Program-made: the position numbers and the translations under genes
Part shown: positions 1 to 64,000 of the stretch, one piece after another
Layout of the letters: the number at the start of each line of letters is the position of its first letter
Numbering within the stretch: the first letter of the stretch is position 1
Assembly: GCF_005239225.2 (NCBI RefSeq)
Contig: NC_133284.1
Span: 47,400,697 to 47,464,696 of the forward strand
DNA length: 64,000 nt
DNA from: Populus alba
Taxonomy: Eukaryota > Streptophyta > Magnoliopsida > Malpighiales > Salicaceae
Direction of reading: 5' to 3'
Notes under the pieces: generated by a model
The model's input: only the letters and a program-made list of their open reading frames with translations
Database searches by the model: none
What the model was told of the DNA's origin: nothing

Positions 1-1177
1 TTGTCTTCAAGCTGTGATAGAGGATGAAAGTTACCTATAGCATTGCAGATTTGTCCATGTGAGCTTTAAAGGGTTGAGAACCCTTCAATCCAAAAGGATG
101 GTCAATGGTTTTCCTTCTGGTATGCCTTCACCGGCAGCATGTGCACATGTTTGCACAACATATCTAACTAGCAAACAACACAGAGGATCTATTCCTAAAA
201 GGAGTTATAGAGGGCATCACAAAAGCTGGAATTGGTGCATGTAGATATATATGGCCCCATAAATTCAGCATCAAATAGCAACAAGAGGTATTTTTTAAGC
301 TTTGTTGATGATTTTAGTCAAAAGACATGGATCTACTTCTTGCATGAAAAATCAGAAGCCTTTACCATGTTCAAAAGATACAAGGCATGTGTTGAAAAGG
401 AAACAAGAGCCTACCTCAAATGTTTAAGGACTGATAGAGGAGGTGAGTTTAACTTAAATGAGTTTGAGGAATTTTGCAAAGAAAATGGCATCACCGAACA
501 ATTAACCACGACCTATACTCCTCAGTATAATGGAGTCGCCGAGAGAAAGAACAAGACTATGATGAATTTAGTGTGGTGCATTCTTACAGATAAACAGGTT
601 CCAAAAGTTTTCTAGCTAGAAGCTGTAAGGTAGTGTGTGCATGTGCTCAATAGGAGTCCTACTCTAGCCATCCAACACTCTACTCTAGAAAAAGCATGGA
701 GTGGTTTGAAGCAAAATGTAGAGTATTTCAGGGTCTTTGGGTGTTTGGCCCACGTACATGTACCAGACCAGAGAAGAATTAAGTTGGATGATAAAAGCAT
801 GCAGTGTGTTTTGTTAGGAGTGAGTGGTGAATCAAAAGCTTACAAATTATTTGATCTAGTTTCTAAGAAAATAATTGTCAGTAGGGATGTTGTTTTTGAA
901 GAAAATAAAGGCTGGAATTGGGACATGAGCAGTGAAGAAATAACCTCAGATGTACTAGAATGGGGTGATCCTGAAGAATAAACTAATGAAGCTCAGAATG
1001 CACAAAAACCGAGAATAGAGGATAGTGAGAATGGAGCAAGTTCAAATGGGGAACTTGGAACAGATGCCAATGAGAATGAAGAGGCCAACTTCAAGGGCAT
1101 GAATGATGCAGGTCCAAGTGGCACTTATGCATATTCTAGTGTGACATATGAAATGAATCCTTTAGTTTCAGGGAGGG
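1..1177 (+). pseudogene. copia relic A: pre-integrase and integrase segment
   Basis: Broken plus-strand coding stretch. Around 59-230 it reads as the end of a GAG-pre-integrase domain. From 232 to 615 it is an integrase core with a VDIYGPI-like start, a FVDDFS motif, the TDRGGEF block and the catalytic glutamate in NGVAERKN. A stop follows at 615 and the frame resumes at 637-981 with the conserved HVLNRSPT block and the C-terminal integrase region. After 981 the frame is closed and only degraded sequence leads up to the gypsy LTR at 1178. It would have encoded the enzyme that inserts the cDNA copy. At least two stops show it is dead. High certainty for family, low for exact edges. Confidence 0.88.
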
Positions 1178-1523
1178 TGACACAGCAAGAAAATAACAGA
1201 GGGATCCTCACGTTCACCCTCAAGAGTTCATCTGGAATCCACCAGAAAATGAGATAAGTCTCAAACTGTATTGAATATTTGGAATACAAAAGTGACCGTA
1301 AGACAATGCTTACATTGTGTATTTATTCTACTTGTAACATGCATGATTAATTATAGCTACTGAATGCTATTTAAAACTTGACGTTTCTACTTGTAACATG
1401 CATGATTAATTATAGTTATTGAATGCTATTTAAAACTTGACGTTTAATACTCAGGACCTCTTCGTCTTCACTATGCACCTATCAATTTGTTCTTCAATTT
1501 CCCCTGCCAAGCGTTCTACATCA
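1178..1523 (-). repeat. gypsy 3' LTR (346 bp)
   Basis: Same sequence as 6020-6365 with a handful of differences. It contains an internal direct repeat of about 55 bp (near 1330-1385 and 1386-1443, the stretch with CTTGTAACATGCATGATTAA). The pol reading frame runs into it and stops at 1451. In element sense a purine tract (AAAGAAGAGGAG) lies just outside, at about 1526-1537. Confidence 0.93.
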
Positions 1524-4500
1524 GACTCCTCTTCTTTGAAAGAACTCGCCTCTGAGTTATCTTCAGAATAAAGAGCTTCATCTTCATGATACTCATACAA
1601 ATCTGTAACATTAAAAGTGCTTGAAATTCCCATAGATGCAGGTAGGTCAATAATGTAGGCATTATCATTGATCTTCCTTAAAATCTTGTAAGGTCCATAC
1701 TTGCGCGGCTTCAGCTTGCTGTAGGTTCCAACAGGAAATCGCTCCTTTCTGAGAAAAACCATCACATAATCTCCTTCATTGAAAACTTTAGCTCGCCTAT
1801 GCTTGTCTGCAGCAGCCTTGTACTTAGCATTGGTTTTTTCCAGCTTATCTCGCACTTCTTCTTTAACGTCAATAACATCTTTAGCCATATGTTGAGCACT
1901 TATGCTAACTCCATGAGCTTTTGGAAGTTTTACTAAGTCAACGACATGGTTAGGAACTGAAGTATATACCAAAGAGAAAGGAGACTTTCCTGTGGCACTA
2001 TGAACTGTATTATTGTAAGCAAACTCCACTTGCGGCAAGGCATTATCCCACTTCTTTGATTTATCAGTGCAGACACTTCGAACCATGTTGCCAAGCGTTC
2101 TATTAGTCACCTCTGTCTGGCCATCTGTTTGTGGATGTGCTGTACTGCTACGCTTCAAGGTAGTACCGAAGAGCTTCCATAGAGTAATCCAGAAATGACT
2201 CAGAAATTTGGTGTCACGATCAGATGTAATAGATTTGGGTACACCATGCAAACGCACCACCTCCCTGTCGACCACAACAAACACAGAATCAACCCCACTT
2301 TGGGTTCGAGGAAGCCCCAACACAAAGTCCATGGACAAGTCTTGCCAAATATCGCTAGGAACTGGTAAAGGCATATAAAATCCAGTATTTTGAGTTTGTC
2401 CCTTTGACACCTGACAAACATAGCAGTTTCTCACAATTTTGCCAACATCCTTCTTCAACTGAGGCCAAAAATAACGTTCCTCAACTCCTGCAATGGTCTT
2501 GTCTCTTCCCAGGTGCCCGCTCAAGCCGCCTCCATGAATATCTCGAATAAGCTTCTCTCGTAAGGATGAGCTGGGAATGCATAACCTGTTGCCTTTAAAC
2601 AAATATCCTTCTCTCGTAAGGATGAGCTGGGAATGCATAACCTGTTGCCTTTAAACAAATATCCTTCTCTCAAGTGGTAGTCTAAAACAGGTTGACTCTG
2701 AACACACTTCACCCAAACGTCTTTGAAATCAAGATCAGCTTCGTATAACTCCTTCAGAAATTCAAATCCCACAATCTCTTGTGCTAAAGTAATCAACAAG
2801 TTTGCTCTCCGACTTAAAGCATCAGCAACACGATTGAGAGATCCAGATTTATGCTTAATCACAAAAGGAAACTTCTGAAGAAAAGTGGCCCATCTGACAT
2901 GCATTTTACTCACATTCTTCTGGCTGTTGATAAACTTTAAGGCTTCATGATCAGTGTAGAGAACAAATTCACGTTGCACCAGGTAATGCTCCCATTGCTT
3001 CAAAGCACGAACAACTGCATAAAATTCTTGATCATAAGTACTCCATTTTTTACGGGCTTCACTTAATTTTTCACTGAAGAATGCCACTGGTCTTTTTTCT
3101 TGAGACAACACAGCTCCCACCCCTAATCCACTTGCATCACATTCGACTTCGAATATCTTTTCGAAGTTGGGAAGGGCCAGAACTGGTGCAGTGCTAAGTT
3201 TTTCTTTAATCAACGCAAAACTTTTATCTTGTGCTTCACCCCAATGAAACTTTCCTTGCTTGAGACATTCAGTAATAGGGGCTGCAAGGGCACTAAAGTT
3301 TCGTACAAAACGCCTGTAAAAAGTAGCAAGGCCATGGAAACTACGTAACTCACTTACAGTCTTTGGAGTTGGCCATTCTCTGATTGCCCGTACTTTGTCC
3401 TGATCCACATGAATTCCATCTTCACTAACAATATACCCCAAAAATAGCAGTTTGTTTGTAAAGAAAGTGCACTTCTTCAAATTAATATAAAGCTTATTCT
3501 CTTCCAAAACATCCAGAACCTGTCTTAATTGCACCAAATGTTCTTCTTTGCTTTTACTGTAAATAAGAATATCATCAAAATACACAACTACAAATGACCC
3601 ATTAAAAGGACGCAAAACCTGGTTCATGAGTCGCATGAAAGTACTTGGTGCATTTGATAATCCGAATGGCATCACCAACCATTCATAAAGACCCTCCTTG
3701 CTCTTAAATGTCGTCTTCCATTCATCCCCCGGTTTAATTCGAATCTGGTGATAGCCACTACGCAAATCAATCTTCGAAAACACCTTGGAACCCTCAAGGA
3801 CATCCAGCATATCCTCTAACCGCGGAATTGGAAATCTGTATTTGATAGTGATTTTATTAATAGCTCTACTGTCAACACACATTCGCCAGGTGTTATCCTT
3901 TTTTGGCACTAGCAAGACAGGAACTGCACAAGGACTCATGCTCTCACGAATAAATCCTTGCTTCAGCAGCTCTTCAATCTTCTCCTTCAAGATCACATTT
4001 TCCTTCGGGCTCATCCGGTAATGGGGAAGATTAGGTAGGCTTGCTCCAGGGACTAGATCAATCTGATGTTGGATATCTCGCATAGGAGGAAGTTGAGCTG
4101 GTAAATCTTCAGAAATCAAATCTTCATACTCGCTCAAAATTTCTTGCACCTCTTTTGGAACGTGACTTGAAACAGCATTTGTCACCATAAGCCCCTTAAG
4201 AACAATTGGATACATAAATCCAACTTCTTTAATAATGTCTTCAAACTCGCGGCTATTCCTGGAGATAGCTAGAAAATTTGAACTCCCAGCTTGTGGTTTT
4301 TCTAACTTTCCAGATGGATCAACAGGAGCAAGTGCAATTTTATGAGAGCCCCACTCAAAGATAAACACATTATCACGCCCTTTGTGGGTAGCATCAACAT
4401 CAAACTGCCAAGGCCTTCCTAGTAATACATGACTGGCATCCATATCAATGACATCACACCAAATCTCATGTTTGTAATGCTTACCAATAGAAAGAGGAAC

Positions 4501-5988
4501 CCTGCATGCTTCTGTCACCTTTACTGATGGTCCTCTCTTCACCCACCCTAGTATATAAGGATTCTTATGCTTCTTTGTTGGGAGTCTTAAATAATCAACC
4601 AGCTTTTGTGACACAAAATTCTCACAGCTGCCACCATCTACAATCAATGTGCACACCTTGTTGTCAACAGAACATAAGGAACGAAATATGTGATTCCTCT
4701 GTCCTTCTTGTTTAGGCGAAAGGAGAGCTCGTTGTAGCACCATGCTGAGCACTTCATCTTCTTCCAGAGCAGTATGATTCATCATCAAATTTACAACCTC
4801 ATTATTATCTTCATATGCAAACTCAGCCCCATCATAATCATCATCATAATTTCCACTATGATCATCAGCTTCGTCGATTCCTTCTACAAGGTTTGCTTGC
4901 TTCCGCTTCGGACAATTATTGGATCGGTGGCCAGGCTGGAAACACCTGTAGCAAACATCACCAGTTGCTCTAGTGTATGGGCCATGGTTTGGTCTCTGAT
5001 TTCGATTCTGATTTATGTCATTGTTCTGGCTGCTCTCTCCTCTGTAATTCTGCCCTTTATAATTATTTCTTTGTATCGGCTGGATCTCTTTCTTCTCCTT
5101 GTTAGGAACATAAGAATCTGCTGCCTTCCTCGGGTAATTATTGTTGTTGCCATAGATTGTTTTTTTCTCCTTCAGTTCACGTTCCTTCAGTTCTTTCTCT
5201 AACTGTTGCGCCTTCATAGCCATATTTTGAGCCTCATGGACGTCCCAAAAAACTTGTAACCCGATTCTATCCTGTATTGATGTCGTCAATCCATTGACAT
5301 ATCTTGATACCGTCTGCCCCTGAGTCTCATTCAACGAATTTCTTTCTGCCAACCGTAGGAATTCATCAGTATAATCTTCTACGGTCCTGCTTCCCTGGAT
5401 ACAATTATGATAGAGGCGATAGAGATGCTGCTCATAATCTACTGGAAGAAAACGGTCCATCATCAATTGTTTCATCCTACGCCATGTCCTGACCGGTTGT
5501 TTGGCCTGCCTCTGTCGTGACTTCTGCAAATTATCCCACCATACAGCTGCACTCCCCTTCAAGCGAAAAGCCGCTATCTTAGTCATCCTCTCCTCTGGTA
5601 TTGACATAATCTCAAAAAATCTCTCTACCTCCACAAGCCAATCTAAAAATCCTTCAATGGATAGATGACCATTAAAATAAGGGATGTCGGCCTTCATCCG
5701 ATAATCTTCAATGGGTTGTCGATTATGTAGATTAGCAGCAAATGCGTTCCTAGGACGTTCTATCTCCTCCTCAGAATCAGATCCAATCTCCTCCCATTGA
5801 CGATGACCTTCGCGGTTGCCTCTGCCACCACCACGTTGGTTATCTTGTTCATTGTTGTTGTTGTTGTTTCCCATGTTGAGAAGCAGTTGTCGAATCTCTT
5901 CAACGCTTGTAGCAAGAGCATCAAACTCTCTCCTGGAAACTAGTTCCCCACCAGGAAGGGGTCGATCATTGTTTGGGTCATTCGCCAT
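1451..5988 (-). pseudogene. gypsy gag-pol polyprotein, frameshifted by a 56-bp duplication
   Basis: The likely start is the ATG at 5988 (MANDPNN), just inside the primer-binding site; an upstream in-frame Met reads through the LTR edge. Order: Retrotrans_gag domain, CCHC zinc knuckle ([14 protein letters not shown]), aspartic protease (VDGGSCENF), reverse transcriptase with YFDDIL, RNase H, then the integrase zinc-binding domain. The frame breaks at 2521 because a 56-bp tandem duplication shifts it. Integrase continues in another frame (2638 to 1451) with [15 protein letters not shown] and [10 protein letters not shown] carrying the D, D and E residues. Between VVVDR and EVVRLHG some 25 residues normally present are missing. 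No chromodomain is evident. The protein would perform capsid formation, cDNA synthesis and integration, but this copy cannot make full pol. Confidence 0.92.
2552..2671. repeat. 56-bp tandem duplication inside gypsy integrase
   Basis: Two exact copies of a 56-bp unit (2552-2607, 2608-2663) followed by the first 8 bases of a third (CTTCTCTC, 2664-2671). 56 is not a multiple of 3, so the pol frame shifts here. The 8-base match at the edge suggests slippage or microhomology repair. Confidence 0.95.
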
Positions 5989-6005
5989 CGAGCCAAGGCA
6001 AACCT

Positions 6006-6017
6006 GCTCTGATACCA
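6006..6017 (-). other. gypsy primer-binding site (tRNA-Met type)
   Basis: On the minus strand it reads TGGTATCAGAGC, two bases from the end of the 5' LTR. This is the usual plant initiator tRNA-Met primer-binding sequence, used to start minus-strand cDNA. Confidence 0.9.
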
Positions 6018-6019
6018 AT

Positions 6020-6365
6020 TGACACAGCAAGAAAATAACAGAGGGATCCTCACGTTCACCCTCAAGAGTTCATCTGGAATCCACCAGAAAATGAGATAAG
6101 TCTCAAACTGTATTGAATATTTGGAATACAAAAGTGACCGTAAGACAATGCTTACATTGTGTATTTATTCTACTTGTAACATGCATGATTAATTATAGCT
6201 ACTGAATGCTATTTAAAACTTGACGTTTCTACTTGTAACATGCATGATTAATTATAGCTATTGAATGTTATTTAAAACTTGACGTTTAATACTCAGGACC
6301 TCTTCGTCTTCACTATGCACCTATCAATTTGTTCTTCAATTTCCCCTGCCAAGCGTTCTACATCA
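6020..6365 (-). repeat. gypsy 5' LTR (346 bp)
   Basis: Partner of 1178-1523. It adjoins the primer-binding site on its left and the resumed copia reading frame on its right. Confidence 0.93.
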
Positions 6366-7953
6366 GAGTAAGGCGAATTCCACCCTGGATGCAAGACTAT
6401 GAAACAAGAGAGAATCTGTTAGAAGAAGAGGACTTAAATGCCATGATTATTCTTACAGAAGATGATCCATCCACATTTGAGGAAGCCGTGAAGAGCAAGA
6501 AATGGAGAGATGCCATGAATAAAGAAATTGAGGCTATTGAACGCAATAAAACATGGGTTCTGACTACCCTACCCGAAGGAGTAAACAACATTGGGGTTAA
6601 ATGGATATTTAAAACCAAACTCAATGAAAGTGGTGGGATAGATAAATGCAAGGCTAGACTTGTGGCAAAGGGATATGCACAACAGTATGGAATTGACTAC
6701 ATAGAGGTCTATGCTCTAGTTGCAAGATTATATACCATACATTTGATAATTCTTTAGCAGCTTAAGAAGGATGGAGTATCTTTCAACTAGATGTGAAAAA
6801 CTCATTTCTGCATGGTGAACTCAATGAGGAAGTCTTTGTCCAACAGCCTCAAGGATATGAGAAAAAGGGTGAGGAACACAAGTTTTATAAATGAACAAGG
6901 TGTTATATGGCCTCAAACAAGCTCCACGAGCTTGGTATAGCAAAATTGAGGCTTACTTTGTCCACGAAAGCTTCAAAAAGTGTTATTGTCAATATGTATG
7001 TTGATGATTTGATCTTTACTGGGAATGACAAGAACATGTGTGAAGAGTTCAAGAAGCTCATGATGCTGGAATTTGACATGTCAAACTTGGGAAAGATGAA
7101 GTATTTTTTGGGAATTGAGGTGATACAAAATCCTGAAGGGATTTATATATGTCAAAGGAGGTATGCTCAAGAAATCTTAAAATGATTTGGCATGGATAGA
7201 TGCAACTAAGTCAAGAATCCTATAGTTCCAGGCTGCAAACTGTCAAAGGATGAGGAGGGAACCAAGGTTGATGCAAGTATGTTCAAATAGGTGGTTGGCA
7301 GCCTTATGTACTTAACTGTAACCAAAACTGATTTAATATATGGTGTGAGTCTTATTAGCAGGTTCATGTCATGCCCAACGGAGCAGCACTGGTTAGCAGC
7401 AAAAAGGCTACTTAGATATCTTATGGGAACAATAAACTTGGGCATCTTCTACAAGAAAGGAGGGTGCAAGAAACTCATAGCCTACTTAGATAGCGACTTT
7501 GCTGGAGATATAGATGATCACAAGAGTACTACAGGATGTGTGTTTATAATCAGCTCTAGAGTAGTATCATGGTCGTCTAAGAAACAGCCTATTGTTAGTT
7601 TATCAACAACCGATGTTGAGTACATCGTTGCTGCCTCATGTGCATGTTAATGTGTTTGGCTAAGAAGAGTCTTGGAGTAGCTTGGATGTGAACAGAAAGA
7701 ATACACTATAATCTTGTGCGATAATAGTTCTAGCATAAAACTTTCCAAGAATCCTGTTCTCCATAACAAAAGCAAGCATATTGATATCAGGTTTCATTTC
7801 CTTCATGAAATGGTGAAAGATAATGTGGTTAACTTGAGTTACTGTAAAACTGAAGATCAGATAGCCGACATTATGATAAAACCTCTCGGGTTAGAGGTGT
7901 TCTTAAAGCTTCGAAGATTGCTGGGATTGTGTGAAATTCCAAACATAAACTGA
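6366..7953 (+). pseudogene. copia relic A: reverse transcriptase and RNase H segment
   Basis: Continues the copia pol after the gypsy insertion. The RT N-terminal part (6390-6757) has the blocks KWRDAMNKEIEAIERNKTW, GVKWIFKTK and KARLVAKGYAQ. Stops and small frameshifts follow between 6757 and 6907. The next piece (6907-7185) holds the catalytic YVDDLIFTG and the FDMSNLGKMKYFLGIEV block. RNase H spans 7291-7650 with KLIAYLDSDFAGD and the block around SLSTTDVEY, and a last piece at 7714-7953 includes HIDIRFHFLHEMV. Stops at 7183, 7288 and 7648 show it is inactive. Normally this part copies element RNA into DNA. Confidence 0.9.
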
Positions 7954-7975
7954 ATAACAGTTTAAAGGGAGGGAT

Positions 7976-8268
7976 TGATGTACTGTTAAAGGAATTAACA
8001 ATGTAGTTTGTTTGTTTCTTTCATTACTTACTTTCCCGCTCACTTTTTTGATAATTTTGTTGCCTTACATCCTATTATTACAGGTGGCAGTTATTCTCTT
8101 ACAATTCGGTTATTCCTTAGCTGTCAACATGCATAATGCATGCACAACGTGAAGCTTCTGTCAATGGTTTTATAAACCATATGTTGATAATGAATAAATG
8201 CAGAGAGTAATACAAATCTTGATTCTGTTGATTCAAGAACTGTGAGCGGTGTATTAACATCTTCTTCA
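7976..8268 (+). repeat. probable copia A 3' LTR
   Basis: Starts TGATGTACTG right after the purine tract AAAGGGAGGGAT and ends about ...CTTCTTCA. The 5' partner is outside the window, so both edges are estimates. Confidence 0.5.
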
Positions 8269-11200
8269 TTAAATTTTTAGTGTTTTTCTTCTCTTTTTAT
8301 GCTTTGATCTCCCAAATCTAAAGCTTAAGTTCATTTTGTTGAGACTTTGGTTCAAAAACCTTGTTTAGAAATGCATCTAAATAAGGTTATGATGTTAGAA
8401 TTTTGAAAAATATATTGCAAACATCCTAATTAAAAAGAAAGGAGTAATAAAGCTTTTAAGAATAAAAGATTTATCCTTGACAACAACTGTTTAATACCTT
8501 GCGGTTTTTGTACAATTTTCATCTTTCTAATTGTCTTGTACATGAAATTTGGGGTAATTGTTTTTCTATACAACCATAAATTGAACATCTAACAATTTAA
8601 TTCAACATTGACAATTTAATTAAAAAATAAATTGATACACAATCTCTATTTATATTTTTGTATGAGTATATCACTTTTCAATTTAGTCATACAAAATTTA
8701 TTTACAAACATTAAATGTCAAGGACTTATTCTATATAGAAAACTAAGTAGTTCAATAATGGTTCATGAGGAGCTACGATCTCGTAGAATAATTATTTGTA
8801 AAATATACAAAATCACAAAACTTATAATGAATAACTACATCATCAATGTTACTAACATTTGTCAATGATGCAAGCATAACCAATTTCACTATCTTTTTTT
8901 TGTAAATACATCAATCTATGTCGGATTCTAATTTAATACACTTCCATCAACCTTTTGATGAGGTTTTATTCCATTATTATATCCATTTAACTATCATATG
9001 ATATCATAGCAATTCACAACACATTTTATTAACACTACAACTTGTTCCCTGGAACACACTTAATTCGTACAATCATATGCATCTTACAACCATTTTCAAC
9101 CAATAATATATTTCATTAAACATCCGCCTTTGCTTCACATCATTGTTCTATTTTACAATACATTTAATTTACATCACTTTTTGTTTCACAAACATGTGTA
9201 TGCTCTTTTGGCTTCTCAATTATTAAGTTTATTCTAACCAAATACTCATGTTATTCTAACTCATTATGCATAATTATGGCTTCCCACCAATGATTCATTT
9301 CAGATACACATTCATGTTCTCTTAACACATATTGTTCTACTTTAATTTTCCTAGACATTCTTATTTCATTCACTTGCAATTCATTCATAAGAATAAATTA
9401 TACATCATTCATTTATTGTTCCCACTTCAATGAAATTTTGGCAAAGTTTCTCCTAGAAATAGGCCTCTCCAATGTCATAACCTATTTTTGGGTTATTCCC
9501 CAAATTCATAATTTTTTCTTTCAAAATAAAAATAAAATAATAAAATAATAATAGCAAGGACTTTTAATAGATTAGATTCATAATTAAGCCTAAGAAATAT
9601 AATTAGATTTTTAATAGGCCAATTTGATTTAATCATGGGTCAAATTAAAGTTTAATTATGTTTAATAATTAATTTGGATCCAATTGAAGGATCTAATTAA
9701 GTGTAATGACTTAATTGTACTTTAAATGAATTAAATTAATTTTATTAAGGGGGTTTAATTGGTGAAAATTAAGTTTGAGAGCCCAATTTGGGCTTAATTA
9801 AGAAAATTAAAATTTTAGGAGACCAAATCTAATTTTTATCAAGACAATTGATTGAAATCAAGAGTAAAATTGCAGGAAAAACAAAAGTTTTGGGGTTAAT
9901 CAGGGGTTAAATTGGAAAAACACAGCTAAGGACCAATCTGCAAAAGATTACAAACTCTAGGGACCCAATTGTTTGAAATCAGGGGTGAAATTGAAGAAAA
10001 TTAAAAGGTTTATGGGCAATTAAGGGTCAATTTGTATAAATAAAAAACCAATGACTAATTAATGTGAAAAAGGCGCTGAAATTCAAGGCTGATATTGAAG
10101 TCTTTCAGGGATGAAATTGCATAGAATTGAAAGTTTGAAGTCAATTAGAGGTGTAATTGAAAGAAATTATAAATCAAATGACTAATTTGAACTATAACAA
10201 AACGGCGTCGTTTTGATTATTGTTCATCTTCTTTTTAAATTTTTCTTTGTAAAGACTACTTAGGGAGCTATTTTGCAGGAACATTTAATACATCCACCCT
10301 CCACAAAATTTGACAAAAATTACATGAAAATGATCACCTCATATTTCTCTACATCCTAATATGGTCCTTTCTAGCTAATTGACATCACAATGGCGTACCC
10401 TTCGACTGGTAAATTTGACAATTCATGGTGACTACTTTGAACTATCGATTAGGATCCTTTGGGGCCGAATCAAAAGCCAAAGATTTGGGTACCATAAAAA
10501 GACAACATGTCCCTTTTCCACTCAATATAAATAGGGGTGGATTTTTTATCCTAGCATAAAGAAATTCAAGTCCAAACTTGGCAAAAAATCAGCCCCCCAC
10601 CTGGTTTTATTCCTCCCAGCCAACAATTATCTCTCTTCTTTCTCTCTCTCTACCACCTCTCCAACCACTTCCACCTTATCATTGTCATGAACAAGAGCGA
10701 CCCAATCTTCTTAACCAACCTAGCTCCTCACCAACGACAAAATAGCCACGTGGAGCTCTTCTCTATCTCCTTAAAAGCTTCTTTTTCTTCCTCCCACAAC
10801 TGATGCCAATCACTATTTCTTCCACTAACACCTTATAATCCACCAGCTAAACCTCTTAATCACAACTGAAACTCCTACGCCAGGTGAGCTTCTCCTCCTT
10901 CCATCCCTATCTTATCCCAGCAACCTGCAACGATTTTGGTTACATCCAGAACATGAACAATTTTGCAAAATAATTAATTGGTGGTGGTGGGGCTGGATCT
11001 AATTCGATCTAGCAGGTCCAGCCCATCTTAAAAAAAAAGAGAGAAAAGGGTTGGTTGGGCCAGCAAGCATCCCAACCCAACTAAGTCGAGTTAGACCAGT
11101 ATTGGGCAAACCTGGTTGTGCTGGGTTCAACTCAATTTATATTTATTAATATAATAAATATATATTATATGTTTTTTAAAAAAATTAAAAAATTCCATAA

Positions 11201-11889
11201 AAAATCCAATATTTCAATTTTTTTGCATGTTTTACCGACAATTTTTGCATAATATGAAGCTATATATTTTGCACTGTAAGATGCAGATCCGGTATTAAAA
11301 TACTTGGTTTTCTCAAAAATGTTTATAAATAAAAAAAAATAAAAAAAAATTCTTAATTTAAGTGAGTGCAATTATGACAAAATTTCTCAAATTGTTCAAA
11401 AAATTACACCACACAACCAGGCAATGGTTAGAAAGTTAGTGTATGACAAAGATTGCAGGGATACGTAGAATCCAGCAATGGCGATCATCACTTCAGTAAA
11501 CATTAGATATTATTTTGAGTTGAAGGAGGTTCACATTCGTGGTGATTACCACTGAATCACGTCTCGATCATGGTAAATAACTGCTGCTGACGACTTCACC
11601 AACCACGTATTGTTACCAGGTTCGGCACACGCATCAATTATTTGTCGAATTATTAAAGCTAATTAAAGCTGTGGGATCTGTTGTGGAAAAAGAAGGTTAG
11701 TGGATGTTGCAATCTATCAAATCTGCTATGCTTCTCATGAAACACACGTCAAAAGTCAAGTCTTTATCAAAGCCTATTCAAATATTGATCCTAGTTCAAT
11801 CATGTAGTGAAATGTCTATATATAAAAATCTTGAGCTTGCAAGCACAATACACACTCTATGGATGGATATCCTTCCACGTTGAGTTTCT
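8269..11889. other. gene-free stretch, AT-rich, LTR-like remnants
   Basis: No convincing coding region. About 9640-10200 holds degenerate repeats built on phrases such as AGGGGTGAAATTG and GGGTCAATTTG, followed by a near-palindrome around AAACGGCGTCGTTTT (10200-10216). A TATA-like CAATATAAATAG at about 10523-10535 leads a pyrimidine-rich stretch (10600-10900). These resemble the promoter side of a degraded Ty3/gypsy LTR, but no partner LTR or element gene is visible. At 10989-11024 an 8-bp stem (GGGCTGGA/TCCAGCCC) could form a hairpin. Confidence 0.5.
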
Positions 11890-12190
11890 CGTTACAAGAT
11901 TTCATAATTTTACCAACGGACATTTTTTGTTGGTGTGTGATTACGAGTTCGTCGATAAATTATTTATCGACGTCTTCATCGACGGAATACATCAGTCGGC
12001 TTTCCTTTCATTTGTAATTCCACATTCTGTCGCTATATCGGTCGGAAACACAAAAAAACCATTTGCTAATGGTTTTAACAGACGAAATTTTGCGAGCCAA
12101 AAAAAAGTTTCCCGCTTGAAAATATATTGACGGTTTTATGTCGTCGGTGATATTGTGATTTACCGATGGCAACATACTGTCAGTAAATTT

Positions 12191-12402
12191 GTCGGTGAGT
12201 GTTTGAAATACCGACCGAATATATCCGTCTGTAAATTCGTCGGTAATTGTGGCAGCTATTGTCAAATGCCGATGGATTCATTCCGACGGTAAATCCGTCG
12301 GTGAGTGTATGAAATACCAACCGAATATATTCGTCTGTAAATTCATCGATGAATGTGGCAGCTACTGTCAAATGCTGATGGATTCGTTCCGTCGGTAAAA
12401 CC
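12191..12402. repeat. CACTA subterminal tandem repeat, 106-bp unit, two copies
   Basis: Copies start at 12191 and 12297 (GTCGGTGAGTG...). Each holds inverted motifs such as CCGACGGTAAATCCGTCGG that could bind transposase in both orientations. Confidence 0.85.
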
Positions 12403-12719
12403 CTTTGTAATAGTTTTTTTCTGAATTTGTTTTTAAAAAAATTATTTTAGAATACATAATATAAAATTATATAAATTAATGGTAATAAAACCAATTATGA
12501 AAATAAAATTTATATTAAACATCAAAAACAAAAAATCAAAGTTAAATAATATTCATTACAAAATGAATGTGTTTCAAAAAAAATATTAAATTACATTTTA
12601 AAGGTAAATAATTTTTATTACAAATTAATATAAAGGTGGAGTTGGAGGAGGAGGAGGAGGAGGCTGGTGGTTATACGGCTAAAAAGGATTAGGCGCACAT
12701 GTTCCACTATGTGATGCCA

Positions 12720-14290
12720 TGTTCATGACCATTTCGCGAAGTTGTTTATAAGTGGCTTTTTGTTGTTCAGACTCCGCTCTTTATTGTGCTTGAGACGCTT
12801 TGAGTTGTGCGTACTTCGCTGATAGGTGGTCGAATTTTTTGATGAGCTAAGCCGTGTGTTGCTACAAGGCCACAAACTCCTTAGATTGGGAGTTCGATAT
12901 TGATTGGGATCTCCCAAGGGTTGAAACACTACGGGTCGACTGCAAGTTGTAGGCCGTAATGTTAGAGAGCCCATAAACCTGATTTTAATCGGGTCTACCT
13001 GACGATCCAACCTCCATCCATAAATTCAGATCGAATTCTGGATGGGTCAAAGGATCATCCCCGTATCTCTCCCTCAACCGATTATTATAGGTCTCCTGGA
13101 AATAAAAAAAACTAATCATCATATTCAATTCAATAAACATCATAACTTATAAAAGAAAATGGTTGAACAAACATACCACAAAATGTTGAGCATAGTTGTC
13201 AACGAACTGTTGTGCCCCCTTTTGGTGGTCTTGACTCTGCACATGCGTCTCCACAAACAGCTCTATTGGGCTCGGCTCACATCCAAGAGACATAGCCTAT
13301 AATGAAAAAGATTTACTAACAACAACTTAATTTAACGATATATTTCATTTAAATTAATCTTGTCATCTGTTTCACATGTGCAACAAACAGAACGAAGCCA
13401 CTGATATGCGTTGTCACCGACCCATGAATTGGCCGATTCCGGTTATCAGCACTGGACCATGAGCATCGTGTGAACCACTCAAACATATCACTTGCTCAAG
13501 ATAGTGCGGCCATATATCTTCCGGGATGTATATCTGTTTGAAATCCCTCCAAACCGCAACATTGTTCCAGCCTTGGAAACCCCTATCTCTCTTGGTTTTT
13601 TTTGCCCTTTTTTGTGCTTCATACCAAAAATCACGCAACCTACTTCATGCAACCAAAAATTATATTTTGAAACATAATTTTTTATCGAAAAAAAGTCTTG
13701 TATTGTTTTTGATGTTACATAGTTGCCGCGTGATTTTCCCACACCCTCCTCACAACAGTGTTATGCTCATTGTTCTAACAAAATTTGTCCTATGTATAAA
13801 TAATTAATTTTAAATAAAATAATAATTTATTATTTACAATTTTATGAATAATTTATTAAAAATAAGCTGAAAATTATAAATTAACACCAACATCAAATCT
13901 TTCAAACCATGTATTGATTTGAGGCATCCATTCAGGATGCTTGGATATTTGACTTCATTGAAACAATGGAATCTCCATCGATGATTTAAACGCCGATGAT
14001 ATTACTCAGGCAGCCTCAATGTTTGTGAACCTGAAAATAAATGAAATTAATGAATTAGTGATTACTTCATAAATTATGTTGTAATTGTTTTATATAAAAC
14101 AAAAACTAAAACCTTAACAAACTTACATTGAAAGGTCGTCCTTCCACTGTGCCTCGTACTTGCGGGTAAATGGAATTCGCTGTGAAGGCACACTGCCTTT
14201 GTGATGTGAACTAGCGCTGGAAGAGGCAGCATCGATTGACGGCGCAGGTGGTGTAGAAGCCTCTTCTTGAGAGGCTACCTAAGGAAATAT
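12720..14290 (-). pseudogene. Transposase_24 (Ptta/En/Spm) type gene, degraded
   Basis: Exon-like minus-strand pieces can be read in order. About 14270-14125 gives SVPSQRIPFTRKYEAQW and a donor at 14125. About 14035-13870 contains WMPQINTWF. 13742-13400 includes LRDFWYEAQKRAKKTKRD, WNNVAVWRDFK and, in a shifted frame, SADNRNRPIHGSVTTHISG. About 13295-13180 gives CEPSPIELFVETHVQSQD. About 13100-12880 gives ETYNNRLRERYGDD and TRSVSTLGRSQS. These blocks in this order are typical of the plant transposase family carried by CACTA elements. Several stops (near 14010, 13800 and 12985) and frameshifts make it inactive. Exon limits are estimates. Confidence 0.7.
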
Positions 14291-14508
14291 CATCCTCGCT
14301 GCTAGACGAACTAGTTGCTACTATACATGAGCGACCAACTCTGATTTTCATTTTACGCATATACATAATTTTATACAAATAATTATAAAATTAAATTTAA
14401 ATATTTTTAAAAAATTCAACAGTACCTCCCCTATACTGGATACTACCTAAATCCACAAAACCTGCACATATTAGCAATAGCCACAACCAATTGACCTTAT
14501 CTATACTA

Positions 14509-15075
14509 ATTATTCCAACATATTCAATTACTAATCCTAAGGTAAATTCAACATTAAGAATTACAATTCAACAAATTATTCAATAATTATGTCAATACAA
14601 CAATAAAATATATTCAATAAATTTTTTTAAAAAAACTCTAGACTAAAAATTAAAATAAATGGAAAAAATTAAACATAAATCATGCAATAATAGAGTAAAA
14701 TTAATAATTATTCCAAAATATTCAATTACTAATACTAAGGTAAATTCAACATTAACAATTACAATTCAAAAAATTATTCAATAATTATGCCAATACAACA
14801 AGACAATAAATTCAAAAAAAAAAACTCTAGACTAACAATCAAAATAAATGGAAAAAAATAAACACAAATCATGCAATAATAGAGTAAAATTAATAATTAT
14901 TCCAACATATTCAATTACTAATTCTAAGGTAAATTCAACATTAACAATAATATTCAACAAATTAACTAATAATAATTATGCCAAATACAACAATAAAAAA
15001 CTTCAATAAATTAAAAAAAAAAACTATAGACTTTAGGAATGAAATATGCTTACCTTAATAATGTGTTAAATTCAA
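14509..15075. repeat. AT-rich tandem repeat, about 190-198 bp, roughly three copies
   Basis: The phrase TATTCCAACATATTCAATTA recurs at 14511, 14709 and 14898, each time followed by the same order of AT-rich words. It lies inside the CACTA relic, upstream (in gene sense) of the transposase exons. Confidence 0.8.
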
Positions 15076-15630
15076 GACTTTATCTACATTACAAAAAATA
15101 CACCAAAACAAAAAAACATAACAAAAATAAAAAATAGCTAAAAAAAAAAAACCTTAAAGTAAAATGAAATAGAAGATACATATACCTTTTAATCTGATGA
15201 AGATTCACAAGAAAACTTGCTGGAGATTGTAGGGGAAAGCTTTGAAGAATTGAGAGGAAAAAAAATCAAAATTTAAGGTGAAAAACGGAGGAGAAGAAAA
15301 AAAATGAACTGAAGGGGCGGTTGCTGGAACTTATAAGGCAGGTTTACCAACAAATTCACCGATGGAAATAAAAATAATTATTATTTTAATTTATTATGTC
15401 GGTGAAGTTTCAAAAATCTGTTGGTAATTTTTGAATTTCGCACCAAAATTTTTAATTACCCTCCATATTTTTCGTGGTCCGTCAGTAATTTTGTCGGCCA
15501 GATGACGCAGTTAGAGATGCATTTAATGCACCACCCTTTGGAATTTGCACAATCCATCGGTAATTTTTATCGGTAACATTGACCCGCCGACAACTTACCG
15601 ATGGAAGTAAATCTGTCGGTAAGCACATAA

Positions 15631-15870
15631 GTGATTGTGGCATTTCAAGTAATTATTTTTGAACTCTCTGTGAAATGCCAATGCACGTTAAAAAATCGGT
15701 ATCGAAATCGGTGATTATGACATTTCAGGTAATTATTTTCGAACTATCTGTGAAATGTCGACGGACGTGTATCCGTTGGTATTGTTGTCGGTGATTGTGG
15801 CATTTCAAGTAATTATTTTTTACCTCTCTGTGAAATGCCGACGGACGTGAACCATCAGTATGGCCGTTGG
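15631..15870. repeat. CACTA subterminal tandem repeat, 80-bp unit, three copies
   Basis: Copies start at 15631, 15711 and 15791 (GTGATTGTGGCATTTCA...). Each unit has CATTTCA...TGAAATG inverted words, so single units can fold. Confidence 0.88.
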
Positions 15871-16310
15871 TAGTTTTTGCATTGTATAAGAAAGGTTGTA
15901 TTTGTATTGTCTATTTACATTCCTGCAAAAACTTAAATGATAAACTGTCCATCGCATAAAACAATAACAACAACGCTTAAACAATAAATATTTTGTGTTA
16001 CAAAATATATCATCCATAATCTCAAGTACATGAAAAAAAGGGTTTTACACAGAGCTTCATTTTGAAAGTTAGTCATAATTTTCTTCTTCATCATCAATTG
16101 AATAGTCATCACCTTCATCGCAATTTTTTTTAATTTTGAACTTTCCATCCGTAATTCAATCGGTAACTACCGACGTAAAGTGTCCGTCGGTAGTTACCAA
16201 CTGAAGTACGGACGAAAAAAGTTTCGTTGGTAATTTCGCCCTTAAATTACCAACAGAAAAATTCTGTTTGTAAATCCGTTGCTATTAAGCGAATTTCTGG
16301 TAATGTGTGT

Positions 16311-16572
16311 ACTATCCTTTCACTTTCAGTTTTCAATGCTTCCTTCCTTATTTTCCAACTATAATTCTCCACTGCTCTTGAGACCATTGCTCCATCACAA
16401 TCTCTAAGTAATGGCAAGACCTGTGTTTCTAGAGAAGGAAACTTTGAACTAGGTTTCTTTAGCCCTGGAATATCTAAGAATCGTTACTTGAGAATTTGGT
16501 ACAAAAAAATCCCAGTTAGAACAGTTCTTTGGGTTGCAAACTGGAGGAAACCAATGGAAGATTCTTTTGCAT
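16311..16572 (+). pseudogene. G-type lectin S-receptor-like kinase, N-terminal lectin piece
   Basis: From about 16368 one frame reads as the start of a bulb-lectin (B_lectin) domain, with the words TIAPSQSLSNGKTCVSREG, NFELGFFSPG, RYLRIWYKKIPVRT and VLWVAN. It ends near 16572, where an old Athila LTR fragment begins. The next part of the same gene family resumes at 41895 on the same strand, about 25 kb away. In plants these receptors sit in the plasma membrane and signal through a cytoplasmic kinase. A stop just before the recognisable domain, and the missing signal peptide, show decay. Family assignment is strong; identity of the parent gene is unknown. Confidence 0.82.
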
Positions 16573-17093
16573 AAAACATCATTGCTAAAATCAAAATTTG
16601 AATAGATAGTCTTCATGAAAGTTATGAGAAATTGTCTCATCTTTCCAATAAAATAAGAATGGGGTAATTTGAACTTCTAGAACTCGAGATATGGGCTGAA
16701 CATTTAACAGTGTCGGGCTATAAGACAAATTCTAACTTCTCTGTTGTTGATACAATTTGAATTTGAAAAATGACCATTTTTGAATCTTGGACTCTTATGA
16801 AAAGTTTTAGGACTATGTTTTAAGCTTTCTATCCATATTAAACCAGACCTAAATCCAAGTTATTACAGCTCCAGTTATGATCCAAAAATTGAATGGTGTT
16901 CCAGTTTGAATACAATCAACATCTCTTTTCTAAGTTTAGCCCTCTCTTTGTCTTCTCAATTTCAGTAGTTAAAACTTATCAATCAATCCTTTGATTTATG
17001 TCATAGGCCTGTTAAGGAGTTATTGATACTTTTAAGTGCAAAACATGATGATATAAAATCTTGATAAAAAAATGCACTTTTAAGTACTAATCA
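16573..17093 (-). repeat. old, diverged Athila-type LTR fragment
   Basis: Aligns by eye with the promoter-proximal part of LTR1-LTR4, including GAACTTCTAGAACTCGAGAT and the terminal AAGTACTAATCA. It is clearly more diverged than the other copies, ends exactly at the LTR terminus (TGATTA on the minus strand) and abuts the copia B LTR. Confidence 0.8.
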
Positions 17094-17343
17094 ATAAGAG
17101 TTGAAGCAGAGAAAAGATAATGATTTCATAAATAAAAGAATACTTATTTAAAGGTTTACAAACTCAACTAAAAATAATGAAAAAATAACAACAACAATCA
17201 GAAGTTTGTTGCACTACTACTACGTAACAAAAAATAAGAAAATCTAACTGAAAAATCTATTTTAAAACAGTAATACGAAAGACAAGTCACAACAACATTT
17301 ATTCCAGTCTTCAAATTCTGGAAAATTCTCATAAATTCTAACA
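17094..17343 (-). repeat. copia B 3' LTR (clipped)
   Basis: Matches 41620-41894 by eye, with shared phrases such as AGAATACCTATTTAAAGG-like words and TTATTCCAGTCTTCA. The outer end is missing, replaced by the old Athila LTR fragment. In element sense it begins TGTTAGAATT at 17343 after the purine tract AAAGAGGAG. Confidence 0.85.
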
Positions 17344-17349
17344 CTCCTC

Positions 17350-19784
17350 TTTAGATTAGCCTTAAACAAACCAAGTTTCATCCTTAGACATTCCAGCCGT
17401 GAGTTAAGAAGTGCTTTAGTCATAATATCAATAAGTTGAACATCTGATAGTAATGAAGCTTTATAAGTAGATTCTTCTGAACTTCTCTTATGGAGTGAAA
17501 TTTCACATTAATGTGCTTGGTTTTGTCATGTTGAGCATGATTTTGAGCAATGGAAATGGCAGACTTGTTGTCATAATAAAGCTACTACTTAGCCCAAATC
17601 AGCAAGTAATTTGTTTAACCAAATTACTTGATTTGCAGCAGCTGCCATGGAGATATATTCTGCTTCTGCAGTTGATTGTGTGCCACCACCTCTTGCTTTT
17701 TTGCATTCCAATAGATTGCACCTGAACCAATGGTGAAAATATACCTAGAAGTGATTTTCATGTCATCAACACTCCCTACCCAGTCACTGTCTGCATATCC
17801 AATTAATTTTACTCCTCTTGTCTTTGAGTACCAAATGCCAAGGTCGAATGTTCCTCTAATATACTTCAACACCCTCTTAGCAACTCTCATGTGAATATTG
17901 ATAGCAATTTTATAAGGTGTCAGCATAAAAGTGACATCACCAACTGCAGACCATCTTCATCTTGTTTCAGATACAAGGTAGCTTCATTTTCACTTCTTTT
18001 GAATCCCAGTTGAATCAAATGAGTATCAATTATGCTATACTAGGCCATTGGTGCTTGCTTTAAGCCATAAAGAGCGTATACTTTGTGTTCATGACCAACA
18101 ACTTCAAAGCCTTCTGGTTTCTCAACATAGGTTTCTTCGAGTATCCTGTTTAGAAAAGCAAACTTGACATCTAAATGATAAACTTTTCATTCCTTTTGAC
18201 CTGCAAGTGCAAGTAGAAGTCTTATAGTGTCATGCCTAGCTACTCGTGCAACTTGAGCAAAGCCTTTAACAACCAATCTAGCCTTGTGTTTGAAAATTCA
18301 ACCATTTGCATTGAATTTGGTTCTGATGACCCACTTCACACCAATTTCCTTTTTATCTTCAGGAAGTTCTGTTAATCTCTAAGTTCCATTTCTTTTAATG
18401 GAATCAATTTTTGATTTTATTGCATCAATCTAAGCTGGAACTCTTGCAACTTTGGTTTATTTTGTAGGCTCAACATGTACAAGATTACATCTTTCATACA
18501 CATCAGACAATGGCCTCACCTTAAGTATTGATGTATCTGAAGTTGCTACAATGTCTAGAAAACCTTCAACACCAGTTCTTCTTACTTTTGATTCAGGAGC
18601 TGTTTTGGTTGTCTGATCAACTTCCTTTAACTCCCAATTCCAGTAGGAATTCGTATCAAAATGTACATCTCTGCTAATCTGAACTTTAGCTACATTCAGA
18701 TTGTATATTCTGTAACCTTTAGATTATGCCGCATATCCCATAAGAATTCCTTTCTCGGTTCCTTCATCAAGTTTCCCTCTTTTAGCAGATGACACATGAA
18801 AGTAGCACAATGATCTTGCACTTTGAGATGTTTAGCAGTAGGTCGTACACTAGACCATGCTTCTAATGATGTTTTGATTTGAACAGACCTAGTTGGTAGT
18901 CTATTAAGCAAATATACTGAAGTATTTACTGCTTCAGCCCATAGAAACCTTGGTAACTTCTTTTTAAACAAAATACATCTGGACATCTCCATCACAGTCC
19001 TGTTCTTCCTTTTAGAAACTCTATTTTGATGTGGAGAGTATGGAACTGTCAACTGATGTACAGTCCCAACATCTAGACAAAAGTCATTGAACTCCTTCGA
19101 AGTATACTCTCCTTCATTATCAGTTCTCAACACCTTAATTTTCTGACCACTTTGAGTTTCAGCCATACTCTTGAAGTTTCTGAACATTGAAAGTGCTTGT
19201 GACTTGGTTTTCAAAAAATAAACCTAAGTCATTCTACTAAAGTCATCAATGAATAATATGAAATACACATTATTGCTCAAAAAAGCGGTGCTCATTGGTC
19301 CATAGATGTCTGAATGGACTAACTCTAGCTTGTGAGTGGCTCTTTTGGATATACTTTGAGGAAGTGATTGTCGGTGTTACTTCCCAAGTTCATAGCTTCC
19401 ATAGGTTTGGGCACTAACCTGAATTTCAAGCATATCTTTTACCATACCAGCATCATACAACAACTTTAATGATTTTAAATTGTAATGACCAAATCGTTTG
19501 TGCCAAACAATACTTTCATCAATCTTGGCATTGAACATATGCCCTTCAATAGCATTGAGCTTCAAATAGAAGCTATTACCATCCATTTTGATTTTTACTA
19601 TCTCTGAATCATGTGTATCAGTGTTAAAGTAAAATCTCTCTTTAAAAGAGACTTCATAACCATTTCTTAGCATCTGTGCAACACTAAGGAGATTTTGATC
19701 TAGTTCTGGAATGTAAAGAACATTTGTGATGGTTTTATACCTTTATTTGTCCTGACTAAAACAGTGCCTTTTCCATTAGCCTAC
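17350..19784 (-). pseudogene. copia B pol (integrase, RT, RNase H), broken
   Basis: In minus-strand order: GAG-pre-integrase (19673-19377, WHKRFGHYNLKSLK); integrase (19214-18696, LRTDNEGEYTSKEF); RT pieces (about 18500-17935, including YSIIDTHLIQLGF); RNase H (17926-17624, KLIGYADSDWVG). Two inactivating changes stand out besides stops. The catalytic glutamate block reads NRVSKRKN, so the Glu is a Lys. The RT stretch holding the YxDD motif is absent, with the frame jumping from the RT palm to the RNase H connection near 17935. The 5' side ends abruptly at 19784 against an Athila LTR. Confidence 0.85.
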
Positions 19785-20738
19785 TGATTCGTACTTAAAA
19801 GTGCATGTTTATTAAGGTTTTATATCATCATTTTGCACTTGAAATATCAATAACTCGTTAACTAAAACATGTTTTATAATAACAAGTTTGATACTATAAG
19901 ATACCTTAATTTATGGTAAATGCTCATCTTAAATGCAGGACTGTCACATAAATAAAAGTATTGATTGATGAGTTTAAGCATTGAAAGTGAAAGGAAAAAG
20001 AGATGGCCAAACTAAGAAAAGAGATGTCGGTGCAGTCCAAACCGGAACATTGCTCGGTAATTGGATCATATCTGGAGCTCTATATCTCGGATTTAGGTCC
20101 ATTTTATATGGATGGAAAGGTAAGAAAAAGGCCTACAACTTTCATGTGGAGTCCAAGATTTAAAAAGGTCGTTTTAAAGTTCAAATTGAAGGAACAACAA
20201 AGAAGTCCGAAGCTGTCCTGCAGCCCAAACACTATTTAGTGTTCAGCCCATATCTTGAGTTCTAGAAGTCCAAATGACCTCATCTTTTTTTTGTTGGAAA
20301 GCTGAGACAATTTCCTAGAACATTCCTAAGGATTCTGGGCAAATTATGATGTTAGCAATGATGTGTTGTTCAGACAAGAAGACAAGGATTGTCACCAAGT
20401 CAAGATGTGGCCACCCACTCATCAATTAGTCAACAAATCAATAGTTCTAAATTTTGGCCTATAAAAGGAGGCACTTACCATGTATTGAGGCATCTTGGTT
20501 TCCAGATCAAGATCATGCTCTTGCTTTCTCTCTTTGCGTTGCTTATGTTTTGCTTTCTTTAATATCAAGTTTATGCACTTTATTTCCTTTCCTTTACTTA
20601 GTTAACTTCTTTCTCATTTATGTTCGTATCTTGTTCATTAATGTTTCTTTCTTTTATTATGTTCAGCTAAGTAAATTATATCAAGGTGAAAAGGGTACAC
20701 TAATGGTGTAAGAATAAGTATAATATAAACTTAACATG
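19785..20738 (+). repeat. LTR5: truncated Athila-type LTR, plus orientation
   Basis: Starts with the LTR terminus TGATTCGTACTTAAAAG and runs through the TATA region to AACTTAACATG, about half of the 1745-bp LTR. It faces LTR4 in opposite orientation across a short spacer. Confidence 0.9.
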
Positions 20739-20751
20739 TATAAAGCTAATA

Positions 20752-21672
20752 CATTAGTGTACCCTTTTCACCTTGACATAATTAACTTAGCTGAACATAA
20801 TGAAAGAAAGAAACATAAATGAACAAGATAAGAACATAAATGAGAAAGAGGTTAACTAAGTAAAGCAAAGGAAATGAAGTGCATAAACTTGATATTAATG
20901 AAAGCAAGACATAAGCAATACAAAGAGAGAAAGCAAGAGCATGATCTTGATCTGGAAACCAAGATGCCTCAATACATGGTAAGTGACTCCTTTTATAGGC
21001 CAAAATTTAGAACTATTGATTTGTTGACTAATTGATGAGTGGGTGGCCATATCTTGACTTGATAACAATCCTTATCTTCTTGTCTGAACAAGACGTCATT
21101 GCTAACATCATAATTTGCCCAGAATCCTTAGGAATGTTCTAGGAAATTGTCTCAGCTTTCCAACAAAAAAAAGATGAGGTCATTTGGACTTCTAGAACTC
21201 AAGATATGGGCTGAACACTAAATAGTGTTTGGGCTGCAGGACAGCTTCGGACTTCTTCGTTGTTCCTTCAATTTGGACTTCAAAAAGACCTTTTTAAATC
21301 TTGGGCTCCTCATAAAGATTGTAGGCCTTTGTCTTACCTTTCCATCCATATAAAATGGACCTAAATCCGATATCTAGAGCTCCAGATATGATCCAATTAC
21401 CGAGCAATGTTCCGGTTTGGACTGCACCGGCATCTCTTTTCTAAGTTTGGCCATCTCTTTGTCCTTTCACTTTCAATACTTAAACTCATCAATCAATCCT
21501 TTTATTTATGTGATAGGCCTGCATTTATGATGAGCATTTACCATAAATTAAGGTATCTTATAGTATCAAACTTGTTATTATAAAACATGCTTTAGTTAAG
21601 GAGTTATTGATACTTCAAGTGCAAAATGATGATATAAAACCTTGATAAACATGCACTTTTAAGTACTAATCA
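20752..21672 (-). repeat. LTR4: truncated 3' LTR of Athila element 3
   Basis: Ends at TACTAATCA (21672), next to the purine tract of element 3. It breaks off at 20752, about 920 bp into an LTR that is 1745 bp elsewhere. The break lies at nearly the same LTR position as that of LTR5. Confidence 0.9.
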
Positions 21673-21684
21673 CACCCCCCCAAC
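21673..21684 (-). other. polypurine tract of element 3
   Basis: Minus strand reads GGTTGGGGGGGTG just before the LTR start TGATTAG. This tract primes plus-strand cDNA. The same tract lies at 26103-26113 and, on the plus strand, at 52628-52638. Confidence 0.85.
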
Positions 21685-22021
21685 CAGCTTATTACTAGTC
21701 CCTAGTAATCTAAAGCGTTAAAATAGAGAAACAATTTGCAAGTTTCACAAAGCAAGGCATTCATCATTCAACTTCCATTAATCTATCCAGATAAAACAAA
21801 CTCTCATTAAATTTATATTCCTGCTTCATACTTCTTAAACAAGATATTAATAAACCTTCTTTTTGTGTGCTCAATGAAAAACATAGATGATGGGGCTTTT
21901 TGTTGGAAGAAAACAATATTATGTTCAAATGTTTTAAGGCGAACTTCCTTGGGTTGGGATTATTTTTTTTTCTTTTTTCTTTTTATTTATATACACATAC
22001 AACTTAAAACACAATGTATCT

Positions 22022-22310
22022 TTAACCCATGTAACGAGTTTTAGGCTAATGACTCCCAGACCAGTTGGTCTTAGGGCATTAGGTGTTGAGACACCCCTAC
22101 GAGCTTAACAACTCGGGTTGCAGATACTGATACGTAGATAGTGCAATGTTTGATTCCCTTAAGCTTTTCTCCTTAACCCATGTAACAAGCTTTGGGCCAA
22201 TAGCTCCCAAGTCAGTTGACTTTAGGGTATTAGGTGTTAAAACACCCCTTCGGGCTTAATTGCTTAGGTTAGGGAGGCTACGAAACCAAACTTATCCACG
22301 TTTTATTATC
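22022..22310 (-). repeat. 151-bp duplicated block in the Athila 3' region, element 3
   Basis: Two diverged copies start at 22022 and 22173 (TTAACCCATGTAAC...). Each carries a GGTGT-loop-ACACC hairpin. The same pair recurs near 26480-26740 and, inverted and more diverged, near 52030-52290. Confidence 0.75.
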
Positions 22311-22875
22311 ATCAATACTATCTTTTTTCTTTTTTCTTTTTTCTTTTTTTTTTTTGCAAATTATATACTATCATTTCCCTTAGTTGTTACCTTCACCAAA
22401 AGAACATAATTAATGTAATAATCCAATGTGCAACCCACAATCATATGTTAAAGTGTGTGTGTGAAAATGAAGGTTTAATAATACTTGTTAAATGAGTATA
22501 TGAGCAGAATCAAGTGATAACAATGCGAGAGTTTGTAAACCTGAATATTTCAAGAAGTATTCTAATAGGCCTTGTTATGAATATTGCAAATAACCATTAG
22601 AAAATTTTTACTAAGATGCGTCTCAAGAATAATTCCTCTTTACTCTGCCATCCTAGTAATAACAGCTTTGCCAAATGGTTTTTTTTTTAAAACAAAAACA
22701 GTTAGTTGGTTAGTGTTTTTTTTTAAAAAAACTACTACCCTCTCCCCCCAACCAAAACGAGACATTGTCCTCAATGTCCTAAGGTAGAAAGATAGAGTAT
22801 AGAAGACATCACCTGAAACAACGAACAATGATAAACCTGAAACACACTTAAACAAATATAAGAAGTAACAAAACA

Positions 22876-23323
22876 ACTTATCATAAAAATCATTAACATT
22901 TAACAAACCTATAGGTTTATGGTGAATGTGCAGTTGGGCCCAATATGAAATATGAAAGATCTCTTCCAATGTGCCCAGACCACCTGGTAAGGCAATGAAG
23001 GCATCAACATGGCTAAACATGGCATTCAGTCGATCAGACATTGTTGGGACCTGTAGTTCCTCTCCAATTGCTTTTCCAATGATGTCCTCATTTGCTAAAG
23101 CTTTGGGGACAACCCCCAAAACTTGACTGCCTCCTAAAAATGCAGCCATTGACACACCTCCCATTAACCCAAGGCTGCCTCCCCCATATACTAAATGAAT
23201 CTTTCTCTCAGCTAGTACCCGACCAAGATGATTTGCTGATTCTAAAAACTCTTTTTCTTTCCCAGGACTGGATCCACCGAAAACACAAATATTTCTTATA
23301 TGATGACTTGAGGAACCTGTCAT
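22876..23323 (-). pseudogene. LOG: LOG cytokinin-activating enzyme, C-terminal deletion (copy 1)
   Basis: Intronless minus-strand copy of LOG carried by Athila element 3. About 149 residues match copy 2 (27362-28015), including RNICVFGGSS, YGGGSLGLMGG and the phosphoribohydrolase motif PGGLGTLEE. After NDFYDKL the frame runs into unrelated sequence and stops only at 22640. The cause is a deletion of about 245 bp relative to copy 2, with a CAA match at the junction. It removes the last helices, so activity is unlikely even though the motif survives. The leader up to 23390, with its TATA-like word, matches copy 2. Confidence 0.88.
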
Positions 23324-23554
23324 TTCTACACACTTCTATATTTGATGAATGTATGGGATGAGTAGAAATGAAGAGGAGAATTTATAGATGAAAAAGTGAA
23401 AATGCAATCATACCACCTATATGTAGGCCAGCTGTAGTCTCACAAACTCTCTCTCTCTCTCTTTATTAATTATTTATTTTGAAAAAGCAAGTGTATGTAC
23501 AGGTAGTTGTGATTGTGGCTCACATCTTCCCTTGGTTTTACGTCCAAGAACGGC

Positions 23555-24361
23555 TTAAACGCCCTCTATGGGTCGGGGATAGGCTTCCCATCCAGTTTTC
23601 TTAAAAACTGGCAAACAGGGTCTTTTTTAGTCAGATTCCCAAGACTAAGTCGAGCATGTTTTTTATGAAAATTGGCTCATAAGTCATGAAATGCACAATG
23701 CACATTGCCACCAGGATATGTTGCAAAAGTCAATAAAAGATTATCTAAAGATTCCATATGTTTTGAAATAAATCCTGACTTTTGACAATTTTCACAAGCT
23801 TTGCATAACACATGTGCGTCTTTGAACATGGTAGGCCAATAGAATCCAAATTGTAAGATTTTTGCAGTCGTCCTTTTTGACGGGAAATGACTCCCACATG
23901 CCTCAGAATGAAAAAGTTTAATGACACTACTTACCTCATTGTCGGAAATGCATCTTTGAAATATTTGATCAGGACAATTTTTGAATAAGCAAGGGTCATC
24001 CAAATAAAAGTTCTTCACTTTGTTCAAAAACTTTCCTTTGTCTTCGATACTCTAGTGAGCTGGCAAATCTCTTGTTGCAAGAAAATTGATATTTTTAGCA
24101 GACCAAGGCATTGAACTATGAGAAAGTAAGGATTCGTTAGGAGAGTAATTATCAATTGGTTGGCTGTCAGATGTCAAATCTGTTGTCACTCTTGACAAAA
24201 GATCGGCATCAATATTTTTGGTGCCTTTTTCATCCGTGATTTCTTCCTGAGAATAAATCATTTGCAAATCTTCAGATTCATCCAACTCAATTTTACTCAA
24301 AGTAGATTCAAGTTGATCATGAACTAATTCTTCAATAAGATCTACTTCTTGTAAATCATTA
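23555..24361 (-). pseudogene. element 3 integrase-region relic fused to the tail of the extra ORF
   Basis: From 24361 it matches the element 2 polyprotein downstream of protease (EVDLIEELVHDQLEST). A stop at 24052 (after DLPAH) breaks it. From 24027 it matches the H2C2 zinc-binding domain of integrase (HSEACGSHF, CKACENCQK). Right after NCQK the frame jumps into MESLDNLLLTFAT, which corresponds to residue 122 onward of the extra cysteine-rich ORF of element 2. So a deletion removed the integrase C-terminus and the first two thirds of the extra ORF and created an in-frame chimera ending at 23677. The last residues (KKDPVCQFLRKLDGKPIPDP) are still readable down to about 23580. Confidence 0.8.
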
Positions 24362-24373
24362 TAAATAACCCGG
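24361..24373. other. 13-bp junction repeat between element 3 and LTR3
   Basis: ATAAATAACCCGG at the junction repeats the word at 24418-24430 inside LTR3. LTR3 lacks its first 8 or so bases (TGACACGA) here. This looks like filler copied from nearby during break repair. Confidence 0.75.
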
Positions 24374-26102
24374 CCAAAAGCTTGATGTCTTTTCCCAAGT
24401 GCAGGAGTGTCGAAGTAATAAATAACCCGGCAAGACCGGGGTCGAACCACAGAGAGGTTAATTGTATAAATTATAAATAACAAAACAACAACAACAACAA
24501 CAACAATAATAACAATAGTAATTACAATACTCAGTACGTGGCGTTGTTACACCTGAGAATGATCCAAAAGACCGGGTCACAGGTTTCCAGCCTATATACT
24601 GAGTTTATGAAAAGATCAAAGGGATATATTACAGAATGTAAATAACAACAATAACAATAATAATAATAACAATAGTAGTAGTAGTAGTAATAGAAGAAGA
24701 TGAAGAAATTAATGAGAACTTTGAGTTGGAAGATTAATGTAAGGATTAACCAATGATAAAAACGAATGTCAAGGTTAGAGGATCCACTAACGGTACTTCA
24801 AACAAGTATAATATAAACTCTTATTACTCAATTGGAAATCACACATAAAGGAGGTTCCCATCAGATTATAAATTGTTAACATGATTACATTAGTTATGTT
24901 ATTCGAATAAAGCTAATACTTGTAAATGTTGGCAGGCATTCATGATTATAACTTATGTTAACAACAAATCAAGTCCCTTTCATAGCTCAGGTGTCGGTTA
25001 TACCATACAGTATGGGCTATGAAAGTACCAAGTATTTGTTGTACCAAGTGTTATACAACATAAATCTAGATTAACCATTTAACAAGCAAAGTATTAAAAG
25101 TGAACAAGATAACAAATATAAAACATGTTAGTTTCCAATGTTAAGGTCCATGTTAAGTTTATATTATACTTATTCTTACACCATTAGTGTACCCTTTTCA
25201 CCTTGACATAATTAACTTAGCTAAACATAATGAAAGAAAGAAACATAAATGAACAAGGTAAGAACATAAATGAGAAAGAAGTTAACTAAGTAAACGAAAG
25301 GAAATGAAGTGCATAAACTTGATATTAATGAAAGAAAAACATAAGCAATACAAAGAGAGAAAACAAGAGCATGATCTTGATCTGGAAACCAAGATGCCTC
25401 AATACATGGTAAGTGCCTCCTTTTATAGGCCAAAATTTGGAACTATTGATTTGTTGACTAATTGATGAGTGGGTGGCCACATCTTGACTAGATAACAATC
25501 CTTATCTTCTTGTCTGATCAAGACGTCATTGCTAACATCATAATTTGCCCAGAATCCTCAAGAATGTTCTAGGAAATTGTCTCAGCTTTCCAACAAAAAA
25601 AAGATGAGGTCATTTGGACTTCTAGAACTCAAGATATGGGCTGAACACTAAATAGTGTTTGGGCTGCAGGACAGCTTCGGACTTCTTCGTTGTTCCTTCA
25701 ATTTGGACTTCAACACGACCTTTTCAAATCTTGGGCTCCTCATGAAAGTTGTAGGCCTTTGTCTTACCTTTCCATCCATATAAAGTGGACCTAAATCCGA
25801 AATCTAGAGCTCCAGATATGATCCAATTACCGAGCAATGTTCCGGTTTGGACTGCACCGACATCTCTTTTCTAAGTTTGGCCATCTCTTTGTCCTTTAAC
25901 TTTCAATGCTTAAACTCATCAATCAATCCTTTTATTTATGTGATAGTCCTGCATTTAAAATGAGCATTTACCATAAATTAAGGTATCTTATAATATCAAA
26001 CTTGTTATTATAAAACATGCTTTAGTTAAGGAGTTATTGATACTTCAAGTGCAAAATGATGATATAAAACCTTGATAAACATGCACTTTTAAGTATTAAT
26101 CA
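24374..26102 (-). repeat. LTR3: 3' LTR of element 2, shared with element 3
   Basis: About 1729 bp. It starts at 26102 in sense (TGATTAATACTT) and contains TATA at 25419-25427, a microsatellite region near 24490-24680 and the end CTTTTGG without the last bases. Confidence 0.92.
25419..25427 (-). promoter_or_regulatory. LTR3 TATA box
   Basis: Minus strand TATAAAAGG, kept at the same place in all promoter-bearing LTR copies. It marks the likely U3/R border region. Confidence 0.7.
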
Positions 26103-26479
26103 CACCCCCCAACCAGCTTATTACTAGTCCCTAGTAATCTAAAGCGTTAAAATAGAGAAACAATTTGCAAGTTCCACAAAGCAAGGCATTCATCATTCAA
26201 CTTCCATTAATCTATCCAGATAAACAAACTCTCATTAAATTTATATTCCTGCTTCATACTTCGTAAACAAGATATTAATAAACCTTCTTTTTGTGTGCTC
26301 AATGAAAAACATAGATGATGGGGCTTTTGTTGGAAGAAAACAATATTATGTTCAAATGTTTAAGGTGAACTTCCTTGGGTTGGGATTATTATTTTTTCTT
26401 CTTCTTCTTTTTTTTTTTTTTTTTTTTTTATCTTTTTTTTTTTTTATATACACATACAACTTAAAACACAATGTATCTT

Positions 26480-26750
26480 TAACCCGTGTAACGAGTTTTA
26501 GGCTAATGACTCCCAGACCAGTTGATCTTAGGGCATTAGGTGTTGAGACACCCCCTACGAGCTTAACAACTCGGGTTGCAGATACTGATACGTAGATAGT
26601 GCAATGTTTGATTCCCTTAAGCTTTTCTCCTTAACCCATGTAACAAGTTTTGGGCCAATAGCTCCCAAGTCAGTTGACTTTAGGGTATTAGGTGTTAAAA
26701 CACCCCTTCGGGCTTAATTGCTTAGGTTAGGGAGGCTACGAAAACCAAAC
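26480..26750 (-). repeat. 151-bp duplicated block in the Athila 3' region, element 2
   Basis: Counterpart of 22022-22310 with the same two hairpins (GGTGT TGAG ACACC and GGTGT TAAA ACACC). Long T runs (about 26405-26450 and 26783-26814) flank it. Confidence 0.72.
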
Positions 26751-26780
26751 TTATCCACGTTTTATTATCATCAATACTAT

Positions 26781-26814
<34 letters not shown>

Positions 26815-27361
26815 AAATTATATACTATCCTTTTCCCTTAGTTGTTACCTTCAACAAAAGAACATAATTAATGTAATAATCCATTGTGCAACCCACAATC
26901 ATATGTTAAAGTGTGTGTGTGTGAAAATGAAGGTTTAATAATACTTGTTAAATGAGTATAAAAGCAGAATCAAGTGATAACAATGTGAGAGTTTGTAAAC
27001 CTGAATATTTCAAGAAGTATTATGATAGACCTTGGTAATGAAACTTACTAAGATGCGTCTCTAGAGTCAATAAAATTGATTCCATACTCTGCTATCCTAA
27101 TAACAATTTTGTCAAATGGTTTTAATAATAGCAAAAACAGTTAGCAAGTTAGTATTTTTTTTTTTTTTTTTTTTTAAACTACTACCCTCTCCCCCCAACC
27201 AAAACGAGACATTGTCCTCAATGTTCGAAGGTAGAAAGATAGAGTATAGAAGACATCACCTGAAACAGCGAACAATGACAAACCTGAAACACACTTAAAC
27301 AAACATAAGAAGTAACAAAACAAAATAATATGCTATTAATAAAACCAAAAGACACAAGGTT

Positions 27362-28015
27362 TCACAGATGAAGGCTCAAATCTAATCTAAGCTTTTTACG
27401 GCTTTCCTTAGTTGACCAATCTAGACGACTTATGCAGGGATCAATGACAGGGATGAAAGATTGTAGTTGGTCAATCAATTGTTCAGCAGTAGCAGCAGAG
27501 ATTATGATTCGTCGTGCCGAAGATGTTAGAAATTCCTGTTCCACAGCTTGATCAAGGAAAGACAGCAACTTATCATAAAAACCATTAACATTTAACAAAC
27601 CTATGGGTTTATGGTGAATGTGCAGTTGGGCCCAAGATGAAATATGAAAGATCTCTTCCAATGTGCCCAGACCACCTGGTAAGGCAATGAAGGCATCAGC
27701 ATGGTTAAACATGGTATTCAGTCGATCAGACATTGTTGGGACCTGTAGTTCTTCTCCAATTGTTTTTCCAATGATGTCCCTATTTGCTAAAGCTTTAGGG
27801 ACAACCCCCAAAACTTGACTGCCTCCCAAAAATGCAGCCATTGACACACCTCCCATTAACCCAAGGCTACCTCCCCCATACACTAAATGAATATTTCTCT
27901 CAGCTAGTACCCGGCCAAGATGATTTGCTGATTCTAAAAACTCTTTTTCTTTCCCAGAACTGGATCCACCGAAAACACAAATATTTCTTATATGATGACT
28001 TGAGGAACCTGCCAT
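27362..28015 (-). CDS. LOG: LOG: cytokinin riboside 5'-monophosphate phosphoribohydrolase, intronless, inside a retrotransposon
   Basis: 217 residues, the usual LOG length, in one open frame from ATG at 28015 to TGA. LOG enzymes cut ribose-5-phosphate from cytokinin nucleotides in the cytosol and release the active hormone in one step. Visible signs are the Rossmann start ICVFGGSSSG (12-21), YGGGSLGLMGG (46-56) and the family signature PGGLGTLEE (113-121). An Arg at 98 sits where LOGs have an Arg-Lys pair; the Lys is Leu here, so this is a divergent type or slightly altered. Plant LOG genes normally have several introns; none interrupts this copy, so it likely came from spliced mRNA. It lies 253 bp after the extra ORF and upstream of the element's purine box, same strand. 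A TATA-like word (CTATAAATTC) about 65 bp upstream of the ATG, with a GA run behind it, may drive it. Activity is unproven. Confidence 0.9.
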   Translation of the reverse strand: MAGSSSHHIRNICVFGGSSSGKEKEFLESANHLGRVLAERNIHLVYGGGSLGLMGGVSMAAFLGGSQVLGVVPKALANRDIIGKTIGEELQVPTMSDRLNTMFNHADAFIALPGGLGTLEEIFHISSWAQLHIHHKPIGLLNVNGFYDKLLSFLDQAVEQEFLTSSARRIIISAATAEQLIDQLQSFIPVIDPCISRLDWSTKESRKKLRLDLSLHL

Positions 28016-28079
28016 TTCTACACACTTCTATATTTGATGAATATATGGGATGAGTAGAAATGAAGGGAAGGAAGAGAAG

Positions 28080-28165
28080 AATTTATAGATGAAAAAGTGA
28101 AAATGCAATCATACCACCTATATGTAGGTCAGCTGTAGTCTCACAAACTCTCTCTCTCTCTCTCT
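28080..28165 (-). promoter_or_regulatory. possible own promoter and leader of the captured LOG
   Basis: Minus strand shows a GA microsatellite (28147-28166), then TATA-like CTATAAATTC (about 28079-28089), then a pyrimidine-rich leader to the ATG at 28015. The same layout is kept before LOG copy 1 (23379-23470). Confidence 0.4.
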
Positions 28166-28268
28166 CTTTATTAATTATTTATTTTGAAAAAGCATGTATG
28201 TACAGGTAGTTGTGATTGTGGCTCACATCTTCCCTTGGTTTTACGTCCAAGAACGGCTTAAACGCCCT

Positions 28269-28817
28269 CTATGGGTCGGGGATAGGCTTCCCATCCAGTT
28301 TTCTTAAAAACTGGCAAACAGGGTCTTTTTTAGTCAGATTCCCAAGACTAAGTCGATCATGTTCTTTATGGAATTGTGGCCATAAATCATGAATTACACG
28401 ATGCACATCTCCACTAGGATGCGTCTCAAGGGTCAACAAAAGATTATCTAAAGACCCCTTACTCAGGCCATCCTTAATGAATTGTATCTTATCTTCACGG
28501 TTTACAGATACCATTCCTAAAGAACGACATGTCGCATTACAAGTCCATCTGGCACATCGATGACAGACTTTCAGTCGTTTTGCACGACGTTTCTTTGCAA
28601 AAGTGCTTTTACCTGTTCCAGGCATGTGTGAAATGAAAGAATTGGATGACTCACCTGATAATCGAACCTTTGCTTCAATTAACCAACGGATATCTTCAGG
28701 AATTCCATGATTCATTAACAACCTCAATCTTGCACACCTAGCACGGTAAATTTTATTAATCGCATTTGGAGGCAAAGCGGGAAAATACCTTTTCAACTTT
28801 TCAAGAGTGGTGTCCAT
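28269..28817 (-). CDS. extra ORF of element 2: basic four-cysteine protein, possibly virus-type nucleic-acid-binding protein
   Basis: 182 residues from ATG at 28817; an upstream in-frame Met at 28931 exists, but MDTTLEK better fits a gene start after a pyrimidine-rich leader. It shows an N-terminal helix-like region rich in Arg and Leu (22-52), a basic cluster KKRRAKRLK (75-83) followed at once by a compact Cys motif C85-x2-C88-x4-C93-x3-C97, and then IQFIKDGLSKGS (111-122). A basic cluster leading into CxxC and a short hydrophobic tail is the pattern of the cysteine-rich nucleic-acid-binding proteins of carla-, allexi- and mandarivirus-type plant RNA viruses. The last 60 residues match nothing I know. 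It occupies the place after pol where Athila elements carry an env-like ORF, so a divergent env-like protein or a captured host zinc protein are alternatives. Open and undamaged; role unknown. Confidence 0.55.
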   Translation of the reverse strand: MDTTLEKLKRYFPALPPNAINKIYRARCARLRLLMNHGIPEDIRWLIEAKVRLSGESSNSFISHMPGTGKSTFAKKRRAKRLKVCHRCARWTCNATCRSLGMVSVNREDKIQFIKDGLSKGSLDNLLLTLETHPSGDVHRVIHDLWPQFHKEHDRLSLGNLTKKDPVCQFLRKLDGKPIPDP

Positions 28818-28988
28818 TTTAAAATTAGAATTGGGGAAAATATTCAAAGAAGGGAGAAAGAGCAGAGAATTGTACAAATATATACAAATATCAGTTATTT
28901 GGGAAACTGAAAGAACCGACTTAAGAGTCACGGAGTACCGTTATCCGCCATTTGACCGGGGTGAGAGACTAGCAAAACAAAAGTCACA

Positions 28989-29012
28989 CTAAAAAGCAAC
29001 AAAAAAAATGTG
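28989..29012 (-). promoter_or_regulatory. possible 3' splice site before the cargo genes
   Basis: Minus strand has a T-rich tract ending GCTTTTTAG (AG at 28990-28989), between the polyprotein stop (29028) and the extra ORF start (28817). It could let a spliced element RNA express the downstream ORFs. Prediction only. Confidence 0.3.
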
Positions 29013-29027
29013 AGAAAAACAAAATAA

Positions 29028-30866
29028 TCAACCTTTAACAATAAGATTATTCAAACCAATGGATTCATTTTCACTAGGAAACTCATCAAAGTAGGCTTTT
29101 AAACGATGTTCATTTACCTTCAAAACATTGTCATTCTTTGGATTCTCAATATCAAGGGCCCCATAAGGATACACATGTTTCAAAATAAATGGACCGCTCC
29201 ATCTTGATCTTAGTTTTTCAGGAAATAAATGGAGTTGAGAATTATAAAGCAAAACTTTTTGACCAGTATCAACTTTTTGACAATTTTCACAAGTTTTGCA
29301 GAATGCATGTGTGTCCTTGAACATGGTGGGCCAATAAAATCCATTTTGTAAGATTTTGGCAGTCGTCTCTCTTGATGAGAATTGACTCCCACATGCTTCA
29401 GAATGACAAAGTTTAATGACATTACTTACCTCATTGTCGGGAATGCATTTTTGAAATATTTGATCAGGATAATTTTTGAATAAGTAAGGGTCATCTAAGT
29501 AAAAGTTCTTCACTTCGTTCAAAAACTTTCCTTTGTCTTTGGTACTCCAGTGAGCTGGCAAATCTCCTGTTGCAAGAAAATTGATATTTTTAGCAAACCA
29601 AGGCATTGAACTGAGAGAAAGTAAGGATTCTTCAGGAAAGTAATCATCGATTGGTGTGATGTCAAATGTCAAATCTGTTGTTACTCTTGACAAAAGATCG
29701 GCATCAATATTTTCGGTGCCTTTTTCATCCGTGATTTCTTCCTGAGAATAAATCATTTGCAAATCTTCATATTCATCCAACTCAATTTTACTCAAAGTAG
29801 ATTCAAGTTGATCATGAACTAATTCTTCAATAAGATCTACTTCTTGTAAATCATTATCATCTCCAGGCTGCTTGCAAACGTTGAAAATATTCATCTCTAA
29901 TGTCATGTTTCCAAAAGATAACTTCATGAGTCCATTCCTACAATTAATCAATGCATTAGAAGTTGCAAGAAACGGACGTCCTAAAATAATAGGAAATGAA
30001 TTACATGCTTCAACAGGTTGCGTGTCCAAGACAATAAAATCCACAGGATAAATGAATTTATCGACTTGTACTAACACATCTTCAATTATTCCTCTAGGCA
30101 CTTTTACAGATCTATCGGCGAGTAAAAGAGTTACAGAAGTTGGTTTTAACTCACCTAGATTGAGACTTTGAAAAACTGAATATGGAAGTAAATTCACACT
30201 AGCTCCAAGATCAAGTAAGGCTCTTTCAATTTTATGTTCTCCAATAAAGCAAGAAATTGTAGGACAACCAGGGTCTTTATATTTCAAAGCATTATTGTTC
30301 TGAAGAATGGCACTTACTTGTTCGGCTAAAAAGGCTTTCTTTTTCACATTCAGTTTTCTCTTCACAGTGCACAAATCTTTCAAAAATTTAGCATAGGAAG
30401 GAACCTGTTTAATAGCATCCAACAACGGTATATTGATCCTTACCTGTTTGAAAATTTCAAAGATTTCAGGGTTGTGATTGACTTTCCTTTGTTTGGTCAT
30501 GGCATGAGGAAATGGAAGTGCTGGCGAGGAATCAGTCTTTTCTTTGCAATGTTCAGGTTCAACCCCTTCCTTACCCTCAGAGATAGACTCATCATCTTTC
30601 TCACAAGGTTCAAGAATAGGTTTTTCAATAACCTTACCACTACGAAGAGTGATGACTGATTTGACTTGATCCATGTGTTGGCTTCCAGAACTACTTGCAT
30701 TTGCATTGTATTGCCCCTTTGGATTTTGTTGTGGTTGAGATGGAAACTTACCTTTCTCTTGGAAACTGAGAGCAGTTGTTAATTTTGCAAGAGCATCTTT
30801 AAAATCGGTCATGCTTTGAGCAAGTTGAGTGTTGATTGTCTCCTGCTTTTCAATGAATGCATGCAA
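29028..30866 (-). pseudogene. element 2 gag end, protease and integrase fragments in one open frame
   Basis: 612 residues without a stop. The first part is the gag C-terminal linker. The protease region follows with LLDLGASVNLLPYSVF, where Athila-type proteases carry Asp-Leu-Gly, and ILGRPFLATSNALINCRNG. After NDLQEVDLIEEL the frame skips all of reverse transcriptase and RNase H and enters the region before integrase (SSMPWFAKNINFLATGDLPAHW), then the H2C2 zinc domain (HSEACGSQF, CKTCENCQK). It skips the integrase catalytic core and ends with the C-terminal GPY/F-like part (LRSRWSGPFILKHVYPYGA). Both skips keep the frame. So the product could process gag but not copy or integrate DNA. The same shortened layout is seen in element 3, so it predates that copy. 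Confidence 0.85.
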
Positions 30867-30965
30867 TGTTTCCTCAAAATTTCTTCTAGGAGGTGGAGCA
30901 TAAGGAGGTGCATATCCATGAGAATTTTGAAAATTATGGTGTGCTTGAAACGGTGGATGTGAAGT

Positions 30966-32020
30966 TTATGCATTGTTGCTATCACTCTTCCAACTAAAAT
31001 TTGGGTGATTTCTCCAACCAGGGTTATATGTTTGTGAGTATGGGTTATGGTTGGGTCTTTGGAAACTGTTTAAAGCATGAGCTTGTTCATGGAGGCATTC
31101 CTTGAAAGAAGGCAAAGTTGGACAATTATTTGTTGCATGCTCATTTGTTTCACAAATTTGACACACAATGTCTTGAACAGATTTTAATTGACCACTCTTT
31201 TTTAATTCTAGTGCCTCGACTTTTCTAGCTAAAGATGCAAACTTGGCTTGGAGGTCATGATCTTCCCTAAGGTTGTGCATACCTCCACTAGATGTATGAG
31301 GTTGAGTTTTACCTGGTGCCTCATAAGTACCTGTGGTGTCCCAATTTTGAGCATTTTCAGCTAGCAAGTCTAGGTACTCCATTGCTTCATTAGGGTCTTT
31401 ATCTTCAAAAGTTCCATTGCACATCAATTCAACCATTTGCCTATCTCTAGGTGTTAAACCTTCATAAAAATGTGAAACCAATCTCCATGTTTCAAAACCA
31501 TGATGTGGGCAAGTATTTAAGCAAATTCTCGATACCTATCCCAACATTGGTAAAATGTTTCTCCTGGCTTTTGAGTGAAAGTGATGATGATTTGTCTTTT
31601 GAAAGAGTTTGTTCTGTGAGATGGAAAAAAACTTCTTTAAAAATTGTTGTTGCATATCATCCCAAGCACGAATGGATCCTGGTCTCAAATTTTGTAGCCA
31701 TGTTTTAGCTTTATCTTTTAATGAAAAAGGAAAAAGCTTTAATCGAATGGTGTTCATGCTACAATTTGAGTCATTATAGGTATTACAGACCTCCTCAAAT
31801 TCCCTTAAATGCAAGTATGGATTTTCTAAGTCTAAAGCCATGAAAAGATGGTAAAAGTTGAATAATGCCTGGCTTAAAATTAAAAATGAGATGCGTCAGG
31901 AGGGAAAACTATGCATGAGGGTGCACTTGTTCTTGTGGGATTCATGTGGTCTCTAAGTGTTCTCATACGGTTATTCTCATTATTCTCATTATGAAGCGAT
32001 TGATTATCTTCTTCGGCCAT
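30966..32020 (-). pseudogene. element 2 gag (Athila type), frameshifted
   Basis: Start MAEEDNQSLHNENNEN at 32020, about 210 bp after the primer-binding site. Typical Athila-type gag blocks follow: ENPYLHLREFEEVCNTYND, FSLKDKAKTWLQNLRPGS, LVSHFYEGLTPRDRQMVE-like words and a zinc knuckle-like CQICETNEHATNNC. Small insertions near 31880 and 31500-31540 shift the frame, and a stop (TAA) at about 30966 separates it from the following 612-residue frame. Gag forms the particle that packages element RNA. In element 1 the same region lacks these frameshifts but has its own stops. Confidence 0.85.
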
Positions 32021-32226
32021 ATTTTCTGAAAATGATGAGGATACCTACAAATCGACCACTTAATGTACGTGACCAAACTCGCATGCACGTGTAAAAAGAG
32101 AAGAAAAAAGAAGAAAAGAAAATAGAAGAAAAAGAAACAAAACAAAACAAAGGAAACAAAAATAGATAAAATGAAAAGTGAAAAGAGAAAATAAATTAAA
32201 TATTATAATTTATACAAGAATTTACC

Positions 32227-32244
32227 TCCCCGGCAACGGCGCCA
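32227..32244 (-). other. element 2 primer-binding site
   Basis: Minus strand TGGCGCCGTTGCCGGGGA, six bases from the LTR2 end. This is a primer site common among plant Athila/Tat-type gypsy elements. The same site occurs at 36018-36035 and, with changes, at 45992-46009. Confidence 0.85.
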
Positions 32245-32250
32245 AAAACT

Positions 32251-33999
32251 TGACACGACCAAAAGCTTGATGTCTTTTCCCAAGTGCAGGAGTGTCGAAG
32301 TAATAAATAACCCGGCAAGACCGGGGTCGAACCACAGAGAGGTTAATTGTATAAATTTATAAATAACAAAAACAACAACAACAACCAACAATAATAACAA
32401 TAGTAATTACAATACTCAGTACATGGCGTTGTTACACCTGAGAATGATCCAAAAGACCGGGTCACAGGTTTCCAGCCTATATACTGAGTTTATGAAAAGA
32501 TCAAAGGGATATATTACAGAATGTAAATAACAACAATAACAATAATAATAATAACAATAGTAGTAGTAGTAGTAATAGAAGAAGATGAAGAAATTAATGA
32601 GAACTTTGAGTTGGAAGATTAATGTAAGGATTAACCAATGATAAAAAACGAATGTCAAGGTTAGAGGATCCACTAACGGTACTTCAAACAAGTATAATAT
32701 AAACTCTTATTACTCAATTGGAAATCACACATAAAGGAGGTTCCCATCAGATTAATAAATTGTTAACATGATTACATTAGTTATCTTATTCGAATAAAGC
32801 TAATACTTGTAAATGTTGGCAGGCATTCATGATTATAACTTATGTTAACAACAAATCAAGTCCCTTTCATAGCTCAGGTGTCGGTTATACCATACAGTAT
32901 GGGCTATGAAAGTACCAAGTATTTGTTGTACCAAGTGTTTATACAACATAAATCTAGATTAACCATTTAACAAGCAAAGTATTAAAAGTGAACAAGATAA
33001 CAAATATAAAACATGTTAGTTTTCCAATGTTAAGGTCCATGTTAAGTTTATATTATACTTATTCTTACACCATTAGTGTACCCTTTTCACCTTGACATAA
33101 TTAACTTAGCTAAACATAATGAAAGAAAGAAACATAAATGAACAAGGTAAGAACATAAATGAGAAAAGAAGTTAACTAAGTAAACGAAAGGAAATGAAGT
33201 GCATAAACTTGATATTAATGAAAGAAAAACATAAGCAATACAAAGAGAGAAAACAAGAGCATGATCTTGATCTGGAAACCAAGATGCCTCAATACATGGT
33301 AAGTGCCTCCTTTTATAGGCCAAAATTTGGAACTATTGATTTGTTGACTAATTGATGAGTGGGTGGCCACATCTTGACTAGATAACAATCCTTATCTTCT
33401 TGTCTGATCAAGACGTCATTGCTAACATCATAATTTGCCCAGAATCCTCAAAGAATGTTCTAGGAAATTGTCTCAGCTTTCCAACAAAAAAAAAGATGAG
33501 GTCATTTGGACTTCTAGAACTCAAGATATGGGCTGAACACTAAATAGTGTTTGGGCTGCAGGACAGCTTCGGACTTCTTCGTTGTTCCTTCAATTTTGGA
33601 CTTCAAAACGACCTTTTCAAATCTTGGGCTCCTCATGAAAGTTGTAGGCCTTTGTCTTACCTTTCCATCCATATAAAGTGGACCTAAATCCGAAATCTAG
33701 AGCTCCAGATATGATCCAATTACCGAGCAATGTTTCCGGTTTGGACTGCACCGACATCTCTTTTTTCTAAGTTTGGCCATCTCTTTTGTCCTTTAACTTT
33801 CAATGCTTAAACTCATCAATCAATCCTTTTATTTATGTGATAGTCCTGCATTTAAAATGAGCATTTACCATAAATTAAGGTATCTTATAATATCAAACTT
33901 GTTATTATAAAACATGCTTTAGTTAAGGAGTTATTGATACTTCAAGTGCAAAATGATGATATAAAACCTTGATAAACATGCACTTTTAAGTATTAATCA
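32251..33999 (-). repeat. LTR2: 5' LTR of element 2, shared with element 1
   Basis: 1749 bp, TG...CA ends (TGATTAATAC...GTGTCA). It is nearly identical to LTR3 over its length by eye, closer than to LTR1 (both read TATTAATCA at the end, where LTR1 and LTR4 read TACTAATCA). Confidence 0.93.
33309..33317 (-). promoter_or_regulatory. LTR2 TATA box
   Basis: Minus strand TATAAAAGG within the U3 end of LTR2. It is the likely promoter for element 2 RNA, which would include the cargo genes. Confidence 0.7.
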
Positions 34000-35809
34000 C
34001 TCCAAAATCAAGTAAGGCTCTTTCAATTTTATGTTCTCCAATAAAGCAAGAAATTGTAGGACAACCAGGGTCTTTATATTTCAAAGCATTATTGTTTTGA
34101 AGAATGGCACTTACTTGTTCGGCTAAAAAGGCTTTCTTTTTCACATTCAGTTTTCTCTTCACAGTGCACCGATCTTTCAAAAATTTAGCATAGGAAGGAA
34201 CCTGTTTAATAGCATCCAACAAAGGTATATTGATCCTTACCTGTTTGAAAATTTCAAAGATTTCAGAGTTGTGATTGACTTCCCTTTGTTTGGTCATGGC
34301 ATGAGGAAATGGAAGTGCTGGCGGGGAATCAGCCTTCTCTTTGCAATGTTCAGGTTCAACCCCTTCCTTACCCTCAGAGATAGACTCATCATCTTTCTCA
34401 CAAGGTTCAAGAATGGGTTTTTCAATAACCTTACCACTACGAAGAGTGATGACTGATTTGACTTGATCCATGTGTTGGCTTCCAAAACCTCTTGCATTTG
34501 CATTGTATTGCCCCTTTGGATTTTGTTGTGGTTGAGATGGAAACTTACCTTTCTCTTGGATACTGAGAGTAGATGTTAATTTTACAAGAGCATCTTTAAA
34601 ATCTGTCATGCTTTGAGCAAGTTGAGTGTTGATTGTCTCCTGCTTTTCAATGAATGCATGCAATGTTTCCTCAAGATTTCTTCTAGGAGGTGGAGCATAA
34701 GGAGGTGCATATCCATGAGAATTTTGAAAATTATGGTGTGCTTGAAACGGTGGCTGTGAAGTTTGTGCATTGTTGCTATCACTCTTCCAACTAAAATTTG
34801 GGTGATTTCTCCAACTAGGGTTATACGTTTGTGAGTATGGGTTATGGTTGGGTCTTTGGAAACTATTTAAAGCATGGGCCTGTTCATGGAGGCATTCCCT
34901 AAAAAAAGGCACAGTTGGACAATCATTTGTTGAATGTTCATTGGTTTCACAGATTTGACACACAATGTCTTGAACAGATTTTAATTGACCACTCTTTTTC
35001 AATTCAAGTGCTTCGACTTTTCTAGCTAAAGATGCAAACTTGGCTTGGAGGTCATGATCTTCCCTAAGGTTGTGCATACCTCCACTAGATGTATGAGGTT
35101 GAGTTTTACTTGGTGCCTCATAAGTACCTGTGGTATCCCAATTTTAAGCATTTTCGGTTAGCAAGTCTAGGTACTCCATTGCTTCATTAGGGTCTTTATC
35201 TTCAAAGGTTCCATTGCACATCAGTTCAACCATTTGCCTATCACTAGGTGTTAAACCTTCATAAAAATGTGAAACCAATCTCCATGTTTCAAAACCATGA
35301 TGTGGGCAAGTATTAAGCAAATCTCGATACCTATCCCAACATTGGTAAAATGTTTCTCCTGGCTTTTGAGTGAAAGTGATGATTTGTCTTTTGAAAGAGT
35401 TTGTTCTATGAGACGGAAAAAACTTCTTTAAAAATTGTTGTTGCATATCATCCCAAGCACGAATGGATCCTGGTCTCAAATTTTATAGCCATGTTTTAGC
35501 TTTATCTTTTAATGAAAAAGGAAAAACCTTTAATCGAATGGTGTTCATGCTACAATTTGAGTCATTATAGGTATTACAGACCTCCTCAAATTCCCTTAAA
35601 TGCAAGTATGGATTTTCTAGGTCTAAACCATGAAAAGAAGGTAAAAGTTGAATAATGTCTGGCTTAAAATTAAAATGAGATGCATCAGGAGGGAAAACTA
35701 TGCATGAGGGTGCACTTGTTCTTGTGGGATTTGTATGGTCTCTAAGTGTTCTCATACGGTTATTCTCATTATTCTCATTATGAAGCGATTGATTATCTTC
35801 TTCGGCCAT
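34000..35809 (-). pseudogene. element 1 gag and protease start
   Basis: Starts at MAEEDNQ (35809). The first piece ends at a stop at 35483 (after AKTWL), the second spans 35479-35144 and ends at a stop after LTENA, and the third spans 35077-33986. Read together they give a nearly collinear Athila-type gag with zinc knuckle CQICETNEHSTNDC and the Gln/Pro-rich linker, then the first part of the protease domain. Two stop codons, each within an otherwise continuous frame, are the only damage upstream of the truncation, so this gag is better preserved than that of element 2. Confidence 0.85.
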
Positions 35810-36017
35810 ATTTTCTGAAAATGATGAGGATACCCTACAAAGTCGACCACTTAATGTACGTGACCAAACTCTCATGCACGTGTAAAAAGAGAATAAAAGG
35901 AAGAAAAGAAAAGAGAAGAAAACGAAACAAAAGAAAACAAAAGAAACAAAAGTTAAATAAAATGAAAAGTGAAAAGATAAAATAAAATAAATATTATAAT
36001 TTATACAAGAATTTACC

Positions 36018-36035
36018 TCCCCGGCAACGGCGCCA
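36018..36035 (-). other. element 1 primer-binding site
   Basis: Minus strand TGGCGCCGTTGCCGGGGA, six bases from LTR1. Same sequence as at 32227-32244. Confidence 0.85.
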
Positions 36036-36041
36036 AAAACT

Positions 36042-37786
36042 TGACACGACCAAAAGCTTGCTGTTTTTTCCCAAGTGCAGGAGTGTCGAAGTAATAAATA
36101 ACCCGGCAAGACCGGGGTCGAACCACAGAGAGGTTAATTGTATAAATTATAAATAACAACACAACAAATAACAACAATAACAACAATAACGATAATAATA
36201 ATAGTAGTAGTAGTAGTAATAGTAGTAATAGTAATAATAATAATAATACTCAGTACGTGGCGTTGTTATACCTGAGAATGATCTAAAAGATCGGGTCACA
36301 GGTTTCCAACCTATATACTGAGTTTATGAACAGATAATAATAATAATAATAATAATAGTAATAATAACAATAATAAAGAAAAGAAGGAAGAAATTAATGA
36401 GAACTTTGAGTTGGAAGATTAATGTAAGGATTAAACAATGATAAAAACAAATGTCAAGGTTAGAGGATCCACTAATGGTACTTCAAACAAGTATAATATA
36501 AACTCTTATTACTCAATTGGAAACCACACATAAAGGAGGTTCCAATCAGATTATAAATTGTTAACATGATTACATGAGTTATCTTATTTGAATAAAGCTA
36601 ATACTGGTAAATGTTGGCAGGCATTCATGATTATAACTTATATTAACAACAAATCAAGTCCCTTTCATAGCTTAGGTGTCGGTTATACCATACAGTATGG
36701 GCTATGAAAGTACCAAGTATTTGTTGTACCAAGTGTTATACAATATAAATCTAGATTAACCATTTATCAAGCAAAGTATTAAAAGTGAACAAGATAACAA
36801 ATATAAAACATGTTAGTATCCAACGTTAAGGTCCATGTTAAGTTTATATTATACTTATTCTTACACCATTAGTGTACCCTTTTCACCTTGACATAATTAA
36901 CTTAGCTGAACATAATGAAAGAAAGAAACATAAATGAACAAGATAAGAACATAAATGAGAAAGAGGTTAACTAAGTAAAGGAAAGGAAATGAAGTGCATA
37001 AACTTGATATTAATGAAAGCAAGACATAAGCAATACAAAGAGAGAAAGCAAGAGCATGATCTTGATCTGGAAACCAAGATGCCTCAATATATGGTAAGTG
37101 CCTCCTTTTATAGGCCAAAATTTGGAACTATTGATTTGTTGACTAATTGATAAGTGGGTGGCCACATCTTGACTTGATAACAATCCTTATCTTCTTGTCT
37201 GAACAAGATGTCATTGCTAACATCATAATTTGCCCAGAATCCTTAGGAATGTTCTAGGAAATTGTCTCAGCTTTCCAACAAAAAAAAGATGAGGTCATTT
37301 GGACTTCTAGAACTCAAGATATGGGCTGAACACTAAATAGTGTTTGGGCTGCAGGACAGCTTCGGACTTCTTCGTTGTTCCTTCAATTTGGACTTCAAAA
37401 CGACCTTTTTAAATCTTGGGCTCCCATAAAAGTTGTAGGCCTTTGTCTTACCTTTCCATCCATATAAAATGGACCTAAATCCGATATCTAGAGCTCCAGA
37501 TATGATCCAATTACCGAGCAATGTTCCGGTTTGGACTGCACCGGCATCTCTTTTCTAAGTTTGGCCATCTCTTTGTCCTTTCACTTTCAATACTTAAACT
37601 CATCAATCAATCCTTTTATTTATGTGATAGGCCTGCATTTAAGATGAGCATTTACCATAAATTAAGGTATCTTATAGTATCAAACTTGTTATTATAAAAC
37701 ATGCTTTAGTTAAGGAGTTATTGATACTTCAAGTGCAAAATGATGATATAAAACCTTGATAAACATGCACTTTTAAGTACTAATCA
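36042..37786 (-). repeat. LTR1: 5' LTR of element 1
   Basis: 1745 bp with intact TG...CA ends. It has a rich run of TAA/TAG triplet microsatellites (36150-36245 and 36335-36375), longer than in LTR2 and LTR3. The right flank is GACCT; no matching 5-bp duplication is found at the left end of the chain (CCTAC). Confidence 0.93.
37104..37112 (-). promoter_or_regulatory. LTR1 TATA box
   Basis: Minus strand TATAAAAGG at the conserved LTR position. Confidence 0.65.
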
Positions 37787-38035
37787 GACCTCTTTACTAA
37801 GGAGGACTTTTCTTAAACCATAAATGGACCAACAACTAGAAATACAATAACACCTTAGCTTTTTATCAGACAATCAAACAATGCAGCTTACCTTAGGTAA
37901 GGTGTATTTGGGGTGCTAATACCTTCCCTTTACGCAATCAGTCCCCATACCCGATCTCTGAGACTAGTTAGGGTTCCTAGTAACCAAAATACTAGGTGGA
38001 ACATTTTTGCCATGATAAAAGACAAGATTTTCTTG
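37787..38035. repeat. fragment of another LTR type
   Basis: Words such as GACTAGTTAGGGTTCCTAGT and ATACTAGGTGG recur at 41005-41050, so this is a small piece of the LTR-like block described at 38396-41160. It ends near a short palindrome (GACAAGA TTT TCTTGTC, 38021-38037). Confidence 0.6.
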
Positions 38036-38039
38036 TCTC

Positions 38040-38395
38040 CCCATATTTGCCAGATAGATAGATACATTTAGATTGAAGTAGAACATTTTCACCATGACGT
38101 CGCACACGTGCGACAAACCTCATCATCTCTCATATGTACCCTTTGCTCCCTGTACATGAAGTTTGCTAATTGACTCTACAATAGTGAGATTTCACAAATC
38201 ATAAGATTCTTCTATTGCAGAGATCTTAGCTTCAAACTTTTGTGGTACAGACATCATAAGTTTTTCTACCACCTTATGATCTTTAAATGTTTTTCCAAGA
38301 AGTCTCATTTGATTTACAATATCCATTAATCTGCTAGAATAATCTTTGACAGATTCATAGTCTTTCATCTTCATCAACATAGATTCTCTTTTTCA
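38040..38395 (-). pseudogene. copia B gag, middle part
   Basis: Minus-strand reading MLMKMKDYESVKDYSSRL, VNQMRLLGKTFKDHKVVEK and KFEAKISAIEESYDL is the conserved UBN2-type copia gag. A stop follows at 38192, but the next residues (VELISKLHVQG) continue the family. It lies between two foreign blocks, and its N-terminal partner is at 41165-41400. Gag would package element RNA. No zinc knuckle is visible after it. Confidence 0.8.
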
Positions 38396-41160
38396 TTGTT
38401 ACTCATTTTTGGACTCCACGTGCTAGAGATGGTGTATACTTCTTTTGAGCCAAGTGTAGGAGTTTAGCTCATGTTTGCTGCAAGATTAACCAAAGCAGAG
38501 AAGGAAAAAATGTTTGTTGAACCCTGTTTGAGTTGTTTGGATAAATCATCACGTTTCTTAGATTGACTAGGAGTCTTCATAATGTTAAACTCGTCCCTTC
38601 TTTATCTGGTTTTTAAGTTTGGATAAATCTCACAGAATTTGCACTAAAAAAAACCAATTATGCTACTGTCGCAATTTTTTTGTTCCAACTTAGACTTTGA
38701 TTCCGACTTGGTTTTGTATGATATATGATCATCATAGCTATAAGATTAGGAGACCCTTTTTGACCAACAAGATTGCTGCCAGATTATGTTCTCTAAAACG
38801 ATTTTATCTCACTTTGAATCCTTCATCAAAGTTGTAGCCCTGGACTCGTAGATGAATTTGGGATTTTGAATCTCTTGATTTTGATATCAAAAGCTCAAGA
38901 TATTCTCATTTAAATATCTAATGTGAAAGTAGAGAATCATGCCGCGAGAAAGGTTTAACCCAAGTTCTCAGCATGCACCTTTACCCATCTGATTTCTGTC
39001 CTTTTCTCTGTAATTTCCTATTGATTTCCATGTTTCTCTAGAGCTGCAGACTATGTTGTTTTTGCCTCAGTTCAAAGGAAATAGCTGGTGCCTTATGGTC
39101 CCAGCTATGGAAGGATAAAAAAGAGCTGCACCATCCTCTCATTACTGGAAACAAATCACTGGAAATCATTAGAATATTCTGGTTTCCTATCTTTGCTCAC
39201 CTGAGATCACCCTAGAGTTAATGTAATATTTGTTTCATAAATAGAGCTGCGTTTTAGGTTATATAAGCCTCCTTTGCTGGGAGAAGAGGGACAAAAAAAA
39301 GGACAGAAAAGAGGAGAAAGAAAGGAAGAGAAACGAGAGAGAGAGCCGACAACGACACTGTCAAAAGCAAAAAAAATACAGAGGTAGGGGTGTGAACTAA
39401 ACTAGCATAACACGCTTTCATCGCCATCTCCCTCATCATCTCCATAGAGAAGTAGGCAATAGGAGAAGGAAAAAAGGGAGCAACAAAAAAAATGAAAAGA
39501 GAACAAAGGGAGTAGAGATAAAACACAAAGAACAGAAGGAGTTTCTGTTCGTTACTATGAAAAGAGAAAAAAAAGAAAAAAGAAAGCAAAACAGAGAAAG
39601 AGGGAAAGATAAGAGAAGAAAACAAGAAGAAGCAAGGAAAGAGGCCAAAACCAGCGCGGCCATTGTTTTTTTTTTTTTTTTTTGCTAGAACAAGTAACCA
39701 CCAACCAGGTGTAGCAACTGCAGTGCCATCTCCTTCATCTGTTTCAACGCCCAGTAAGTTTCCATGCATTCTCTTCACTTTGCATTTTAATTACATAGTT
39801 ACTAGGCATCCCTTTTGTGGTAACTATTCAAGTGAATTATACATCACATGAACAATAGTTGAATTTTTGTCCAGCCAGGTCCCTTGCTAAGGCAACCGAC
39901 CTAGTCGGATCTACTCCTTCCATTTTTTTTCCAAACAAAAAAACAAAAAAAGAAAGAGAAAGAGATTTATGATTTTCTAGCATATTTATTTGAAGGTTTG
40001 AATTTGTTTTTGTAAAAAAAAATGTCAATCGTGCATTTAAAATACCCTGTTTTCAACACAAATGCAACAAATATACCTATGGATATAAAAAAATATTTTC
40101 ATGCATACGGCCAATACCCTATCATGTTTTGAACGTTTTTTTATATATATCAAAATATTGGTAGTTTTGAAATGTGTTTTCGCATGGATTTCTTAAACAC
40201 AACAAAAATTATTTTCTTGCATTTCTAGATTTTACAACATGTTTGTAAATCTCCAATGGGTATTAGCCAATATTAAAAAAAAATACGAAAATCTTGTTTT
40301 GGGGGGAATTCATCTATTATTCACCGTTAATGTTTGGATAAAGAAATACCAAAGGGATGAATATCCAAAATATTATTAGGAATAACTTGTTATTATTCAT
40401 TGTTAATATTTGGATAAAGAAACCTTAAGTGGTAAATATCCAAAATAATTTTCTAGAAATAATAAGTCATTACACATCCTTGAAAGAAGCCTTGATTATA
40501 ATTGAAGACATTTCAATTTTTTACTCCACGGTTTATGAGCTGTGAGAATATGAAACACTAAGGCAAAAATAGGCTTTTAAAGTGCCCTGAATTTCCTTAG
40601 ATTTTTAAATTTTGGTCCCTTCTCCTTGCGATTTATGCGTCGCAAACTATTGTAATACTAAGGGGGGGAAATGAGCTTTTAAAACACATGGAATCTCCTT
40701 GGATTTCTATCTTAATAAATTTAGTTTGAATTAAACACAAATTTTAAAAGATCTGCATTGGTTCTTCTGGGCACTTTGTAGACATATCTAAAGGTATGAT
40801 CCATATTGGCTAAGGGTTCTTGTTTTTAGACTTTGAACTCAAATTCATTCATCATAGCAAACCTATCCTAGGAAAACTAATTAAAAGAACACCAACACCA
40901 TAGCAATTATAAGGCAAACCAAACACCAAGCAGTTTACCTTAAGTAGGGCGTACTAGGGGTGTTAATACCTTTTATTTACACAATCAATCCCTCGCTTTA
41001 GAATATCTGAAAGACTAGTTAGGGTTCCTAGTGACCATAATACTAGGTGGCGACTCCCTTATTCGCAAAAACAAAAAAAAACCCGAAATCAATCGAGGGT
41101 TGCGACGCTCCGCCATGAGGTTGCGATATTTTTAAAGCAAGAAGCCTAACTCTTTTGACT
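38396..41160. mobile_element. LTR-like insertion in copia B gag (probable gypsy solo LTR)
   Basis: 2.7 kb without coding potential between two halves of the copia gag. Toward its right end are GACTAGTTAGGGTTCCTAGT and AGGTGGCGACTCCCTT; a sequence of the type TGGCGACTCC follows the LTR in many Tat/Ogre-like gypsy elements. A TATATAAGCC-like word at about 39260 starts a purine-rich tract (39285-39650). The left boundary is uncertain, and no internal element genes are present. Confidence 0.5.
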
Positions 41161-41164
41161 CTAT

Positions 41165-41400
41165 TGCTACCTTCAAATTCAACTCCATACTTGTATTGGT
41201 GTTTCCAGGTTCATTATTTTGGTGAAAATATAATCTGCAAGTCCCAAATGTAGGCAAGTGATGGCTTTGTCCTTCTTGAGTTTTTCTTCTTCATGTGCTT
41301 TCATCTGAGCAATTGTGGGGTTTGTTGTCGGTGGTGATGGATCAGAATCAGACATTACAACATGCCACAAGCCTTGAGATCTTAGATAAAACCTATCTTA
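41165..41400 (-). pseudogene. copia B gag, N-terminal part
   Basis: Minus-strand reading WHVVMSDSDPSPPTTNP, MKAHEEEKLKKDKAITCLH and IFTKIMNLETPIQVW matches the start of UBN2-type copia gag. It stops at 41179 and the following residues are frameshifted before the 2.7-kb insertion. Its 5' LTR and primer-binding site are 170 bp upstream. Confidence 0.78.
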
Positions 41401-41569
41401 ATAGCCAAAATATGATAATGTTCACCATTGAATACTAGAATTGCAGATGCAGTATTACTTGAAGTAGATATAAAATCAATAGAAAAATAAATCACTAGTG
41501 TTATGCTCACCCTCTCTATGTTTACTCAACCTTACCATGTTTAGCACTCAAAATACTTGCCCCACAGCC

Positions 41570-41581
41570 CGTATGATACCA
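41570..41581 (-). other. copia B primer-binding site
   Basis: Minus strand TGGTATCATACG next to the 5' LTR. It resembles the initiator tRNA-Met primer site, with one or two changes. Confidence 0.65.
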
Positions 41582-41582
41582 C

Positions 41583-41894
41583 TGTTGAAATTTTGTTAAT
41601 TAAACAAATAGCTAATTCCAGGGAAACAGAAAGGATTCTTAACAAGGAAGAGTGAAGCAAAGAAAAAATAATGCTTTCATAAATAAAGAATACCTATTTA
41701 AAGGTTTACATCTCAACTGCAAGTACTGAAAAATAGCAACAACAATCAGAGTTTGTTGGCACTACTAATACTTAACAGAAAAAAAAAAAATCTAGCTGCA
41801 AAATCTGTTTTAAAACAGGAATACGAAAGACCAAGTCACACAGCAGCATTTATTCCAGTCTTCAGATTCTGGCAAATTCTCAGAAATTATAACA
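41583..41894 (-). repeat. copia B 5' LTR (312 bp)
   Basis: TG...CA ends (sense TGTTATAATT...TTTCAACA). Partner of 17094-17343. It is followed directly by lectin kinase coding sequence at 41895. Confidence 0.88.
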
Positions 41895-43044
41895 GAGTCC
41901 AATAGTTCTGAAGCTCCTGGATTCTGGTAATAATGTCTTAAGAGATGAGAAAAGTGACTCTGGAAGATACCTGTGGCATAGTTTTGATCATCCATCCGAT
42001 ACACTGATTCCAGGAATGAAGCTTGGCTGGGATTTATGGACCGGACTAGAAAGGCGCCTATCATCCTGGAGGAGCTCAGATGATCCTTCTCCGGGAGACT
42101 TAACTTGGGGGATTAAACTACAAAATAACCCTGAGACAATTATCTGGAGAGGATTACAACAGTACTTCAGGAGTGGCCCTTGGACAGGCATTGCATTCAC
42201 AGGTGCTCCAGAACTTTTCCAAAACCCAGTTTTTAAGTTAAATTTTGTCTCGAGTGAGGATGAAGTATATTTATCCTACGACCTCAAAAATATATCAGCA
42301 TTCTCCAGGATAGCTGTACATCAGACTACCAATTATCGTGAAGCCTACACATGGAAGGAAGCAACCCAAACTTGGGTCCTCTACGCTTCTGTGCCAAGAG
42401 ACTCGTGCGATAATTATGCCCTTTGTTGTGCCAACCGGAAATTGGATCATTAATGACTTGCCAATTTGTCGGTGTTTAAAAAAATTCAAGCCTAAATCAC
42501 CAGAGAAATGGGACTTAATGGATTGGTCTGATGGTTGCGTGCGCAATAAACCATTGGTCTGATGGATTCGTGAAATTATCTGGGGCTGAAATGGCCTGTT
42601 GCTACTCATTCTTGGCTAGACAAGAGTATGAATCTCAATGAATGCAGAGCTAAATGTTTGCAGAACAGTTCCTGTATTGCATACAGTAATTCAGATGTTA
42701 GAGAAGGCGGCAGTGGCTGCATAATTTGGTATGGTGACCTGATAGATATTAGACAGTTTCCAGCTGGAGGTCAGGAACTATACATTCGCACGAATCCTTC
42801 AGAATCAGGTATATGCTAAACATTTGTTTTTTTCAATCCATGAGCACCTAGATGCGGCACCATTTACTTGTTTATAGCTTCTTTACTTGTGATTTATCTT
42901 TATTCTAACAATAGTGCACTTTCTTAGAGGCAAAAGCTGAGCCTACGGTAGAGATTGCGGTGATAGTTTCAATAGTCATTGCCATGGTCTCCGGGCTGCT
43001 TGTGTTCTGTTATTGCATTTGCAAACGAAAGGAAAAGTGCAGAG
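41895..43044 (+). pseudogene. G-type lectin S-receptor-like kinase, lectin to transmembrane part
   Basis: Continues the gene begun at 16311. The frame from 41895 reads the end of the lectin domain (LLDSGNNVLRDEKSDSG, WHSFDHPSDTLIPGMKLGW) and the S-locus glycoprotein domain (FRSGPWTGIAFTGAPEL). A stop at 42451 and a frameshift follow; shifted frames give INDLPICRCLKKFKPKSPEK, then the PAN/apple domain (MNLNECRAKCLQNSSCIAYS) to a donor at 42809. The next exon, 42928-43044, is a transmembrane helix (VEIAVIVSIVIAMVSG...) and basic stop-transfer, with a donor at 43045. No kinase domain is found downstream; another copia begins at about 43370. These proteins normally sit in the plasma membrane and signal on ligand binding. 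Family is certain; the copy is dead. Confidence 0.88.
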
Positions 43045-43369
43045 GTAAAGTTACTGGTACATTTCTCTAAAAGAATGCCCATCCTGTTTATCATGAAGTT
43101 CTAAAAAAGTCTGTAGTTCATGGAAAAGTATAGCTTTAAGCCATTAACTATTGTCCACTCATTATGACTGCAGCTTTAACAAGTGTATGATCATCTTTAG
43201 TGAAAGCTTCGATACTTGTCATGACTGAGTGCTTGTTTCAATATTTAAAGTTTTCTTTGATGAGAAAAGAAGAAAAAAGAAAATGACTATTCCTTAATTC
43301 AACAATCTTATGCTAGCAAGTCAATATAATAGTTCTATATTGCAATTTCAGTTTCGAATCGTTAGATTT

Positions 43370-45202
43370 TGTTGGTTTTAATACTGTAATTGCAGTGCAC
43401 GAATACAGATGAGTTACAGAATTGAAGAAGAATAATTCATCTATTTTTATTGATTGCAGAATACTCTTAAATAGAGATAGAGTTTTAGTTGGAAATAAAG
43501 ACTATTCAAAATTCAAAAATTGCATAACAAACAAATCAAATGTAATAAAAAATTTTATTCCACAAATCTTGGTCTTCAAACAAAGATCTTCATTGATGAA
43601 ATCTTCTAAACAAGCAGCAGCAACGTCTCCTGGTCTTCTACAGCTTTCTAAGACATTCTTTCAATACTCCTCTTTGTCTTAACAATAGCAGATATCAAGC
43701 TTACTTCTTAAATCTTCAAAACTTACATTTGAAAGAGCTTTAGTTAGAACATTTGCAATCTGATAGTTAGTTTCGCAATATAGCGGAGTAACATTCTTCT
43801 TTCTAAGCTTCTCTTAGAAAATATAACTTGATTTAAAAATGCTTAGTTCTGCCATAGAACACAGGATTATTTACAATAGAAATTGCAACTTGATTGTCAA
43901 CATAAATCTTTGTTGGTTCCAATTGATTCATATACAAATCTTCAAGTATTTTCCTTATCTAAATGGTTTGAATTACAGCAGCAGTAGTTGCTGTATATTA
44001 TGCTTCAGTTGTGCTTTGAGCTACATTATCTTGCTTCCTTAAACACCAAGAGAACATATCTAATCCAAAACTAAAACAGTAGCCCAAGGTGCTTTTCATG
44101 TCGTCCACATATCCTACCCAGTCACTATCAAAGTAGCCATGAAGCATAAAATTTTGAAGATGAGAGAATTTTATACCACAGCTTATTGTACCTTTGATAT
44201 ATCTTACTATTCTTTTTGCAACTTAAGGATGCAATTCACTTGCACAATGCGTAAAACATGACAATAAATGCAATGTCAGATCTTGTAGTTGTAAGATACA
44301 TTAAACACCCAATCAAACTTCTGTACAACCTTTATCTACTTTGTTTGTTCCATCATTCTTGTTGAATTTTTCCTTTAGATTCATAGGTGTGCTTGTGCTC
44401 TTGTTGCTTTCCATGTGAAACTTCTTCCATATCTCTTTAGCATACTTCTGTTGACATATGAAGATTCCATCATTGCTTTGTTTCACCTCCATTCCAAAGA
44501 AGCAAGACATCAAACCAAGATCTGTCATCTCAAGCACATTAAGCATTTTGGTCTTGAACTCTTCAATTAGTGTCTTATCACTTCTTGTTACAAGCAAGTA
44601 ATCAACATAAACAGATACAATAATTAAGTTTGCATCAGTTCCCTTACATATAACATGGCCTCACTTAGACTTTTAACAAAGCCAAGTTTAATTACATGCT
44701 CATCAATTTTGCTATGTCATGCTCTAGCAGCTTGTTTAAGGCCATACAAAGCCTTCTTCAGCAAGTAGACCTTCTCCTCTTGTCCCTTGACTTCAAAATC
44801 TCTTGGTAGTTCTATATAAATCTCCTCCTATAGATATTCATTCAAAAATGCATACTTTACATCTAACTGATAGACTTTCCAATTCTTTTGTGCAGACAAT
44901 GCAAGTAGTAATATGATTATGTCCAGGCATGCTACTAGTGCAAATGTTTTTGAGAAGTCCACTTCAAACACTTGAGCATAGCCTTTCACAACTAATCTGG
45001 CTTTGTATTTGTTTATAGAACCATCTGCATTTTGTTTGGCTCTATAAACCTATTTGACTCCTATGGCCTTCTTGTGTAAAGGTTTGTCCATCAACATTCA
45101 GGTATCATTCTTTTCAATCATTCTAAGTTCCTCCTACATTGCTTTAATCCATTCATTGTTCTTCACTGCCTCTTCAAATTCTGCAAGTTCACAAATAATA
45201 AT
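43370..45202 (-). mobile_element. Ty1/copia relic C
   Basis: Minus-strand RT and RNase H remnants: LVTRSDKTLIEEFKTKMLNV and MTDLGLMSCFFGMEVKQS (44597-44313), then RNase H words GYCFSFGLDMFSWCLRKQD and VAQSTTEA (about 44100-43960), with many stops. The upstream part to 45200 reads as N-terminal RT with stops. A likely 3' LTR is at 43370-43670, after the purine tract CAAAGAGGAG. The 5' part is cut off by the Athila LTR at 45203. Confidence 0.78.
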
Positions 45203-45985
45203 AACAAGAAGATAAGGATTTTCACCAAGTCAAGATGTGGCCACCCACTCAACAATTATTCATCAAATCAATAGTTCCAAATTTTGGCCTATAAAAGGAG
45301 GCATTTGTCATGCATTTAGGCATCTTGGTGTTCAGATCAAGGTCATGCTCTTGCTCTCTTTCTTTGTATTTTGTAATGTTTAAGTTTTATTTGATGTTAT
45401 ATTAATCTATTGTTTATGATTTTCATTTTCTTTCCTTTATTTGTATATTTATGTTCTTATCTTATTTATTTATGTTTCTTTCTTTCATTATGTTTAGCTA
45501 AATCTATTATGTCAAGGTGAAAAGGTTACACTAATGGTGTAAGAATAAGTATAGTATAAACTCAACATGGACTTCAATGTTTGATATTAACATGTTTTAT
45601 ATTTATTATCTTGCTTACTCTTAATAACTTGCTTGTTAAATGGTCAATCTAGATTTGTGTTGAACAACCATTGGTACAACAAATGCTTGGCACTTTCATA
45701 GCCCAACCGTGTGGTACAACCTACAATTATGCTATGAAACGAACTTGATTTGTTGTTAACATAAGTTATCACCATGAATACCTGATAATATTTTTATTAT
45801 TATTATTATTAATATTACTACCAATACTAATTATTATTATTGTTGTTTGTTGTTGTTGTTGTTGTTGTTGTTCTTTATAATTTATATAGTTAACCTCCAT
45901 GTGGTTCGACCCCGGTCTTGCCGAGTTATTTATTACTTTGACACTCCTGCACTTGGAAAAAGACATCAAGCTTTTGGTCGTGTCA
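45203..45985 (+). repeat. partial 5' LTR of the plus Athila element
   Basis: Starts in mid-LTR (AAGAAGATAAGGATTTTCAC), contains CTATAAAAGGAGG at 45290-45302 and ends GGTCGTGTCA at 45985. Confidence 0.85.
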
Positions 45986-45991
45986 AGTTTT

Positions 45992-46009
45992 TGGCGTCGT
46001 TGTCGGGGA
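45992..46009 (+). other. primer-binding site of the plus Athila element
   Basis: TGGCGTCGTTGTCGGGGA, six bases after the LTR. It carries two C-to-T type differences from the site at 32227-32244, as expected of methylated, ageing elements. Confidence 0.75.
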
Positions 46010-46232
46010 GGTAAATTATTGTATAAATTATAATATTTAATTTATTTTCTCTTTTCACTTTTCATTTTATCTAACTTTTGTTTCCTTTGTTTTGTTTTGT
46101 TTCTTTTTCTTCTCTTTTCTTTTCTTCCTTTTATTCTCTTCTTACATGTACATGAGAGTTTGGTCATGTACATTAAGTGGTCGACTTTGTAGGATATCCT
46201 CATTATTTTCAGAAAATATGGCCGAAGAAGAT

Positions 46233-47840
46233 TGACGTAACCATATTATTCGATAGTTTCACCCGTATTTAACTAGTGTTTTGCCTATGTTATTTATATA
46301 AAATGCCTTGATATTCTTTGTTTTGTGTTTTGAAAGCACTTTTGGATGAAAGATACAAAAAGGAGTAAATTGGAGGTAATTGGCAGATTTGATGTTTAGT
46401 CGATGTTTTGTGCAAAGCGTGAGTTCTAAAGGTCAAAATGAAGTGATTCCACTGGCATTAAAAAGCTAACATCCATACCTTTCTGAAAATATAATGCAAG
46501 AAAAATAAAAATAGAAAGATCATGGAAATCACATCCTTCAAAGTCAAATCTTGCAGTCTGCCAATGTTGACCTTTGCCCATTAAAAATTCAATATTTGGA
46601 GCTTCAGAAGTCTAATTAATGCGAACTCAATTTTTTTGGATTCCTTACTCAAATATCTATAAACTCTCCAAAATTCAGCCTAAAATGATGTCATATGAGG
46701 GATATATTATTTTTCAAAGATGACAGATGAATTCTGCCAGCAAGCAGGTTGCGTGAAGAAACGAATCCAAATTTCATCTAGAAGCATCCAAACCAACATA
46801 CAAGTGTTTCCAGAAATTTAACTCCTATAGTAAATATTCTAGAAGGTCAAGTAAGGCAGCCACCAACTCAAGCCAGCAACCAGCCACCAACCGCCTTCAC
46901 ACTACCACCATTTATTGATGTTCACACTTGAACTTTGATTTTTTTTACTTACAATTTGTGTATAAATAGAGGGATAGAAAGAAGGAGGTGGCAGCTAGAA
47001 GTGAAGAAACACAAACTCTCCCCTCTACAAATCAAAAATCATGTATTCTTCCATCTTTAGGAGTAGTTGTTCAATAGATATGCAAGGCTAAGCTTGTTTT
47101 CTTGGTTGCAAGGACATAACAAACCTTTAGATTTCAAGAATCGCGATATTTATTCTTCCTTTTATTTTCAGTTTATGTTATGAATGAGTATGTTTGTTTT
47201 CCTATGCATATTTCCTATGATTGTTTATCTTAATTGCTAGAGCAGACTCTAAGTTATTATTGTGAACAATCTATTGCTAAGTTTGATATCAAAACCGGAG
47301 TTGTGGTATAAAAACTTGTGAAGCAACTAAGCTTGATAATTGTAGCGAAACTATGTTATTAAAATTAGGGAGAACATTCGATCAAAGCAACACAAGCAAA
47401 CAACTTGGTTGTTAAGATTAATGAATTTATCTGGATCTTAAGGCTTCCATTGGATTAAATCATTAGTGTGGACACTGTGATTATTTGTTGGTTAGGGCTA
47501 GTTATACGGCGGATCCATTAATTAACTAATATTAAGAAAAGATAAAATTCATAATATAAACTGGAGTTTCGTTTCAAGGATCGGTTTTAATTTCCGTTGG
47601 TAGATGTGTGCTTGCAACCAAGGTTTGTTTTCTTGATATATTTCAGTTTCAATTGATTTTGTTTGCTAGTTTAATGTCTGCCATAGTTTAAATCATTGCA
47701 AATAAAACCCCCCATTGCATAACGTATAGCATAAAAATCTGAACTAAACCTTCCTCGTGGGATCGACCCCTTGCTTGCTCTATACTATCTTGTGTGTTTT
47801 AAGCTAGGGTAATTAATTTGTGCGACCGCGACATCGCAAC
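46233..47840. mobile_element. 1.6-kb LTR-like insertion flanked by 60-bp direct repeats
   Basis: Foreign block TGACGTAACC...CATCGCAAC inside the gag leader. It has no coding region but has a TATA-like GTGTATAAATAGAGGG at about 46959-46974 and the phrase GGGATCGACCCCTTGC near its end, as in plant gypsy LTRs. The flanks 46173-46232 and 47841-47900 are copies of the same 60 bp with 5 differences, far longer than a 5-bp target duplication. Confidence 0.6.
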
Positions 47841-47885
47841 TTAAGTGGTCGAATTTGTAGGGTATCCTCATCATTTTCATAAAAT

Positions 47886-50825
47886 ATGGTCGAAGAAGAT
47901 AATCAATCACTTCATAATGAGAATAATGAGAATAACCGTATAAGAACACTTAGAGACCACATGAATCCCACAATAATAAGTGCACCCTCATGCATAGTTT
48001 TCCCTCCTAATGCATCTCATTTTAATTTTAAGGCATTATTCAACTTTTACCTTCTTTTTATGGCTTAGACCTAGAAAATCCATGTTTGCATTTAAGGAAA
48101 TTTGATGAGGTCTGTAATACCTATAATGACCCAAATTGTAGTATGAACACCATTAGATTAAAGCTTTTTCCTTTTTCATTAAAAGATAAAGCTAAAACAT
48201 GGCTATAAAATTTGAGACCAGGATCTATTCGTGCTTGGGATGAAATGCAACAATAATTTTTAAAGAAGTTTTTTCATCTCACAGAACAAACTCTTTCAAA
48301 AGACAAATCATCACTTTCACTCAAAAGCCAGGAGAAACATTTTACCAATGTTGGGATAGGTATCGAGACTTGCTTAATACTTGCCCTCATCATGGTTTTG
48401 AAACATGGCGATTGATTTCACATTTTTATGAAGGTTTAACACCTAGAGATAGGCAAATGGTTGAATTGATGTTCAATGAAACTTTTGAAGATAAAGACCC
48501 TAATAAAGCAATAGAGTACCTAGACTTGCTAACCAAAAATGCTCAAAATTAGGACACCACAGGTACTTATAAGGCACCAAGTAAAACTCAACCTCATACA
48601 TCTAGTGGAGGTATGCACAACCTTAGGGAAGATTATGACCTCCAAGCCAAGTTTGCATCTTTAGCTAGAAAAGTCGAAGCACTTGAATTGAAAAGGAGTG
48701 GTCAATTAAAATATGTTCAAGACATTGTGTGTCAAATTTGTGAAACCAAGGAACACTCAACAAATGATTGTCTAACTTTGCCTTCTTTTAGGGAATGCCT
48801 CCATGAACAAGCCCATGCTTTAAACAATTTCCAAAAGCCGAACCATAACCCATACTCACAAACGTATAACCCTGGTTGGAGAAGTCACCCAAATTTTATT
48901 TATAAGAGTGATAGCAAGAATACACAAACTTATAGCCACCATTTCAAGGACACCATAATTTCCAAAATTCTCATGGATATGCACCTCCTTATGCTCCACC
49001 TCCTAGAAGAAATCTTGATGAAACATTGCATGCATTCATTGAAAAGCAGGAGATAATCAACACTCAACTTGCTTAAAGCATGATAGATTTTAAAGATACT
49101 CTTGCAAAATTAACATCTGCTCTCAGTTTCCAAGAGAAAGGTAAGTTTACATCTCAACCACAGCAAAATCCAAAGGGGCAATACAATGCAAATGCAAGCA
49201 ATTCTGGAGGACAACACATGGATTAAGTCAAATCAGTCATCACTCTTCGTAGTGGTAAGATGAAGAGTCTATCTCTGAGGGTGAGGAAAATGTTGAACCT
49301 GAACATTGCAAAGAAAAGTTTGATTCCCCGCCAGCACTCCCATTCCCTCATGCCATGACCAAACAAAGGAAAGTCAATCACAACTCTGAAATCTTTGAAA
49401 CTTTCAAATAGGTAAGGATCAATATACCTTTGTTGGATGCTATTAAAGAGGTTTCTTCCTATGCTAAATTTTTGAAAGATCCGTGCACTCTGAAGAGAAA
49501 ACTAAATCTAAAAAAGAAAGCCTTTTTAGCCGAACAAGTAAGTGTCATTCTTCAGAACAATAATGCTTTGAAATATAAAGACCCTGGTTGTCCTATAATT
49601 TCTTGCTTTATTGGAAAACATAAAATTGAAAGAGTCTTACTTGATCTTGGAGCTAGTGTGAATTTACTTCCATATTCAGTCTTTCAAAGTCTTAATCTAG
49701 GTGAGTTAAAACAAACATGTGTAACTCTTTTACTTACCGATAGATTTGTAAAAGTGCCTAAAGGAATAGTTGAGGATGTGTTAGTACAAGTTGATAAATT
49801 CATTTACCCTGTAGATTTTCTTATCTTGGATACACAATCTGTTGAAGCATGTAATTCAATTCCTGTCATTTTAGGACGTCTATTTCTTGCTACTTCTAAT
49901 GCATTGATTAATTGTAGGAATGGACTGATGGAGCTATCATTTGGAAACATAACATTGGAGATGACTATTTTCAACATTTACAAGCAACCTGGAGATGATA
50001 ATGATTTACAGGAAGTGGACTTTATTGAAAAATTAGTTCATGATCAATTTCAAACCACTTCCAGTGAAACTGAGATTAATGAATCTGATGATTTGCAAAT
50101 GTTCTATTTTCAGGAAGAATTAAAGGCATGTAATTAGAGACCACAAATTAAAGAATTGCCACCATAATCAATTGAGTCCATACCTTCAAGTGTTCAACCA
50201 CCAAAACCTGAATTGAAGTCGTTACCATTTAATCTCAAATACTCATTTTTGGGAGAAAATGAAACTTCTCCAGTAATAATCTCTTCCAAACTTAATGCAC
50301 ATCAAGAAAGTAAGTTATTACAGACTCTAAAAATGCACAAAAATGCATTAGGATGGACAATAGCTGACATAAAAGGAATTAGCCCTTGGATTTGCACACA
50401 TGATTTGTTTGGAGGAAAATGCTAAACCCTCTAGAGAAATGCAATGAAGGCTTAATCCTAATATGAAAGAAGTAGTGAAAAATGAAGTTATTAAGCTTCT
50501 AGATAATGGAATCATTTATCCTATTTCTGACAGCAAATGGGTAAGTCCTACCCAAGTTGTACCCAAAAAGTCTCGAGTCACTGTGATAACAAATGAGGAA
50601 AATGAGTTAATTCCAACGAGGACTGTTACTGGTTGGCGTATGTGCATTGACTATAGGAAACTTAATTCAATGACTAGAAAAGATCATTTCCCTTTACCTT
50701 TCATGGATCAAATCCTAAAAAAAGTTGCAGGTCATGAATTTTATCGTGATGGCTATTCAACAAAAGCAGGTCATCAGGACAATTGCCGGCTCATTGGAGT
50801 ACCCAAGACAAAAGAAAGTTCTTGA
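47886..50825 (+). pseudogene. gag, protease and RT start of the plus Athila element
   Basis: Gag starts MVEEDNQSLHNENNEN (47886) and is broken by stops and frameshifts at 48066, 48550 and 49054. Readable blocks include FETWRLISHFYEGLTPRDR and the knuckle CQICETKEHSTNDC. Protease is at 49430-50137 (VLLDLGASVNLLPYSVF, ILGRLFLATSNALINC). Unlike elements 1-3 it then continues into reverse transcriptase: EVVKNEVIKLLDNGIIYPIS, SKWVSPTQVVPKKS and TGWRMCIDYRKLN (50463-50730). RT ends near 50770, before the catalytic YxDD, where unrelated and inverted sequence begins. So this line of elements did once encode pol. Confidence 0.85.
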
Positions 50826-50839
50826 ATGAAGTGATCTGC

Positions 50840-51700
50840 GACAATGAGCTGGCAATTGTCCTAAAACAAGAAAATTAACAATATTAGCAAACCAAGGCAT
50901 CGTAGAAACGGAAAGTAAAGATTCATCGGGAAAGTAGTCATCGATTGGTAAAAGAAGGTAAAAGTTGAATAATGCTTGGCTAAACTTTCATGCACGTGTA
51001 GGAAAAGAATAAAATGAAGAAAAGAAAAAGAAAAAGAGACAAAACACAAGAAACAAAAGTTAGATAAAAGAAAAGTGAAAGGAGAAAAATATAACAAAAC
51101 TTATAATTTATATAGAAATTTACCTCCCTGACAACGGCGTCAAAAACTTGACACGACTAAAAGATTAATGTCTTATCCCAAGTGCAGGAGTGTCGAAGTA
51201 ATAAATAATCCGGCAAGACTAGGGTCGAACCATAGGGAGGTTAACTATAATAATAATAATAATATGTTAAAGAGGACTTTGAGATGTAAGACTAATGTGA
51301 GGATTCAACAATGATAAAAAATAATTGTCAAGGTTAGAGGATTCACTAATAGTATTAGAAATAAATATAGTATAAACTCTTTTTATTAATCAACTGGAAA
51401 CCACACTCAAATGAGGTTCCAATCGGATGATTTATCCTTAATAGTTCATTATAAATTTTTAACATGATCATATTAATTGTCTTATTGTAGTAACACCATA
51501 CTTTTAAATATTTTTAGGAATTCATGATGTTAACATATGTTAACAACAAATCAAGTTCCTTTCAGAGCACATGTATAGGTTATGCTATACGGTTGGCTAT
51601 AAAAGTGCTAAGCATTTGTTGTATCAAGTGTTATACAACACAAATCTAGATTAACCATTTAATAAGTAAGTTATTAAGAATTAATAAGATAAAAAGATAA
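50840..51700 (-). repeat. inverted Athila fragments inside the plus element
   Basis: Minus-orientation pieces in order: a scrap of the integrase-region (matches near 29600-29650), a scrap of the gag leader (matches near 35640 and 35880), a primer-site remnant (51125-51142) and an LTR end (51149 to about 51700). It reads like two elements joined in opposite orientation after internal deletions. Confidence 0.7.
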
Positions 51701-52306
51701 GATCTTTTGTTAAAGTGACTCTTAAGACGCATCTTAGTAAACATTCTTAACAAGGTCTATCAGAATACTTCTTAAAATATTCAGGTTTACAAACTCTCGT
51801 ATTGTTATCACTTGATTCTGCTCATATCCTCATTTAACAAGTATTCTTAAATCTTTATTTTCACAAACACACACTTTAACATATGATTGTGAGTTGCACA
51901 TTGGATTATTACATTATTTATATTCTTTTGTTAAAGGTAACAACTAAGAGAAATGGATAGTATATAATTTGCAAAAAAAAAAATAACAAAAAATAATGAT
52001 AATAAAAATATAGATAAGTTTGGTTTCGTAGCCTCCCTAACCTAAGCAATTAAGCCCGAAGAGATGTTTTAACACTTAATACCTTAAAGTCAACTGACTT
52101 AGAAGCTATTGGCTCAACGCTTGTTACATGGGCTGGGGAGAAAAGCTTAAGGGAATAAAATATTGCACTATCTACATATTAGTATCTACAACTCGAGGTA
52201 CTAAGCTTGTAGGGGTGTCTCAACACCTAATGCCCTAAGACCAACTAGTTTGGGAGTCATTAGCCGAAAGCTCGTTACATGAGTTAAAGATGCATTGTGT
52301 TTTAAG

Positions 52307-52346
<40 letters not shown>

Positions 52347-52638
52347 AAAAGATAATAATCATAACACAAGAAAGTTAACCTTAAACATTAGAACAAAAAT
52401 TTTGTTTTCTTCCAAGTAAAGCTCTATAACTATGTGTTGATATATTAAGCACAAAAGGAAGGTTTATTAATATCTTGTTTAAGAGGTATTAAGTAGATAT
52501 ATAAATTTAATGAGTTTATTTATTTGGATAGATTAATGGAAGTTGAATGATGAATGCCTTGCTTTGTGGAATTTGCAAATTGTTTTTCTATTTTAACGCT
52601 TTGATTACTAGGGACTAGTAATAAGCTGGTTGGGGGTG
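51701..52638 (+). other. 3' region and polypurine tract of the plus Athila element
   Basis: Matches, in opposite orientation, 21673-22610 of element 3, including both hairpin blocks (52030-52290) and the tract GGTTGGGGGTG at 52628-52638. A GT microsatellite sits at 52307-52342. Confidence 0.8.
52307..52342. repeat. (GT)n microsatellite, about 18 units
   Basis: Uninterrupted GT dinucleotides within the Athila 3' region. Confidence 0.95.
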
Positions 52639-54116
52639 TGATTAGTATTTAAAAGTGTATTTTTATGAAGGTTTTATATCATTATTCTGCACTTGAAGTA
52701 TCAATAACTCCTTAACTAAAGCATGTTTTATAATAACATAACTAATAATATAAGATACCTTTAATTTATGGTAAATGTTAATCTTAAATGCAGGCCTATC
52801 ACATAAATAAAAGGATTGATTGATGAGTTTAAACACTAAAATTGGAAGGACAAAGAGAGGGCCAAACTTAGAAAAGAGATGTTGGTGTAATCCAAACTGG
52901 AACACTGTTTGGTAATTGGGTCATATCTGGAGCTATAGATCTCGGATTTAGGTCTATTTTATATGGATAAAAAGGTAAGACATAGGCCTATAACTTTCAT
53001 GGCAGTCCAAGATTTAAAATGACCGTTTTTAATTTCAAATTATAGCAACAAAGGAGAAGTCTGAATCTATCTTGTAGCCCAGATATTGTTTAGTGTTTAG
53101 CCCATATCTCGATTTTTAAAAGTCCAAATGACCTCCATTTTTTTTTTCTAGAAAGATAAGACAATTTCCTAGAATTTTCATGGTTGGTTCTAATTCTAAT
53201 ATTAGCAATGACATTTTGTTCAGAAAGAAGATAAGGATTTTCACCAAGTTAAGAGTTGTCCATCCAGTCAATAATTAGTCATGAAATAAATAGTTTCAAA
53301 TTTTGGCCTATAAAAGGAGGCATTTGTCATGCATTTAGGTATCATGCTCTTCATTTCTTTCTTTATATTTTTGTAATGTTTAAGTTTTATTTCATGTTAT
53401 ATTTCTCTTAATCTCTTGTTTATGCTTTTCATTTTCTTTACTATACTTATGTTATTATGTTGTTTATTTATGGTTCTCTTCTTCATTATGTTTAGCTAAG
53501 TTTATTATTTCAAGATTATACTTTTCATTTCCAAGAAAGTTTGTTGTTAACATGTCTTATCGTTTTATCTTTTTAATTCTTAATATCTTGCTTGTTAAAT
53601 GGTTAATCTAGATTTGTGTTGTATAACACTTGGTACAAAAAATGCTTGGCACTTTCATAGCCAATCGTCTGGTATAACCTACACATGTGCTATGAAAGGA
53701 ACTTGATTTGTTGTTAACATAAGTTAACATCATGAATTCCTGAAAATATTTAAAAGTATGGTGTTACTAAAATAATATAATTAATATGATCATGTTAAAA
53801 ATTTATAATGAACTATTAAGGATAAATCATATGATTGGAACCTCATTTGTGTGTAATTTCTAGTTGATTAATAAAAAGAGTTTATAGTATACTTATTTCT
53901 AATACTATTAGTGGATCCTTTAACCTTGACAATTATTTTTATCATTGTTGAATCCTCACATCAATCTTACATCTTAAAGTCCTCTTTAACTTATTATTAT
54001 TATTATTATTATTTATAATTTATATTGTTAACCTCCCTGTGGTTCGACCCCGATCTTGCCTAAATAACTTAACAGTCCTGCACTTGGGATAAGATATTAA
54101 TCTTTTAGTCATGTTA
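52639..54116 (+). repeat. 3' LTR of the plus Athila element
   Basis: Starts TGATTAGTATTTAAAAG after the purine tract and ends about CTTTTAGTCATGTTA. It is shorter (1478 bp) and more diverged than LTR1-LTR3. Confidence 0.85.
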
Positions 54117-54550
54117 GATGTCCAACTTGTTAAGTGAGTCACGAAAGGTTTTTTTTTTTTTTGAAACAACCTTTGTGAGCATATTAGCAATATGGTAATT
54201 CATTTACTTTATTGAAATTATTGAAATTTTTATAATTATAATTTTTTACTACAAGGCTAAATTTTAGTGGGATAGAGCAAATGATAATATTGTGAAGAGG
54301 GTTTGAGAGAATCAAATTGCAACTAGGTAACATCGAAATTAGCATAATTTTTTTATTTCCAAATATTAAAATTTCATTTATCATTTACTCATAAATAATA
54401 TGTTTGTATCATACAGATTGAGTGATTTTTGGTATAAGGCGCAAAAGAAATCTAAAAAAATATACTAGAGATTTATTTTAGTCACATTTATTTTTAATTA
54501 ATTTGTTGTTATTTATAATATATTTAATTGACAATATTTTTATCTTATAG
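54117..54550. other. AT-rich spacer
   Basis: No gene seen. It may belong to the left part of CACTA relic 2. Confidence 0.4.
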
Positions 54551-55793
54551 GTTACAACTCTTGGTCGTGAGCCAAACCCAATGAAGCTTTTTGTGGAAAC
54601 ACACGTGCGGAGTAATGACAGTAAAAAAAGGAGGCAACAATTCATTGACAACTGAACTCGACACTTTGTAGTACATTGGTTTTCAATCATTATTTTTATC
54701 TTAAGTTATTATTTTCTTGAATTTGATGATTTGATTTTTTTTTCCAGGAGACATATAATAGCTGGTTGAAGGAGAGATACGAGAACAATCCTTCGATCCG
54801 AATTTGTGGTTAGAGGCAGGATTGTCTAGTGGACCTAATAGAAATTAGGTGTACGGACTCTTTAACACTACAATCAAGAACTTGTAGACGGCTCGTAGTG
54901 TTTCAATTGTTGGGAGCTCGCAATCGATACTGAACACTCAATCTCCAGAATTTGCGACCTTGAAAGATCAAGGAGTGCAAGAACATACGACCCATCTCGA
55001 TGAAAAATACAAACAACTCATTGTAGATTATGAAGAACTCCGCCGAATGGTCATAGAATTAGATCACAGATGGGTGATATAAATATGCACCCTCTTATTG
55101 GCCTCACGGTTCCAGGAATAACCAATCTTCTCCTCCTTCTCTTAACACTGTCTTTGTTTTAGTTTCATTGTATTTGAACGTATAAATTTTTAATAAATAT
55201 TTATTTTTTATATTAAGATAATTGATTTTTAAATACTTAAGGTTTATACAATTTTTTTTTGTTCAATAGATTTTTTTTTAAAAAAAAAATTCAAATTCTT
55301 ACGGATAGGGTTACCGATGGATTTATTCCATCAACATATCCCAGAAAGTTGGAAAATAATTACTACAAATGTCACTGCAACTGTTACATCACTGACATAA
55401 TAATTATGTCAGTATTTTTCAAAGAATTGGAAAAGAATTACTGCAAATACCACTACAACTGTTACATCACAGACAAAATTGTTTCGTCGGTATATTCCAA
55501 AGAGTTAAAAAAGAATTACTGCAAATGCCACTACAAATCACTACCAGAATTATTTCGTCAATATATTCCAGTGGATAATTTTTTTTCCAGCATGCATTGT
55601 TCGTCTGTAAAGCTATCGATAATTTTTTTTTAATTAACGGCGGATTTACCGATAGACTAGAAATTACCGATGAGGTTTTTTCCAATGGACGGTTTTAATC
55701 CATGAATCCGTTTGTAAAATAATCATTGATGACATATTAGAGTAAATACCGACAGAATTTTCCATGAAAAAAACTGTTAAATGTGGTAGTGAA
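54551..55793 (+). mobile_element. CACTA relic 2 with transposase remnants
   Basis: Plus-strand remnants of the same Transposase_24 family as relic 1: exon-like 54551-54667 (EPNPMKLFVETHVRSND, then a stop after FIDN) and about 54748-55080 (ETYNSWLKERYENN, LDEKYKQLIVDYEELRRM). Subterminal CCGATGG/CGTCGG words follow and the right end reads AAATGTGGTAGTG (55781-55793), close to a CACTA terminus. The left end is not found. Confidence 0.7.
55349..55582. repeat. 78-bp tandem repeat, three copies
   Basis: Units start at 55349, 55427 and 55505, each with AATTACTGCAAATACCACTA-like words. Subterminal repeat of CACTA relic 2. An apparent 124-residue frame across it is only the repeat translated. Confidence 0.88.
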
Positions 55794-57778
55794 AGGATAA
55801 AAAAAAAACTCTTAAGGATGACAAAAATAGTAAATTTACAGTAAATCATCGAGGCAAAATAATTAGTTGTTAGTTAATTTTGGACGGGAGTTAAATCCAA
55901 AGCAAGTTTCCAGCTTCCATGTCTTCTTTTGTTATTCATAATTCATTCTTCCATACCAACTCTAATTGCGTGTATAACAATCTGTTTAATGAAAACAATT
56001 CTCATATTATGTTTTAGATGAAAAGGATGACTTTTGATGAAAAAAAATTATTGGATGGAAAGACTTGACCTTTCGAAGAAAGGGCCATAAAGAAAACCTC
56101 TTTGAAAAGAAAAAAAATTCACATCTAAAAATAATAGTCGTTATGGAAAGACACGATAGAAAAATCTTCACAATTTAATTTGAAATGGAAAGATATGACT
56201 GCTGGTGAACAAATTTATTAGATGGAAAGACATGAACATTTAAAAAAGGCATGTAAAAATATGTCCATGTTTTAAAAAATATTTAAAAAAAAATTAAAAT
56301 TTTTTTATTTTAAATTAAAATTTTTTTAAAATATTTTTAAATCATTTTGATGTTTTAATATAAAAAATATATATTTTTTAAAATTATTTTAATATATTTT
56401 TTAAATAAATAATACTTTAAAAAATAATTATAACCATATTCTAAAAATATTTACCGTACGAGTATCTTTAATATTAAATATTGCATGTAAAATCCATTAA
56501 AAGTACAGTAAGAGAGACATTTGGTCAAAAAAAATGTAGCTTTCTGAACAAGGAAAACGTAGGAAAATTGCTTAATATCATGGGAGGTGGCAGAGCCTAT
56601 ACTATCCTTGAAGCGACAGCCAATTTGCTAATGTTATCCTTGTGGCGTGGGCCTCTGTGAGATATCATGAAGAATGATAATGGAGTTTTCTCACTATCCA
56701 AGGAAATGCCCATCATTTTATTTTTTATTTTTTTTTTTTGTGTCTTATTTTACTCAAAATACAAAAAAGTCTTCCAACTTGTTAGAAATAATGGCCCATG
56801 AAATTATGGAAATATTCGGCAGGCAATTTTTGTATCTGTGCTTGAAGTTTCTGATGCACCCCACCTCTCCTGTAACACTTGTGATTCTCAATTATAGCTT
56901 CTTTTTTTTTTCCTAAGAAAAAAATGGGGATTAGTTAAGATCCTTAATTAATTTTATTTTTGTACACGTGTCTTACTATTTTTTTATTAAAAAATTTTAT
57001 ATGTTATTTTTTTTTTATTAATATGGAATATCTAGATTAGTTTGCGTACATCTTGACTAATCACACGGTTCTGAAATTAACGACCATGTACGGCTTTAGT
57101 GGTTATCATATTAGCAACTATAGGGATTGAACTTGAAACTACATAAAAGCAAATCTCTTGATCCCAAACTTTTATCATTAGACCACCTACTAGATAATTA
57201 TGTATCATATTTAAGAGAAAAAATAAAAAAACTCAGCCTAATCAATAATTATAAGATGGTAATACAATGTGGGATCTGGGGTTTGATTTATATCCAAGAA
57301 ATAGATTCAATTATTTAAAGTTTATAAAAAGAATTTTATTTATTTATTTTTAACATTTATATGTTAAAATAATTATGAAAAAACATAAATTTTAAAATAA
57401 ATATATCTTTAAAAAGTATACGAAAACCAAAATTACCGCTCTTCTTACCATGATTTAAAAGTTTGCTGCGTAGATAACGTTTTGCACAAGGGTGTGACTA
57501 TTCTTCGTCATGACTTTTGTAAGAGGGATTTAACTATTGTATATATTAGACTTGAATTGTTGTGCTTTTAGGTCCAAATCCACTTCGAAGTTTATTATTA
57601 TTATTGGAAGGCAGCCATTTGCGATTTTGCAAGCATTATTTTTAAAATGTGTGTATAAATTAATAGGTTAGCAATGCTATGTTTTGAACACTCATATATA
57701 ATTTATTTTTTAAAATTCTATCAAGATCAATACCAGCAATTAATTTTTGAAACATGATAAAATGCTAGAAATAACTTG

Positions 57779-57812
<34 letters not shown>
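57779..57812. repeat. (AT)n microsatellite
   Basis: About 17 AT units. Confidence 0.95.
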
Positions 57813-57815
<3 letters not shown>

Positions 57816-58119
57816 GTTCCTCTTCTATTATACATAAGGAAGATTCATCAAAGTGTTTTTATTTTTTTATTTTTGCAAGAATTCATGAGTGGATAAAATG
57901 TCGTGCAAGTTTTGTTACACAAAAATAATGGGAAAGGAAAAAAAAAAACAGAAATAATTGATTTTGAAAGGCATATTTGTAAATTGGATAATCATTTCAG
58001 GGTTTGTTTGGGAATGTTATTGGGGTTCTTTTTTAAAGTGTTTTTTATGTCGAAATGTATCAAAATGATATTTTTTTTATTTTTTAAAAAATAATTTTTG
58101 AGATTGACCCATCAAAACA

Positions 58120-58123
<4 letters not shown>

Positions 58124-58156
<33 letters not shown>
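58124..58156. repeat. (AT)n microsatellite
   Basis: About 16 AT units, next to a MITE-like fragment. Confidence 0.95.
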
Positions 58157-58160
<4 letters not shown>

Positions 58161-59088
58161 TTTTTAACAAAAAAATTAAAGTTTTTAAAAACACGAGTTC
58201 GTTCGCATTTTCAAATTCTCTCTTAGTTTTGGGTCAGCATGCAATCTTAATATACGTCATTCACTTTTTTTTTTTCCAAAACTAAAAATTGACCAATTAA
58301 TTCTCCATTTTCAAAAAAAAAAAAATCATATGAATATTGGAATTGTTCCAAACTCAAAGAAAATCCAAATGTATACTCCAAAACAAGTAATCAAACACAG
58401 CTCATCACCCCCACCAACACCCTTCTAATTTTATTTATTCATATTTGAATTAGATTTTTATTTTTCATTTTATATTTGTATTACATCAGTTTTATTGTAA
58501 AATACAATGAAGTGAATATTTTGAAGCATGGAATAAATTTAGCAATCAATCAAGATCAATTGAAGATTTCAATATTTAATTTTAATTTTAATTTTAATTT
58601 CGTTTTCTACTTCTCTTATTATAGTCCTTGTTCAAACGCATTAATTTGTATATAATAATTTATCAAATTATCAATACAATTATCTTTTAAAAAATGTTAT
58701 TATAATTATGATAAAAAATAAATAAATAAAACCGAAAAAGAAAAGAAGAACAGTATCACATCTTCTAGAAAAAATTAGTTTGCAGCAACCACTCCGGTTA
58801 TGATTATAAGCATGACCACAATATTCCATCATCCTCAAACTCAATCACTAATCATTCCGTTTGAAAATTATTAACAGCTAAATACCGTTTCTCTTCACGG
58901 CGTCCAACCCCAACCCAACTTAACTAACTAAAATAATAATAATAAAAAACAAAAACTCTTAATATAATTATTCATTGCTTAAAAATTGAATAATTCTTTA
59001 TTTTCATTTTCTCCTTTATTAAATAAAATAATCTCCTTACCACCGTCAGCAACTAGAAACAAGCGTTACAGCGACTCCCTTCCCTCTC

Positions 59089-59096
59089 TATAAAAA
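59089..59096 (+). promoter_or_regulatory. TATA box of the quinone reductase gene
   Basis: TATAAAAA about 150 bp before the ATG, followed by a leader with a GA run (59168-59205). CT-rich repeats also open the first intron. Confidence 0.75.
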
Positions 59097-59242
59097 ACGT
59101 CAACGCTCTTTTCTTTTTCTCATCCTTTTAAAATCACACACGCAACCAACCAACCAACGAACACCCAGAGAGAGAGAGAGAGAGGGAGGAGGGAGGGAGG
59201 GAGAGTGTGAGCTAGCTAGCTTTGCAGAGTTCTGTCGATTCA

Positions 59243-62200
59243 ATGGCGACCAAAGTGTATATTGTGTAAGTCTCTCTCTCTCTCTCTCTCTCTTTCTGTA
59301 TATCCTCACCATTTTTCTTTTCTAATTTTCTATATTTTGAACTTTGAGTTTTTAATTTTTTAATTTTTTGGTTTGATCTGTTAATTTGAACTAGGATTTC
59401 TAGTTTTTATTTATTTATTTATAATTTTTATTCTGCTTTATAGGATCGTTTCTGTTTAAGTGCTTTGAGCCAGGGTTGATGTAATGGTGCATTTGCTAAT
59501 TTAAAGTATGATTATCTGCGCTGCGTTTTCGTGTGTTGATCTTTTATTAGATCTCTAATTAATCGGTTTAGAATTATTTTTGTTTTATTCGATTAATTAG
59601 TGTTGGTAAGCTCATCTTAGTCGCGAAAATGATAATGAGGAAACCCTTGCACATCAATGAGGAATGGTTTTTTTGGTTATTTATAAGTACTAAGATATTA
59701 ATGTGTATCTGATCTTGCGATGCAATGCAGTTAGAGGTCTTGTGCTACGCATATGCAGATACTTTTTTTTTGCAAGTCAGTTGAAGTTAAAATTTGATTA
59801 TTTATCAAGTCTAGTAATTATTGTTGCTGCTTCATTGTTTGTCTGGTGATACCGAGCTTTCTTGTTTTTCATTTGTCGCTCTGTTTAAGTGTTCTGTGCG
59901 AAGTGAAGTAAATTTTTATTACTGCTTCCCTTAAGGGTTGAAGTCAGAGTTTGTTAGATTTTTTTTTTCCAGATAATTCTGCTGGATTAGTTGAGATAAT
60001 TCACTAAAGATCCTGTCAAATTCCATTAAAAGAAGACATTGGCTGCTGCAATGGATTACTTCTTTTTTTTTTCTTCATGATTTTCAACCAGTTGCATGGA
60101 TATGGTACTAGTTTGCATACACTATTATTTCACTATGAATTGTCAATTTAGCTGGTGGTTCTTGTCATGTTATTGGTATGAAGTACTTTCCCAGCTGTAC
60201 TAGCATTTTTTTTTCCATGTGGCTGAAGGTTCTTATACATAGTGGGGTAGTGGGCTCTATGTAGGCATCCACTATTTGGTGGGATTATCACTTCGGGTCA
60301 GCTGGTTTATTGCTAATAAAATACAAAATCCAAGGAGGGAATTTTTTTTTTTTAATTCACTTATTTTTGGCATTGTGGGTGTTTGAATGGGGGTGCATTT
60401 GCAAGTGTCTAGTTTTCAGATCTAGAAAGCTAGGATAAAATCATTTTACACATGACGAATTATTTGTTTCGGTCAACACGCTGATTTCAGTGCTGTAATG
60501 ACTTTCTGTTGCAATTTTTGAATCTAATGGGTTTGAGGTCCCCTCCCATTTATTTGTCATATGAACATATCGGCTGTGGTGGAACATGATGTATGGTGTT
60601 TTGAGGTATTGCAAATTTGCAATCTATATTAACCATTGCTATTCAAAGTTTTTCAATTGGCAAAAACTTTCATTTTCTAGATCCACTTTTGGATTGGACT
60701 AGATGATCTTATAAATTGATAGTGGATTTGGTTCAAAAACTTAAAGAAAGAGCATTGCCTTTAAAGATATTATTGACCTCTTATGTTACAATTTCATGCA
60801 AGTTATTTTTATATGCTCCAAATGCTCTTCACGCTCTTTCTTTCTCCTTTCTTGCTATTTTCCCCGTACTTTGTTAAAATTTATTGTTGCATTTACAGGT
60901 ACTATTCCATGTATGGACATGTAGAGAAACTGGCAGAAGAGATTAAGAAAGGGGCTTCATCTGTTGAAGGTGTTGAGGCCCAATTATGGCAGGTGAGGAA
61001 GTGCATCCGATGTCAACTTTCACAGTCCATGCTCTTGTGATGTTGAACTATTAAATTTGCCTGCATGCTGTGGCCTGTATATGATGATACAAAGTAGAAT
61101 GCCACAAGAATTTTAGATTCAAAAGGAACACAGTTTGAGAATCATGAACTCAACTTGTTTCTGAAAATGTTTCCTATGTGCGAAGTTATGAGGTTATCAG
61201 AATTCATCATTGACATCCATGGCTTCCATGCTTTATGTGAACTGCTGCATGCAGTTTTAATATATATATTTTTTTAATATTGTTGCATTTAGTACAATCA
61301 GTATTACAACTTTTAATATCTCTCATGGTTATGTTATGTTGCTCATATGCGCCAAGGTCCTGTTAGAACTTTGCACCTGTGATGGAGTTGTTCACAGTTG
61401 TCAAGGTTCCTTTTCCTTGGTTAGACATCTCTGTCAGTAGTCACATATAATAATTATCTATAGGGTTGTGAAGGCATAGCTATTTATAGTTTTTCTTGCC
61501 ACTGAAGTGTGTCATCTAATATATTTGGAATGTAACTTGATAGTTCAACTGGTGGCAAGGATTATTTTTGAAGTCAAGGCTCCTCATTGTTGTGGTTTTC
61601 TCTGAAATTGAAAAAAAAAATTATACTGATCTAGTCCTCATGTGTGACAGGTTCCTGAGACACTGCCAGAAGAGGTGCTTGGAAAGATGAGTGCACCACC
61701 AAAGAGTGATGTACCAATCATTACACCTAGTGAGCTCGCTGAAGCTGATGGCTTTGTGCTTGGATTCCCGACAAGATTTGGAATGATGGCTGCCCAATTC
61801 AAAGCTTTTCTGGATGCAACTGGAAGTCTATGGAGAACACAGCAACTTGCTGGCAAGCCCGCTGGAATCTTCTTTAGCACTGGATCGCAAGGTGGTGGCC
61901 AAGAGACCACAGCGTAAGTCCCCACGTCACTGCTACCAAATTAAGTTTTTTACTCGAAAAACTTGTTAGGGAGCTCAAGTAACGATGTCTTACAAAAATG
62001 TTGAGATTTTAACAGGTTGACTGCTATTACCCAACTTGTTCACCATGGGATGATATTTGTTCCCATTGGCTACACATTTGGTGCTGGCATGTTTGAGATG
62101 GAGAAGGTGAAAGGTGGAAGTCCTTACGGCGCAGGAACTTTCGCTGGGGATGGGTCGAGACAGCCAACTGAGCTTGAATTGGAGCAGGCTTTCCACCAGG

Positions 62201-62247
62201 GCAAGTACATTGCTGCCATCACAAAGAAGCTCAAAGGAGCTGCTTAA
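59243..62247 (+). CDS. FQR1: NAD(P)H:quinone oxidoreductase, FQR1 type, four exons
   Basis: Exons 59243-59265, 60899-60992, 61651-61913 and 62016-62247 all have GT-AG borders and join into 612 nt, 203 residues plus stop, the normal family length. The product is a flavodoxin-like FMN enzyme that reduces quinones by two electrons with NAD(P)H, avoiding radical semiquinones; in Arabidopsis FQR1 is an auxin-induced primary response gene with glutathione S-transferase-like side activity. Visible motifs: FMN phosphate loop YYSMYGHV (9-16), GFPTRFGMM (77-85), [12 protein letters not shown] (115-126) and [11 protein letters not shown] in exon 4. Start choice is fixed by MATKVYIV directly before the flavin loop. 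Exon 1 is only 23 bp, separated by a 1.6-kb intron. No damage is seen; this is the one clearly intact host gene in the window. Confidence 0.96.
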
Positions 62248-64000
62248 GTTTACTCAATTACAAGAATACGGTCTGGTCTTCCATTTTTTTCACCCTATAG
62301 AATATGCATTTGCAAAGAATAATTCGTATTCCACTGTTTATTATATGCTTTTCATGTGTGTAACATGATAGTGATTATTGTCTCAATGATATCAAGGTTG
62401 GTTGTGTTTTCATTTATTCCATTCCCAATGCATCATAATATGATTTCTTCATTCCTCTGTCTTAGAACCTTAATAATTTCGATCAATTGCTCCTGCAAAT
62501 TGAAAGCAATAACCACTTTGAAGCTAATGCCAGGCAAAGACGGCAGAGACCTGCGTAAGCAGCGCATCGAAACCATCGAAACCTGAACCATAACACTACA
62601 ATTTATAGTGAATGCAGGCCTTAAGTTTTGAAAATCTGAATGATGCCAGTTACATTTTATGGTTTAGAGTTCCTTTATCTTGACATTGATTCTCTCACCT
62701 GCAGTTTTCCTGTCTGTCATTCTTTAGAACCATTTCAAATTCAGGCTAATCACTGATTTATGTATGTACGTCTAACAAAAAATAGTGTCAACGTCACACC
62801 AACTTTTGAGCATAACCTAACCTTCATGCACACATACAAGAAAGAATATACACAACTTGATGGTTTTGGTAAATATTAGGTGGAATTTGATTCATCAGTG
62901 TTTTATTTTTAGTTATTGTTTGAGCTGATATGTCCTATGAGAACCAAACTATTCTCAGAATATATGAATATCATTCTCCAAACCATCAAGACTCCTTTTC
63001 TCATTAGAAAGGGTGCTCTCAAGCAAGCTTTACGCGGTCATGCGTGTATTGTGTTTAAGAGATTAAAATGGGTGCAAATGGAACACATAACAGTGTCTTT
63101 TTCTTGTTACAAATTATTTCTAGCAAAGTGGGCACCATAGCATATTGGGATTATACTTTTCTCCATAGTTGTTAGTCTAGACCCAGTACCCAACTCCTAA
63201 CCCGATTTCCTGATTTAAGATCCAGGTAGAGAGTTTGTTATGTCAAACCAGCTCTATTCTAAAAAAATGATATCACTTTGAATAAAAAAAAAAAAAATTA
63301 AGACAAAAGTTTTTGAAATTGATTTGGTTAATTCTTGATCGAGTCAACCAGGTTTAACTATATTAATATTTAAAATAATTAAAAAAATATTAAATATAAG
63401 CTAAGCACTGGATCAACCCATCAAATTGGGTCGAACTTAACAAATATGCCCGGTAGGTTTTTGCTTCTCACCATTTTACTTGGGCATTTCTTTTTGTGAG
63501 GAATTGGTATGCATAAAAGGGTTCGGCTCCTTTGCAATCAATGAACTTCGGACTGCTGGAATCAGACAACTGCCACGTACCAAAAGAAGTCTTGTAACTC
63601 TCAAACTTGTTTCTTCCATCATTTGGCCAAACATCCGTCGCATGTGAAATTCCCTGTCTCGCCACTTTTTTCATGTACCTAACCTATAGCTTTTCTTTTA
63701 TCTGCCTACATGCTTTACTACCATGCCTACGCAGTAATCGATTTCGTGATCTTCTCCGGCCAGTATATATATAAAAGCACTGTACAATAGCATCTCGAAC
63801 TAAACACATGTTTCGAGATAGAATTCTGTGCTCGAATTTCAAGGTAGCTAGGTTGATGTCATGTGTTACCTCAGATCTTGCCCTCTGCTTATGCTCATGC
63901 TTGCATTGCTGGATGCCCATTAACTAGTGGTAATAATAAAATCTCAAACACCAATTGGTGTGCACGTTGACCGATATAAATTCTCATGGAAAACATTTTT
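62248..64000. other. downstream intergenic DNA
   Basis: The 3' flank of the quinone reductase gene. No further gene is certain. A TATATATATAAAAGCAC word at about 63762-63778 looks like a promoter element, but no gene follows it within the window. Confidence 0.4.
63468..63674 (-). CDS. possible small or partial gene, unknown
   Basis: A 68-residue minus-strand frame with balanced composition (several Trp, Tyr, Phe, one Cys) unlike the AT-rich chance frames around it, for example DVWPNDGRNKFESYKTSFG and KGAEPFYAYQF. It could be an exon of a gene whose other exons lie to the right, or a small secreted-type protein without a visible signal peptide. I do not recognise the family. It may also be chance. 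Confidence 0.25.
   Translation of the reverse strand: MKKVARQGISHATDVWPNDGRNKFESYKTSFGTWQLSDSSSPKFIDCKGAEPFYAYQFLTKRNAQVKW

Follow-up and report, generated by a model that had tools for sequence, protein, structure and literature searches.

The region studied here raises the question of how a complete gene of the LOG family came to lie within an LTR retrotransposon of Populus alba, and whether its protein still serves a purpose there. A sequence-only reading of the window (the whole stretch of 64,000 nt that was analysed) had described a complete, intronless LOG frame between an integrase remnant and a polypurine tract, on the element's own strand. This description is correct: the frame comprises 217 codons, and gene and element both lie on the minus strand. 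Read in this direction, the order is 5′ LTR, primer site, gag frames, gag-C/protease/H2C2 frame, a gene for a cysteine-rich protein (CRP), LOG, polypurine tract and 3′ LTR, with the following coordinates in the window:

32251..33999, minus strand: 5′ LTR, TGATTA...TGTCA (LTR comparison)
32226..32250, minus strand: primer binding site stretch AGTTTTTGGCGCCGTTGCCGGGGAG, immediately 3′ of the 5′ LTR
30966..31535, minus strand: gag-region frame of 189 amino acids (ORF listing)
29028..30965, minus strand: frame of 645 amino acids, C-part of gag and protease fused to an H2C2 integrase piece (ORF listing, Pfam)
28269..28817, minus strand: CRP gene, 182 amino acids (Pfam Viral_NABP, Carla_C4)
28081..28087, minus strand: TATAAAT, candidate internal promoter, 72 bases 5′ of the LOG start codon
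27362..28015, minus strand: LOG gene, 217 amino acids, intronless (ORF listing, Pfam, PDB relative)
26103..26114, minus strand: polypurine tract GGTTGGGGGGTG
24368..26102, minus strand: 3′ LTR with its final bases missing, adjoining another partial element
22874..23323, minus strand: LOG of this neighbouring partial element, the second in the window and shortened at its 3′ end; codons 1-150, then running into downstream non-coding sequence

The primer binding site presumably fits tRNA-Asp, and the Athila label given in the sequence-only reading is tentative. The gag-region frame at 30966..31535 matched no Pfam family at 0.001, and a Pfam scan of the gag frames of the window copy and of family member L009 gave no match to an ATHILA family. 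The LTR pair of the window copy differs at 6 of 1737 aligned bases (K2P 0.0035); the far end of the 3′ LTR is missing. The family has two LTRs, a 5-base target duplication, a primer site and a polypurine tract, as is characteristic of LTR retrotransposons. Member L009 follows the Ty3/gypsy domain order protease-RT-RNaseH-integrase, with protease, RVT_1, RT_RNaseH and H2C2 on one frame and rve on the adjacent frame, whereas the window copy has protease and H2C2 alone. Neither Pfam nor a search with the RT and integrase blocks of L009 detected RT/RNaseH or the integrase core in it. Because both blocks are missing, the window copy is a shortened form of the family. In the H2C2 stretch at 29270-29736, shortened and long forms are 84-88% alike, with 92-99% in the flanks, and the shortened form may be a recombinant.

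The window contains further element sequences. A seemingly young LTR element lies on the minus strand at 1178-6367, where 348-base repeats (1178-1525 and 6020-6367, 99.4% alike) flank gag-pol frames of 1182 and 399 amino acids. Partial LTRs of the LOG-bearing family stand head to head at 19785-21672 as an inverted repeat (94%). Pieces of a related element on the plus strand, with gag, protease and RT fragments and diverged LTR pieces (76-91%), extend over 47841-54114; the ORF list holds no LOG frame of at least 120 amino acids in this region. By our reading of the translations, the frames at 211-615 and 18696-19742 resemble copia-type integrase and gag-pol pieces, and 41893-42453 is a fragment like an S-locus lectin receptor kinase.

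A genome check for further copies with the same LTR, proposed in the sequence-only reading, found many. With DNA as the query, all 40 places scored in the P. alba genome matched the LOG frame with 98-100% identity over 664-666 of 666 bases; these places were drawn from 1262 first-look candidates, and the copy count is a lower bound. With the LOG protein as the query, 145 of 150 scored rows had no stop in the matched part, a proportion that is not a rate, as the rows were the best-scoring 150 of 1514 candidates. For comparison we took 20 long, 19 short and 20 more diverged copies (L048 and L049 among the latter). In the 20 long copies and the window copy, LOG, the LTR (cover at least 93%) and the CRP (cover at least 85%) were each found in 21/21. 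Both RT and integrase blocks are present in 12 of these 21; L015 has integrase and part of RT, L014 and L016 have RT alone, and six, including the window copy, have kept LOG with neither block.

The LTR pairs of three copies are identical or nearly so (K2P 0.0000 in L018, 0.0006 in L027 and 0.0017 in L025), and in these three, the full set of copies for which both LTR ends could be located, a perfect 5-base target duplication flanks the element. We conclude from these comparisons that the family is high-copy and recently mobile in Populus alba. To judge from near-identical LTR pairs and perfect target duplications, copies of the shortened form, without RT and integrase core, have moved recently as well. 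LOG is intact in 29 of 42 copies and the CRP in 20 of 40. L018, with its identical LTRs, has a stop in LOG, and the CRP is broken in L025 and L027, which speaks against a need for LOG or CRP in cis.

The LOG frame starts with the ATG at 28015, runs uninterrupted and contains PGGLGTLEE. It matches the Pfam LOG family PF03641 at 4.4e-39 over profile positions 1-131 of 131, and PF18306 at 8.2e-15. Its closest solved relative is At2g37210/2a33 of Arabidopsis (3.5e-62), and its fold model is of fair quality (pLDDT 82.8). Domain, PGGxGTxxE motif and the catalytic Arg and Glu together place it in the LOG family.

The missing introns had been taken as a sign that a spliced mRNA was captured, on the premise that host LOG genes carry introns. 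We found the premise to be right at four poplar loci, since coding pieces of host-type LOG that are neighbours in the protein are 1489 (C6), 975 (C9), 1605 (C16) and 1030 (C4) bases apart, where merely 12 to 60 coding bases would be needed. Some of these matches cross stops, as expected for a match entering an intron. Capture of a spliced mRNA is consistent with intron-bearing host genes, but the source was no present poplar LOG, because the element LOGs form an old clade with 47-54% identity to ten host LOGs. Among the 65 proteins of one tree, a branch with 100/100 support separates 34 element-type LOGs from 31 host LOGs (LOG1, 3, 7, 8 and LOGL10 types). With two bacterial outgroups, 17 element-type rows form one clade (99/94), and the host side, at 75/76, is only tentatively a group of its own. 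The element-type clade covers poplar, Acer and Xanthoceras and is separate from the host LOGs sampled. We infer from this single clade that the capture is old and of single origin, and that the gene is no fresh copy of a poplar gene. The location within an element was observed for the P. alba copies, and the Xanthoceras proteins P0101 and P0243 have a gag/protease piece beside LOG; for Reevesia, Melia and further rows such a location is predicted from the tree alone.

Relatives in P. trichocarpa and P. nigra are labeled LOGL10 by NCBI. The name could be taken to mean that a naturally intronless host gene, or else an assembly artefact, was merely hit by an inserting element. We consider this hardly credible, since LOG occupies the same place with CRP and LTR in every long copy, perfect target duplications surround whole elements, and the poplar proteins named LOGL10 fall inside the element clade of the 65-protein tree. 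A recent capture from poplar LOGL10 (P0092, 82% identical) was ruled out by the same placement. In the own genome, 7 of the best 150 scored rows have a LOGL10-like stretch in the last 54 residues (89-96%). The LOGs of L048, L052 and L056 are mosaics, with residues 1-160 near the window LOG and 161-217 near the LOGL10-named P0089, which suggests recombination between element subfamilies.

The sequence-only reading had also seen an extra ORF. Such a frame is indeed present, but its identity had been overlooked. In Pfam, the frame 28817-28269 exceeds the gathering scores of Viral_NABP (1.5e-07) and Carla_C4 (4.2e-06), and both families also match 24 of 25 relatives scanned, which we chose from 120 listed of 606 found. 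From these matches we assign 28269-28817 to the carlavirus-type cysteine-rich proteins. A Cys cluster follows a basic stretch, and in the 25 chosen sequences C93 and C97 are invariant, with C85 and C88 conserved at 90% or more. In the poplar copies the CRP lies 5′ of LOG, and in Acer one annotated protein (P0256) consists of a CRP piece at residues 1-118 followed by LOG at 144-334. Named sources among the 120 CRP relatives listed are Populus alba, P. x canadensis, Xanthoceras and Acer. The structure model of the CRP (pLDDT 51) was too poor for use. In the portion of the source considered here (PMC12172455), carlavirus CRP/NABP-type proteins are reported to suppress silencing, and p12 of chrysanthemum virus B is reported to be a hyperplasia-inducing transcription factor. 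The poplar CRP resembles these proteins in Viral_NABP, Carla_C4, the basic stretch and the Cys cluster, but it sits in a retrotransposon, has a longer C-part and, by our reading, a Cys spacing of Cx2Cx4Cx3C. In viral contigs, 3 pattern matches to LOG and 17 to CRP came up, none of them confirmed.

Many LOG and CRP copies are broken, which would suit a reading of LOG as a functionless passenger of an active element. We counted variant codons against the majority and distinguished private variants (one copy) from shared ones (several copies). Among 21 copies chosen by DNA similarity, shared synonymous/nonsynonymous variants numbered 7/4 in LOG and 14/5 in CRP, and private ones 3/14 and 8/18. When LTR and 3′ non-coding stretches were treated as codons in each of three frames as a control, the nonsynonymous fraction of shared variants was 0.62-0.86. 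For the first 42 LOG copies taken by themselves, a Fisher test did not significantly separate shared from private variants (0.18, or 0.14 with intact copies alone), and the shared variants on their own lay below neutral (p 0.012). The set of 62 copies includes 20 more diverged loci that were selected by LOG protein score and are biased towards conserved LOGs; here variants in at least three copies numbered 47/47 in LOG (p 1e-6) and 34/22 in CRP (p 8e-8) against a neutral expectation of 0.735 nonsynonymous. Variants in exactly two copies numbered 11/12 in LOG and 6/15 in CRP, the latter without depletion, and private ones, at 23/68 and 19/68, had the neutral proportion. Mean dN/dS between copies was about 0.22 (LOG) and about 0.14 (CRP) in older pairs, and 0.39 and 0.86 in young pairs.

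As amino-acid changes are depleted in shared variants and not in private ones or in non-coding controls, these counts indicate that selection has acted on the LOG and CRP proteins along the replicating lineage. The neutral look of the private variants would again fit a passenger, but this depletion, together with a frame that is open across the LOG clade from Xanthoceras to poplar, makes a passenger role improbable. The sequence-only reading had also considered that RNA from the LOG stretch could silence the LOG genes of the host; such a role, acting through small RNAs, would leave the constraint unexplained. High copy number makes element small RNAs likely, but silencing of host LOGs is a very remote prospect, because the protein identity to the ten host LOGs is just 47-54%.

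Whether the product is the cytokinin-activating enzyme that had been proposed depends on its active site. For the LOG of C. glutamicum, the part of the published account used here proposes Arg99 and Glu122 as catalytic residues and Met96, His97, Lys100, Glu125 and Trp129 as the prenyl pocket (PMC4979012). We scored these positions by anchored spacing in C. glutamicum numbering. Host LOGs have M-H-R-K-E-E-E-W at Met96, His97, Arg99, Lys100, Glu121, Glu122, Glu125 and Trp129 in 29 of 29 cases. On the Xanthoceras/Acer side, the element LOGs gave 17 motif rows from 15 of their 17 proteins, with no row for P0242 or P0258, and the same string occurs in 15 of these rows; the exceptions are Acer P0256, without Met and Arg, and one P0243 row without Trp. 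Of 11 intermediate rows, 10 carry Ile or Met in place of Lys and Gln in place of Glu125, and in one row, Melia P0311, Arg is lost as well. In 7 of 7 poplar rows that bear the name LOGL10 or neighbour such rows, positions 97, 100 and 125 are occupied by Ser, Leu and His, respectively. Among the LOG relatives listed, 81 of 119 were scorable, M-S-R-L-E-E-H-W was commonest (37/81), and a few lacked Arg or Glu. The poplar copies keep Met and Trp of the pocket, whereas His97, Lys100 and Glu125 are replaced.

One explanation is that the element LOG is an ordinary cytokinin activator that pushes cells to division or a meristem-like state and so helps the element to reach the germ line. It draws on the LOG family membership and fold, on the catalytic Arg and both motif Glu (Arg98, Glu120 and Glu121 in window numbering), which are invariant in an alignment of 28 sequences, and on the host-type pocket of the Xanthoceras/Acer-side group. 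We nevertheless consider it rather unlikely, since the poplar copies have replaced the very three residues that all host LOGs examined keep. With Arg and Glu conserved and pocket residues replaced stepwise across the rows, the enzyme has probably retained catalysis, and its side-chain site has probably changed stepwise. The replacement of three published pocket residues makes cytokinin activation uncertain; family, motif and fold of the proposed enzyme stand, and its substrate in the poplar elements may no longer be a cytokinin nucleotide. Compared with plant LOG1, LOG3, LOG7 and LOG8, the element LOG is alike in fold, motif and catalytic residues; it differs in the three changed pocket residues of the poplar copies and in the introns of the host genes, checked at four poplar loci.

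Of 61 copies whose upstream sequence is complete, 59 have a TATA-like box before LOG, at -72 in 53 and near -72 in six more. In the window it is followed by a pyrimidine-rich stretch. Its recurrence at -72 suggests that LOG has a promoter of its own. Upstream of the CRP, such a box was found in 13 of 25 copies. A scan for bacterial-type promoters and terminators showed no excess.

Taken together, the sequence shows an LTR element with a CRP and LOG cassette between pol and the 3′ LTR, and we lean towards the view that the products of this cassette manipulate the host cell. LOG would be transcribed either from the LTR or from a TATA promoter of its own; its product would be a dimeric nucleotide 5′-monophosphate phosphoribohydrolase with a shifted substrate and would alter the levels of free base/cytokinin or of nucleotides in the cell in which the element replicates. 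The CRP would bind nucleic acid and then dampen silencing or promote proliferation. Both products may be able to act in trans, because cassette-keeping copies without RT and integrase core moved recently. More tentatively, the element may be virus-like, with the CRP and the pocket-rebuilt LOG opening the host cell to retrotransposition, both in cis and in trans for defective relatives.

One published sentence already notes that Gypsy elements of Citrus and P. trichocarpa contain a LOG-type domain, YgdH (PMC9289625). According to the YgdH passage of that paper, the domain occurs in Gypsy consensus sequences of Citrus sinensis and C. clementina, a finding presented as in line with Steinbauerova 2011, and in Gypsy elements of P. 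trichocarpa, detected only without the filter applied there. These elements share with ours a LOG-type domain in Ty3/gypsy, poplar included; the passage reports domain detection alone, and the data added here concern the CRP, the clade, selection, the pocket and mobility. The same source, as far as consulted, describes Gypsy elements of Phalaenopsis with a functional AlkB m6A demethylase (PMC9289625), which are alike in having fixed a host-type enzyme as an extra frame. They differ in the enzyme, in its tested activity and in having one extra frame, whereas the poplar elements have two, known from sequence. A term search of a review on additional frames of plant elements gave no occurrence of LOG, YgdH or cytokinin (PMC7264820). 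A limited search of the open-access literature found no report of the CRP partner, of selection or of the pocket change, and no paper linking carlavirus proteins to retrotransposons; such absence is weak evidence.

Because LOGL10-named poplar proteins belong to the element clade, poplar LOG gene counts may include element genes. With LOG, the role of extra frames in plant Gypsy elements becomes testable on a defined protein. If the cassette works, a retrotransposon lineage would be maintaining by selection, to its own advantage, an enzyme of hormone or nucleotide metabolism together with a virus-like protein, which would be a plant parallel to the accessory genes of retroviruses.
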